Source: Marchantia polymorpha subsp. ruderalis (Eukaryota; Streptophyta; Marchantiopsida; Marchantiales; Marchantiaceae). From it: DNA of 64,000 bases. The notes beneath the pieces were generated by a model, which did not search any database, was not told where the DNA came from, and saw nothing but the letters and a program-made list of their open reading frames with translations. Location: the NCBI GenBank assembly GCA_037833965.1, contig AP031353.1:11038501-11102500 (forward strand), read 5' to 3'. Below, piece after piece: positions 1 to 64,000 of the stretch. A program made the translations under genes and the position numbers. Each line of letters begins with the position of its first letter. Positions within the stretch are counted from its first letter, which is position 1.

Positions 1-3000
1 CAGAGGGAGCTTACTGCAGGAATTGATACACGGAGAACATAGGGAAGCATAGATTCAACAAGCGCCCTGCGCGTTCGCTTTCAATTCAGGTGAAAAAGGC
101 CGCCATGAAAGTCTCTGCTGTAAAGAATTCTGAAAGATATGGAAAGGATTCTATAATGTGCTCACAAGTTTCGGGAACATGGAGCCGAGGAGGCTGTGGC
201 AAGTTCTCGTAGATTCTAGAGGTGCGTTTCTCGCTTCGTAGATCTCCTGGAACTCGGGTGCTCATTTTGGTATTTGTGACTCCCAACCGCATTTGATGAT
301 CGGCAACCCATCACGTCGTCTGAAGTTTGAGCCGACGTCGCCGTCACAATGTGCACAATACTTCCCCACGTCGTGCTCGGCAGTTTGAACTGTATAAACC
401 TGGTACCGAGAAACTTCATGCGCACACAACACCAGGCCAGGACCTGTAGTGCAGTTGGCGTTCTTCTTTGATTCCTCTTCTCGCCCTGGTGTCTGAAATA
501 AGGTCTGCAGATGAACCCCTTCACAGAACAATTTGGAATTGTTCGGTAGGCGACTGCGGCCTGGTCAGCTCTATCATCCGTAAAATATGTTCTTAAATAC
601 TGGAGACAATGGTTTGGTCAGGTCAAGACCTGAGATGCCAAATCCGAAACCAAAAAAAAGCTGCAGAGGACGAGACAAATCAAGATTCTTGGGTTCAGAC
701 ACAGACAATTGAGCCACGACTGGAGATTGCAATAACAACATGGAACTCGCAACAAACGCGGAGAAACAAAGAGAACGACGAATTGGTAGAAACGCACAAA
801 CTAGTGACATACAATTTCTAATGAAGGTCTCTGTAGAGGAGGGGTCATGAAACGAGAAATCAAATACAGCCGGTGACTCATTCTTTGCATAAAAAGTTGG
901 TCAAAATGCGGGTCCAGAAATACCCTAATCCCTATAACAAAATATGAAATATAATTCTCCAGGGACTGGGACCGACTTCTTTCATAAAGAAATCTCCATA
1001 CGTCTCAGCTTATCGAAGACACTGTCCTTGACATATATGAGTAATTATTTATTCCGGAATCTCTGGGAACTAGTTAGGCCATACGTGAACATTAAAGCCC
1101 ATGATTATCTCCAACCCAAGTGTTTCAAGGGTAGATGCACCCTTCTCGCAAAGATTAGTTTCGGCCTCAAAGCTCCATCGAAGCCGTGTCGTGAAAATAT
1201 TCGAAGTTCCTACTTTGGGCATGAAATCCGCATGGAGACTTTTCTTGACGTACAGTTCACTTTGTTCTTTTCTGTACGGCTTGAGGTATCTTCCCAACTT
1301 TTTCCGATACTGTTGGCTCCTCATTTCAATCTGACGATTTTATATCGTATGTGTATATGTCTTGAGGAATCTTCCCAACTTTTCCGATACTCTTAGCTCC
1401 TCATTTCAATCTGACGATTTTATATCGTATGTGTATATGTCTTGAGGAATCTTCCCAACTTTTCCGATACTCTTAGCTCCTCATTTCAATCTGAAGATTT
1501 TATATCGTATGTGTATATGTCTTGAGGAATCTTCCCAACTTTTCCGATACTCTTAGCTCCTCATTTCAATCTGAAGATTTTATATCGTATGTGTATATGG
1601 TCGTCTTCCACGAAAGTCCACCGCAAGGCAGTTCTCTCTCCCATCCAATCGCTGATATTCTTCATGAAACGAATGTCTCACGTCGCTGAGATCAGCAGAG
1701 GGTTGAGGATGGGTACTGCGTCAATTGTGCGGTCGTTCTCCATCTCTTGCAGTCGAGAAAGATTCCTGAACCGTCTGACCTGCACAACGACATGATTGAG
1801 TTCGTTCGTTCGTGAAGGCAACCACAAAACGCCAAAAAGATGGCAATCAAAAGCCGTAGGGAAAAGTGCATGCAGAACAGATTGTGATTTTCATCCTTGA
1901 GAATTATTGATATCCAGAGAATCGCAGTTGGTAAATGGTTTTAAAATACTGGACTACTTGAAGGATAAACTGTTGTTGTTCATTAGTTTTTAAGATTTTA
2001 TGCTGTGAGTTTGGATAGCTGGAGCTAGCAACGAATAATTCACCTTCTCCATTTCATATGTGCAAAAAGTGAGTATAGTATTAGATACTCAAGAAACTTA
2101 CTAAGTGGATGAAATTAATTAAGAATCTGGTAATTAAAATTACAAACTTATCAACTTTCAAAGATCACCATCTCTCGACTTCTAATCAACAGATAAGATG
2201 TCAAGATATTTTTTTTGAAGCTATCAAATACAAAGATCTTGAAAAGATTCAAAATATCGTCAATTTACTGAAAAATATAAAATTCAATAGTGAACAAATT
2301 TAGGATACAAAATCATTTCAAAAAAACTAATTTTTATAGTTTTCTATGAATCAATTCATAATCAATCTATATTTATTTCAATGACAAACATTATCAATAA
2401 AAAATCTTTAAGAGAATCTAAATTTTTTTAACAAATAATTTAATCTTCCATCCGAATCGATTTTAGAAGTTTTCATATAAAATTAATAATTATATAAATT
2501 ATGAAATATATACAAGATTCAATAAAGATGTCAATTGCTTATCAAACAAAATTTAAAATTACTTTCTTCTTCATGATTTAAGCTTTTATACTTGTCATAT
2601 TAAATCAAGCTATATTACTTTTTGTAATTATAATGTAAAATAGTATCATATACTTTATATTTCATGACTTGTTGTTCACATTGTGATTATATTTATAACT
2701 CTTGATTACAACTTGTCTTTCAAATATTTATCTACGTTAATTTCTTCGTTTCATACAGATTTAACATGGTAAAAAGTTTAGTTAAGGTAAATAATAATTA
2801 TTTTGTCATTCCCATTCATTTAAAATTAAGTTACAATTCTGCCAAATTTCTTGTGTTTGAGTATATTTTGATAATGAATAAATAAAATTTATCCAGATCG
2901 AATGATTTTGAAAACATTCTTAAGAATAATATCAACTGTTTTGGTTTTCAAAAGTGTTGTGAAATATTAAATGAAACTAATTTGATTAAAAGAATTTTAT

Positions 3001-3095
3001 CATAACAATTTTTTCCCAAAAAATTAGACTTCAAATTAAACTTTGAAAATTTACATTAACTCATCGATTAGTTTATTAGCAAAATCGATATCAAA
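1..3095. repeat. Large duplicated segment SD-A, copy 1
   Basis: This stretch matches 14260-17147 in direct orientation at an offset of 14259 with scattered substitutions and small indels. For example, the opening cagagggagcttactgcagg recurs at 14260. The first 1.8 kb has ordinary composition and 1.8-3.1 kb is very AT-rich. I recognise no gene. An 89-codon minus-strand frame at 262-531 (with a KYCAHC pair) is kept in both copies with about two residue changes, which could reflect youth of the duplication rather than selection. The copies differ mainly in a tandem array at 1280-1600 and in the 2.5 kb of extra sequence that follows copy 2. Confidence 0.85.
1280..1600. repeat. Tandem array of about four 80-bp units
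   Basis: Units begin with CTTGAGG(T/A)AT at 1280, 1361, 1441 and 1521 and end with GTGTATATG. Units 2-4 are almost identical and the first is more diverged. The duplicated copy of this region has a single unit (15539-15620), so the array expanded after the large duplication or contracted in copy 2. Confidence 0.9.
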
Positions 3096-4690
3096 GGACC
3101 GAGGAGATGAAGGCAATTGATGCTACTCTCATCGAGAGTGATTGAAAATCATAATCCTTGCCAGAAATGGAGCGATTGGGGGATACTGAAGGTACTTTAG
3201 GATCACCAATTTTTCAACTGTACACTCTCTGTAACCGATTGATTATGCAAATTTTTAGGAAAGCTGCTGAAGTTATCTCCGATCGAATCTGATAGACCGA
3301 ATAAAGTAATAATACCACACAGTTGCGACTACAGCTCTAAGGATTGCGTGGGTAGTTTTGTTCCTCCTTTCGCTGATTGTTCACACAGAGACAGAGAAGA
3401 TGCGGGGCATGAACTCAGGACTCGAAAAGTTTAATGTCCTGAGTTCTTGGCATGTCCGTGATTGTTCGAAGCATTAAAGCTGTCAGGCTCTACCTGGTGA
3501 TAGTAGTTACCTGAATTTAGAACATTCGTGTCCATTTAGCGGACGACAAGATGTGCAATCCACAATGATGGTTCCTGATGTAAGGATGAGCTCATAAGCT
3601 CTTCGGCATCGTCCAGTCAAAAGCCTAACAATGGCTAGCACAGCTCGGGAGAACCGAAGATATCGTCCATGGGCTGTGAGCAGAGATGAGTGATATGGAT
3701 GTCTCCATTCAAGGCTTGGAAAAAGTGCACGCAACTACAGTATGAAACATTTTCGATCACAGAATGAAGTTTACAATTTCCTGAGAGGTTGGTCAACTCT
3801 GTCAGTTTCGATTTTCGTTTCGCGCATAGTTCGCGTTTCGTGCGCGCGGATGGTTTCAATCATCTGTCTCGCCCTCGAAAATGAGAAATCACAGACATTT
3901 GCATGCACGAAAGCAGGTGAAACAGTACCCATCTTCTGCGCACCTATCAGGTCGTACTGTATTGGCTTTCTCGGATGTGCGCTGACTAAAGAAGAGAGCT
4001 GTCCGCAGACTCTTCATCTCTGAGGAACTTGGTGCCTTGAAATCAAAGAAGATCTTAGTTCCGAAGCGAATGTGAATATGAATATGTTGCATGAGCCTCT
4101 GGTATTCTCCGAGGAATTCTAGCTGTAAACCAGCTTTGGGATTTCTTACCAGCTCGAATATCTGTGAAATCTTCTTAGATTTGAATTTAGTGAAGAGCCC
4201 AGATATCGCAGTAGATTGCCACCATCTTTAAGTAGCGACGGTGATTACAATCTCTCTGCATTTTAAAAGTACTTATCCGTTTGAATCTTTGCTCAACTTT
4301 GATCATTACTTTACAGTTAATGATTCCAGAACTGACAGAATGCCTCGGGAATCAATCCAATCCAATGAATTCATACCCTTGAATCGGCCTTGGAAGAGTT
4401 GGCTTACGCCAAGCACAGCCCTACCGTGTGTAGTCTCTAATCGATAGAAGTGTGGCACTCGCGATGCCAAGAGAAGCATGGTTTTCGAAATTGGCATTAG
4501 TGCTGTTCTCTGGAGAAAATAACCTTCTGGTGTCAATTATCGACAGTTTGGTGCTTACGATGAGCAAGAGACTACACGGAATCAAAGCAAATCCATAGGA
4601 ACTCGCGTCGGCCAGGTTTAATATAACTGGCAGACGCCTGAGGTTGCCTGAATCTATTTCGAAGATAAAAACTTGGGCTCATCATTCTAT
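3096..4690. repeat. Large duplicated segment SD-B, copy 1
   Basis: Matches 19681-21270 in direct orientation, starting at ccgaggagatgaaggcaatt. In this copy SD-B directly follows SD-A. In the other copy they are separated by about 2.5 kb holding an inverted repeat and a copia derivative. Short frames are present in both copies (3889-4092 and 4306-4536 minus) but resemble no family I recognise. The stretch 4690-5085 between SD-B and the next module shows nothing I can name. Confidence 0.8.
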
Positions 4691-5185
4691 ACTCTCAGGT
4701 TTTGAACAAAAAGGAGCTTACGCTTTAATAGCCACCGTTTTCCTGGCTCTAGTCTTTGCTGGGTTTCAAGGAATTCTCTCTCTCGGTGTGAACGAAGCAC
4801 TTACTGTACCAACTGAGCTAACCTGGAAAACTCGCACTTTTTCAATTTGATACTAGAAGTGCCAAGATTCATAAAAAGATTAATGGCCCTAAATCCATAA
4901 ACCGTTTAACACCCCCGTTTTATTACGTCTTGCGTCGACGCGGAGCGGACGGGTGTAACTATTTGATGTTTTCTGGCGAGTCTATGTATATGCATATAGT
5001 CTGAGTCGCTTCTCCAGCCGAAGCAAACAAACTAGTGGCTGTAGTCCAGGGTTTATTGAATATCTCAAGGCTGTGATCAATCTGGATATTCCAGATTTGT
5101 TTTGAATGTCATGTTATGCAAAAGCTTTTGCATATCTATGCTTTAGCCGCAAAACAAACATGTTTTGTAAACATAGGCATTATAT

Positions 5186-5446
5186 CTAAGGTCGGGGTAG
5201 CATGAAGACTTTTAGCCATCGTGGAGGTTTTTTTCTCTCAGCACCATTCGTCAGACTCAGACCTCCATGCTCATCCCCTTCGCCAATCCGCTTCCGCCCA
5301 GTGGAGCAATAAACCGCAAAGTCTTCGCTGTTATTGTGCTGCAGGTCAAATTTTCCAAAGTTGTTGTTTTCGAGGCTGTCACGAGCTCTTGCCAAAATTT
5401 CCTCTGGATCAGAGGAAACAACTTTCGAGAAGTAAACAAACATCAC
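5186..5446 (-). pseudogene. LRAT/NC-domain gene, last-exon fragment
   Basis: The minus frame carries DPEEILARARDSLENNNFGK followed by NNSEDFAVYCSTG, the C-terminal signature of plant LRAT/NC-domain proteins, whose usual form is NNCEDFA.YCKTG. It matches the last coding exon of the fuller copy at 7984-8267. The homologous block runs from about 5085 to 5440 and corresponds to 7925-8245. The match ends where copia integrase sequence begins, so upstream exons are missing. The usual Cys of the NCEDF motif is Ser here. It is a gene fragment created by duplication and retrotransposon insertion. Confidence 0.7.
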
Positions 5447-5452
5447 GCAGCT

Positions 5453-5740
5453 TCAATCACGGTTTTTGCGCTCTGAAACTACATTTTGATGTGGAGTTGG
5501 AGCAGTGGTGAGTTGGCGTTGTATGCCTTTATTAATACAATAGGTGTTGAAGGACTGACATAAGTATTTTACTTCTTTGGCTAAACACATAATTGGGACT
5601 TTGAAATCCCAACCACTCTCTAGAGTAGTGATGGCAGCTACTTTATGCGGGAATACGTTTTCGCCTAAAGTGACAAATTGTTTAAAACATTCAGTAGTAC
5701 CATTCTTAAGTAGAAGGAAGTAGGTCCATGTATAAACCAT
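5453..5740 (-). pseudogene. Copia integrase core fragment
   Basis: The frame reads TYFLLLKNGTTECFKQF and later LTTAPTPHQNVVSERKNRD, matching the conserved end of the copia integrase catalytic core (typically APTPQQNGVSERKNR). The segment where the SD-GGEF motif normally lies reads LESGWDFKVP, so the core is degraded. Sequence after the stop continues with a recognisable IEAA remnant before the element is lost at about 5440. The frame is non-functional. Confidence 0.85.
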
Positions 5741-6150
5741 GAATAGTCATCAATAAAGGTCAGCATATACCTAAATTCGGTTCCTTCTACAACTGAACCA
5801 CAGATGTCGGTATGGTATAGCTCCAGAGGACAAGTACTTTGCTTGGCAGGCTTCTTACTCCTCTAGACGCGATGTTGGTTGGACAAAACACAAGTGAAGC
5901 ACTTATGTTCACGGCCTGATGGTAAGTAAGGCAAACCTTTCACAAGGCGTTTGGAGGAAATATGGTGTGCTGTCTAGAAATTTAAGTGACATAGCCGATG
6001 ATGCCAAAGTGTTATTGTGTCAATGGACGGTATAGTTGCAAAAGTCGGATTGTCTTCAGCAATTCCGACAAAATCTGGATAGTCAATAAGCCTGAAATGT
6101 CGTAGAGCTGCCTGAACCTTTGTGAGTAGTTGCTTGGATTCTTCAGATCA

Positions 6151-6453
6151 CTAAGGATGAGAAGGCTTAATCTTATACAATCTACTCCTAGGGTTTCTAT
6201 TTGCGTATAGAAATATACTGGTTGGATCATTTTCATCTACAAGAAAACATGAACAAGGCGTAAAGAGTGCATAATGCCCTGAATAAGTGAGACAGCCTAC
6301 AGATAGGAGTTTTTCGTCAACCAAGGTACAAACGGACATGTTTGACAGATTTTTATTAGAGTGAATACACAAGGTGCCTTTCCTGGCTACAGAAATACAA
6401 GTCCCATTGGTAGTAGACACTCCTACTGATGAGTATCCTGCTCGAAATGACAA
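6151..6453 (-). pseudogene. Copia protease/pre-integrase region fragment
   Basis: The frame includes VARKGTLCIHSNKNLSNMSV followed by LVDEKLLSVGCLTYSGHYALF. This is the order seen between the copia protease and the GAG-pre-integrase domain (GKGT..I......L.NV..V..L..NLLSVGQL...G). The integrase zinc-binding region is expected between here and 5740 but is disrupted by stops. The fragment belongs to the decayed element spanning 5447-7892. Confidence 0.75.
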
Positions 6454-6526
6454 CAGAAGAGAAGGATCTCCTGTGACATGGTTGCTTGCTCTCGAATCAA
6501 CATAAAAATCAACTATCAGAGAGTAT

Positions 6527-7477
6527 TCACTCGTAAAATTTTGCCTCTACCTCTAGAGGTTCTTCAGGAACATTTGAAGATTCAACATGGATCATAGGAT
6601 ACCCTTCTTCCACCATGTGGAACCAATCATGGTTGCTCCGACGGAGGTTGGATGCGCGTTTTTGCAGCTGTGTAATGGACTCATCTAATTTTGGTAAGTG
6701 ACAATTAGCAAAAAGATGATGAGCCCTGCTACAGTAATCACAGCGTGCTGAAGGTGGCATATTTCACTCTGCCCGTGAGGTTGAGGTGACATGAAATCGA
6801 GTTTATCAAGAAGTATGACTTGAGCAAGCACGGAAGTCATGGCGTTTGGTAGCGGAGAAGTTAGCCTCCATGTCAGATTGTGTGTTTCCTTCGGTGAAGT
6901 ACTGCATGGACTGAAGAAATTCGACGAGATCTTGATATGGCGGAGTAGGTTGGCGCTCCATTTCGCTCGGAAAATTATGCACAAAAAGGCCGTATCTAGG
7001 AGGCAATTCCTGCAGCGTGTGATGTATGAGGTCAGTGATTGGTACTCTATGACCGATGCCGACGAGCTCGGCAGCAATAGAGTCTACTTGTTGTAGGTAT
7101 TTTTCAAGAGAAGTGCCATCTGCAAGCTAAAGCGAGGACAACGAGTGAGAGAGAAGGAGACTTCTTTGTGTGTTACGCTATTCATATTGCTGACGAAGGT
7201 GAGTTCAAAGCTCTGCAGGTGTGTACTCAAAATCTAAACCAGAAAGTAAAATGTCAAAATATACAGGGGCCTGAATCAGAGATATGGCTTTGATACGAGG
7301 CTTGCGGATGTCTTGCTGACGAGTGTCATCGAGATTGTGAAGTTGAAACAGTTGGTGGATGATCTCATCCCAACAATCTTTGGTGCTAAGGTTCGTTTTG
7401 AGTCAGATCTACCAATTGAGATAGTTGTCACGCCTAGAAAGCTTCATAGACTCGGAAAAATATGAACCTTTGTCCAT
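6527..7477 (-). pseudogene. Copia gag remnant with CCHC zinc knuckle
   Basis: Gag begins at an ATG at 7475-7477, reading MDKGSYFSESMKLSRRDNYL and then a stop after NW. The frame moves several times. A piece at 6806-7006 resembles the UBN2-type copia gag (LPPRYGLFVHNFP-like). The 6527-6760 frame has a knuckle CDYCSRAHHLFANC, which fits CX2CX4HX4C. The ATG lies about 125 bp inside the PBS on the minus strand, as expected for copia. Multiple stops and shifts make it a pseudogene. Confidence 0.75.
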
Positions 7478-7601
7478 TGCTAGCTAAGGTCCTAGAACAA
7501 CAAGTTCTCTTGTAACAGGAAAGCATCTGCTTATTGAAAGGAACAAGACCGGTAAATATCTAATGGACGGTCGCTAGTGAAAGAATAACCAAACACTTCA
7601 G

Positions 7602-7612
7602 TTTTGATACCA
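7602..7612 (-). promoter_or_regulatory. Primer-binding site, initiator Met-tRNA type
   Basis: The minus strand reads TGGTATCAAAA immediately after the LTR end (TTCCAACA). TGGTATC is the usual start of the copia PBS complementary to the Met-tRNA 3' end. The same arrangement recurs at 18564-18574. Confidence 0.8.
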
Positions 7613-7892
7613 TGTTGGAAGTAAGAGCTGAACTCAATATCTGATTACAGTAGTGAGAGTAGAACCCTTAAATTAGCAAAGGAGATAAGGATGATCGAGA
7701 ACATCGAACGTCAATATACCAACCTAGAAAGGAGGGTAAGAAGACAAAGAAGATCTAACACTATACTGCACTCGGTAACTAAATACTAACAGCACATTCA
7801 GGGAACTGAACTCGGAGCTAGCCGAGCTCGAACAGTCCTCCGAAGGAGACTTCTTTGGCTTTATGAGAAAACCCGAGAAATCCTCCTTGGCA
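7613..7892 (-). repeat. Copia 5' LTR (approximate limits)
   Basis: On the minus strand it begins near TGCCAAGGAGGA and ends TTCCAACA directly before the PBS. It aligns with 18575-18832 throughout. The outer limit is inferred from where the two copies stop matching (shared up to about the agggcg at 7900). No partner LTR remains in the window. Confidence 0.65.
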
Positions 7893-7930
7893 CAAGGGCG
7901 CATCTACAAGGATTCCTGATGAGTCTTGAT

Positions 7931-7975
7931 ATTCCAAATATATTTGGAATGTCATGTTATGCAAAAGCTTTTGCA
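7931..7975. repeat. Two perfect palindromes downstream of the LRAT/NC gene
   Basis: attccaaatatatttggaat (7931-7950) and gcaaaagcttttgc (7962-7975) are perfect palindromes 11 bp apart, just past the stop of the LRAT/NC-domain gene. The second is also kept in the related block near 5117-5130, where the first is mutated. Confidence 0.8.
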
Positions 7976-7983
7976 TATCTATG

Positions 7984-9461
7984 CTAAACATGTTCTGTAA
8001 ACATAGGCATTGTATCTAAGGTCGGGGTAGCAAGAAGACTTGTAGCCATTGTGGAGGTTTCTCTCTCAGCAGCATTCGTCAAACTCAGACCTCCATGCTC
8101 ATCCCCTTCCCCAATCCATTTCCGCCCAGTGGAGCAATAAACTGCAAAGTCTTCGCTGTTATTGTGCTGCAGGTCAAATTTTCCAAAGTTGTTGTTTTCG
8201 AGGCTGTCACGAGCTCTTCCCAAAATTTCCTCTGGATCAGGACTCTTTTCTAAATTTGTAGTGGTACCTGCAAGCGGGTACAATCCGGGAATCTATCGTC
8301 AAACACTATGACAAACTTCTCAAAGCAGCAAAAACCGAGACATCTGGTAACTCAAGAGCGATAGGTCCAACAGTCTCGTATCTTTACTTCGATTGGATCA
8401 CAAAAAGGTTGACATGGTCCTTTAGCATGAACTGACCTCCATCTATAGGGTTCCACGAGCTATACTGCTCATAGCCATAACGATACTTGTGGAGCTCGCT
8501 CTCCCCCTTGAAACATTCGATGCATGTCTTCAGAATGCCACATTCCCGATCACCGAAATATCTAGGGCATCCTCCATCAGTTGTATAACGACAGTGGGGC
8601 CTATTTCTTCGATACACATTGTGGATAATATATCCATCGGCGTCGACGATGCCTACAAGAACATATACAAGCAAAGCTTAGGTCCCGCTCGGCTGAAGCC
8701 ACTATACGTGGAAGAGAAACGCTGAGGTCTTCGAGCATTCAAACCTCCCATGATTGCAGCATAGGAGGTCAGATAGCTGTCCTCAACTTTGCTGGAGTCC
8801 CTGGGTTGAACCTTGAAGGTCGGGTCTAAACCTTCCCACCCTCTCCCACATTGGCCTCGAAGGAGCAGCATTGAGGTTAGAAAGCTCTAAAGTCAGCCCA
8901 AACTTTGCACCCAACTTCAACAAGACATTCCCACGGAGGCGTCCAAGAAGCGACGAACACAGTACAAACAACACCAAAATAATCAGAAGCACATCCCCTG
9001 ATCCTCATGCTATTGTTCAGAAGTTCCCTTCACGAAAGAACGAGGAGCATTCAACTTTTGGCCATCGTGCTCTAGGTCCTAGACAGTCAGCACCACTTTC
9101 ATAACACCTATTCTCGAGACGACATCAAATTGGACCAAAATCATGTGGCAGGACTTCAGCTGAGCTCACCGTGGTGCGTGTATAGACTCAACCCGCTGTA
9201 TTTGTAGACGTGATCGCCCGGCTTCAGATCTATGGCGTATTGAGTCTTGAAGAGAAGGTTGGATATTTGCTTAATAAAGCGATGAGGAGGTATGTAGAGT
9301 TTCAGTTCTCTGTACGGCAGAGATGTCGATTCTGTAGGCTGGAGAATGTTACAAAAAGTGATTTTCAAGGTGAGAAAATGCGCCGCGTAATTGATCAAAC
9401 TTGCATGAATGGCAACATTTGGTTCTTTTCTAAGATTGAGTATGAAACTTACCGAAGACAA
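7984..9461 (-). CDS. LRAT/NC-domain protein gene, three coding exons, NxEDF Cys replaced by Ser
   Basis: Three minus-strand exons give one continuous NC (LRAT-like, NlpC/P60-fold) domain. Exon 1 ends at 9170 with LKPGDHVYKYSGLSLYTHH, followed by donor GTGAGC (9164-9169). Exon 2 (8437-8652) starts after acceptor TTGTAG, gives GIVDADGYIIHNV, the Cys segment CGILKTCIECFKGES and a WNPIDGG end, with donor GTCAGT (8431-8436). Exon 3 (8267-7984) starts after CTTGCAG and gives GTTTNLEKSPDPEEILGRAR, NNSEDFAVYCSTG and a stop at 7984. Phases join without a break. Plant NC proteins normally start only a few residues before LKPGDH, so the ATG at 9461 is doubtful and an upstream exon is possible. The Cys of NCEDF, the nucleophile in LRAT-type enzymes, is AGC (Ser), so this copy is either a pseudoenzyme or a decaying duplicate. 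The C-terminus is shorter than usual. Confidence 0.6.
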
Positions 9462-9743
9462 TTATCAACAAAAAACTCTCCTCAACATGGGATGCACTGA
9501 AACTAAAAATGGCTATAATTTGAGCTAGAGCATTTGTAGTTCACTCCTCTAGTTTCTTGGATAAACTGCAATAGTATTCTGACGGGAATAAAAAACGAGC
9601 GAGTCTTAAGAGTGACCGATCCAATCTCCAGATATGTTTCCGACTGAATTTGAGTGGATTAGCTGATGAAACAGAAAAAAGGATCTTCTCGGCTTTGGAT
9701 CTAGTCGGCTTACTGTTAAAATTGAGCATGCTGCAAACGCACG

Positions 9744-10515
9744 CTATAGAAGTAAAGTGACAGCTGCACTCCCACTCACCATTTTGGGTCTACCTGAGGT
9801 CAATACGATGTATTGACCATGGATGGATGATATGGATGTATTGCTCATGCCCTTCTGCCCAGTGGAGGTTTTTCTCTCAGCACCATTCTTCAAACTAAGA
9901 CCTCCATGCTCATCCCCTTCGCCGACATTATGGACAATATATCTATCGTCGACGACATTATGGACAATATATCTATCGTCGACGCGGATGGATACGCCTA
10001 CAAGAACACACACAAGCAAAGCTTAGGTCCCGCTCGGCTGAAGCCACTATACGTGGAAGAGAAACGCTGAGGTCTTCGAGCATTCAAACCTCCCATGATT
10101 GCAGCATAGGAGGTCAGATAGCTGTCCTCAACTTTGCAAGAGTCCCTGGGTTGAACCTTGAAGGTCGGGTCTAAACCTTCCCACCCTCTCCCACGTTGGC
10201 CTCGAAGGAGCAGCATTGAGGTTAGAAAGCTCTGAAGTCAGCCCAAACTTTGCACCCAACTTCAACAAGACATTCCCACGGAGGCGTCCAAGAAGCGACG
10301 AACACAGTACAAACAACACCGAAATAATCAGAAGCACATCCCCTGATACTCATGCTATTGTTCAGAAGTTCCCTTCACGAAAGAACGAGGAACATTCAAC
10401 TTTTGGCCATCGTACTGTAGGTCCTAGACAGTCAGCACCACTTTCAAAACACCTATCCTCGAGACGAGATCAAATTGGACCAAAATCATGTGGCAGGACT
10501 TCAGCTGAGCTCACC
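9744..10515 (-). pseudogene. LRAT/NC gene copy with internal deletion and 30-bp duplication
   Basis: Exon 1 ends at 10515 (LKLGDYVFKYG...LDHG) before donor GTGAGC, and exon 2 starts at 9997 after TTGTAG. After VDDRYIVHNV the ten-codon unit is repeated in tandem (30-bp period, 9924-9983). The sequence then jumps to GEGDEHGGLSL, which lies downstream of the domain in the fuller copy. The Cys segment, the PEE helix and the N(C/S)EDF motif are therefore missing, and the first catalytic-block His has changed. It is a pseudogene. Confidence 0.75.
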
Positions 10516-11388
10516 GTGGTCCAAGTATACATTCAAACACATGCCGTATTTGAAGACGTAATCGCCCAGCTTGAGATCTCTGAGATTGGGCAAGATATGA
10601 GTTCTGAAGACAATGCTGGATACTCGCTGTATTAAGAGTTTCAGTTCTCTGTACGGCAGAGATGTCGATTCTGTAGGCTGGAGAATGTTACAAAAAGTGA
10701 TCTTCTAGGTTAGAAATGCGCCGCATAATTGATCAAACTTGCATGAATGGCAAAATGTGGTTCTATTCTAAGTTTGAGTAAGAAACTTACCGAAGACAAT
10801 AATGAACAAAAAACTCTCCTCAATATGGGATGCACTGAAATAAAAAATGGCTATAATTTGAGCTAGAGCATTTGTAGTTCACTCCTCTAGTTTCTTGGAT
10901 AAACTGCAATAGTATTCTGACGGGAAGAAAAAACGAGCGAGTCTTAATAGTGACCGATCCAATGTCCAGATATGTTCCCGACTGAGTTTGAGTGGATGAG
11001 CTGATGAAACAGGAAAAAGTATTTCTCGCTGAGACACAGGTAAGGATTAAGATAGTATTGTAGGACAAGTAAAAAACTCATATTGGAAACTTGAACTCCA
11101 GTGCACCCACAACTTGGACATGAATCTACACAATCACGGAAGGTCGCGGAGCTGGTGCTGCGCAACACTACAATAAACGAGAAGGTTTGAACGATGACTG
11201 AGCTCTGGTGACGATTGTGATGGGTTATGTTTTTCCTGCAAAAGCGGCTGTCGTTTGCAAAATAGATAGATGAATTCAAAGAGAAAGAGATACAAGCTTT
11301 GGTTCTAATCGGCTTACTGTTAAAATTGAGCATGCTGCAAACGCACGCTATAGAAGTAAAGTGACAGCTGCACTACCACTCACCATTT
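9830..11388. repeat. LRAT/NC repeat module, unit II (tandem copy)
   Basis: Direct tandem copy of unit I, about 90% alike by eye across the intron and exon-1 flank. It lacks the middle of the gene. It also has about 300 bp (11020-11310) that unit I lacks and that is shared with 23030-23310. These differences show that the three units have exchanged or lost segments independently. Confidence 0.75.
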
Positions 11389-14259
11389 CGAATTCACCTG
11401 GAGGACAATCCGTTGGATCTGCGGTAGAAATTAGGACCTCGGAAAATCGTTAGTGTGAGCGTGTAGTTTCCAAATGCACGAGATTGGTCCTTGAAATATC
11501 TGCACCAAGGATGAACGGAAGACGTGAGCGGAAATTTCAGTAGTGGAAGTGACAACACACGAATGCGCCTTCGACTGAGGAAAAGCTTACAGAAGCAACG
11601 AGTTGGGGAAGAATGAGGTAGAAACATCACAGCACGATGTGATTCAGTTCGTAGAATTGCTCGAAATTTCGCCTCGATAGCAAATTGGCTGCTCGCTACG
11701 CAGTTAACGTTGCTGACGGGATGTTGGATTCAAAAAAAAGAGAACAACCATCTGACATCTGACATAGTATGAGAAAGATAAGATTGGAAACGATACTTTT
11801 CCAACAAACAAATGCGGTAGAGCGATTGTCCACAAAGACTGTTTCCAAGCAGAAACAAAATCACCTGTATGAGTTGAGGAAGCCTCAGAGCTTCAGTACA
11901 GGTGTCACAGAGAATTGTTACTCTCAGATGAGCTGTGAGCTTAAGAAAGACGTCCAGATATCCGTCCGACAATATATAGCTTCAGTGGCTTCAAATTTGC
12001 TGCACGCAGGTCAGAATCGAAAAATCAAGAGATAGATCTCTACTGCCTGGGTTACAAAATACATGCCAACTGGTTTTCCACTCTAGATAATTCACAATGC
12101 GTTGTACCTACATACTGAACACGAACCCAACGAAAACCTTTCTTGCAATCTTTCACATGAGATTCCGAACTGAAATTCAATATTGAAATCTCGTACATGA
12201 ACTCGAGTGCAAGTATCGATCTGTCCACAACCAGCTGTGTGGAGATTCCAGGCACGATATGCAAGTCATACATATAATGTCTCCAGAATGAACGTTCGAA
12301 GCCACCATATTCACGACCTCAACAAGCCGACGCGCTCTCAAGGTGACGTAGGAACAGCAGATCGGGGGACGAGGGCAAGGGAGGGGAGGCAGCGGTCAAC
12401 GCTGAATAGACCTGCGGTAACTACAGAAGCTACGGACATCGTCAATCCACAGTAGCGACCAGATGATGAGCAACGTGGGGATGTATATGCATACTCGGAG
12501 AGCACGCGGGAAGCCCACATCAAAGAATAGCAGCACTCTCGGGAGACAGAAGTCGCATCCGGAGGCAGTCGCGAGAGCAGCAGAAACAGCCGCCATCCTT
12601 GCGCTCGGATTGGCTTCGGGATTTTCTTGAGCAGATTAAGGGGAAGGCAAAGAAGACGCCCTCTATTTAGCTGGACCCTTTAGTGAAAGAAAAGAAGATT
12701 AAGAAGAGCTACAAAATTCCAAACAAAACTATTTCATCATATTTGAATGTTTCCGATTCCAACAGTTTCGGTAATGTTCTGGGAACTCCTTGAAGATATC
12801 ATATTCATGTTATACCACCAAAGCTTTTGCTAACTTTTCATCTTTTGAAGAAAGTTTGGAGAAAAAATGCACATTTTCTTTATTTTGATATTTTACTTTG
12901 ATAAAGTTTCCAGTAACTACATAATTAGCCCATTCGATACTTGTGATTTCGAAATTGAATATTTATGTATGGTGGATTACATACAACAATGAATTATTTC
13001 TTCTGAAACCTCGTAATGAGTTCAAAGCTAGAGTTCATGAATGAATTTATATTGATGTCGATAAATTCTGTATTATTTCTTCATATCGATCTGGAATGAT
13101 TAAGTCAATCAACATATTCATGACAAACCTTTGAATATAAGTTTTCTAGATTTATTTTCATTTGATTAAATAAAACAAGCATGTTCTTCATGGCTGGAAC
13201 AATTTCTTGTGAACAAGGGTATGCTTTGAAGGAGGAGAGGTCATGTTTCTCACTCTCTAGTTCACACGATGAACACCCATATTCATGTTCCTCACGGGAC
13301 TAACACTCTCTCTGCTTTCTGAAACTTTCGGTTGATCTCTGGCCTCAGATATCAAGAGTCTCATAATAGCTCCCGCCTTTACTCAAGGATGTGAAGTGGT
13401 AAATTCAGGTGAATGAGCTGATATCTGTCCCGATGTAAATAGGACCAATTTCTCCATTGTTATCTTAATAGAAATGCTCCGTTATATTGTGCTTTCGTTA
13501 TTGGTATAAATTGAATTAATTTGTGCATGCTACTTTGGGGACATAAGATAAACCAGATGAAACTGAAGCATCTTTCGGTATTATCAAGTTACCAATTTAT
13601 CAATCTAGTCCATAAATCGTTGTTTGTTCCGTCAAAGGACTGCCTTGAAAGCCAACAGTATCAAAAAAGTTTTCAACTAAAAACAGAAACTTCTTATCCA
13701 TAAAAAATACTGATGCTTTGCATATATGCTGATATATAATATTATGTTTGTTGTGCCTTCCAGAAAGTGGACAATATCAGGAAGTCACCTCTAGAAATTA
13801 AAACCTTGCGGGCCACCACTAGAAGGGGTCAAAGGTAAGAAAAGTGAATCGAGGGTGATTTAATACACATGGTCAATTGTAGTCGTGTATGCAATGGATC
13901 TTGCCGCTTCCAATGCAGTGACTATTTCCGCGAAGACAATTATGGATGTTGGGAGAATCTATATCTTTCCAGTATGATTTTGGGCTTTCTTACAACAGTG
14001 TCGTGTGCCCTTCATGTCGGTTTGTGTCCATGCGAATCAATGCCTTCATCGTTGGCTGGCAAATATCGCATCCCATTATGTTTTTTACAGAAGGGGATGG
14101 ACGAAAGTGATTATAAATATTCGCTGATTCGTTGTGGATTCGGGAATATCATAATGCTGGAGCCGCAGATTGCAAGCGACAGGACACATGTTCTCAGAAT
14201 CTCAGGGAACTGATACGCATGCGATTGGGCTTGGATCCGCAGGTGCATTCAAACTTCGT
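11389..14259. other. Single-copy stretch without recognisable gene
   Basis: I see no duplicate of this region in the window and no frame that I recognise. The longest frame with an ATG is 114 codons (13869-14213, plus). It is Cys-rich near its N-terminus but has no identifiable motif. A GC-richer patch lies at 12300-12660, and 12700-13250 is AT-rich. It may contain old unidentifiable repeats or gene flank. Confidence 0.5.
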
Positions 14260-17144
14260 CAGAGGGAGGTTACTGCAGGAATTGATACACGGAGAACATA
14301 GGGAAGCATAGATTCAACAAGCGCCCTGCGCGTTCGCTTTCAATTCAGGTGAAAAAGGCCGCCATGAAAGTCTCTGCTGTAAAGAATTCTGAAAGATATG
14401 GAAAGGATTCTATAATGTGCTCACAAGTTTCGGGAACATGGAGCCGAGGAGGCTGTGGCAAGTTCTCGTAGATTCTAGAGGTGCGTTTCTCGCTTCGTAG
14501 ATCTCCTGGAACTCGGGTGCTCATTTTGGTATTTGTGACTCCCAACCGCATTTGATGATCCGCAACCCATCACGTCGTCTGAAGTTTGAGCCGACATCGC
14601 CGTCACAATGTGCACAATACTTCCCCACGTCGTGCTCGGCAGTTTGAACTGTATAAACCTGGTACCGAGAAACTTCATGCGCACACAACACCAGGCCAGG
14701 ACCTGTAGTGCAGTTGGCGTTCTTCTTTGATTCCTCTTCTCGCCCTGGTGTCTGAAATAAGGTCTGCAGATGAACCCCTTCAGAGAACAATTTGGAATTG
14801 TTCGGTAGGCGACTGCGGCCTGGTCAGCTCTATCATCCCTAAAATATGTTCTTAAATACTGGAGACAATGGTTTGGTCAGGTCAAGACCTGAGATGCCAA
14901 ATCCGGAACCTAAAAAAAGCTGCAGAGGACGAGACAAATCAAGATTCTTGGGTTCAGACACAGACAATTGAGCCACGACTGGAGATTGCAATGACAACAT
15001 GGAACTCGCAACAAACGCGGAGAAACAAAGGGAACGACGAATTGGTAGCAAACGCACAAACTAGTGACATACAATTTCTAATGAAGGTCTCTGTAGAGGA
15101 GGGGTCATGAAACGAGAAAACAAATACAGCCGGTGACTCGTTCTTTGCATAAAAAGTTGGTCAAAATGCGGGTCCAGAAATATTCCAATCCCTATAACAA
15201 AATATGAAATATAATTCTCCAGGGACTTGGACCGACTTCTTTCATAAAGAAATCTCCAGACGTCTCAGCTTATCGAAGACGCTGTCCTTGACATATATGA
15301 GTAATTATTTATTCGGGAATCTTTGGGAATTAGTTAGGCCATACGTGAACATTAAAGCCCATGATTATCTCCAACCCAAGTGGTTCAAGGGTAGATGCAC
15401 CCTTCTCGCAAAGATTAGTTTCGGCCTCAAAGCTCCATCGAAGCTGTGTCGTGAAAATATTCGAAGTTCCTACTTTGGGCATGAAATCCGCCTGGAGACT
15501 TTTCTTGACGTACAGTTCACTTTATTCTTTTCTGTACGGCTTGAGGAATCTTCCCAACTTTTTCCGATACTCTTAGCTCCTCATTTAAATCTGAAGATTT
15601 TATATCGTATGTGTATATGGTCGTCTTCCACGAAAGTCCACGGCAAGGCAGTTCCCTCTCCCATCCAATCGCTGATATTCTTCATGAAACGAATGTCTCA
15701 CGTCGCTGAGATCAGCAGAGGGTTGAGGATGGGTACTGCGTCAATTGTGCGGTCGTTCTGCATCTCTTGCAGTCGAGAAAGATTCCTGAACCGTCTGACC
15801 TGCACAACGACATGATTTAGTTCGTTCGTTCGTGAAGGCAACCACAAAACGCCAAAAAGATGGCAATCAAAAGCCGTAGGAAAAAGTGCATGCAGAACAG
15901 ATTGTGATTTTCATCCTTGAGAATTATTGATATCCAGAGAATCGCAGTTGGTAAATGATTTTAAAATATTGGACTACTTGAAGGATAAATTGTTGTTCTT
16001 CATTAGGTTCTTAGATTTTATGCTGTGAGTTTGGATAGCTGGAGTTAGCAACGAATAATTTACGTTCTCCATTCCATATGTGCAAAAAGTGAGCATAGCA
16101 TTAGATACTCATGAAAATTATGAAGTGGATGAAATTAATTAAGAATCTGGTAATTAAAAATTTACAAACTTATCAACTTTCACAGATCACCATCTCTCGA
16201 CATCTAATCAACAGATTAGATGTCGAGATTTAATTTTTGAAGCTATCAGATACAAAGATTTTGAAAAGATTCAAAATATCATTAATTTACTGAAAAATAT
16301 AAGATTCAATAGTGAACAAATTGAGGATATATAAATAACAGTTTTTTATAAAATATATGATTCAATTCATAATCAATCTATATTTATTTCAATGACAAAC
16401 ATTTTCAATAATAAAAATCTTTTAAATCATAGCAGCAGAAGTGGAGACATCTGATAAGTCAAGAGCGGTTTAATATAAAAGAAATTGAAAAAAAAACTTA
16501 ATCTTCCATCCGAATCGATATTAAAAGTTTTAAAATACAAGATATAATTATATAAATTATGAGATATATATTAGATTCAATATAGATTTCAATTACTAAT
16601 CAAAATAAATTTAAAATTACTTTTTTCTTCATAATTTTAGCTTTTATACTTGTCTTATTAAATCAAGCTATATAATTTTTTGTAATTATAATGTTAAACA
16701 GTATCATATACTTCATATTTCATTACTTGTTGTTCACATTGTGATTATATTTATAACTCTGGATTATAACTTGTCTCTCAAAAATTTATCTACGTTAATT
16801 TCTTAGTTTCATACAGATTTAACATGGTTAACAGTTTAGTAAAGGTAAAAAAACTTTTTCTGTCATTCCCATTGATTTAAAACTAAGGTAAAATTCTGCC
16901 AAGTTACTTGTGTTTGAGTATATTTTGATAATTAGTGTATAATATTTATCCAAGTTTAATGACCTTGAAAGAATAATATCAACCTTTTTGATTTTCAAAA
17001 TTTTTGTGAAATATCAAATGACCCTAATTTGACTAAAAGAATTTTATAAAAAAAAATTATTTTCCCAAAAAGTTATATTTCAAATTAAACTTTTAAAATT
17101 TACATTTACTTATCGATTAGATTATTAGAAAAATCAATATCAAA

Positions 17145-17147
<3 letters not shown>
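14260..17147. repeat. Large duplicated segment SD-A, copy 2
   Basis: Direct copy of 1-3095. It has a single 80-bp unit where copy 1 has four, and several small indels in the AT-rich second half (an added tract near 16423-16470, for example). It ends at atcaaagga, after which copy 1 continues straight into SD-B while this copy has a TA microsatellite and 2.5 kb of inserted sequence. Confidence 0.85.

Positions 17148-17180
<33 letters not shown>
17148..17180. repeat. (TA)n microsatellite
   Basis: An uninterrupted run of about 16 TA units at the junction between SD-A copy 2 and the 2.5-kb insert. Copy 1 has only aaaggacc at this point. Confidence 0.95.
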
Positions 17181-17181
<1 letters not shown>

Positions 17182-17364
17182 AAAAGTTAAATATTTAGAT
17201 AATCTCACATCTTGAACACTTTGGAGAGATTATTTTTCATGCAACAATAATAATAAAATAATAATCTTAATCTTAATCATTTATATTATTGCTGCGAATA
17301 ATTATCCAATCAATATTTTCATTTAAAATGAAGACAAAATGTTCCTTCTGAATTGATTATATCA

Positions 17365-17727
17365 TGATAAAAACCCAATCCCGAAAGTAAACAAGCGAAC
17401 TGGATCGAAAACGCGAGCATCTACGAGTAGAGAGATCTTGTGTTCCAGATATCTATAAGTGGGGTTGATTCAAGAAAAATTGTACCCACTAAACAAGGCG
17501 TTTCCGGAAAGAATGAATGCAAGAGAACTGTTCAACTTGGACCATTCCGCGGACACACGGTACAACTACTTTACCAGCAATTTCAATACTCTTGACTCGC
17601 TTCCCAAATAAAAGGTTCCGCTTTTGGGAATCAGAGTGGCCCCACAGGCCCTACAAACTATCACCGAGATGCTTCATTGACCATCAATGGATTCTTTGGC
17701 TTGATTCGTAAATTTCAAAGGGGAACG
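17365..17727 (+). repeat. Long inverted repeat, left arm
   Basis: This arm is the reverse complement of about 18838-19200 with about 80-85% identity by eye. Both contain gcatctacgagtagaga, agatatctataagtgg and ttcaacttggaccattc in opposite orientation. Frames read from the two arms (17517-17711 plus and 18673-19056 minus) give nearly the same peptide, for example NKRFRFWESEWPHRPY against NKNFRFWESEWPHRPY, confirming the relationship. The arms flank a copia derivative. They may be termini of a foldback or TIR-type DNA element, or an inverted duplication. No transposase is visible. Confidence 0.75.
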
Positions 17728-17740
17728 GAATGTGTATTTA

Positions 17741-18574
17741 TTATTTTATGTTACTACACTCTCGAGGGTAGTAACATAAAATTCTAGTCGTAGAGCATTG
17801 GATTGCAATGTTATAAAGAGACAGCTTGAATGTCAATAAACAAGAATACTCCAATAGTCTTTCTATGTTTTTCAATTTTGTGTCTTGGTAGTGACTTCGT
17901 GAGCAAATCTGCACGGTTTTCCTCAATGTGAATGTACTTGAGGTCAATATCCCACTCTAACACCCTTTCCCTGATGAATTGGTGTTTGACTTCGATGTGC
18001 TTGGTCTTGGCGTGAAACATAAGGTTTTTGGCTAGCCTAATAGCCCTTTGGTTGTCGCAAAATAGGTGCAAATCTCCTATGGTCGGTGTCGCTGCATCCC
18101 TTAAATTGTGAACTATGGTAGAATCAGGCCAAGAAAGGAATCCAAAGCTCTGCAGGAGTGTCCTCAAAATCTAAACTAGAAAGTAGAATGTCGAAATGTA
18201 CAGTGGCCTGAATCAGAGATATGGCTTTGATACGATGCTTGCGGATGTCTTGCTGACGAGTGCCATCGAGATTGTGAAGTTGAATCGGTTGGTGGATGAT
18301 CTCATCCCAACAATCTTTAGTGCGAAGATTCGTTTTGAGGTAGACCTACCAATTGAGATAGTTGTCACGTACAGAAAGCTTCATATACTTGGAAAAATTT
18401 GAAACTTTGTCCATTGCTAGCTAAGGTCCTAGAACAACAAGATCTCTTGTAACAGGAAAGCATTTCAATAAGGAGATTCTTTCCTGCATCTCCTTATTGA
18501 AAGAACAAGACCGGTAAATATCTAATGGTAGGTCGCTAGCGAAAGAATAACCAAACACTTCAATTTTGATACCA
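17741..18574 (-). pseudogene. Internally deleted copia element: gag start joined to RNase H end
   Basis: On the minus strand this holds a PBS (18564-18574), a gag N-terminal region that matches 7205-7477 of the other copy, and then the 118-codon frame 18167-17811. That frame carries LHLFCDNQRAIRLAKNLMFH, TKHIEVKHQFIRERVLE and ADLLTKSLPRHKIEKHRK, the C-terminal part of copia RNase H. The join lies near 18145. Everything between gag and the RNase H C-terminus (protease, integrase, RT) is missing. A short hairpin follows at about 17738-17780 (ttatgttactac / gtagtaacataa). Confidence 0.85.
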
Positions 18575-18832
18575 TGTTGGAAGTAAGAGCTGAACTCAAT
18601 ATCTGATTAGTGAAAGTAGAACCTTTTGATTAGCAAAGGATGATCGAGAACTTCGACCGTCAATATACCAACCTAGAAAGAAAGGTAGGAAGACAAAGAA
18701 GACCTAACACTATATTGCACTCGGTAACTAAATACTAACAGCATGTCCGGGGAACTGGACTCGGAGCTAGTGAGGCCGAGCTCGAACAGTCCTTCTGAGA
18801 AAACCCGAGGGCCTTTAAATTTCTCCTTGGCA
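18575..18832 (-). repeat. Copia 5' LTR of the deleted element
   Basis: Aligns with 7613-7892, ends TTCCAACA on the minus strand next to the TGGTATC PBS, and begins near TGCCAAGGAGAA. It lacks a roughly 20-bp stretch present in the other copy (gaaggagacttctttggctt). The right arm of the inverted repeat starts within about 6 bp of its outer end. Confidence 0.65.
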
Positions 18833-18837
18833 CTAGG

Positions 18838-19200
18838 GCGAATTCCGTTCACCTTTGAAATTGACGAAGCAAGCCAAAGAATCCATGGATGATGACTGAG
18901 GCATCTAGGTGATAGTTCGTAGGGCCTGTGGGGCCACTCTGATTCCCAAAAGCGGAAGTTTTTGTTTGGGAAGCGAGTCAACAGTATTAGAACCGCTGGT
19001 AAAGTGGTTGGACCGTATCTCCGCTGAATGGTCCAAGTTGAACAGGTCTCTTGCATTCATTCTTTATTGATACGCAGTGTTTAGGGGCTACAATTTTTCT
19101 TGAATAAACGCCACTTATAGATATCTGGAACACAAGGCGTCTCTACTCGTAGATGCACTCGTATTCGCCGCAATCTGCTTCTTAACTTTCAGGATTAGGT
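18838..19200 (-). repeat. Long inverted repeat, right arm
   Basis: Reverse complement of the left arm at 17365-17727. The spacer between the arms (17728-18837) is entirely the copia derivative, so the copia element probably inserted into a formerly more compact palindrome. The similarity fades outward near cctaatcctgaaag. The region 19201-19680 that follows matches nothing else in the window. Confidence 0.75.
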
Positions 19201-19680
19201 TTTCTTCTCATCAGGCCTCTGCACAAGCTGTTGAATCCTTGAGAGGATATAGACTCCGATAGGTTCAACAGAAGAGGACAAGAATGAGTATCGTAACGTA
19301 GATTATAGCATAACTAAATTCTTATGAGCACTTCTGGTAGACAGGAGGCATCATCCACTGCTCTTCTCTAAATTCTGAACGCAAATATTAGTGCAGAAAC
19401 AACTATTTGCACTTCCTATTTGTGCATCGGATATCTGCTTCTTGTCTTTAGTAACCATCGTAAGCGACGATAATATTGGGAACGCCGTACCTCCAGTTTG
19501 CATGTCAACTGACTTCTGTCATACTTCAGACTCTGACCATCCTTAGAGAAAAATTGTTGAACTCTAACGCGTTATCTGTTCAAAGTTCCAGATAAATCTC
19601 GGATCGAAATCAGGTCTAACGTGCTGAAAGAGTCGTCGACCTCAAGGGCTACACCTGACGTGAAGAAAACCCAAACACAT

Positions 19681-21270
19681 ACCCGAGGAGATGAAGGCAA
19701 TTGATGCTCCTCTCATCGAGAGTGATTGAAATTCAGAATCCTTGCCAGAAATGGAGCGATTGGGGGATACTGAAGGTACTTTAGGATCACCAATTTGTCA
19801 ACTGTACACTCTCTGTAACCGATTGATTATGCAAATTTTTAGGAAAGCTGCTGAAGTTATCTCCGATCGAATCTGATGGACCGAATAAAGTAATAATACC
19901 ACACAGTTGCGACTACAGCGCTAAAGATTGCGTGGGTAGTTTTGTTCCTCCTTTCGTTGAATGTTCACACAGAGACAGAGAAGATGCGGGGCATGAACTC
20001 AGGACTCGAAATATTTAATGTCCTGAGCTCTTGGCATATCCGTGATTGTTCGAAGCATTAAAGCTGTCAGGCTCTACCTGGTGATAGTAGTTACCTGAAT
20101 TTAGAACATTCGTGTCCATTTAGCGGACGACAAGATGTGCAATCCACAATGATGATTCCTGATGTAAGGATGAGCTCATAAGCTCTTCGACATCGTTCAG
20201 TCAAAAACCTAAAAATGGACTAGCACAGCTCGTGAGAACCGAGGATATCGTCCATGGGCTGTGAGCAGAGATGAGTGATATGGATGCCTCCATTCAAGGC
20301 TTGGAAAAAATGCACGCAATCACAGTATGAAACATTTTCGATCACAGAATGAAGTTTACAATTTCCTGAGAGGTTGGTCAAATTCTGTCAGTTTCGATTT
20401 TAGTTTCGCGCATAGTTCGCGTTTCGTGCGCGCGGATGGTTTCAATCATCTTTCTCGCCCTCGAAAATGAGAAATCACAGACATTTGCATGCACGAAAGC
20501 AGGTGAAACAGTACCCATCTTCTGCGCACCTATCAGGTCGTACTGTGATGGCTTTCTCGGATGTGCGCTGACTAAAGAAGAGAGATGTCAGCAGACTCTT
20601 CATCTCTGAGGTACTTCGTGCCTTGAAACCAAATAAGATCTTAGTTCCGAAGCGAATGTGAATATGAATATGTTGCATGAGCCTATGGTATTCTCCGAGG
20701 AATTCCAGCTGTAAACCAGCTTTGGGATTTCTTACCAGCTCGAATATCTGTGAAATCCTCTTAGATTTGAATTTAGTGAAGAGCCCAGATATCGCAGTGG
20801 ATTGCCACCATCTTTAACTAGCGACGGTGATTACAATCTCTCTGTATTTTAAAAGTACTTGTCCGTTTGAATCTTTGCTCAACTTTGATCATTACTTTAC
20901 AGTTCATGATTCCAGAACTGAAAAAATGCCTCGGGAATCAATCCAATCCAATGAATTCATACCCTTGAATCGGCCTTGGAAGAGTTGGCTTACGCCAAGC
21001 ACAGCCCTACTGTGTGTAGTGTCTAATCGATAGAAGTGTGGCACTCGCGATGCCAAGAGAAGCATGGTATTCGAAATTGGCATTAGTGCTGTTCTCGGGA
21101 GAAAACACCCTTCTGGTGTCAACTATCGACAGTTTGGTGCTTACGATGAGCAAGAGACTACACGGAATCAAAGCAACTCCATAGGCTCCCGTCGGCCAGG
21201 TTGAATATAACTGGCCGGCGCCTGAGGTTGCCTGAATCTATTTCAAAGATTAAAACTTGGGCTCATCATG
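19681..21270. repeat. Large duplicated segment SD-B, copy 2
   Basis: Direct copy of 3096-4690 with a few percent substitutions. After 21270 the two copies diverge, and from about 21480 this side continues into another LRAT/NC module. Confidence 0.8.
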
Positions 21271-21405
21271 CTATCAGTGCTCTCATGGAACAATTTAAGA
21301 AAAAAGCCCAAAATGAACTCTCTGAACGAAAGTAGTCATGGCCTAAATCGTCACTCTTCGGAATATATGATAATTATACACCTAATGATTGCTTTTATCC
21401 GTTAT

Positions 21406-22620
21406 CTATCTGTTCACGAGTGTCACACGCTTGATGAAGGCCATGAACAATCCCAGCCGCCAACTTTGTTTGCTCTCCCCCTTCAGCCCAGTGGAGCAAT
21501 AAACAGCAAAGTCTTCGCAGTTATTGTGCTGCAGGTCGAATTCTCCAAAGTTGTTGTTTTCGAGGATGTGACGAGCTCTTGCCAAAATTTCCTCTGGATC
21601 AGAACTCTTTTCTAAATTTGTAGTGGTACCTGCAAGCGGGTACAATCCGGGAATCTATCGTCAAACACTATGACAAACTTCTCAAAGCAGCAAAAACCGA
21701 GACATCTGGTAACTCAAGAGCGATAGGTCCAATAGTCTCGTATCTTGACTTCGATTGGATCACAAAAAGGTTGACATGGACCTTTAGCATGAACTGACCT
21801 CCATCTATAGGGTTCCACGAGCTATAATTCTCATTGCCATAACGGTACTTGTGGAGCTCGCTCTCCCCCTTGAAACATTCGATGCATGACTTCACAATGC
21901 CAGATTTTCGATCACCGTAATATGTAGGGCATCGTCCATTGTTTGTATGAGGACAGTTCTTGTAACTATGTCTATCACCCACATTATGATAATCCATCGG
22001 CGTCGACGATGCCTACAAAAACATACACAAGCAAAGCTTAAGGGCCGCTGGGCTGAAGACGCAAAACGTGGAAGAGAAACGCTGAGGTCTTCGAGCATTC
22101 AAACCTCCGAGGATTGCAGCATAGGAGGTCAGATAGCTGTCCTCAACTTTGCAAGATTCCTTGGGTTGAACCTTGAAGGTCCGGTCTAAAGCTTCCCACC
22201 CTCTCCCACATTGGCCTCGAAGGGGCAGCATTGAGGTTAGAATCCTCTGAAGTCAGCACAAACTTTGCAGCCAACTTCCACAAGACATTCATTCCCACAT
22301 AGGCGTCCAAGAAGCGACGAACATAGTACAAACAACACCTGAATAATCGGAAGCACATCTTTGATCCTCATGCTATTGTTTAGAAGTTCCCTTCACGAAA
22401 GAACGAGGAACAATCAACTTTTGGCCATCGTACTCTAGATCCTAGACAGTCAGAACCACTTTCATAACACCCGTTCTCGAGACGACATCAAATTGAACCA
22501 AAATCATGTTGCAGGACTTCAGCTGAGCTCACCGTGGTGCGTGTATAGATTCAACCTGCTGTATACGTAGACGTGCTGTATACGTAGACGCCCGGCGTCA
22601 GATCTATGGTGTATTTAGTT
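21406..22620 (-). pseudogene. LRAT/NC gene copy, frame-broken but with the NCEDF Cys kept
   Basis: Exon 3 (about 21640-21406) gives GTTTNLEKSSDPEEILARAR and NNCEDFAVYCSTGLKG, retaining the catalytic Cys that the copies at 5186-5446 and 7984-9461 have lost. Exon 2 (starting at 22012 after the acceptor) contains the GIVKSCIECFKGESELHKYR segment. It is shifted out of frame near its start by a deletion (gatggattatcataatg). Exon 1 near 22540-22620 has a duplicated gtatacgtagacg and a stop, and the His-His-Gly motif is out of frame. It is a pseudogene despite the better active site. It is part of a module that extends to about 23318. Confidence 0.7.
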
Positions 22621-23167
22621 CCGAAGACAAGGTTGGATATTCGCTTTCTAATGCGTTTTGGTGGTCTGAAGGGCAGAGATGTCGATTCTGTAGACTGGAG
22701 AGTGTTACAAAAAGTAATTTTCTAGGTGAGAAATGCGCCGCATAATTGATCAAACTTGCATGAATGGCAACATTTGGTTCTATTCTAAGTTTGAGTATGA
22801 AACTTACCGAAGACAATTATCAACAAAAATCTCTCCTCAATATGGGATGCACTGAAATTAAAAATGGCTTCAATTTGAGATAGAGCATTTGTAGTTCACT
22901 CCTCTAGTTTCTTGGATAAACTGCAATAGTATTCTGACAGGAATAAAAAACGAGCGAATCTTAAGAGTGACCGATCCACTCTCTAGATATGTTTCCGATT
23001 AAATTTGAGAGGATTAGCTGGTGAAACAGGAAAAAGTATCTTCTCGCTGAGACACAGGTAAGGATTTAGATAGCATTGTAGGACAAGTGAAAAACTCAAA
23101 TTGGAAACTTGAACTCCAGTGCACCCACAACTTGGACATGAATCTACACAATCACAACAGTGAATGC

Positions 23168-23189
23168 TCGCGGAGCACCAGCTCCGCGA
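23168..23189. repeat. 9-bp perfect hairpin
   Basis: tcgcggagc, acca, gctccgcga forms a perfect stem with a four-base loop. The tandem unit II has related sequence in rearranged orientation (tcgcggagctggtgctgcgc near 11130), so the palindrome may have formed by a small inverted duplication. Confidence 0.85.
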
Positions 23190-23318
23190 CGGTACAATAA
23201 ACGAGAAGGTCTTAACGGTGACTGAGCTCTGGTGACGATTGTGATGAGTTATGTTTTTCTTGCAAAAGCGGCTGTCGTTTGCAAAATAGATGGATAATTA
23301 CAGAGAGAAAGAGATAGA

Positions 23319-23559
23319 TGTAGAGACTCGAGGTTCAGTCAGACCGACTAAGACAGATAATATTTCAGGTTTGGCCTTGGCCATTTATACAAGACAGAAG
23401 GTCGAATCTAACCCTAATCTCACTATAATCGCTAGCTAACATACTCATAAGAGCGTAGTGGACGGCAGTGCCCAAAAACGACACTTCATAGTTTACCTGT
23501 GCTGATAGATCTCTTACTTTCATTCCAGGTGTCACTGTGACCTATTGTTATCACCAACA
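23319..23559 (-). repeat. Copia 3' LTR
   Basis: On the minus strand this runs from TGTTGGTGATAACA, directly after a purine tract (GGAGCGAGGGAGGG, 23560-23573), to CTCTACA. It has TG...CA ends and lies just past the RT-RNase H frame. Sequence outside (caaagagaaagagata) matches 11270-11310 of unit II, which shows the empty site: the copia element inserted in the LRAT/NC module. Confidence 0.8.
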
Positions 23560-23659
23560 CCCTCCCTCGCTCCAGACATGCTTGTTTCGGGCGCTTTGGG
23601 TGATAATCAATTGCTATTTCTATTACTTACGATGAACCGATTGATGTATACTAAGATTT

Positions 23660-24673
23660 TTACTGATTTTTGGAAGTTTCTAATCTAGTCAAACCTAACT
23701 GTTCTCTGAGCCTTTCGAAAGCTATTTTGCCTAAAGGTTTGGTCAATATGTCTGCAAGCTGTTCGTTTGTTGAAACATAGGCTAGGTTAATTTCACCTCA
23801 TGCAATTTTTTCTCTGATGAAATGGTGACGCACCTCAATGTGTTTGGTTCGTCCATGGTAGACAGGATTTTGAGCCAGGTTCAAACTTACTTGATTATCA
23901 CCGTGAATGGTGGTGGGAGCTTGAAGGTCTAGCGCGTGAATTTCACCAAGGAGTCGTCGCAGCCAGACAGCTTCCTTGTCTCCTTCAGTGACAGCCATGT
24001 ATTCGGATTCCGTGGAAGACAAAGCCACGGTGGGCTGCTTCCTGCTGTTCCAGGTGATCGGAGTTCCTCTCAAAAAGAAAATGTAGCCAGTGGTGGACTT
24101 TCTGTCATGCATGTCAGCCGCCCAGTCAGCATCTGTGAAGCCTTGAAGCTGTGTATCCTTCCCTTGCAGGTGTGTTTCCTCCCCTCGTCGGTAGAGTAAT
24201 GCAAGATCAGAGGTACCTCTAAGGTAGCGATAGATTCGCTTAACGGCTTGAGCATGAGGCTCTTGGGGGCTGTTCATAAATCTACTAACAATGCTAACAG
24301 CAAAGGCAATGTCGACTTGTGTGTGGGTGAGGAAGATCAGCTTCCCCACCATTCTTTGATATAGTGCAGAATCGGCTGGAGGAGCTTGCATATCTGGCAA
24401 CAGACGCAATTTCTCCATCATGGGCGTGGGAGCAGGTTTGCATTTGTCCAATCCAAACTCGGTCAGCATCTCACGAATGTATTGTCGTTGAGTGACAGAG
24501 ATACCATCAGGCCGAAACATGAACTCTATCTCAAGTGAGTACGAGAGGAGCCCTAAGTCAGACATCTCGAAAGCCTGTTGGATCTCACTCTTGATGAATG
24601 CTATATGAGCATGATTGTCACCGGTTAGATATACGTCATCAACGTACAGTAGTAGCAGAGTGATTTTACCTTG
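23660..24673 (-). pseudogene. Copia RT (C-terminal part) and RNase H, interrupted by LTR A
   Basis: The minus frame contains LLLLYVDDVYLTGDN (RT YVDD active site), then KSTTGYIFFLRGTPITWNSR, TVALSSTESEYMAVTEGDKE and TKHIEVRHHFIREKIA of RNase H. A TGA at 23798-23800 breaks the frame. Sequence continues in the same frame with VSTNEQLADILTKPLGK and stops at 23660-23662. The 5' side ends at 24674, where LTR A begins, so fingers/palm N-terminal RT, integrase and gag are not in this piece. A purine tract and LTR follow downstream. It is a degraded but recent-looking element. Confidence 0.9.
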
Positions 24674-26383
24674 TGTGGTAACACACTTTTTGTTTTTTTT
24701 GCAGAATTTAAACAATTTTAGAAAAGAAGTACCGAAGCAGTGTCTGTAGTTAGGAAATGGTACGTTAAATAGAGTGGATTGAGGAGATCGTCACGAGGTC
24801 ACGAAGAATCGCGAAGTTGGACGTACCAGCGCCAAACGCCTTCGGCAATATCTCATTTACTGAGGTGTCTCTACCCACGCGCTTCCAGCGCTTAGGGAAG
24901 GTACGCTTCCGGCACAGACACCTCCGGAGGAGATGTCGCTGAAGACGTCAGAAGCCGGCAAGGACCTCTGAAGGCTTCTGACCATGAGTGCGCCTTCGGC
25001 AATGCGCCGTAGGCGCGGGAGGGAAACCTTCATAACGATCAGGATTCATGGTAGTTCTAGTTGGTTGAGATTTCATTAAAAAGAGCTCGGGACGCTCGTT
25101 TTAACGAGCCCAAGAGCGCCGGAGATGGATCAAGGACGAAGAAGTTATGAGCGTCGGAAAACTCGCATCCGGACATGCGCTGTTCGCGCTAGGGTTCACC
25201 GTCGGAGAGGACTCCCGTACGCCTTCGGCGATGCGCCTTTGGCGGAACCACGCGCTCATAAGAGGAGATCAACTCAGAGGCGGAAGCGCCTTTGGCGGCT
25301 GCGCAACGGAAGAGAAGCGCCGGCCGGATGTACGCCTCCGACGTGGCGCGGACAGGCGGGTGCGCTGGCATAATTCGCGCCGGCGGGATATGCGCCGTCG
25401 GCGATATGCGGGGCAGAACGGACAAAACAAGTGGTACGAATACGCGCCGGCGTAATTCGCGCCGACTTGATGTGCGCCTCCAGCGAGGCGCCGACGGAGA
25501 AGGAATACGCATGCGGCGATACGCCTTCGGCGATGGGCAGGTTGGGAAAAGACAACATAGTCGAAGCATACGCTCCACTGCGGCGAACTCGAGTCCGGAA
25601 GATGATGGCGAACTCGAGTCCGGAAGACAATGCGGCGGGAGAATTCAACGTTCACGCATGCGAATGCGCGCAGTGCGGAGTCGTGAATTCGAGCATGCAA
25701 GGGAGAACCGTTAGGCCGTATAGCCGGCTGCGTAATCAAGTTTGATTGTACCCAGTGAGAACGTTGGGCGATCTTGAATTCGGAGAAGAAAAGACTGCTC
25801 TCCAGTCTCATTCTCTCATTCTTGATTGTGAGTTTTCCAGCTTCAGAGATTAAGCGCAAGGGCGGAGAGACCTGCAGTGAGAAGAGAGAGTGCGGAGACG
25901 AGTTGCGCGAGGATCTTGACGGACCTTGCAGAGAGTTTGCGAGCAGCGAAATTGAGCGCGCAAGAGAAGAGAGAGCGATTTCAGTCAATGTCTGAGCGGC
26001 CGACGCGCAGCGTCCATTGTGAGAGATCGAGCGGAAGGGAGAACGTCTGTGTGTGTGCAGGAAAAGCAAGAAAGATGTCGAAGGTCCCCCAGCTGCGAGT
26101 GTCTCCACTCAGAGTGCCGCAGATCGGTCTGCGCGCATTCCAAGATGTGTTGACAAGGTTGAAGCTTGATTTCCTCCTGTGGGGATGGAATTGGACGTGT
26201 CCGGAGATGGTGCGCGAGTATTTGCAGGAGAAACACAAGCCCTCGCGCGGATTCCGCCCACATCCCGAGAGGTGGAACATTAGTGACTGGGCGCAGGTGT
26301 TAGGAAGGTGTGTAGGCGAGGAAGGGTATCTCCTCTTCGAGGCCGAGAGCGTGAAGGTGTCCAAGGAGGAAGAAGTCTCCTAC
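24674..26383 (+). mobile_element. LTR A, 5' portion of a diverged giant LTR
   Basis: Begins TGTGGTAACACACTTTTTG, related to the TGTGGTACCCCAC start of the other giant LTRs, inside copia RT sequence. It contains the TTTTAACGAGCCCAAGAG hairpin module (about 25080-25120), many GCCTTCGGC motifs and the start of the LTR-encoded frame. At 26384 LTR B interrupts it. The remainder of A is expected beyond the window, since B is itself interrupted by C. The left flank ccttg is the candidate target duplication, but its partner is not in view. Confidence 0.7.
25877..26383 (+). CDS. N-terminal part of the LTR-encoded protein, diverged copy in LTR A
   Basis: From the Met at 26074 the frame gives MSKVPQLRVSPLRVPQIGLR, KLDFLLWGWNWTCPEMVREY, PSRGFRPHPERW and SDWAQVLGRCVGEEGYLLFE. 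These align without gaps with residues 85-180 of the 1045-residue protein in element F, at roughly 60% identity by eye. Upstream of this Met the similarity is lost although the frame stays open to 25877, which points to this Met as the real start. The frame is cut at 26384 by LTR B, and the codons beyond (to 26461) belong to B. Function is unknown. Confidence 0.65.
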
Positions 26384-27654
26384 TGTGGTACCCCACTTTT
26401 GGTAATTTTGAGGAAATTAAAACATTTTTGGAAAACTGTACCAAGGCAGCAATGTAAATAGCCTTCGGTGCATCAAAACAGAGTGAATTCGGAAGATCGC
26501 AGAGATTCTCGAGGGACCTCGTAGAATCTAGGAGTTGGGTGCAGCGGTAAGGAAGGGCACCACCCTCCCTGCGAGCTCTGCAGTTAGGATCCCTACGGCG
26601 CAAGGCGCAAAATCCGCCTTTGGCGCTGCGTCCGGGGCGGTAGGGAAATCCTTCATATTTAGTTCAACCCCCAAACGTCTTGACTTAGTTAGGGTCTCGT
26701 TGAAAAGAGCTCAACGCGCTGATTCCAACGAGCTTAAGAACGTCAACAACGGATGAGGACTCCGGGAGTTATGAAGGTTGTAAGATACTCAGCTCTTCGC
26801 CTATGCACAGGCGGAGAAGTTTTGTCCTATGCGCGGACGAAGGAAGTTCGCCTGCGCACAGGCGAAATAGGGTTTTGATGTAGGCGCAAAGTTCGCCTAC
26901 GCACAGGCGTGCGCCTGTGCACAGGCGCTTCGGCGTCGGCGGGAAATCCGCCTTGGGCCCTAGAAATGCGCCTTGGGAGGTAGAAATTGTACGGCGCCTT
27001 CTGCGCCAGCGCAACGCCGCGGACGAGCAAGGAGCCGCCAGAATAGTAAAATCCGTACGGACCGTACGGACTGTACGGACGGGACAGATGGATGCGCTCT
27101 TGGACGGACGGAGTTGTGGCGGCGAGAGCGCCGACGGAGAGACAAGGAACGGACAGTCTGGACAGAGTCGGTTGACCGCGGTCAACGCCTTCCGCGCCAG
27201 CGCATCGACGCGGACGGACTTCGTGTGGTAACCCACTTTTTGTTTTTCGCCGGAACTAAAACATTTTTGATTAGTAAGTACCGTGGTAGCAGCTGTAAAT
27301 AGTAATCGGTACGCAAAGCCAGAGTAAAAAGAGGATCGAGGACAGTCAAGGGGTTTTGGGCTTAGGCCACAGTGGAACGCTTGGAATGGAACGGGCGGTT
27401 CACGCTGCAGGACTCGCTTCGAGCACCTTCGGCGGTAGATCACTCATAACTTCCTCAATTCTTAACGCCTTGAGTTACTTAGGGTCTCGTTGGAAAGAAC
27501 TCGACGCGCTCGTTCTAACGAGCCCAAGAACGCCTGGAACGAATGAGGAATCAGGGAGTTGTGACTGTCGGAAGATGCGAAGTAGAACGCCTACGGATAG
27601 GCGGAAGGAGTTCGTCGTCGGCAGAATATCCACCTTCGGCCCTGGATGTTCGCC

Positions 27655-27937
27655 TTCCGCGACGGAGTCGGAGTCGGAGAACTCGGGGTCGGCGAACTCA
27701 AGGTCGGAGAACTTGGAGTTGGCAAACTTGAGGTCGGCGAACTCGAGGTCAAAGAACTTCAAGTCGGCAAACTCGGAGTCGGCAAACTTGAGGTCGGCGA
27801 ACTCGAGGTCAAAGAACTTCAAGTCAGCAAACTCGGAGTCGGCAAACTTGAGGTCGGCGAACTCGAGGTCGGCGAACTTCAAGTCAGCAAACTCGGAGTC
27901 GGCAAACTTGACATCAGAGAACTCGGAGTCGGCGCAA
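27655..27937. repeat. Minisatellite, 60-bp unit made of 15-bp subunits
   Basis: Tandem 15-mers of the form GGTCGGCGAACTCGA are grouped in 60-bp higher-order units, repeated about four times (for example at 27777, 27837 and 27897). A shorter array of the same 15-mer is at 28198-28312. Because 15 is divisible by 3, both strands stay open over the array (VGELE-type and FADLE-type pentapeptide repeats), but these frames are a by-product of the repeat. Confidence 0.9.
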
Positions 27938-28475
27938 CATCGTGCGGGCGCCTTCGGCGATAACAGATAACAAGCCTTCGACAGTGTGCCTTCGGCGAAG
28001 GATAAAACCGGCATAACTCTTTCAACTCGTAACGGTTCGACTCAGTTAGGGTCTCGTTAGAAAGAACTCGACGCGCTTGTTCTAACGAGCCCAAGAACTC
28101 TTGAAACGGATCAAGGATCTGTGAGTTATGGGTGTCGGGAGTGACTGTTACAAATAGGCAAAGGTGCGGAAGTGCGTCTTCGGCGGTCAACGCCTTCGGC
28201 GAACTCGAGGTCGGAGAACTCGGAGTCGGCGAACTTGAGGTCGGCAAACTCGAGGTCGGCGAACTTCAAGTCGGCAAACTCGGAGTCGGCGAACTCGAGG
28301 TCGGCAAACCGGATGCGGTTCAGAGATCTTGCGGAGTCCATATCTTTGTGATGGACGGTCGGATGGATTTGAAATTTGGTGGGGCCGTTAATCTCAGTCG
28401 GCCACGCATGCCTGCAAATATTCAGCCTCAGATCTCGGATGTAAAGACGCTGCCGGCTCTGTACAGTAGGCTTAG

Positions 28476-28512
28476 GATTTAGATTTAGGGTTAGGGTTAG
28501 ATTTAGGTTGTA
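28476..28512 (+). repeat. Telomere-like TTTAGGG tract inside the short LTR
   Basis: The sequence ggatttagatttagggttagggttagatttagg is a short degenerate array of the plant telomere unit. The same tract is present inverted in solo LTR E (about 33188-33222), so it is an inherited part of the short LTR subfamily and not a scar of chromosome-end repair here. Confidence 0.8.
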
Positions 28513-30563
28513 AGTTAGAGGGGAAGGCAGCCGCCGACTCCTCAGGTGTAGGATCTGTTGCGGCTCGCACCCTAGCGGGTAGCGTAGTGTTAGTTAGGAC
28601 CTTAGAGAGTATAAAGTAGTTCAAGGCGTTTTGCCCTGGGAATCTTCCAGTTTCGGAAGTGCAGATCAGGAACTCACTTTCTTGGCGTGTTTGTGCATTT
28701 TTGGTCCTGGCACCACGTAGAGAAGCTGCAGCATAGCGAAGTTACCGTATGTTGTAGTTGAAGGCCTTCGGCTGAATGTTCAGAGCTAGCACCCGGTTAG
28801 AGACTTGAGTAGTGCGGATCTGCACCTGCGGGTGATTTCTGATGCTCAGAGCCGGCTGCGAGTTAGAGACTTGAACAGTTCCCCCTTACTCCTTCGAGTG
28901 ACATATCCTGATTGTACTCCTACGGGAAGTTTCCCCTGAATGCCAAAGTGAAGTTTTATTACTTCGTGTAAGCCTTGGTTTGCAATTCAGGTTGTGTGTG
29001 TGTTACTGGATTGTGTCTCAGCTAAGTTCTCAGTCGGGCCTGTACTCCCTGCGTTTGGTGTGAGTCGAGGGTGACGTCCACGGCGTATGAAGAGGCTTCG
29101 TTCCGAAGTGGGAAGTCCAGTCCGGGTTCCCTACGCTAGTTCCTGGCGGAAGGGCAGTAAAAGCCGGAGTGGGAGTCACTACCTGCAGAACCTCTGAGTG
29201 AACTTTTGAGACACTTTCCCCCTGAAATCCGAAGCGGAGGTCCTGACCGACCTCCGAGTTGTGCTTTTGCCAGTTTCAGGTGTGTGTGTGTGTGTGTTGA
29301 GTGACTACGCTGTACTGTGCATCCTCCGAGCATCCTCCGAGTCGAGTATCCTCCTTCGAGTCGAGCCTCCGAGTCAAGCACTGCAGTATTTCTGGGAGTG
29401 ACAGTCGCCTGAGAATTCAAACTCTACAAAGTCTGTTAAACGTGACACTTTTACTCTGTGTGTTGCCTCTGTCCCTGTGGGTTCGATCTTTTTACCACCA
29501 TACTGCAGTTTTAGCCTTTGGTGGGTTATTACACTTCGCCTGCGCACAGGCGAGCTGTAATAACCCACTAAAGGCTAAAACTGCAATATAGTGGTAGAAA
29601 GGTCGAACCCACAGGGACAGAGGAACACACAGGGTACAAAGTGTCACGTTTAACAGACTATTGATGAGTTTGAATTCTCAAGCGACTGTCACTCCCAGAA
29701 ATACTGCAAGTGTCCACTCGGAGCGCACTCGGAGGTCGCACAGTGCAACGTAACACACACACACACACACACCTGAAACTACAGAAATACAACCCAGAGA
29801 TCCGTTAGGACCTCTACTTCAAGATTTCAGGGGGAAAGTCTCTCGCGAGCACACTCGGCAAAGCTGCGGGCAGTGACTTCCAACTCCGGCTTTTACAACA
29901 CTTCCACTAGCTTGCTGCTAGTGTAGGAAACCCGGTTTGGACTGCCTACTTCGGATCGAAGTCACTCCTACGCGGTGAACAACACTCTCAACTCACAAAA
30001 CGCGCAGAGAACACAGGTCCGCACTGAAGGACTCACTGTGAAACATTCCAGTAACACAACAACAGTCTATTGAAGAGTTTGAATTCTCAGGCACTTGTCA
30101 TTCCCAGAAATACTACAGGGGTTACCCTCAAAGCACCTGCTGCAGCGTAACCTGAATTTACAACCAAGGCTTACACGAAGTAGCAAAACTTCACTTTGGC
30201 ATTCAGGGGAAAAATCCCAAGGAGTACAATCAGAAAGAAACACTCGAAGGTGTAGGGGCGAAACTGTTCAAGTATCTAACTAGTCACTGGCTCTGAGCAT
30301 CGGCAGTCACCCGCAGGTGCAGATCCGAACTACTCAAGTCTCTAACCAATGGACTAGCTCTGAACATTCGGCCGAAGGCCTTCAGCTACAAAATGCGGAA
30401 CGCTAAGTTGTAACTCCTCGTGCGTGGTGACAGAACTCAAGGACACAAACACGCAAAGGAAATGGGTTCCTGATCTGCACTTCTGATGGGAAAGAACCCC
30501 AGGCAAAACGCCTGGAACTATTTTATACCTTCTAAGTCCTACCTAACACTACACTGCACTACG

Positions 30564-32111
30564 CTACACGCCTGCACGGAACCACGCTACACTACACTCC
30601 GCGGAACCTGTACTACGTCTCCTGCGCGGCCTACTGCCGCGCACTAACTCCCTACCCTGCCAATCTTCCGCTCGACTGCGCAGTCCCAAACGCTGCAACG
30701 CCGCGGACACCTCCACTTCGAGGGCGGACATGGTATCCTGTGCCTTCGACAGAAAGGCATCGAGCTTCTTTGCTACCTTCCGCCGACTCCTACTGTCGCC
30801 TGACAACAACCCGGCTGCGCGCAATTCCAACTCACGCAGTGTGAGTTTCTCCTGCGCCTTCACTTCCCAGTGGGCGTAGCCCTTGAGACAGTGGGCGACT
30901 CGCCTCGCCGTCTCCACCTTCGTGCGATCCGCCTCCTTCCTTGCGATCCTCTTCAATTATCACTAATTGCGATTCGGCTTCAGCACGTTGCGCCCTCAAT
31001 TCGCCACACTCTGACTGTAACCTGCGGATTAACTCTTCATCCGCCTGCCGTGCGAGCTGACATTGTTCCAACAACCGCGTCTGTCGCACGAGCTCCTCTG
31101 ACAAAATCCGATTCTGGGCCTGCTCAGAAATGAGTGCTTCCTTGACCTTCACCTGCTCCTTGGTGAGCTCGTCCAGTTTCTCATCCTTCATCTTCTCGGA
31201 GTGCTTGTAGAATTTCTGATTAAGCTTGTACTGACCCCACAAGCACGCATGCTTCTCCTTCAATTCCTTCAACTCCTGGTCCACTCTAGCTAATAGCTTG
31301 CTGGTGTGGACTTTAGTGCGAGTCCACCTGCGCACTAACTCGATGTAAGATCCCGGCTGGAGTGGGTCGGCGTATTTATCGACCTTGCGATCCAAGTACC
31401 GCAGCAACGGAATCACCTGCTTAGAGAGCGCCGCCGCCGGCGCTCCAACAATTTCCTCCTCCTCCTTCTCGGTGTCTTCTGCTCCTGACATTTCTTCCGT
31501 GGAGCCTCCGTCGTCATCATCCGAGTGGAGAATTTCAGTCGCCATTGATTGCGTCGGCGACTGCCCCGAGTGGGGCTGCACGTCATCGACGTGTGCTGCC
31601 TGCGAAGGCACGGCTGCAGCCTCGCTGCTCGTCGCCAAAATGTCTAAGGCGGAAGGCGAATGTACCCGTGCGGCATCCCCGTCGCTCGCTTGTTGATTGT
31701 CTACCGCATCCTCTCTGCCGCCGTCGTCCGCCGCCGAAGGCGATCGAGCGGAGGGTGACTGCGCGGGGTTTGATTGCGCATCGCGCATCGAGATTTCATC
31801 CCGCGGACAGTCACTCCGCTCCTCCGTCTGTTGCTGCTCCCTTGATCGGTCCGTGGGGGCTGTGCCCGGCCCATGCGCAGGCGCATTTGCCGGCGCCTTG
31901 TCCGCCGCAGGCGTAGCGCCGCGGACATCTATCGCCGAAGGCGACATGGCCGGGGGCCGCACGCCCGATGTTCCTTGGCCTATAGGCCCTACCGCCGAAG
32001 GCGCATCTATCGGCGGACTTCCCGCCGATGGTGCGGCCTCCGCACGCTCTCTGCTCGTATCTCCTCGGCTCGAAGGCCCTAGCGCCGAAGGCGCAAATTG
32101 CGGCGCGTGGT
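30564..32111 (-). pseudogene. LTR-encoded protein of D, C-terminal part
   Basis: This continues the frame of 35261-36140 after solo LTR E. It covers the Ala/Pro/Ser-rich middle and the coiled-coil C-terminus (DRKVDKYADPLQPGSYIELV; QEKLTLRELELRAAGLLSGD). A single-base difference near 30947 (ccttccttgcg against ccttcctgcg in F) shifts the frame, splitting it into 30832-32111 and 30564-30956. The end matches F's protein to the final WFRAGV. It is disabled by the shift, by E and F, and by a stop in the N-terminal part. Confidence 0.85.
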
Positions 32112-35100
32112 TGTAATAACCCACTAAAGGCTAAAACTGCAATATAGTGGTAGAAAGGTCGAACCCACAGGGACAGAGGAACACACAGGGTACAAAGTGT
32201 CACGTTTTAACAGACTATTGAGGAGTTTGAATTCTCAGGCAACTGTCACTCCCAGAAATACTGCAAGTGTCCACTCGGAGCGCACTCGGAGGTCGCACAG
32301 TGCAGCGTAACACACACACACACACACACCTGAAACTACAGAAACACAACCTAGAGATCCGTTAGGACCTCTACTTCAAGGTTTCAGGGGGAAAGTCTCT
32401 CAAGAGTACACTCGGCAAAGCTGCGGGCAGTGACTTCCAACTCCGGCTTTTACAACACTTCCACTAGCTTGCTGCTAGTGTAGGAAACCCGGTTTGGACT
32501 GCCTACTTCGGATCGAAGTCACTCCTACGCGGTGAACAACACTCTCAACTCACAAAACGCGCAGAGAACACAGGTCCGCACTGAAGGACTCACTGTGAAA
32601 CATTCCAGTAACACAACAACAGTCTATTGAAGAGTTTGAATTCTCAGGCACTTGTCATTCCCAGAAATACTACAGGGGTTACCCTCAAGGCACCTGCTGC
32701 AGCGTAACCTGAATTTACAACCAAGGCTTACACGAAGTAGCAAAACTTCACTTTGGCATTCAGGGGAAAAATCCCAAGGAGTACAATCAGAAAGAAACAC
32801 TCGAGGGTGTAGGGGCGAAACTGTTCAAGTATCTAACTAGTCACTGGCTCTTAGCATCGGCAGTCACCCGCAGGTGCAGATCCGAACTACTCAAGTCTCT
32901 AACCAATGTACTAGCTCTGAACATTCGGCCGAAGGCCTTCAGCTACAAAATGCGGAACGCTAAGTTGTAACTCCTCGTGCGTGGTGACAGAACTCAAGGA
33001 CACAAACACGCAAAGGAAATGGGTTCCTGATCTGCACTTCTGATGGGAAAGAACCCCAGGCAAAACGCCTGGAACTATTTTATACCTTCTAAGTCCTACC
33101 TAACACTACACTGCACTACCATGGTGCGAGCCGCAACAGAACCTACACCTGAGGAGTCGGCGGCTGCCTTCCCCTCTAACTTACAACCTAAATCTAACCC
33201 TAACCCTAAATCTGAATCCTAAGCCTACTGTACAGAGCCGCCAGTGCCTTCCTACCCAAGATCTGAGGCTGAAAATTTGCAGGCAGGCGTGGCCGGCCGA
33301 GATCAACGGCCCCACAAAATTTCAGATCCATCCGACCGTCCATCGCAAAGATATGGGCCCCGCAAGATCTCTGAACCTAGGCCAAAATTCCTTCTCCAAA
33401 ATCCGAGGACTGTGGGTTCCACGCGTCCTACACGCAAGCCGCCTACTCGCAGGCCGCCACTGCCACACCTGAACATTCTACATTCATGACCACCCGATCC
33501 TCGCCGGAGGAAATCTCCTTCCGCGCACCGCCGAATGCGTCCAACCGCCAAAGACGCACTTCCACACCTTGTCAATCTCTAACAGTCACCCCGACGCCCA
33601 TAACTCACGGATCCCTGCTTCGTTTGCAACGTTCTTGGGCTCGTTGGAACGAGCGTGTTGTGCTCTTTCCAACGAGCCCCTAACCAAGTCAAACGGATAA
33701 GAATTGAGAAAGTTATCACTGTTTTACTCTTCCGCCGAAGGCCTGCAACCGTCGAAGGCGTCCGTCCGCGCATCGGACAAAAGTCGATCTCCCTACCTCC
33801 GAAGGCGGAATTCCCGGAAGCGTAACCCCGAAGGCGAACATCTAGGGCCGAAGGAGAACGTCTACGTATCTTCCGATAGTCCTAACTCCCTAAATTCCCA
33901 TCGGTCCCAGGCGTTCTTGGGCTCGTTGGAACGAGCGTCGCGAGCTCTTTCCAACGAGACCCTAACCACCGCAAACCATTAAGAATTGAAAACACTATGT
34001 CAATTTTACCCTTCCGCCGAAGGCCTGCCTGTGCACAGGCCGCCTACTTGCAACCCGCCTGTGCACAGGCCGTCCGCCTGTGCACAGGCGTCCGCGTCCG
34101 TCCGCGGCGTAAGCCGCCTCTCTAAGTGTTAACGCCGAAGGCCCCTCTAAATGTTAGCACCGAAGGCCCTCCATATCAGAAACTTCCGCCGCTTCTAACT
34201 CGGTGATGCCTCATCCGTTTCAAGAGATCTTGGTCTCGTTGGAACCAGCTCGTCGAGTTCTTTCCAACGAGACCCGAATCAAGTCAAACCGCTAAGAATT
34301 GAGAAAGTAATGTCGGTTTTACTCTTCCGCCGAAGGCGTTCGCCTATCCACAGTCCGTCCGCGGCGATGACCTGGCTGTCTGCGGCGCTGACTTGTCCGT
34401 CCGCGGCGTTGTCCTGGCCGTCCGCGGCACTGACCTGGCCGTCCGCGGCGATGACCTGGCGCAGAAGGCGCCGTACACTTTCTACCTCACAAGGCGCATT
34501 TCTAGGGCCCAAGGCGGATTTCCCGCCGACGCCGAAGCGCCTGTGCACAGGCGAACTTCCTTCGTCCGCGCATAGGACAAAACTTTCTTCGCCGGTGCGT
34601 AGGCGGAAAGCTGAGTATCTTGCGACCTTCATAACTCCCGGAATTCTCCTCCGTTCGTGGCGTTCTTGGGCTCGTTAGAATCAGCGCGTCGAGCTCTTTC
34701 CAACGAGACTCTAACCAAGTCGAGGCGTTGCGCATTGAGAAAGTTATGAGGGTTTCACTCTTCCGCCGAATGCACTCTCCCGTATCGCCGAAGGCGTTGA
34801 CCCGAAGGCGTTGACCGAAGGCGTCTACAGCCCAAGGCGCATCTTCCGGCGGTTCTTCCGCCGAAGGCGTACCGCCAAAGTCGCTCTACCGCCGAAGGCC
34901 CCCCCATCAATAACTTCCGACACTCATAACTCAGTGACCTCTCATCCGTTTCACAAGTTCTTGGTCTCGTTAGAACGAGCGTCGCGAGCTCTTTGCAACA
35001 AGACCCGAAGCAACTCAAGGCGTTACTAATTGAGAAAGTTATGAGTGATCAACCGCCGAAGGTGCTCGAAGCGGATCCTGCAGCATGAACCGCCCGTTCC

Positions 35101-35255
35101 GTCCCAAGCGTCCCACTGTGGCCTAAGCCCAAAACCCCTTGACTGTCCTCGATCCTCTGGTTTCGCGTACCGATTACTATTTACAGCTACTGCCGCGGTA
35201 CTTACTATTCAAAAATGTTTTAGTTCCGACAAAAAACAAAAAGTGGGTTACCAAA
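32112..35255 (-). mobile_element. Solo LTR E, short subfamily (TSD gtggt)
   Basis: Flanked by gtggt (32107-32111 and 35256-35260) and inserted in the ORF of D. On the minus strand it ends TTATTACA and starts TTTGGTAACCCAC, one change from the expected TGTGG. It is 3144 bp long, lacks the 1045-codon frame, and carries five TTCCAACGAG hairpin modules (about 33633, 33917, 34233, 34660 and 34955), a TTTAGGG-like tract and a TATA-like site (33075-33084). Its first about 200 bp and last about 1 kb match G in opposite orientation, which makes G and E look like inverted repeats of one element. The separate TSDs show that they are two insertions. Confidence 0.9.
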
Positions 35256-35260
35256 GTGGT

Positions 35261-36140
35261 GCGCCGGAGGGTCTGGCCCCGAGGGCCGGTGTCTCGTAGG
35301 CGGTACTTCCGCCGGCTCCTTCCCCTTCCTACGTTGGAACGGGGGTGATTCTTGCCTGTGCACAGGCGGCACGTGTGGAGGTGTCCTGTGCACAGGCGAC
35401 CTGTGCACAGGTGAGCGCCTGTGCACAGGCGGACTGCTCCTTCCCACGCGTAAGCGTAGATCCACGTCCACTTGTGTTCGCCGGTCCGCGGAGGCTCGTC
35501 CGTCCGCGGAGGCTCGTCTATGCGCAAACGGAACATCTGTCCGCATCGCACGTGGTAACTCCGGAGGCCCTTGGCCCGTAGGCGGCCTTTCTCCCGTCGA
35601 GGTTGCAGCGTGGCCCGTTGCTCCTGCGGTCGTCCGCGCTTCCTCCTGCCTCTCTGGCGACGCACTTCCTTTCTCCGTCGCAATCGTCGCCGTGTCCGCA
35701 CTGTCGGCTGGTAACACCAGTCTGCGTGCCTTCTGCTTCGGCCGGCTGTATGGCTCGCACAGCGGCCGCGGTCGAATGGGAGCAGAGGGTTCTTGATGCT
35801 GCTCCTCTTCAGACTCTTCCCTCCATCGACGCTTCCGCGGCACTCGTGCTGCAGGGGTGTGTCTCCCTTCGTCCCTCCGTCTTGATGGGGTAGAAGTTGG
35901 TGACTCCTCTACATCAGTGTCGACCTCATTCTCCCGCACATACTTCCCGGGATGGTCGATGGACAATGGCGGAAAATGTTCAAGCTCCGCCGCTGTCAAA
36001 CAATTCCGCTGTCGATAAAAATTGATGAGGAAAGGAGAAAGATGGTTTAGAGTTCCCCCCTTCTCCTCAAACGCGTGCTGTCGCATCACCCTGTGCAAGA
36101 TGCTCGCCCAGTGAATTGGAGTTCCCTCGATGACGCACTC
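35261..36140 (-). pseudogene. LTR-encoded protein of D, middle part
   Basis: The frame from HRVMRQHAFEEKGGTLNHLS to PSGPDPPAHH corresponds to residues about 255-540 of the F protein with a few substitutions. It is bounded by F at 36141 (insertion within the codons for VECVIEG) and by E at 35255. The repeated PVHRRSPVHRS segment is encoded by CCTGTGCACAGG palindromes, as in F. Confidence 0.85.
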
Positions 36141-37104
36141 TGTAATAACCCACTAAAGGCTAAAACTGCAATATAGTGGTAGAAAGGTCGAACCCACAGG
36201 GACAGAGGAACACACAGGGTATAAAGTGTCACGTTTTAACAGACTATTGAGGAGTTTGAATTCTCAGGCAACTGTCACTCCCAGAAATACTGCAAGTGTC
36301 CACTCGGAGCGCACTCGGAGGTCGCACAGTGCAGCGTAACACACACACACACACACACACCTGAAACTACAGAAACACAACCCAGAGATCCGTTAGGACC
36401 TCTACTTCAAGATTTCAGGGGGAAAGTCTCTCAAGAGTACACTCGGCAAAGCTGCGGGCAGTGACTTCCAACTCCGGCTTTTACAACACTTCCACTAGCT
36501 TGCTGCTAGTGTAGGAAACCCGGTTTGGACTGCCTACTTCGGATCGAAGTCACTCCTACGCGGTGAACAACACTCTCAACTCACAAAACACGCAGAGAAC
36601 ACAGGTCCGCACTGAAGGACTCACTGTGAAACATTCCAGTACACAACAACAGTCTATTGAAGAGTTTGAATTCTCAGGCACTTGTCATTCCCAGAAATAC
36701 TACAGGGGTTACCCTCAAGGCACCTGCTGCAGCGTAACCTGAATTTACAACCAAGGCTTACACGAAGTAGCAAAACTTCACTTTGGCATTCAGGGGAAAA
36801 ATCCCAAGGAGTACAATCAGAAAGAAACACTCGAAGGTGTAGGGGCGAAACTGTTCAAGTATCTAACTAGTCACTGGCTCTGAGCATCGGCAGTCACCCG
36901 CAGGTGCAGATCCGAACTACTCAAGTCTCTAACCAATGTACTAGCTCTGAACATTCGGCCGAAGGCCTTCAGCTACAAAATGCGGAACGCTAAGTTGTAA
37001 CTCCTCGTGCGTGGTGACAGAACTCAAGGACACAAACACGCAAAGGAAATGGGTTCCTGATCTGCACTTCGGATGGGAAAGAACCCCAGGCAAAACGCCT
37101 GGAA

Positions 37105-37115
37105 CTATTTTATAC
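37105..37115 (-). promoter_or_regulatory. TATA box of the 3' LTR
   Basis: The minus strand reads GTATAAAATAG, at the same place in all LTRs of the family (48295-48305 in F's other LTR, 30518-30528 in D, degraded at about 58223 in B). It is downstream of the LTR ORF stop (37151). The ORF therefore lies in U3, and transcription from the LTR starts after it. Confidence 0.7.
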
Positions 37116-37150
37116 CTTCTAAGTCCTAACTAGCACTACACTGCACTACG

Positions 37151-40100
37151 CTACACGCCTGCACGGAACCACGCAACACTACACTCCGCGGATCCTGTAC
37201 TACGTCTCCTGCGCGGCCGACTGCCGCGCACTAACTCCCTACCCTGCCACTCGTCCGCTCGACTACGCAGTCCCAACCGCTGCAACGCCGCGGTCACCTC
37301 CCCCTCGAGGGCGGACATGGTATCCTGTGCCTTCGACAGAAAGGCCTCGAGCTTCTTCGCTACCTTCCGCCGACTCCTACTGTCGCCTGACAACAACCCG
37401 GCTGCGCGCAATTCAAACTCACGCAGTGTGAGTTTCTCCTGCGCCTTCACTTCCCAGTGGGCGTAGCCCTTGAGACAGTGGGCGACTCGCCTCGCCGTCT
37501 CCACCTTCGTGCGATCCGCCTCCTTCCTGCGATCCTCTTCAATGGTCACTAATTGCGATTCGGCTTCAGCACGTTGCGCCCTCAATTCGCCACACTCTGA
37601 CTGCAGACTGCGGATTAATTCTTCATCCGCCTGCCGTGCGAGCTGACATTGTTCCAACAACCGCGTCTGTCGCACGAGCTCCTCTGACAAAATCCGATTC
37701 TCGGCCTGCTCAGAGTTGAGTGCTTCCTTGACCTTCACCTGCTCCTTGGTGAGCTCGCCCAGTTTCTCATCCTTCATCTTCTCGGAGTGCTTGTAGAATT
37801 TCTGATTAAGCTTGTACTGTCCCCACAAGCACTCATGCTTCTCCTTCAAGTCCCTCAACTCCTGGTCCACTCTAGCTAATAGCTTGCTGGTGTGGACTTT
37901 AGTGCGAGTCCGCCTGCGCACTAACTCGATGTAAGATCCCGGCTGGAGTGGGTCGGCGTATTTATCGACCTTGCGATCCAAGTACCGCAGCAACGGAATC
38001 ACCTGCTCAGAGAGCGCCGCCGCCGGCGCTCCAACAATTTCCTCCTCCTCCTCCTCGGTGTCTTCTGCTCCTGACATTTCTTCCGTGGAGCCTCCGTCCT
38101 CATCATCCGAGTGGAGAATTTCAGTCGCCATTGATTGCGTCGGCGACTGCCCCGAGTGGGGCTGCACGTCCTCGACGTGTGCTGCCTGCGAAGGCACGGC
38201 TGCAGCCTCGCTGCTCGTCGCCAAAATGTCTAAGGCGGAAGGCGAATGTATCCGAGCGGCATCCCCGTCGCTCGCTGGTTGATTGCCCACCGCATTCTCT
38301 CTGTCGCCGTCGTCCGTCGCCGAAGGCGATCGAGCGGAGGGTGGCTGCGCGGGGTTGGATTGCGCATCGCGCATCGAGCTTTCATCCCGCGGACAGTCAC
38401 TCCGCTCCACCGTCTGCTGCTCCCTCGATCGGTCCGTGGGGGCTGTGCCCGGCCCGTGCGCAGGCGCATTTGCCGGCGCCTTGTCCGCCGCAGGCGTAGC
38501 GCCGCGGACATCTATCGCCGAAGGCGACATGGCCGGGGGCCGCACGCCCGATGTTCCTTGGCCTATAGGCCCTACCGCCGAAGGCGCATCTATCGGCGTA
38601 CTTCCCGCCGATGGTGCGGCCTCCGCACGCTCTCTGCTCGTATCTCCTCGGCTCGAAGGCCCTGGCGCCGAAGGCGCGAATTGCGGCGCGTGGTGCGCCG
38701 GTGGGTCTGGCCCCGAGGGCCGATGTCTCGTAGGCGGTTCTTCCGCCGGCTCCTTCCCCTTCCTACGTTGGAACGGGGGTGATTCTTGCCTGTGCACAGG
38801 CGGCACGTGCGGAGGTGTTCTGTGCATAGGTGACCTGTGCACAGGCGAGCGCCTGTGCACAGGCGGACTGCTCCTTCCCACGCGTAAGCGTAGATCCACG
38901 TCCACTTGTGTTCGCCGGTCCGCGGAGGCTCGTCCGTCCGCGGAGGTTTGCCTGTGCGCAAACGGAACATCTGTCCGCATCGCACGTGGTAACTCCGGAG
39001 GCCCTTGGCCCGTAGGCGGCCTCTCTCCCGACGAGGTTGCAGCGTGGCCCGCTGCTCCTGCGGTCGTCCGCGCTTCCTCTCGTCTCTCTGGCGACGAACT
39101 TCCTATCTCCGTCGCAATCGTCGCCGTGTCTGCACTGTCAGCTGGCAACACCAGTCTGCGTGCCTTCTGCTTCGGCCGGCTGTATGGCTCGCACAGCGGC
39201 CGCGGTCGAATGGGAGCAGAGAGTTCTTGATGCTGCTCCTCTTCGGCCTCTTCCCTCCATCGCCGCTTCCGCGGCACTCGCGCCGCAGGGGTGTGTCTCC
39301 CTTCATCCCTCCGTCTTGATGGGGTAGAAGTCGGTGACTCCTCCGCATCAGTATCGACCTCGTTCTCCCGCACATACTTCCCGGGATGGTCGATGGACAA
39401 TGGCGGAAAATGTTCAAGCTCCGCCGCTGTCAAACAATTCCGCTGTCGATAAAAATTGATGAGGAAAGGAGAAAGATGGTTTAGAGTTCCCCCCTTCTCC
39501 TCAAACGCGTGCTGTCGCATCACCCTGTGCAGGATGCTCGCCCAGTGAATTGGAGTTCCCTCGATGACGCACTCCACAAAAGAGACCTGCCACAATGTGA
39601 TGTAGCAGGCGCGGTGCGGCTGCAGTAATTGCATCAGCGCCGCGGACAAAGTCCGGCGAAATCGATCTTTGTAATCACGGGTCCTGTACCCATTCTTGGT
39701 AGACCTCCCGGTCTTGAACAGCACCACAAATTGCGCTTCTTCTTGCTTGGTCACCTTGATGCTCTCGCTGTCGAAAAGGAGATGCCCTGGCATGCCAGCA
39801 CATCTTCCCAACGCCTGCGCCCAATCTTGGACTGTCCACCGGTCAACATGCGGACGCAATCCGCGCGAGGGTGGTCCCTGTGGCTCTAGCCACTCGCGCA
39901 CCATATTCGCGCAGATGTAATTCCATCCCCATAGCAAGAAATCGAGCTTTCTTGCTATTAAGCGCTCTTCGAAAGCGCGCAGCCCGTTCTGCGGCAGGCG
40001 AAGTGGCACCATCCGCAATCTGCTCGGTCTCGTCATTGCGTTCCTGGGGTTCGCTCGCCCGCTCATTCTACTTCCGCACTGTCCGCGTTTCTTTCTCTCT

Positions 40101-40288
40101 CGGCAAACTCTAATCGCTCTCAATTCCAAATCACGCGCACTCACTTCTCCCTCAATCAACAAGAAATCTCCTGAGCGACGACGACGAGAATGTTCCGCAG
40201 CCAGCAGATGGATGCGCGCAGCGCGCACAAGAGATTGGAATCGCGAATTCAAGAATGGGACGCTCTCCGCCGCCCGGTCGAAGGTCAT
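37151..40288 (-). CDS. LTR-encoded protein, 1045 codons, 3' LTR of F (function unknown)
   Basis: Open frame in U3, same sense as gag-pol. Residues 85-330 look globular: PLRLPQNGLRAFEERLIARK, LDFLLWGWNYICANMVREWL, DWAQALGRCAG, RTLSAALMQLLQPHRACYIT, LNHLSPFLINFYRQRN. Residues about 330-740 are low-complexity Pro/Arg/Ser/Ala-rich with SPVHR repeats. An acidic stretch (EDTEEEEEEIV) precedes a coiled coil over about 770-1000 (ELTKEQVKVKEAL, RSLQSECGELRAQRAEAESQ). Similarity to the diverged copy in LTR A starts at Met85 (40034-40036), so translation may begin there. No retroviral domain is recognised. Being in the 3' LTR, it lies at the 3' end of the genomic RNA and could be expressed from a subgenomic or spliced RNA. 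A second Gag-like or accessory protein is a guess. Confidence 0.75.
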   Translation of the reverse strand: MTFDRAAESVPFLNSRFQSLVRAARIHLLAAEHSRRRRSGDFLLIEGEVSARDLELRAIRVCRERKKRGQCGSRMSGRANPRNAMTRPSRLRMVPLRLPQNGLRAFEERLIARKLDFLLWGWNYICANMVREWLEPQGPPSRGLRPHVDRWTVQDWAQALGRCAGMPGHLLFDSESIKVTKQEEAQFVVLFKTGRSTKNGYRTRDYKDRFRRTLSAALMQLLQPHRACYITLWQVSFVECVIEGTPIHWASILHRVMRQHAFEEKGGTLNHLSPFLINFYRQRNCLTAAELEHFPPLSIDHPGKYVRENEVDTDAEESPTSTPSRRRDEGRHTPAARVPRKRRWREEAEEEQHQELSAPIRPRPLCEPYSRPKQKARRLVLPADSADTATIATEIGSSSPERREEARTTAGAAGHAATSSGERPPTGQGPPELPRAMRTDVPFAHRQTSADGRASADRRTQVDVDLRLRVGRSSPPVHRRSPVHRSPMHRTPPHVPPVHRQESPPFQRRKGKEPAEEPPTRHRPSGPDPPAHHAPQFAPSAPGPSSRGDTSRERAEAAPSAGSTPIDAPSAVGPIGQGTSGVRPPAMSPSAIDVRGATPAADKAPANAPAHGPGTAPTDRSREQQTVERSDCPRDESSMRDAQSNPAQPPSARSPSATDDGDRENAVGNQPASDGDAARIHSPSALDILATSSEAAAVPSQAAHVEDVQPHSGQSPTQSMATEILHSDDEDGGSTEEMSGAEDTEEEEEEIVGAPAAALSEQVIPLLRYLDRKVDKYADPLQPGSYIELVRRRTRTKVHTSKLLARVDQELRDLKEKHECLWGQYKLNQKFYKHSEKMKDEKLGELTKEQVKVKEALNSEQAENRILSEELVRQTRLLEQCQLARQADEELIRSLQSECGELRAQRAEAESQLVTIEEDRRKEADRTKVETARRVAHCLKGYAHWEVKAQEKLTLREFELRAAGLLSGDSRSRRKVAKKLEAFLSKAQDTMSALEGEVTAALQRLGLRSRADEWQGRELVRGSRPRRRRSTGSAECSVAWFRAGV

Positions 40289-41534
40289 GGTCGTCTCTTG
40301 GTCGTGAAGAACGTCTCACTTGATGGCCGCGCCGGCTGTACGCTGGAACGGTCTTCGCTCTCACGCGCGGCTTCACGCTCCGCCGTCGTCGATTAAACTC
40401 TCACGCTCGAATTGGCGGATTTGAACTCCGCGAGCGTGTCACCCTCCGGACATGGGGGCGTAGCGCCGAAGGCGAGTTTTCCGCCTTGCGCGGTACACTT
40501 GTTCGTACCGCCCCTCGGCCAATCTCCTTCTGCATTGACGCGTGTGTCCGCATGTCGGACGAAAATTCAACTCCTGCCTGTGCGCAGGCAGGGGCCTCGG
40601 CGGATTCTCCGCCGGCGCGGAACTTGAACATTCTCCTGTGCACAGGCGCTCTCCTGTGCGCAGGCGAATTCCGTCCGCGGCGCTGCGCTGGCGCGGAAGG
40701 CGTTGACCGTGGTCAGCCGTCTCCGTCCAGTCTGTCCGTTCCTTGTCTCTCCGTCGGCGCTTCCGCCGCCGCAACTTCGTCCGTCCAAGAGCGCATCCAC
40801 CCGTGCCGTCCGCACGGTCCGTACCTATTGGATTACTCTGGCGGCTCTTCCGACGTACGCTGCGCTGCGCTGGCGCGGAAGGCACCGTACACTTTCTACC
40901 TCACAAGGCGCATTTCTAGGGCCCAAGGCGGATTTCCCGCCGACGCCGAAGTGCCTGTGCACAGGCGAACGCCTGTGCGTAGGCGGACTTCGCGCCTTCC
41001 CTAACCCTACTTCGCCTGCGCACAGGCGAACGCCTTCGTCCGCGCATAGGACAAAACTTGAATCCCCCTTCCGCGTAGGCGGAATTCGCGCCGGTGGCGA
41101 AATCCTTCCGCCGGGGGCGACCGCCTCCGTTTCTTCCAGTAGCGATAACTCCCTAAGTCCTCGTTCGTTCCAAGCGTTCTTGGGCTCGTTGGAATCAGCG
41201 CGTCGAGCTCTTTCCAACGGGATCCTAACTTGGTCAAGGCGCCCGAGGGTTGACCTAATTACGGGGATTTCCCTACAGCCGCGGACGCAACCTCCGAAGG
41301 CGGGTTTTGCGCCTTGCGCCGTAGAGATCCTAACTGCGGAGCTCGCAGGGAGGGTGGTGCCTGCCCTTACTGCGGCACCCCAAATCCCAAATTCTACAAG
41401 ATCCCTTGAGAATCCCCGCGATCTTCCGGATTCACTCTGTTTTGATGTACCGAAGGCTATTTACAATGCTGCCAGGGTACAGTTTTCCAAAAATGTTTTA
41501 ATTTCCTCAAAATTGCCAAAAGTGGGGTACCACA

Positions 41535-41547
41535 TGCCCCCCTCCTC
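41535..41547 (-). promoter_or_regulatory. Polypurine tract of element F
   Basis: The minus strand reads GAGGAGGGGGGCA immediately before TGTGGTACC of the 3' LTR, 24 nt after the pol stop. This is the expected plus-strand primer position. Confidence 0.9.
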
Positions 41548-41571
41548 AATTGTGAGCGCCCACGCGAACAC

Positions 41572-44412
41572 TCACATGTGGTATTTCTTCAACCGCCACC
41601 CGTTCACTCGGGTGCCTAACAAATCGCCGGCCAGGTCCGCAAGTTGGATGGATCCATTCGGGAAAACTTCGACAACCCTGTAAGGTCCCATCCACCTTAG
41701 GTGCAGTTTGCCTGGGAATCTGGCATGCCTGCTGTCGTAGAGCAATGCCAAATCACCCGCCCGCAGGAGTACCGGTTTGATCTTTTTATCGTATCTCTCC
41801 TTTCGGTGGAGCTGGATTTTCCTGGTGCGATCTTCGGCGTCTCTTCTCCGCTCATCCAGCAGCATGACCTCCTGTAACCTGTAGAGCTGACTCTCCTCTG
41901 CGCCCATCCTCTGCAAATCCATCGTTCGATGGGTGGGTACTTCAAATTCGATTGGAAGGATCGGGTGTTGCCCATACACCAGAAAGTATGGTGTCTGTTT
42001 GGTCGTGATCTTCTCAGCTGTGCGATACGCCCATAGAGCGGCTGCTAGCTTCGTATCCCAGTCGTGAGCGTGATTCACCGTGACCTTGAGTAGTATTTTA
42101 CACAGCAGTCCATTGGACTTCTCCGTCAGTCCATTTGCCTTGGGATTGTATGGAGTAGTCTTCCGGTGCTTGATGTGGAAATACCGTGTCAGGTCTTCGA
42201 TGATCTGATTCAGAAAATGCGTGCCCCGGTCGCTGACTAGTTCTAAGGGACATCCATAGCGTGTGATGATTGACTCGAACAAGAATGCTGCCACTGTGGC
42301 AGCATCATCCCTTCTGGTGGCTCTGGCCTCTACCATTTTGGTGGCGTAGTCCGTTGCTACCAGAATGTAGCGCCTTCGTGTACTTCTAGTCACTGGTTGT
42401 ATCGGCCCTACAAAGTCAATACCCCACTTTTCGAAAGGTGCTAGAGGCATGATGGGAGTCAGGGGCCATCGTGTTGTAGGCGTCGGTCTCCCCGTCCTCT
42501 GGCAACTGTCGCACTTGCGGATGTAATCGAGAACATCCTTAAACATGGTCGGCCACCAATACCCCGCATTTAGGATCTTTGTGACCGTGTTCCTGGTGGC
42601 ATAGTGTCCACCCGCCTCCTCTGTGTGCATCGCACTCACTATTCTTGGTACTTCTGATTCCTCCAGGCATCTGCATAAGCGCTCATCCGCCATCTTCTTG
42701 AACAAAACCCCCTGCTGGAGTTGATACGGGCCTGCCTTATGAATAAAGACAGTTCGCTGTTCCAAATCCATGCCCTCGGGGCACTGGAGGGTTAACAGAT
42801 ATCGATACAGGTCGGCATAGCGGGACTCATGTCCTGCAGACAACTGAAATAACTCTTCATCTGGAAAATCGTCCACCAATTCCTCCTCTGTCGGCTGGGT
42901 CCATAATCGGGACAAGTAATCCGCATTTTCGTGGTGCACCCCTTTCCTGGTCTGGACTGTGTAGGTGAACTCTTGTAGTAACAACACCCACCTGGCGATT
43001 CGACCGGATAGGTCGGCTTTCTTGACTAGGTGTTGCAATGCGTAGTGGTCCACATGGAACACAAACTCGTAGCAGATTAGGTAGTGACGGAACTTTTTAC
43101 AGGAGTACACCATCCCCAACGCTTCTCTCTCCGTCGTGGTGTACTTCCGCTCTGCTAGAGACAGCTGTCGGCTCGCGAAGTAGATCGGGTAGTCCTTTTT
43201 GTTGTCATCCTTTTGACTCAGTACTACACCGATGGCGAATGCCGAAGTGTCAACGTAAACATGGAATGGTCGATTCCAGTCTGGACTCCTTAGTACGGGA
43301 GCAGTCGTGAGTTTCGCTTTCAGAGCTTCAAATGCTGTCTGCTGGTTCGCACCCCAAGCATAAGGCTCGTCCTTCTTCAACAACTTGGTCAGGTCCGCCG
43401 CCAGTATTGCATACATGTGTATGAATCTTCGATAGTAGCCCACATGACCCAGGAATGCTCGCAGCTCTCTTAGATTCGTGGGTGGCTCAAGCTCGAGTAT
43501 AACCTTGACCTTCTCGATGTCCACCGCAATGCCTTCTGCCGAGACCCGATGACCCAACAAAATCCCACTAGTCATGAAGAAAAAGCACTTCTCGGGATGC
43601 AGCGATAAACTGCTCTCTCTACATTTATCGAAGGTCTGCTTCAAGTGACTTAGGTGTTCAGACCGCCTCCCAAAGACACAGAAGTCATCTATGAATATCT
43701 CCAGGAACTTCCTCAGTTGTTCCTGAAAGATATTGGTCATCATCCGTTGAAAGGTGGCAGGCGCGTTGCACAGACCGAAGGGCATCTTGTGGTAGGCGTA
43801 AGTTCCCCAGTCGGTTGTGAACGTAGTTTTATCCTTGTCCTGTTCACGGATAGACACCTGATTGTAACCTGAGAACCCATCCAGGAAGCTATAACATTCA
43901 TGTCCTGCGACATGGTCTAGAATGGCATCCGTGAATGGTAACGGGTGATGATCCTTGCGTGTTGCCGCATTCAACTTCCGGAAATCCTGACACACTCGTA
44001 TCTTACCCGTCAACTTCTTGGGTACGATAACAATCGGCGACACCCACTCACTGCTGAGCACAGGATAAATAATACCAGCGCTCAAGTACTTATCTATCTC
44101 CTCTTTCACTAGCAAGGAGTACTTTGGGTTGAGGCGATACTGGCGCTGTCGTATGGGTACTGAGTCGTCCAGTAAATCGATACGGTGCTCCCCATACCGT
44201 GCAGGTATCCCCTTCATGTCCTCGATCTTCCAGGCGAAGACGTCGACATAGTGGCTAAGGAACGCCTGTACTTTCCTTAGCTCGTCTCCTCTCACTGCGC
44301 TTGATACCTTCAAGCACTTGCCGGGACTGAGTTGTACTTCATGACAGTCACTAGGGTCGACAATGCCCTCGGTGTGACTCGTCTCACTCCTTCCCAGTCC
44401 CACAGTTAATTG
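41572..44412 (-). CDS. pol: Pol of element F: RT, RNase H, integrase
   Basis: The frame follows directly after the gag-protease UAG in the same phase, so it is expected only as a Gag-Pol readthrough product. Numbered from codon GTG at 44403: RT with IFIDDF (Asp239, Asp240) and the preceding MPFGLCNAPATFQRMM; RNase H with VYVDTSAFAIGVVLSQ (Asp385) and TTTEREALGMV; integrase zinc finger His593, His600, Cys631, Cys634; integrase catalytic Asp663 (GIDFVGP), Asp725 (VSDRGTH) and Glu761, a D,D(35)E arrangement. The C-terminus ends with a GPYRVVEVFPNGSIQL-type module and no chromodomain. There is no ATG near the start, in agreement with readthrough. All key residues are present. Confidence 0.95.
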   Translation of the reverse strand, partial: QLTVGLGRSETSHTEGIVDPSDCHEVQLSPGKCLKVSSAVRGDELRKVQAFLSHYVDVFAWKIEDMKGIPARYGEHRIDLLDDSVPIRQRQYRLNPKYSLLVKEEIDKYLSAGIIYPVLSSEWVSPIVIVPKKLTGKIRVCQDFRKLNAATRKDHHPLPFTDAILDHVAGHECYSFLDGFSGYNQVSIREQDKDKTTFTTDWGTYAYHKMPFGLCNAPATFQRMMTNIFQEQLRKFLEIFIDDFCVFGRRSEHLSHLKQTFDKCRESSLSLHPEKCFFFMTSGILLGHRVSAEGIAVDIEKVKVILELEPPTNLRELRAFLGHVGYYRRFIHMYAILAADLTKLLKKDEPYAWGANQQTAFEALKAKLTTAPVLRSPDWNRPFHVYVDTSAFAIGVVLSQKDDNKKDYPIYFASRQLSLAERKYTTTEREALGMVYSCKKFRHYLICYEFVFHVDHYALQHLVKKADLSGRIARWVLLLQEFTYTVQTRKGVHHENADYLSRLWTQPTEEELVDDFPDEELFQLSAGHESRYADLYRYLLTLQCPEGMDLEQRTVFIHKAGPYQLQQGVLFKKMADERLCRCLEESEVPRIVSAMHTEEAGGHYATRNTVTKILNAGYWWPTMFKDVLDYIRKCDSCQRTGRPTPTTRWPLTPIMPLAPFEKWGIDFVGPIQPVTRSTRRRYILVATDYATKMVEARATRRDDAATVAAFLFESIITRYGCPLELVSDRGTHFLNQIIEDLTRYFHIKHRKTTPYNPKANGLTEKSNGLLCKILLKVTVNHAHDWDTKLAAALWAYRTAEKITTKQTPYFLVYGQHPILPIEFEVPTHRTMDLQRMGAEESQLYRLQEVMLLDERRRDAEDRTRKIQLHRKERYDKKIKPVLLRAGDLALLYDSRHARFPGKLHLRWMGPYRVVEVFPNGSIQLADLAGDLLGTRVNGWRLKKYHM

Positions 44413-44415
44413 CTA
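44407..44415 (-). promoter_or_regulatory. Leaky stop signal UAG CAA UUA between gag-protease and pol
   Basis: The minus strand reads GAA GAC GAA TAG CAA TTA ACT. The stop and following six bases fit UAG-CARYYA, the tobacco mosaic virus readthrough context, which uses exactly UAG CAA UUA. Gag-protease and pol share one phase across it, and no ATG opens pol. It would set the Gag to Gag-Pol ratio. Confidence 0.8.
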
Positions 44416-47244
44416 TTCGTCTTCCGGCTGAATAGCTTCCGTCTCTTCTTCTTCTTCCACCGAACAGCAGGCAACGAATCCCACGAAGTAATCGGATTCG
44501 GTACCACTGGAATCCGATCGCGCGGTCGACTCACTGTCCTCGCCCGATGTGTAACCTGCACTTGTCGATGGGGTCTCTCCTTCGTGCCTGACCCTATTCC
44601 AGGGCACCGTAATGGTTTTGGTCGGTTCCGAAGGGTGAGGAAACTTAAGGCGATGTCTTCGCCAATCACATCTGACTTGTGCACCATATAGCCATGGTCG
44701 CCCGAGCAGGACGTCATAGCCCTGCTTCATCATCGGTTGAAGGATGATATACGTCAACCGAAAGTCCGCACCCCCGATGGTTGTCTTGACATTGCGCAGC
44801 ATTCCTGCAGGCATTCTCCGCGTCTGATCCGCTAATCTCAACACACGCTTCGAGGGTTCGTATTGACTGAACCCCAAGGCTCTCGCTGTATCCTCCGTCA
44901 TTATGTTGACTCCTGATCCAGAGTCGATTGGCACTCTGCGTACACAACATCCGGCTATCTCCACATCGATCTCGGGTGGCCCTTGGTCTTCGCTCTCCAC
45001 TTGATATACTTGAGAGGATGTGGATGCGCGCGGCTTCCGCGGATGCCGTAGCGAAAGCATCAACATTCTCCGATACGTCTTATTGTCCTCCAAGAGCTGC
45101 TTGAACGTAATGTTCACTTTTCGACTCCCGAGATCTTCAACCAAGTCATAGTGGGCGCGTTGGGGCGCCGGGGTCGGCGACGCTCTGCGAGGTTCCACGG
45201 TGGCTGCCAACTTCGCCCCAAGGGAGGATGTCAGGTCTGGCCGCGGTGGGTCCTTTTGAGTGCGGATCGCTTCCTGCAACAGGTTGGCTACCTCGTTGCG
45301 GATATCCGGAGCATAGTCCCGTTTCAGTAGGCGCACTGGCTCGTCCTCGACTGCTGCCTGGGGGCGCACTGCTGGTGCCTCCCGCGTAGTCGAAGACTTC
45401 CGAGCAGGTCGCGAGTCGGACTTGCTGGATGTCTTCTCCTTTCCTTTTCCCGTCCGGTCGGCGGTTCTCCGTTCGTGCTTGCGAGTGTCACGCTCTTGCT
45501 CTTTGGATTTCTTGGAGCTACGAGTTTCGACCCGTGCGCACATAACCTCTTCAGCCGGCCATTCTTCGTCTTCGCCATCCCCGTCTGAACCTACTTCGAC
45601 CTGGTTAACTTGCACGTCCTCCTTGGCAGGAGTGTTCACAAATCGTACCACTGGCCGAGGGACTGGTGGCTGATCACACTCTGGCGCAGTGTGCCCGACC
45701 TTCTTGCAATTACTACATGTCGGAGCATAATCGTTTCGCCTTTTTGGATGGGGACACTGCGGTGAGAAGTGCCCAACTTCCCCGCAATTATAACAAGCTC
45801 GCGGTGGCGGTGGGTCAAACGTCCCTAGAGGTGCTCTCCGCCTCACCGGTACCGTAGTGGCCCGATCCACCGGAATATATCGTGGAACTTGCATTGCTGA
45901 AACCGCAGGAGGGGTAGGCACCGACTGGACGGCGTAGGCTGTCTCTTCGCTAGCCTCTCCATAGTACTGAGGGTGCTCTCCATAGTACGGTTGCGCCCAC
46001 TCTACTGCGTTGACTGGGTATGACGGCCGGGTGGTAAGGCACTCGGTGTTTGCATGTCCCACCGCCCCGCACGTAGTACACCATAAGTTCGCTCGCACTC
46101 TCCCGGGTGATTTTCGGCGATCATGCCCGCCTACCACTTGAACCTTGAGATCGGCGAAGTCCTTCACAAGGGTCTCCATCTTCGAAGCTATATCTCCCGG
46201 CGCTCTGTCCGTAGCCACTCGTCGGATGCCCTTTTTCTTCGCTGACCCATGCTTCTTCCTCTTCTTCTCCTCCTCCGACGATGAGGTTTCCTCTTCTTCG
46301 GATGAAGAACGGTTCTCGTCCGAAGACGATTCCTCCGATGACGGAGTTGTACCTCTCCGCCGTCTTCGCCCTCCTTTCGGTTTGCGCTCCTTCGACTCCC
46401 GTCTCTCTCTCCCTCTTCGGTTGAGAGTGGAAGTTTCGAAGGCTTCTGCCGATGCAATCACATCCTCAATAGTGTCGCACTTGCTGCGTCGGCAAAAAGT
46501 CTCCATCTCCCGAGTTAAACCGGTCACGTACCAATCCACAGCTTGTTGTACCGAGAAAGGGGACCCTGGTCCTGTTTTCGGTATTCTGTCGAGGAGGTCC
46601 ATAAATCTCTCAGTGTAGTCACGCAGACTCTCCTTCTTCTCTCGCTGCAAATTACGTAACTTCGTCAAAACCCGGCTGTCGTAGCCGAGCTCGCGAAAGC
46701 GACGAAGGAACTTCTCCTTCAGCTGGGCCCATGTTGTCAACCCAGTCGGATCGATGCTCTCGTGATTATACCAACTCCTCGCTTTCTTCCGCAGAAGGCT
46801 TGGAAAGATCCTTAGTCGGTCGTCGTCTGCGATCTCGCGATTGGCAATAGACACCGACTCGAATAACTTGATGTATGAATCTGCATCGTCGTCATCCCCA
46901 CTCCCTTTGTACTTCGGGTAGGAATGTTTAGTAATCGGCTGAGGTAGCCGCACATTGGCTTGTCCGTCCGCCATCAGTGTGTCTGTCGACGGTCCTCGGG
47001 CGGTCGGTTCTACTTCACTAGGCGGGTCCGTGCAAGGAATATCTAGTAGAACTGTAAGCACCAAGTTTGGTTCCGAGTCGCCGGGGGTAGGTTCCCCAAG
47101 GATGTCAGCCGAACTAGGCTTAGGTACTCTTTTTGGTGTTTTCTTGGTTTGACGCCGTGTCTCTTCCACGGCCTTCTCTGAATCTCGTCGGAACTTGCGG
47201 ACAGCTCTAGCACTTAGGTTGCTCCCGCCAGCCCCAGTCGACAT
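44413..47244 (-). CDS. gag: Gag-protease polyprotein of element F
   Basis: 943 residues, ATG at 47244. The retrotransposon capsid domain lies at about 110-270 (YPKYKGSGDDDDADSYIKLF; KARSWYNHESIDPTGLTTWA; KFLRRFRELGYDSR). An Arg/Ser/Glu-rich linker precedes three CCHC knuckles: CTTCGAVGHANTEC (about 388), CYNCGEVGHFSPQC (about 482) and CSNCKKVGHTAPEC (about 508). A retropepsin follows with DSGSGVNIM (about 772) and YDVLLGRPWL (about 845). It ends in an acidic tail at UAG 44413-44415. Its product packages the RNA and processes itself, and termination versus readthrough decides how much Pol is made. The start is supported by its position 46 nt past the PBS. Confidence 0.95.
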   Translation of the reverse strand: MSTGAGGSNLSARAVRKFRRDSEKAVEETRRQTKKTPKRVPKPSSADILGEPTPGDSEPNLVLTVLLDIPCTDPPSEVEPTARGPSTDTLMADGQANVRLPQPITKHSYPKYKGSGDDDDADSYIKLFESVSIANREIADDDRLRIFPSLLRKKARSWYNHESIDPTGLTTWAQLKEKFLRRFRELGYDSRVLTKLRNLQREKKESLRDYTERFMDLLDRIPKTGPGSPFSVQQAVDWYVTGLTREMETFCRRSKCDTIEDVIASAEAFETSTLNRRGRERRESKERKPKGGRRRRRGTTPSSEESSSDENRSSSEEEETSSSEEEKKRKKHGSAKKKGIRRVATDRAPGDIASKMETLVKDFADLKVQVVGGHDRRKSPGRVRANLWCTTCGAVGHANTECLTTRPSYPVNAVEWAQPYYGEHPQYYGEASEETAYAVQSVPTPPAVSAMQVPRYIPVDRATTVPVRRRAPLGTFDPPPPRACYNCGEVGHFSPQCPHPKRRNDYAPTCSNCKKVGHTAPECDQPPVPRPVVRFVNTPAKEDVQVNQVEVGSDGDGEDEEWPAEEVMCARVETRSSKKSKEQERDTRKHERRTADRTGKGKEKTSSKSDSRPARKSSTTREAPAVRPQAAVEDEPVRLLKRDYAPDIRNEVANLLQEAIRTQKDPPRPDLTSSLGAKLAATVEPRRASPTPAPQRAHYDLVEDLGSRKVNITFKQLLEDNKTYRRMLMLSLRHPRKPRASTSSQVYQVESEDQGPPEIDVEIAGCCVRRVPIDSGSGVNIMTEDTARALGFSQYEPSKRVLRLADQTRRMPAGMLRNVKTTIGGADFRLTYIILQPMMKQGYDVLLGRPWLYGAQVRCDWRRHRLKFPHPSEPTKTITVPWNRVRHEGETPSTSAGYTSGEDSESTARSDSSGTESDYFVGFVACCSVEEEEETEAIQPEDE

Positions 47245-47290
47245 TCACCGAGCATGGCTGCTCGTAAAAACCCCGGTGTTGACGCAACTG

Positions 47291-47308
47291 TCCCCGGCAG
47301 CGGCGCCA
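47291..47308 (-). promoter_or_regulatory. Primer-binding site of element F, Asp-tRNA type
   Basis: The minus strand reads TGGCGCCGCTGCCGGGGA, one base from the plant Asp-tRNA-complementary TGGCGCCGTTGCCGGGGA used by many Athila/Tat elements. It is 22 nt from the LTR end, an unusually long spacer that reads TAAGAAG...CTTCTT and can fold into a small hairpin. Confidence 0.9.
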
Positions 47309-47330
47309 AAAAGAAGTTGTCGGCTTCTTA

Positions 47331-50300
47331 TGTAATAACCCACTAAAGGCTAAAACTGCAATATAGTGGTAGAAAGGTCGAACCCACAGGGACAGAGGAA
47401 CACACAGGGTATAAAGTGTCACGTTTTAACAGACTATTGAGGAGTTTGAATTCTCAGGCAACTGTCACTCCCAGAAATACTGCAAGTGTCCACTCGGAGC
47501 GCACTCGGAGGTCGCACAGTGCAGCGTAACACACACACACACACACACACCTGAAACTACAGAAACACAACCCAGAGATCCGTTAGGACCTCTACTTCAA
47601 GATTTCAGGGGGAAAGTCTCTCAAGAGTACACTCGGCAAAGCTGCGGGCAGTGACTTCCAACTCCGGCTTTTACAACACTTCCACTAGCTTGCTGCTAGT
47701 GTAGGAAACCCGGTTTGGACTGCCTACTTCGGATCGAAGTCACTCCTACGCGGTGAACAACACTCTCAACTCACAAAACACGCAGAGAACACAGGTCCGC
47801 ACTGAAGGACTCACTGTGAAACATTCCAGTACACAACAACAGTCTATTGAAGAGTTTGAATTCTCAGGCACTTGTCATTCCCAGAAATACTACAGGGGTT
47901 ACCCTCAAGGCACCTGCTGCAGCGTAACCTGAATTTACAACCAAGGCTTACACGAAGTAGCAAAACTTCACTTTGGCATTCAGGGGAAAAATCCCAAGGA
48001 GTACAATCAGAAAGAAACACTCGAAGGTGTAGGGGCGAAACTGTTCAAGTATCTAACTAGTCACTGGCTCTGAGCATCGGCAGTCACCCGCAGGTGCAGA
48101 TCCGAACTACTCAAGTCTCTAACCAATGTACTAGCTCTGAACATTCGGCCGAAGGCCTTCAGCTACAAAATGCGGAACGCTAAGTTGTAACTCCTCGTGC
48201 GTGGTGACAGAACTCAAGGACACAAACACGCAAAGGAAATGGGTTCCTGATCTGCACTTCGGATGGGAAAGAACCCCAGGCAAAACGCCTGGAACTATTT
48301 TATACCTTCTAAGTCCTAACTAGCACTACACTGCACTACGCTACACGCCTGCACGGAACCACGCAACACTACACTCCGCGGATCCTGTACTACGTCTCCT
48401 GCGCGGCCGACTGCCGCGCACTAACTCCCTACCCTGCCACTCGTCCGCTCGACTACGCAGTCCCAACCGCTGCAACGCCGCGGTCACCTCCCCCTCGAGG
48501 GCGGACATGGTATCCTGTGCCTTCGACAGAAAGGCCTCGAGCTTCTTCGCTACCTTCCGCCGACTCCTACTGTCGCCTGACAACAACCCGGCTGCGCGCA
48601 ATTCAAACTCACGCAGTGTGAGTTTCTCCTGCGCCTTCACTTCCCAGTGGGCGTAGCCCTTGAGACAGTGGGCGACTCGCCTCGCCGTCTCCACCTTCGT
48701 GCGATCCGCCTCCTTCCTGCGATCCTCTTCAATGGTCACTAATTGCGATTCGGCTTCAGCACGTTGCGCCCTCAATTCGCCACACTCTGACTGCAGACTG
48801 CGGATTAATTCTTCATCCGCCTGCCGTGCGAGCTGACATTGTTCCAACAACCGCGTCTGTCGCACGAGCTCCTCTGACAAAATCCGATTCTCGGCCTGCT
48901 CAGAGTTGAGTGCTTCCTTGACCTTCACCTGCTCCTTGGTGAGCTCGCCCAGTTTCTCATCCTTCATCTTCTCGGAGTGCTTGTAGAATTTCTGATTAAG
49001 CTTGTACTGTCCCCACAAGCACTCATGCTTCTCCTTCAAGTCCCTCAACTCCTGGTCCACTCTAGCTAATAGCTTGCTGGTGTGGACTTTAGTGCGAGTC
49101 CGCCTGCGCACTAACTCGATGTAAGATCCCGGCTGGAGTGGGTCGGCGTATTTATCGACCTTGCGATCCAAGTACCGCAGCAACGGAATCACCTGCTCAG
49201 AGAGCGCCGCCGCCGGCGCTCCAACAATTTCCTCCTCCTCCTCCTCGGTGTCTTCTGCTCCTGACATTTCTTCCGTGGAGCCTCCGTCCTCATCATCCGA
49301 GTGGAGAATTTCAGTCGCCATTGATTGCGTCGGCGACTGCCCCGAGTGGGGCTGCACGTCCTCGACGTGTGCTGCCTGCGAAGGCACGGCTGCAGCCTCG
49401 CTGCTCGTCGCCAAAATGTCTAAGGCGGAAGGCGAATGTATCCGAGCGGCATCCCCGTCGCTCGCTGGTTGATTGCCCACCGCATTCTCTCTGTCGCCGT
49501 CGTCCGTCGCCGAAGGCGATCGAGCGGAGGGTGGCTGCGCGGGGTTGGATTGCGCATCGCGCATCGAGCTTTCATCCCGCGGACAGTCACTCCGCTCCAC
49601 CGTCTGCTGCTCCCTCGATCGGTCCGTGGGGGCTGTGCCCGGCCCGTGCGCAGGCGCATTTGCCGGCGCCTTGTCCGCCGCAGGCGTAGCGCCGCGGACA
49701 TCTATCGCCGAAGGCGACATGGCCGGGGGCCGCACGCCCGATGTTCCTTGGCCTATAGGCCCTACCGCCGAAGGCGCATCTATCGGCGTACTTCCCGCCG
49801 ATGGTGCGGCCTCCGCACGCTCTCTGCTCGTATCTCCTCGGCTCGAAGGCCCTGGCGCCGAAGGCGCGAATTGCGGCGCGTGGTGCGCCGGTGGGTCTGG
49901 CCCCGAGGGCCGATGTCTCGTAGGCGGTTCTTCCGCCGGCTCCTTCCCCTTCCTACGTTGGAACGGGGGTGATTCTTGCCTGTGCACAGGCGGCACGTGC
50001 GGAGGTGTTCTGTGCATAGGTGACCTGTGCACAGGCGACCTGTGCACAGGCGAGCGCCTGTGCACAGGCGGACTGCTCCTTCCCACGCGTAAGCGTAGAT
50101 CCACGTCCACTTGTGTTCGCCGGTCCGCGGAGGCTCGTCCGTCCGCGGAGGTTTGCCTGTGCGCAAACGGAACATCTGTCCGCATCGCACGTGGTAACTC
50201 CGGAGGCCCTTGGCCCGTAGGCGGCCTCTCTCCCGACGAGGTTGCAGCGTGGCCCGCTGCTCCTGCGGTCGTCCGCGCTTCCTCTCGTCTCTCTGGCGAC

Positions 50301-52739
50301 GAACTTCCTATCTCCGTCGCAATCGTCGCCGTGTCTGCACTGTCAGCTGGCAACACCAGTCTGCGTGCCTTCTGCTTCGGCCGGCTGTATGGCTCGCACA
50401 GCGGCCGCGGTCGAATGGGAGCAGAGAGTTCTTGATGCTGCTCCTCTTCGGCCTCTTCCCTCCATCGCCGCTTCCGCGGCACTCGCGCCGCAGGGGTGTG
50501 TCTCCCTTCATCCCTCCGTCTTGATGGGGTAGAAGTCGGTGACTCCTCCGCATCAGTATCGACCTCGTTCTCCCGCACATACTTCCCGGGATGGTCGATG
50601 GACAATGGCGGAAAATGTTCAAGCTCCGCCGCTGTCAAACAATTCCGCTGTCGATAAAAATTGATGAGGAAAGGAGAAAGATGGTTTAGAGTTCCCCCCT
50701 TCTCCTCAAACGCGTGCTGTCGCATCACCCTGTGCAGGATGCTCGCCCAGTGAATTGGAGTTCCCTCGATGACGCACTCCACAAAAGAGACCTGCCACAA
50801 TGTGATGTAGCAGGCGCGGTGCGGCTGCAGTAATTGCATCAGCGCCGCGGACAAAGTCCGGCGAAATCGATCTTTGTAATCACGGGTCCTGTACCCATTC
50901 TTGGTAGACCTCCCGGTCTTGAACAGCACCACAAATTGCGCTTCTTCTTGCTTGGTCACCTTGATGCTCTCGCTGTCGAAAAGGAGATGCCCTGGCATGC
51001 CAGCACATCTTCCCAACGCCTGCGCCCAATCTTGGACTGTCCACCGGTCAACATGCGGACGCAATCCGCGCGAGGGTGGTCCCTGTGGCTCTAGCCACTC
51101 GCGCACCATATTCGCGCAGATGTAATTCCATCCCCATAGCAAGAAATCGAGCTTTCTTGCTATTAAGCGCTCTTCGAAAGCGCGCAGCCCGTTCTGCGGC
51201 AGGCGAAGTGGCACCATCCGCAATCTGCTCGGTCTCGTCATTGCGTTCCTGGGGTTCGCTCGCCCGCTCATTCTACTTCCGCACTGTCCGCGTTTCTTTC
51301 TCTCTCGGCAAACTCTAATCGCTCTCAATTCCAAATCACGCGCACTCACTTCTCCCTCAATCAACAAGAAATCTCCTGAGCGACGACGACGAGAATGTTC
51401 CGCAGCCAGCAGATGGATGCGCGCAGCGCGCACAAGAGATTGGAATCGCGAATTCAAGAATGGGACGCTCTCCGCCGCCCGGTCGAAGGTCATGGTCGTC
51501 TCTTGGTCGTGAAGAACGTCTCACTTGATGGCCGCGCCGGCTGTACGCTGGAACGGTCTTCGCTCTCACGCGCGGCTTCACGCTCCGCCGTCGTCGATTA
51601 AACTCTCACGCTCGAATTGGCGGATTTGAACTCCGCGAGCGTGTCACCCTCCGGACATGGGGGCGTAGCGCCGAAGGCGAGTTTTCCGCCTTGCGCGGTA
51701 CACTTGTTCGTACCGCCCCTCGGCCAATCTCCTTCTGCATTGACGCGTGTGTCCGCATGTCGGACGAAAATTCAACTCCTGCCTGTGCGCAGGCAGGGGC
51801 CTCGGCGGATTCTCCGCCGGCGCGGAACTTGAACATTCTCCTGTGCACAGGCGCTCTCCTGTGCGCAGGCGAATTCCGTCCGCGGCGCTGCGCTGGCGCG
51901 GAAGGCGTTGACCGTGGTCAGCCGTCTCCGTCCAGTCTGTCCGTTCCTTGTCTCTCCGTCGGCGCTTCCGCCGCCGCAACTTCGTCCGTCCAAGAGCGCA
52001 TCCACCCGTGCCGTCCGCACGGTCCGTACCTATTGGATTACTCTGGCGGCTCTTCCGACGTACGCTGCGCTGCGCTGGCGCGGAAGGCACCGTACACTTT
52101 CTACCTCACAAGGCGCATTTCTAGGGCCCAAGGCGGATTTCCCGCCGACGCCGAAGTGCCTGTGCACAGGCGAACGCCTGTGCGTAGGCGGACTTCGCGC
52201 CTTCCCTAACCCTACTTCGCCTGCGCACAGGCGAACGCCTTCGTCCGCGCATAGGACAAAACTTGAATCCCCCTTCCGCGTAGGCGGAATTCGCGCCGGT
52301 GGCGAAATCCTTCCGCCGGGGGCGACCGCCTCCGTTTCTTCCAGTAGCGATAACTCCCTAAGTCCTCGTTCGTTCCAAGCGTTCTTGGGCTCGTTGGAAT
52401 CAGCGCGTCGAGCTCTTTCCAACGGGATCCTAACTTGGTCAAGGCGCCCGAGGGTTGACCTAATTACGGGGATTTCCCTACAGCCGCGGACGCAACCTCC
52501 GAAGGCGGGTTTTGCGCCTTGCGCCGTAGAGATCCTAACTGCGGAGCTCGCAGGGAGGGTGGTGCCTGCCCTTACTGCGGCACCCCAAATCCCAAATTCT
52601 ACAAGATCCCTTGAGAATCCCCGCGATCTTCCGGATTCACTCTGTTTTGATGTACCGAAGGCTATTTACAATGCTGCCAGGGTACAGTTTTCCAAAAATG
52701 TTTTAATTTCCTCAAAATTGCCAAAAGTGGGGTACCACA
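47331..52739 (-). repeat. 5' LTR of element F (5409 bp)
   Basis: Same organisation as the 3' LTR. It is longer by 15 bp, an extra CTGTGCACAGGCGAC unit near 50025-50055, and otherwise appears identical wherever I compared. Its TATA box (48295-48305) would drive the genomic RNA, whose leader is then about 960 nt of R/U5 before the PBS. Confidence 0.95.
48341..51493 (-). CDS. LTR-encoded protein, 1050 codons, 5' LTR of F (function unknown)
   Basis: Same protein as at 37151-40288 with one extra five-residue SPVHR repeat in the Pro/Arg-rich middle, caused by the 15-bp unit that distinguishes the LTRs. It lies upstream of the TATA box of this LTR, so it could be made only from a promoter in the first about 1.2 kb of the LTR or from flanking transcription. 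The 3' LTR copy lies within the body of the genomic transcript. The large plus-strand frame opposite (49473-50435) is a codon-bias shadow. Confidence 0.7.
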   Translation of the reverse strand: MTFDRAAESVPFLNSRFQSLVRAARIHLLAAEHSRRRRSGDFLLIEGEVSARDLELRAIRVCRERKKRGQCGSRMSGRANPRNAMTRPSRLRMVPLRLPQNGLRAFEERLIARKLDFLLWGWNYICANMVREWLEPQGPPSRGLRPHVDRWTVQDWAQALGRCAGMPGHLLFDSESIKVTKQEEAQFVVLFKTGRSTKNGYRTRDYKDRFRRTLSAALMQLLQPHRACYITLWQVSFVECVIEGTPIHWASILHRVMRQHAFEEKGGTLNHLSPFLINFYRQRNCLTAAELEHFPPLSIDHPGKYVRENEVDTDAEESPTSTPSRRRDEGRHTPAARVPRKRRWREEAEEEQHQELSAPIRPRPLCEPYSRPKQKARRLVLPADSADTATIATEIGSSSPERREEARTTAGAAGHAATSSGERPPTGQGPPELPRAMRTDVPFAHRQTSADGRASADRRTQVDVDLRLRVGRSSPPVHRRSPVHRSPVHRSPMHRTPPHVPPVHRQESPPFQRRKGKEPAEEPPTRHRPSGPDPPAHHAPQFAPSAPGPSSRGDTSRERAEAAPSAGSTPIDAPSAVGPIGQGTSGVRPPAMSPSAIDVRGATPAADKAPANAPAHGPGTAPTDRSREQQTVERSDCPRDESSMRDAQSNPAQPPSARSPSATDDGDRENAVGNQPASDGDAARIHSPSALDILATSSEAAAVPSQAAHVEDVQPHSGQSPTQSMATEILHSDDEDGGSTEEMSGAEDTEEEEEEIVGAPAAALSEQVIPLLRYLDRKVDKYADPLQPGSYIELVRRRTRTKVHTSKLLARVDQELRDLKEKHECLWGQYKLNQKFYKHSEKMKDEKLGELTKEQVKVKEALNSEQAENRILSEELVRQTRLLEQCQLARQADEELIRSLQSECGELRAQRAEAESQLVTIEEDRRKEADRTKVETARRVAHCLKGYAHWEVKAQEKLTLREFELRAAGLLSGDSRSRRKVAKKLEAFLSKAQDTMSALEGEVTAALQRLGLRSRADEWQGRELVRGSRPRRRRSTGSAECSVAWFRAGV

Positions 52740-52744
52740 CACTC

Positions 52745-53458
52745 CACAAAAGAGACCTGCCACAATGTGATGTAGCAGGCGCGGTGCGGCTGCAGTAATT
52801 GCATCAGCGCCGCGGACAAAGTCCGGCGAAATCGATCCTTGTAATCACGGGTCCTGTACCCATTCTTGGTAGACCTCCCGGTCTTGAACAGCTCCACAAA
52901 TTGCGCCTCTTCTTGCTTGGTCACCTTGATGCTCTCACTGTCGAAAAGGAGATGCCCTGGCATGCCAGCACATCTTCCCAACGCCTGCGCCCAATCTTGG
53001 ACTGTTCACCGGTCAACATGCGGACGCAATCCGCGCGAGGGTGGTCCCTGGGGCTCTAGCCACTCGCGCACCATATTCGCACAGATGTAATTCCATCCCC
53101 ATAGCAAGAAATCGAGCTTTCTTGCTATTAAGCGCTCCTCAAAAGCGCGCAGCCCGTTCTGCGGTAGGCGAAGTGGCACCATCCGCAATCTGCTCGGTCT
53201 CGTCATTGCGTTCCTGGGGTTCGCTCGCCCGCTCATTCTACTTCCGCACCGCCCGGGTTTCTTTCTCTCTCGGCAAACTCTAATCGCCCTCAATTCCAAA
53301 TCACGCGCACTCACTTCTCCCTCAATCAACAAGAAATCTCCTGTGCGGCGACGTCGAGAATGTTCCGCAGCCAGCAGATGGATGCGCGCAGCGCGCACAA
53401 GAGATTGGAATCGCGAATTCAAGAATGGGACGTTCTCCGCCGCCCGGTCGAAGGTCAT
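52745..53458 (-). pseudogene. LTR-encoded protein of D, N-terminal part
   Basis: The frame starts MTFDRAAENVPFLNSRFQSL and follows F's protein closely. The codon for Trp after RPHVDR is TGA (stop at 53006-53008), and the frame then resumes with GRCAGMPGHLLFDSESIKVT to the F insertion point. The homologous stretch continues at 36140 on the other side of F. It is inactive because of the stop, E, F and the downstream frameshift. Confidence 0.85.
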
Positions 53459-55061
53459 GGTCGGCTCTCGCTCGTGAAGAACGTCTCACTTGATGGCCGC
53501 GCCGGCTGTACGCTGGAACGGTCTTCGCTCTCACGCGCGGCTTCACGCTCCGCCGTCGTCGATTAAACTCTCACGCTCGAATTGGCGGATTTGAACTCCG
53601 CGAGCGTATTACCCTGCGGACATGGGGGCGTAGCGCCGAAGGCGAGTTTTCCGCCTTGCGCGGTACACTTGTTCGTACCGCCCCTCGGCCAATCCCCCTC
53701 TGCCTTGACGCGTGTGTCCGCATGTCGGACAAAAGTTCAACTCCTGCCTGTGCGCAGGCAAGAGCCTCGGCGGATTCTCCGCCGGCACGGAACTTCATCC
53801 TCCTGTGCACAGGCGTTCGCCTGTGCGCAGGCGAATTCCGTGCGCTACGTCGCGCTGGCGCGGAAGGCGTTGACCGTGGTCAGCCGTCTCCGTCCAGTCT
53901 GTCCGTTCATTGTCTCTTCGTCGGCGCTTCCGCCGCCGCAACTCCGTCCGTCCAAGAGCGCATCCACCCTTCCCGTCCGTATGGTCCGTACCGATTTGAT
54001 TACTCTGGCGGCTCTTCCGACGTACGCGGCGCCGCGCTGGCGCGGAAGGCGTCGTACACTTTCTACCTCACAAGGCGCATTTCTAGGGCCCAAGGCGGAT
54101 TTTCCGCCGACGCCGAAGCGCCTGTGCACAGGCGAGCGCCTGTGCGTAGGCGGACTTCGCGCCTCCCCTAACCCTACTTCGCCTGTGCACAGGCGAACGC
54201 CTTCGTTCGCGCATAGGACAAAACTTGATTCCCCCTTCCGCGTAGGCGGGATTCGCGCCGGTGGCGAACTCTTTCCGCCGTAGGCGACCGCCTCCGTTTC
54301 TTCCAATAGCGATAACTCCCTAAGTCCTCATCCGTTCCAAGCGTTCTTGGGCTCGTTGGAATCAGTGCGTTGAGCTCTTTCCAACGGGATCCTAACTTGG
54401 TCAAGGCGCCCGAGGGTTGACCTAATTATGGAGGGTTTCCCCACAGCCGCGGACGCAACCTCCGAAGGCGGGTTTTGCGCCTTGCGCCGTAGAGATCCTA
54501 ACTGCAGAGCTCGCAGGGAGGGTGGTGCCTGTCCTTACTGCTGCACCCCAAATCCCAGATTCTACAAGATCCCTCGAGAATCCCCGCGATCTTCCGGATT
54601 CACTCTGTTTTGATGTACCGAAGGCTATTTACAATGCTGCCAGGGTACAGTTTTCCAAAAATGTTTTAATTTTCTCAAAATTGCCAAAAGTGGGGTACCA
54701 CACGAGCGCCTGTGCAAAGGAGGGTGAAGTTCCGCGCCGGCGGAGAATCCGCCGAGGAGTCCGCCTGCGCACAGGCGGGAGTTGAACTTTTGTCCGACGT
54801 GCGGACAAGCGCCGAGGCAGAGGAGGATTGGACGAGGAGCGGTACGAACGAGTGTACCGCGCAAGGCGGAAAATCCGCCTTCGGCGCTGCGCACCCTTGT
54901 CCGCGGCGTAGTACGCTCGCCGAGTTCACATTCGCCAATTCGAGCGTGAGAGTTTAATCGACGACGGCGGAGCGTGAAGCCGTGCGTGAGAGCGGAGACC
55001 GTTTCAGCGTAGAGCCGGCGCGGCCATCAATTGAGTCATCCTTCACGAGCAGGAGCCGACC

Positions 55062-58000
55062 ATGACCTTCGACCGGGAGGCGGAGAGCGTCCCATTCTTG
55101 AATTCGCGATTCCATTCTCTAGTACGAGCTGCGCGCGTCCATCTGCTGGCTGCTAAGCATTCTCGACATCGCCGCGCAGAGGATTTCTTGGTGATTGAGG
55201 GAGAAGTGAGTGCGCGTGATTTGGAATTGAGGGCGATTAGAGTTTGCCGAGGAAGAAAGGAGCTCGAGCGGAGCGGAAGTAGAATGAGCGGGCGGGCGAA
55301 CTCCAAGAACGCAATGACGAGACCGGGCCGATTGCGGATGCTGCCGCTCCGTCTACCACAGAACGGGCTGCGCGCTTTCGAGGAGCGCCTGATAGCAAGA
55401 AAGCTCAATTTCTTGCTATGGGGATGGAACTACATCTGTGCGGATATGGTGCGCGAGTGGCTAGAGCCACATGGACCACCTTCGCGCGGATTGCGTCCGC
55501 ATGTTGATCGGTGGACGGTCCAAGATTGGGCACAGGCATTGGGGAGATGTGCCGGCATGCCAGGGCACCTCCTCTTCGATAGTGAGAGCGTCAAGGTGAC
55601 CAAGCAGGAAGAGGCACAATTCGTGGAGCTGTTCAAGAACGGGAGGTCTACCAAGAATGGGTACAAGACCCGCGATTACAAGGATCGATTCCGCCGGACT
55701 TTGTCCGCGGCGCTGCTGCAATTACTGCAGCCACACCGCGCCTGCTACATCACATTGTGGCAGGTCTCTTTTGTGGAGTGCATCATCGAAGGGACTCCAA
55801 TTCACTGGGCGAGCATCATGCACCGGGTGATGCAACAGCACGCTTTTGAGGAGAAGGGAAGAACTCTAAACCATCTCTCTCCTTTCCTCATCAATTTTTA
55901 TCGACAGCGGAATTGTTTGACAGCGGCGGAGCTTGCACGTTTTCCGCCGTTGTCCGTCGACCATCCCGGGAAGTATGTGTGGGAGAATGAGGTCGACACT
56001 AATGGAGAGGAGTCACCGACTTCTACTCCGTCAAGGCAGAGGGACGAAGGGCGGAACACTCCTGCAGCACGAGCGCCGCGGAAGCGGCGATGGAGAGAGG
56101 AGTCCGAAGAAGAGCAGCATCAAGAACCCTTTGCTCCCATTCGACCGCGGCCGTTGTACGAGTCATACAACCGGCCGAAGCAGAAGGCGCGCAGGCTGGT
56201 GTTACCAGCCAACAGCGCGGATACGGCGACGATTGCCACAAAGAGAGGAAGTGCGTCGCCAGAGATGAACGAGGGAGCGCGGACGTCCGCAGGAGCAACG
56301 GATCGCACTGCACCCTCGACGGACGAGAGGCCGCCTACGAGCCGAGGGCCTCCGGAGTTGCCACGTGCGTTGCGGACAGGTGTTCCGTTTGTGCACAGAC
56401 GAGCCTCCGCGGACAGACGAGACTCCGCGGACGGACGAGCCTCCGCGGACAGACAAGCCTCCGCGGACGTGGACCTGCGCCTACGCGTGGGAAGAAGCAG
56501 TCCGCCTGTGCGCAGGTCACCTCCACACGTGCCGCCTGTGCACAGGCAGGAATCACCCCCGTTCCAACGTAGGAAGGGGAAGGAGCCGGCGGAAGATCCG
56601 CCTACGAGACACCGGCCTTCGGGGCCAGACCCTCCGGCGCACAACGCGCCGCGATTTGCGCCTTCGGCGCCAGGGCCTTCGAGCCGAGGAGATGCGAGGA
56701 GAGAGCGTGCGGAGGCCGCACCATCGGCGGGTAATCCGCCGGTAGATGCGCCTTCGGCGGTAGGGACTCAGGGCCAAGGGACATCGGGCGAGCGGCCCCC
56801 GGCCATGTCGCCTTTGGCGATGGACGTCCGCGGCGCTACGCCTGCGGCGGACAAGGCGCCGGCATTTGCGCCTGCGCACAGGCCAAGCACAGCCCCCGCG
56901 GACCGATCGAGGGAGAAGCAACTGACGGAGGAGCGGAGTGACTGTCCGCAGGATGAAATTTTGGTGCGCGATGCGCAATCAAACCCGCGCAGCCACCCTC
57001 CGCTCGATCGCCTTCGGCGGCGGACGTCGGCGGCATAGAGGATACGGTAGAAGACCAACAAGCGGGCGGCGGGGATGTAGCACGGGCACATTCGCCTACC
57101 GCCTTAGACATTTTGGCGAGGAGCAGCGAGGCTGCAGCGGTGCCTTCGCAGGCAGCACACGTCGACGACGTGCAGCCCCACTCGGGTTAGTCGCCGACGC
57201 AATCAATGGCGACTGAAATTCTCCACTCGGATGATGACGACGGAGGCTCCACCGAAGAAATGTCGGGAGCGGGGGATACCGAGGAGGAGGAGGAGGAAAT
57301 TGTTGGAGCGCCGGCGGCGGCGCTCTCTGAGCAGGTGATTCCGTTGCTGAGGTACTTGGATCGCAAAATCGATAAATACGCCGATCCACTTCAGCCGGGA
57401 TCTTACATCGAATTAGTGCGCAGGCGGACTCGCACTAAAGTCCACAACAGCAAGCTACTAGCTAGAGTGGACCAGGAGTTGAGGGAATTGAAGGAGAAGC
57501 ATGAATGCTTGTGGGGTCAGTATAACCTCAATGAGAAATTTTACAAGTACTCCGAAAAGGTGAGGGATGGGAAACTGGAAGAGCTCATCAAGGAGCAGGT
57601 GAAGGTCACGGAAGCACTGATTTCTAAGCAGACCCAGAATCGGATTTTGTCAGAGGAGCTCGTGCGACAGACGCGGTTGTTAGAGCAGTGTCAGCTCGCA
57701 CGGCAGGCGGATGAGGATTTAATCCGCAGGCTACAGTCAGAGTGTGGCGAATTGAAAGCGCAGCGTGCTGAGGCCGAATCGCAATTAGTGGTAATTGAAG
57801 AGGATCGCAGGCGAGAGGCAGATCGCACGAAGGAGGAGATGGCAAGGCGTGTCGCCCACTGTCTCAAGGGCTACGCCCACTGGGAAGTGGCGGCGCAGGA
57901 GAAACTCACACTACGTAAGTTAGAGCTTCGCGCGGCAGGATTGTTGACAGGCGACAGCAGGAGTCGGCGGAAGGTAGCGAAGAAGCTCGAAGCTTTTCTG

Positions 58001-58186
58001 TCGAAGGCGCGGGATACCATGTCCACCCTCGAAATGGAGGTGTCCGCGGCGCTGCAGCGGTTAGGACTGCGCAGTCGAGCGGAAGACTGGCAGGGTAGAG
58101 AGTTAGTGCGCGGCAGTCCGTCGCGCAGGAGACGTAGCACCGGTTCCGCGGAGTGTAGTGTAGCGTGGTTCTGTGCAGGCGTGTAG
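55062..58186 (+). pseudogene. LTR-encoded protein of B, frameshifted
   Basis: Starts MTFDREAESVPFLNSRF and is collinear with F's protein. The first frame (55062-57038) covers the globular N-terminus and Pro-rich region, and the second (57206-58186) the acidic and coiled-coil C-terminus, ending WFCAGV. Between them the phase changes near 56990-57000, and a TAG at 57187-57189 stands where F has the Gln codon of HSGQSPTQ. The protein differs from F's by many substitutions while both halves remain long and recognisable, so decay is limited. In this copy Met85 corresponds to 55314. Confidence 0.85.
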
Positions 58187-58784
58187 AGTAGTACAGTGTA
58201 GTGCTAGTTAGGACTTAGAAGGCATAAAATAGTTCCATGCGTTTTGCCTGGGGTTCTTTCCCAAACTCAGAAGTGCAGATCAGGAACCCATTTCCTTTGC
58301 GTGTTTGTGTCCTTGAGTTCTATCACCACGCACGAGGAGTTACAACTTAGCTTTCCGCATTTTGTAGCTGAAGGCCTTCGGTCGAATGTTCAGAGCTAGC
58401 ACATTGGTTAGAGACTTGAGTAGTTCGGATCTGCACCTGCGGGTGACTGCCGATGCTCAGAGCCAGTGACTAGTTAGATACTTGAACAGTTTCGCCCCTA
58501 CACCTTCGAGTGTTCCTTTCTGATTGTACTCCCTTGGGATTTTTCCCCTGAATGCCAAAGTGAAGTTTTGCTACTTCGTGTAAGCCTTGGTTGTAAATTC
58601 AGGTTACGCTGCAGCAGGTGCCTTGAGGGTAACCCCTGTAGTATTTCAAGGAATGACAAGTGCCTGAGAATTCAAACTCTTCAATAGACTGTTATTGTGT
58701 TACTGGAATGTTTCTAAGTGAGTCCTTCAGTGCGGACCTGTGTTCTCTGCGCGTTTTGTGAGTTGAGAATGTTGTTCACCGCGT

Positions 58785-60710
58785 TGTATGAGTTGAGAAT
58801 GTTGTTCACGAACCCGTTCACATGTCTTTTTAACCTTGTGAGAGTTAAAGTTTTAGATTTAAGCTCTTGCAAAATTATGCTCGGAGTTTTCTGGAAGTTT
58901 TGGTAAGATTAGGAGTTGGTGTAATAGCTAGTAGGCAAAGGTCCGGAACGGGGCTTTCAGGGCAGGGTCTCCGGCGAAGAGCCTTCGGTGAAGTTCCTTC
59001 GAGGAAAGGCCTTCGGCGAAACAGTGAAACCCTCATAACGTTTTCAATGTGTGACGCCTTGAGTCAGTTAGTGTTTCCTTGGAAAGAGCTCGCAACGCTC
59101 GTTCCAACAAGACCAAGAACTCTTCAAACGGATGAGGAATCACTGAGTTGTGAGTGTCGGAAGTTACTGATGGGAAGGGTTGAGGCAAGTCCGGCTACGA
59201 ACGTCTTCGGCTCCGGACGTCTCCGGCTGCGAACGTCTTCGGCTCCGGCTGCGAACATCTCCGGCTTCGGACGACTTCGCGACAACTGCGAGCAGGCCTT
59301 CGGCGAACTCGGGGTCGGCAAACTCCGAGCCGGTGAACATCGTGCAAGGGCCATCGGCGAAACAGTAAACTCGGCATATCTTTTTCATTTGTTAACGGTT
59401 TGATTTGATTAGGGTCTTGTTGGAAAGAGCTCGCGACGCTTGTTCCAACGAGACCAAGAACTCTTCAAACGGATAAGGCGTCACTGAGTTATGAGCGTCG
59501 AAAGCGGCGGATAGGGTAGGACAACATCGAACCGGAAGACATCAAACCGGAAGACATCGAACCGGCGAACATCGTGCCGGCGCCTTCGGTGATAATAGGT
59601 AACAAGCCTTCGGCGAAAGGTAAAACGGGCATAACTTTCTCAATTCATAACGGTTTGACCCAGTTAGGGTCTCGTTGGAAAGAGCTCGACCTGGTCGTTC
59701 CAACGAGCCCACGAACTTGTGAAACGGAGCTAGGATCTGTGAGTTATGGGTGTCGGGAGTGACTGTTATGGATAAGCAAAGGTGTGGTCGTGCGTCTTCG
59801 GCGGGTGGATGCCTTCGGCGGTGCGCGGAAGAGGATTCCCTCCGGCGGAGATCGGGTGGTCAGGAATGTAGAACGTGCAGGTGTGGCAGCGGCGACGGCG
59901 TGAAGTCAAGTGGGGAAGGCAAGACGACGGTGCATGTAGTCGCGCAAGGGGAGTAGGCAGCGACCCATCATTGCGAGTGTTGCATTTCAGGTGGGCTGTG
60001 TGTGTCTCGGCCTTGGACTTCGAAGTGGGAAGTTTGGCCTGGTAACTGAGAGCTTGTGGTGTACCAGGGTGTGGAGACGGAGGTGGGATCGGTCGTGGAA
60101 TAGAGTGTGGGTGTGAGTGATTTTTCGCAGGGAAGTGGTGAGAATTAGGAGGGGAGTGTGGAGAGTTCGAAGTAGGAGGAAGCAAACTCTCGTGGGTGGA
60201 GAGTCGTATCAGAGAGTGAAATTTGAGTGGGATCTGAGATTGAAGTGTAACATCTGTGAGTGGGATCTGAGATCAGAGTGGAAGATCTGAGAATGGGAGC
60301 TGAGAGTGAAGTGAATTCTGAGACTGAGAAGGCAAAGTTGAATCTGAGAGAGGAATCTGGTGGGGTCTGAAGGTGGAAGCTGAGAAATCGACACTGAGGT
60401 CTGAGTAGGAATTGGGAGTGGGACTGGGATCTAGGATAGACCACAGCGGCTGTGGTGTTGAAAAAGTCACCCAGAGTTGAGTTAGATCTTGATGTAACAA
60501 AGAGTTTGTCTGCTGCCCTTGTGGAGATAGCAGACAGCAAGTTATCATTTTCCGTTCTGGATAAATTGTCTGTGAACGAGCAAGTGTTTATGATCTTGTT
60601 GTCTTGGATACACTTTGAGCACATGGCTTGCGATCAGAGAAGTTAGATTATGGGAGTTCGAACCCCCATCCGGACTACAAACGCTGAAGGGTGGGAAGGT
60701 TCGGCTCACA
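58785..60710 (+). repeat. 5' LTR of gypsy element C (start uncertain)
   Basis: Sequence of LTR B stops matching at about 58784. The next LTR ends TTCGGCTCACA at 60710, 5 nt before a PBS. The possible start TGTATGAG (58785) is confounded by a partial repeat of gagttgagaatgttgttcac from B, so the true start could be up to about 58920. The section 58960-59880 carries three TTCCAACGAG-type hairpin modules (59068, 59412, 59665) and matches parts of the short LTRs G and E. From 59940 on it is unrelated to them. The LTR is thus a mosaic. 60180-60440 is rich in GATCTGAGA/GTGAGTG-like imperfect repeats. Confidence 0.65.
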
Positions 60711-60715
60711 TAAAA

Positions 60716-60733
60716 TGGTGCGTCTGCCGGGAG
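60716..60733 (+). promoter_or_regulatory. Primer-binding site of element C
   Basis: TGGTGCGTCTGCCGGGAG stands 5 nt after the LTR end and 13 nt before the gag ATG. It begins TGG, as expected for pairing with a tRNA 3' CCA, and differs from the Asp-tRNA site of F. I could not assign the tRNA. Confidence 0.65.
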
Positions 60734-60746
60734 CCTGATCTTGTAA

Positions 60747-63700
60747 ATGCAGAATAGGACTAGATCGCACAAACCAAACCTGGAGCCAGGACTGGAGAAA
60801 CCTGTTCGCAGTAGGAAGAAACCTGAGAATAAGGAAATCGAGGAAGAAATTAAACTTGAGATATTTCTGAACGTAGACCCTGTTGGTGAGTGTTTGTTAG
60901 AAGGTTTAGAAATTGTAGAACCTGATAGTGAGAAGTCGGTTGAGGAATTTGCCAGCATGGCTGACGATGGAGGGAGAGCAGGACCTCCTCCTAGTCCTCC
61001 CATCGACCCACTCGTGAGGCCAAGGGGCCTGCCTATTCAGGTTCCACAGAACTTGGCAGCTGTGGTCATACCACCCAATCTGCCTAAGTTCTATGGGACG
61101 AAGGATGAGGATCCTTCAAGGCACATGGAAAGATATGTTGAGAGGCTAGCCAGCTCTCTGATTACAGATCCAGGGTATTTTTTGGTCTGGTTTCCTACTA
61201 CCCTGGAAGGTGAGGCGTATGAGTGGTATAGGGATCATTCTGAAGGTCATTTTGGGGGATGGGACTAGATGCAAAGGGATTTCTTGAATGAGTTTAGGCC
61301 TGAGGTGGGGCAAGGTTCTGCATTGAGAGCTTTGGCATCGTTAAAACAGGGAAGGGAAGAGGAAATCTCAGCTTACATTAGAAGATTTGATCTGGTTTGT
61401 GCGCGTTTTGTGGGTACAATGCTCAATGACAATACGCTGAGACAATTTTTTATCCAAGGCTTTTTCAAATCTGGGACCATCCGAGGGGTGCTAGAGAGAA
61501 GCCCTCAAACTCTTGCTGAGGCCAAGATGGCTGCCAGGGAGATAGAGAATATTGACAAGGACTATGATAGATTGTGGAGGAAGGAGGATGAATCCATTCC
61601 TCAGTTCATCCCAATTCGTCCAAGAGCAATGGAAGGAGACTCAGGTAGGCATAGGGGTCAAGCTCCCTATTCTCTCATTGAGTCAATTTCGCATACCAGA
61701 GAGCCAGCACCTGTTTTAGCATTGCCAGCCCCTACTGTAGATCCTAACCTGGCAGATGTAGAGAAAAGATTAAATGCTAGCCAAGTGGGCTTTCAAGAGA
61801 CCATGATGAAGCAAATGCAAAATATTACAGATCAGATGGCCTTGATGATCAGGAGTCAACAGCCAGGGCCTCCTCCTCCAGTCGAGTCAGGTAGACATTC
61901 ATCAAGCATGTGGTGTGTCCAGTGTGGTCAATCTGGACATACCAGGCAATTTTGTAGGGTGGTGCCAAACCGTGACAACAGAATGAGCGGTGGCCCACCT
62001 GTGCAACACCAAAGGGGCCAAGGACCAAATTACCAAGGTCAAAACGGGTACAGAGGACCTCCTAGGGGTCAGGATGGTCAGAACATGGAGAGAAAAGAAT
62101 TACATGCATTTTGTGGTAGGTGGCACTATCCAGGTCAGTGTTGGTCTGAGGTTGGGGTTAATGGGTGTAGTAATTGTGGAGGTAGTCATCCCTCTGACCA
62201 ATGTCGGCAGCCAGATAAAGTTATTAGGATGCCTCAGCCTACTGTTAGTCCTTACCAGGCGAGAGAAAATATGAGGGGTGGAAGACCGCAAAATGAGCAT
62301 TCTAACAATCTTAGACCTCCTAACTTGTATTATGATCATGAAAACAGCAAACAGACATTCAATCCACCTATTGGACTGCAGACAGTGAACAGATATATTC
62401 CTATCCAGAGTGAACCACGAGATGAACCTCGTAATGACAACAGAAAACAGGTTTCTTTTGCAGATCCATGTTCTTCAAACTCTCAAGATGCTAGGTTTGC
62501 AAACGATGATGGAGATGTCCAAGGTAGTAGTTCTGATCTTGGTAAGGGGATAGTCGAACAAGGGCAGAATCAGTGGCCTCCACATACTAACCTGATTACT
62601 TATAAGTTGAAAAATTTGGAAGATGTGATTATGCATGAAGCTCCGGCCCTTGCTGTCACCACCAGAGCTGTGCATCGCAAGATGCAAACTGAGAAAAATG
62701 AAGATGAGCAAGAGGAGACTTCATCTGAGGAGCCTCCTCATCTCTCTGATCTTGAGAGAGTGGCGAGGAGAGCAAGAAGGATTACAAGGGCAGAGGAGAA
62801 AAGAAATGAGATTCTGCATGATGCAGAAGTGCCACCTGTCACGCAAGATTCAGAAAGCAATGAACCAAGAGAAAGGGAAGGACCGGGGATTCCCATGAAA
62901 GAGTGGGAGGACATGAGATGTCAGAGAAGGAGAGAGTCGGAGAAGTACAATTTGTGGTCAGATCTGAGTTCGCTGAAGGCGGACATTACTTTTGGTCAGC
63001 TGCTGGAAATATCTCCCATTGCTCGTAAGACCTTGAAGGAGGGCATTCCAGTGCATAGAAGGAGTAGAAAGACGAAGACTAGAGTCGCTGCTAGAGTTCA
63101 TTTGCAAAAAGGAAGTCAAGATGTCAAACCTGTGGAGATAGAGGTGATAATGGTAGACAAGGTGATTCCCAATGTATTAGTTGATGGGGGTAGTGGTTTG
63201 AACATCCTACCCGAACACACCATGAGAAGGTTGGGTTTGAATCTGACAGGCCCCTCACCTTTCATTATCAATATGGCCAATCAGACTTCAGCTGTACCAG
63301 TGGGGATGATTAAAGATTGCCGGCTGTCCACTGGTGGTGAGGAGTACATTGTCACATTTCATGTGATTAAGATGCATTCGAACAGGGACACTTTCCATAT
63401 TCTATTGGGCAGACCTTGGTTGAGAATGGCTAATGCAATTGTGGATTGGGGAGGACTGAAGCCATCAATCACATATGGTCCTCAGGATAACAGAGTCAAG
63501 GTGTCAATAGGGTCATTAGGTGGAAGGGTGAGAGAGGATCCTGAGTTATCTTCAGGGAAGGAAGAAGAGAAAAACGAGGCCAAGTGTGATGACACTTTAG
63601 TGGGAGTGGTTCATTTGAATGACAGAAAAAATAGATTAGATGTAGGATCAGGTAGCTTGGGTCCTAGTTTTTACAGCAGAAGCGAGGATGGAGAGTTTGC

Positions 63701-64000
63701 TCAGTGGTTGAGAGATTATCCTGAGTCAGGTTGTGACGCCATGATGATTTCTCATCACAAAATTTTCGAGAAGGAGGTGATCAGTTCACAGCGAGAAGAG
63801 TATCTGTTGCTAGAACCATGTGAGGTTCTTATGGAGGAAGAGTGGATACATGGAGGTCTCACTCCATGGTTGGACGAGTTGGATATTACTGAGGTGGATT
63901 CGGTGCATGTTGATGGAACTCAAGAAGGGGAGACTACTGTGAAAAATGCGAAGTTGGAGGAACCCTTGCATTTCAAGACTACATCAACTGGAATTCTGGT
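60747..64000 (+). pseudogene. gag: Gag-protease of gypsy element C, one in-frame UAG, runs off the window
   Basis: The frame opens with MQNRTRSHKPNLEPGLEKPV. The capsid domain starts at PKFYGTKDEDPSRHMERYVE and continues through EWYRDHSEGHFGGWD. It is broken by TAG at 61266-61268 and resumes in the same phase (MQRDFLNEFRPEVGQGSALR). From 61269 the phase stays open to the window end. Two zinc knuckles follow, CVQCGQSGHTRQFC and the shorter CSNCGGSHPSDQC, then a charged linker and a retropepsin with VLVDGGSGLNIL (63174) and FHILLGRPWL. RT is expected beyond 64000. The UAG context (AUG CAA) is not the CARYYA signal, and it lies inside capsid, so it looks like a disabling mutation. Confidence 0.85.

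What the first reader, a model, noticed from the sequence alone, without database searches (positions are those of the whole stretch)
36141..52739. A 1045/1050-codon gene carried inside both giant LTRs of an intact gypsy element, in U3
The sequence shows 5.4-kb LTRs with a long open frame in gag-pol sense that ends just before the LTR TATA box. The frame is thus in U3, placed last on the genomic RNA, like sag in the 3' LTR of mouse mammary tumour virus (a positional analogy only). LTRs normally carry no large coding frame. The predicted protein has a globular N-terminal half, a low-complexity middle and a coiled-coil C-terminus, and I cannot assign it to a family. It may be an undescribed accessory gene.
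Basis: partly seen in the sequence, partly recalled or inferred. Interest (0 to 1): 0.88.

Follow-up and report, generated by a model that had tools for sequence, protein, structure and literature searches.

The report
Accessory gene inside retrotransposon LTRs
A family of jumping genes in a liverwort carries an extra protein-coding gene inside its two long end repeats, where coding genes are normally absent, and the pattern of mutations shows that selection has preserved the protein, although what it does is not yet known.

Summary
Confirmed and extended. The window lies in a liverwort genome (Marchantia polymorpha; inferred) and holds a very young Ty3/gypsy element on the minus strand, 36141-52739: 5-bp TSD, LTRs of 5409 and 5394 bp with 0 substitutions and one 15-bp gap. 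A sense frame fills the middle of U3 and ends 36 bp before the TATA box. It is a real gene: 19 LTR copies chosen by non-coding U3 DNA hold 30 synonymous and 20 nonsynonymous variants over codons 94-487 (reached in 0 of 2000 nulls), and a copy 8-13% diverged gives dN/dS 0.30. Codons 1-93 look unconstrained in young copies and the conserved ATG is codon 94, so the protein is about 966/961 aa, not 1050/1045. Diverged LTRs (N-terminal domain 52-61% identical) hold the gene in the same place, three of them as solo LTRs with TSDs. A conserved non-coding block of about 200 bp lies some 180 bp upstream and may be its own promoter. An ORF-less, non-autonomous partner LTR lacks block and gene. Named homologues were all from Marchantia; no known domain matched. 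Best reading: a trans-acting accessory cistron in U3, laid out like MMTV sag but not shown to be related. Transcription and function are untested.

The parts
36141..52739 (-). full-length Ty3/gypsy LTR retrotransposon
   Evidence: LTR pair, gag-pol domains and TSD
47331..52739 (-). 5' LTR, 5409 bp
36141..41534 (-). 3' LTR, 5394 bp; 0 substitutions and one 15-bp gap against the 5' LTR
36136..36140 (.). target site duplication CACTC, left copy
   Evidence: letters
52740..52744 (.). target site duplication CACTC, right copy
   Evidence: letters
48341..51241 (-). U3 gene in the 5' LTR, from the conserved ATG (codon 94 of the stop-to-stop frame) to TAG, 966 aa
37151..40036 (-). U3 gene in the 3' LTR, 961 aa
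51242..51520 (-). 5' part of the stop-to-stop frame (codons 1-93), probably not coding
   Evidence: 0 synonymous and 12 nonsynonymous variants in 19 copies, 3 and 13 in 29 copies; its ATG aligned in 2 of 7 LTRs. Against: copy C gives pN/pS 0.38 for codons 10-83
51421..51620 (-). conserved non-coding block (LTR positions about 1120-1319), promoter- or leader-like; it overlaps the unconstrained start of the stop-to-stop frame
   Evidence: mean pairwise identity in 6 LTRs 0.67 and 0.58-0.59 in the two 80-bp bins from 1121 to 1280 and 0.44-0.53 in 1281-1360, against 0.00-0.36 in 961-1120 and 0.20-0.21 in 1361-1440, in three alignment modes (first seen)
40216..40415 (-). the same block in the 3' LTR
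   Evidence: by position in the LTR without substitutions
48298..48304 (-). TATAAAA, likely core promoter of the genomic RNA
47291..47308 (-). primer binding site TGGCGCCGCTGCCGGGGA (tRNA-Asp type, recalled)
41537..41547 (-). polypurine tract GAGGAGGGGGG
44413..47244 (-). gag-protease frame
   Evidence: Retrotrans_gag and zf-CCHC above, Asp_protease_2 just under the curated cut-off
41572..44412 (-). RT - RNase H - integrase frame, in phase with gag behind one TAG
32112..35255 (-). solo LTR (3144 bp, TSD GTGGT) without the gene; 98.8% identical to LTR 4401-5409, only patches elsewhere
54703..58784 (+). diverged, inverted LTR copy C with the same frame (one stop, one 1-base deletion, three in-frame indels)

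Best explanation
The long frame is an accessory gene of the retrotransposon, housed entirely in U3 as a self-contained cistron. Shown by sequence: a conserved non-coding block of about 200 bp, a variable stretch of about 180 nt, an ATG and about 960 codons under purifying selection, ending just upstream of the likely core promoter of the genomic RNA; the layout recurs in diverged subfamilies. Inferred: the block is a promoter (or a splice-acceptor region), the mRNA uses the poly(A) site of the same LTR, and the gene could therefore be expressed from the 5' LTR, the 3' LTR and even solo LTRs. Inferred more weakly: the protein is a nuclear, self-associating, trans-acting factor. It has a conserved N-terminal domain (all helix in a low-confidence model), basic NLS-like clusters (RKRR, RPKQKARR), a fast-evolving proline/serine-rich linker and a long coiled coil. 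It would act on the element's LTR chromatin or RNA, for example by activating transcription or opposing silencing. If it acts in trans, the short ORF-less partner element can do without its own copy.
For: Constraint in copies not chosen by protein similarity: of 20 loci cut from the best U3 DNA matches (40 places scored; they include both LTRs of some elements) 19 were used (L062, broken by an insertion, dropped); codons 94-487 hold 30 synonymous and 20 nonsynonymous variants, each counted once; a null keeping base and CpG context has mean 15.6 and reached 30 in 0 of 2000. Copy C: 161 synonymous changes against a null mean of 95.4, 0 of 1000, dN/dS 0.30; pN/pS 0.13-0.14 in codons 94-340. Copy A pieces: dN/dS 0.49, 0.16, 0.20, null reached in 18, 0 and 1 of 1000. 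Copy L042 against the window: 0.12 for the N part, 0.41 and 0.33 for C parts, 0.22 for its gag. In all 36 pairs of 9 copies pN is below pS in the N-terminal domain. Position: 17 of 17 loci (16 places) found with the divergent protein P0007 carry LTR sequence directly behind the gene, 13 of them to LTR position 5300 or beyond. The 5 long loci have the LTR start before it, 3 with a TSD as solo LTRs. Block; no match to it in two ORF-less LTRs. The partner's 507-bp internal part keeps PBS and PPT. Coiled coil: one helix of 166 residues.
Against: No transcript or protein was seen. Variants per site are not rarer in codons 94-487 than in non-coding U3 (0.042 against 45 of 1180 sites, 0.038); only their kind differs. 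Codons 1-93 show no constraint in young copies, and the linker little (pN/pS 0.66 for codons 341-700 in copy C). 8 of 43 scored best copies have an internal stop, and of the five long loci only L044 has a single long frame (740 codons) covering most of the gene. The N-terminal model has mean pLDDT 44.7, so no fold is known. Nuclear action rests on short basic motifs only, and the promoter role of the block on conservation only; the first 80 bp of the LTR are conserved even more (0.77), so conservation in U3 is not unique to the block.
Confidence: 0.72

Rival explanations
1. The gene has no promoter of its own; it is read from a spliced or other 3' subgenomic form of the genomic RNA, as env-like genes are, with the conserved block serving as splice acceptor and leader in the 3' LTR.
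For: The frame is last on the genomic RNA. The block contains a T/C-rich stretch in the aligned LTRs.
Against: No clear plant-type 3' splice site was noticed by eye in the block; splice sites were not scored. Solo LTRs carry the gene in the same layout, though that says nothing about expression.
Confidence: 0.3
2. The protein is a structural or replication protein of the particle (second Gag-like or RNA-packaging protein) rather than a nuclear regulator.
For: Its constraint is of the order of that of gag of the same element (0.12, 0.41 and 0.33 for three parts, 0.22 for gag); a long coiled coil suits assembly.
Against: No similarity to the element's gag in a profile comparison (probability 0.1%, shallow profile of Neff 1.85 against one sequence); no zinc knuckle or capsid match.
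Confidence: 0.25
3. The U3 gene is a captured host gene carried as cargo.
For: Capture of a promoter-plus-gene unit into U3 would explain why block and gene are both missing from ORF-less LTRs.
Against: No host gene was identified. Most homologues (57 and 89 proteins) are single-member hypothetical proteins of Marchantia, as expected of unmasked element copies. One cluster, P0055 (Mp_8g15400, 6 members), could not be placed because the genome tool did not complete.
Confidence: 0.12
4. The frame is a by-product of GC-rich, stop-poor repeats and encodes nothing.
For: LTR G+C is 0.58; frames of 315-351 codons also occur on the other strand.
Against: Shuffles reach at most 295 codons; codon-specific constraint; conserved ATG.
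Confidence: 0.02

Closest known systems
MMTV sag (superantigen frame in U3 of the LTR)
   Same: A frame in U3 of the LTR; a second U3 promoter (P2) is reported to drive it (passages of PMC9412291).
   Different: Animal retrovirus, protein acting on lymphocytes. Here a plant element, a protein with a long coiled coil and no strongly hydrophobic stretch (maximum 19-residue hydropathy 1.14). No sequence comparison with Sag was made.
Additional ORFs of plant LTR retrotransposons (Grande gene23, RIRE2, Retand TRP28/PF04195, env-like ORFs)
   Same: Extra conserved gene of unknown function in a plant gypsy element; gene23 is reported as nuclear and transcribed from its own promoter (PMC7264820, parts 1 and 2 of 3 read).
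   Different: Those are described in the internal region, most often between pol and the 3' LTR, sense or antisense; the review's main text has no 'in/within/inside the LTR' phrase. Here the gene is inside both LTRs and sense. No PF04195 match.
Lentiviral nef (recalled)
   Same: Accessory gene whose coding sequence reaches into U3.
   Different: Only overlaps U3; unrelated host. Recalled, not tested.
Non-autonomous LTR elements with long LTRs and short internal parts (recalled class)
   Same: The 3.1-kb ORF-less LTR flanks a 507-bp internal part that keeps PBS and PPT.
   Different: Its last 1009 bp (core promoter, R, U5) are 98.8% identical to the gene-bearing LTR, while U3 before that matches only in patches; the boundary falls 2 bp after the gene's stop codon.

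Membership tests
Ty3/gypsy LTR retrotransposon | pol order RT - RNase H - integrase | tested here: met
   RVT_1, RT_RNaseH, Integrase_H2C2, rve in that order
Ty3/gypsy LTR retrotransposon | LTR pair with TSD, PBS and PPT | tested here: met
Chromovirus branch | chromodomain at the integrase C-terminus | tested here: not met
   no chromodomain family among the hits of the pol frame up to E 1
Athila/Tat branch | placement in an RT phylogeny | not tested
   no reference RT sequences were fetched; a tRNA-Asp-type PBS is a recalled lead only
Retand TRP28 (PF04195) accessory proteins | PF04195 domain | tested here: not met
   PF04195 not among the hits of 5, 22 and 17 alignment members at E up to 10 (one search shows 25 of 28 families)
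Plant env-like aORFs | transmembrane segment | tested here: not met
   maximum 19-residue Kyte-Doolittle mean 1.14 in the window frame
MMTV sag-type U3 gene (works like) | complete frame in U3, sense | tested here: met
MMTV sag-type U3 gene (works like) | own U3 promoter | tested here: inconclusive
   conserved upstream block, activity unknown
MMTV sag family (member) | sequence homology to Sag | not tested
   no Sag sequence was compared; no PDB chain matched the frame up to E 1

The most novel reading that the evidence does not exclude
The LTR itself is a gene: a promoter-plus-cistron unit in U3 that is doubled at every integration and survives the usual loss of elements to solo LTRs, so that solo LTRs form a large dispersed pool of stand-alone, selected accessory genes acting in trans on autonomous elements and used (or evaded) by ORF-less partners.
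Probability: 0.45. Interest if true: 0.85.

Novelty: new variant of a known kind. Interest (0 to 1): 0.72.

Why it matters
LTRs are taken to be regulatory DNA. A large selected gene wholly inside U3, with a conserved element upstream, shows that they can be coding units, that some 'giant' LTRs may be giant because they hold a gene, and that annotation looking only at internal regions would overlook such genes. The host is a genetic model plant, so expression and function are directly testable.

Tried and rejected
Protein family, PDB sequence and profile searches gave no believable relative. Inj_translocase (0.043) is far under its curated score; others (Extensin_1 0.00019, SCNM1_acidic 0.0013, SKG6 0.0016, CENP-K 0.0018) match one or two members each, for which scores were not shown, and were taken as low-complexity or coiled-coil matches. 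The N-terminal AlphaFold model (pLDDT 44.7) was judged too poor for a fold search and the C-terminal one is mainly one long helix, so no fold search was run. Homology to the element's own gag: none. The search with P0005 did not complete. The first dN/dS script compared two loci in the wrong orientation, and included the broken L062; both tables are superseded. Copies are ranked by protein similarity, which biases dN/dS (pooled pN/pS 0.24 in 29 copies); avoid this. The first look at upstream conservation used two LTRs cut short, which understates identity before the block; one search repeats it with the sequence from each LTR start (L030 as far as held) and the block stands. Literature: four searches on aORFs or ORFs in LTRs/U3 and two on Marchantia/liverwort retrotransposons; judged from listings, titles and abstract starts, and passages of the papers opened, none describes this gene; the library holds open-licence papers only.
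Full report
What is there. The window is G000:C4:11038501-11102500 of a 241-Mb, 9-contig assembly. A predicted protein of Marchantia polymorpha subsp. ruderalis (P0007) matches this genome at 100% over residues 340-638 of 638, and the v7.1 assemblies of that species are about 240 Mb with eight autosomes and one sex chromosome (passages of PMC13078153), so I take the host to be M. polymorpha (inference). On the minus strand, 36141-52739 is a complete Ty3/gypsy element: LTRs of 5409 and 5394 bp with 0 substitutions and one 15-bp gap, TSD CACTC, a PBS, a PPT, gag-protease and RT-RNase H-integrase. It sits inside an older solo LTR of the same family (29556-54702, TSD CGAGC).

The frame. In each LTR a sense frame of 1059 or 1054 codons ends with TAG 36 bp before TATAAAA. 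In 500 dinucleotide shuffles the longest sense frame was 295 codons.

It is a gene. Among 43 scored genome copies (of 13746 first-look candidates) 35 have no internal stop. As those were ranked by protein similarity, I repeated the test on copies chosen by non-coding U3 DNA (40 places scored, 20 loci cut, both LTRs of some elements among them). L062 was dropped for an insertion; in the other 19, codons 94-487 hold 30 synonymous and 20 nonsynonymous variants (null mean 15.6; 0 of 2000 reach 30). Sixteen of the 20 have no stop in the first 487 codons, three have one (one of these before codon 94), and the last is L062. In the window itself copy C gives dN/dS 0.30 (0 of 1000 nulls) and the three pieces of copy A 0.49, 0.16 and 0.20 (null reached in 18, 0 and 1 of 1000). 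Against one further copy (L042) the N part gives 0.12, C parts 0.41 and 0.33, and gag of the same element 0.22. Among nine copies, eight of them diverged from the window, all 36 pairs have pN below pS in the N-terminal domain. Against this, the density of variants in codons 94-487 (0.042 per site) is no lower than that of non-coding U3 (45 of 1180 sites).

Where it starts. Codons 1-93 have 0 synonymous and 12 nonsynonymous variants among the 19 copies, and 3 and 13 among 29 copies; copy C gives a milder 0.38 for codons 10-83, so older constraint there is not excluded. In an alignment of seven LTRs the ATG at codon 94 is present in six (not in L045), the ATG at codon 10 in two. I place the start at 51241 (966 aa) and 40036 (961 aa).

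The position is shared by diverged copies. Loci found with the divergent protein P0007 carry LTR sequence directly behind the gene in 17 of 17 cases (L029 and L030 are one place), 13 of them to LTR position 5300 or more. The five longest also show the LTR start; one of these, L042, is close to the window (93% identical in its N part). L041, L043 and L044 are solo LTRs of 4134, 4570 and 4898 bp with 5-bp TSDs (ends and TSDs; lengths by subtraction); for L045 no TSD was found. In L036 and L042 gag follows the LTR. The N-terminal domains of eight diverged loci are 52-61% identical to that of the window. Of the five long loci only L044 keeps a single long frame, of 740 codons, over most of the gene.

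A conserved element upstream. In six LTRs (window plus five diverged ones), mean pairwise identity is 0.67 in LTR 1121-1200, 0.58-0.59 in 1201-1280 and 0.44-0.53 in 1281-1360, but 0.00-0.36 in 961-1120 and 0.20-0.21 in 1361-1440 (three alignment modes). The first 80 bp of the LTR (0.77) are the only better conserved stretch of U3 outside the coding part, and 81-240 stands at 0.47-0.52. This block of about 200 bp, some 180 bp before the ATG, is what a promoter or leader could look like; its role is inferred.

An ORF-less partner. 32112-35255 is a solo LTR with TSD GTGGT that matches the gene-bearing LTR at 98.8% from 2 bp after the gene's stop codon to the end, and only in patches before it; its longest frame is 159 codons. 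The block has no match in it or in the older ORF-less LTR 26384-29533. The U3 of this LTR recurs elsewhere in a row of eight with 3677-bp spacing, and a 701-base stretch from that row shows a 507-bp internal part that keeps the PBS and PPT of the autonomous element. Such elements must be moved in trans (inference), which fits, but does not prove, a trans-acting U3 protein.

The protein. A conserved domain (about residues 94-335 of the frame; all-helical in a model of mean pLDDT 44.7, so not trusted), basic clusters RKRR and RPKQKARR, a fast proline/serine-rich linker, a conserved segment around LLRYLDRK, and a long coiled coil (one helix of 166 residues, block pLDDT mostly 69-98). No believable Pfam or PDB relative, no similarity to the element's gag. 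57 and 89 homologous proteins were found; those that bear an organism name are from Marchantia.

Comparison with what is known. [quoted passage not shown]) describes them in the internal region; its main text has no phrase for an ORF in the LTR. Retand elements carry an antisense PF04195 gene (passages of PMC11963269). MMTV has sag in U3, driven by a U3 promoter P2 (passages of PMC9412291). This gene is therefore laid out like sag and belongs in kind with plant accessory ORFs, but no sequence kinship to either was found (PF04195) or tested (Sag).

Verdict. A real, selected, U3-borne accessory gene (high confidence); a separate cistron with its own promoter (moderate); a nuclear trans-acting factor (a guess from motifs, about one in three).

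Noticed in passing
44415-44407 (minus): gag-PR and pol are in one frame, separated by TAG CAA TTA, which fits the leaky-stop context CAR YYA described for TMV (PMC2754532 passages). Pattern HRRCAATTAACTGTGGGACTGG has 540 hits in the own genome; the 100 listed are all TAG. TAGCARYTANNNGTNGG has 819 hits against 12 for the reversed control. Suggests conserved readthrough; that paper mentions readthrough candidates among rice gypsy elements.
   Followed up: partly
32112-35255; L066: ORF-less LTR of a short non-autonomous partner (507-bp internal part), eight in a row with 3677-bp spacing at C7:15102084-15129417.
   Followed up: partly
G000:C8:2021538 and 2040622; C6:25303354 and 25322443: Two LTR pairs spaced 19.08-19.09 kb instead of about 11.2 kb, perhaps a variant with a longer internal region.
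   Followed up: no
G000:C7:7664184-7833815: Eight copies of the U3 in a row, mostly 21.85 kb apart, with one gap of 37.4 kb, perhaps a large tandem array.
   Followed up: no
26384-29533 (plus): Older ORF-less LTR in the opposite orientation, 77-87% identical to the outer parts of the gene-bearing LTR.
   Followed up: partly
23798-24790 (minus): 330-codon frame that looks like the RT/RNase H end of a Ty1/copia element (motifs recalled).
   Followed up: no
protein P0055 (Mp_8g15400): A named gene model with the C-terminal part of this family and 6 member sequences, a possible domesticated copy; its place could not be searched.
   Followed up: no
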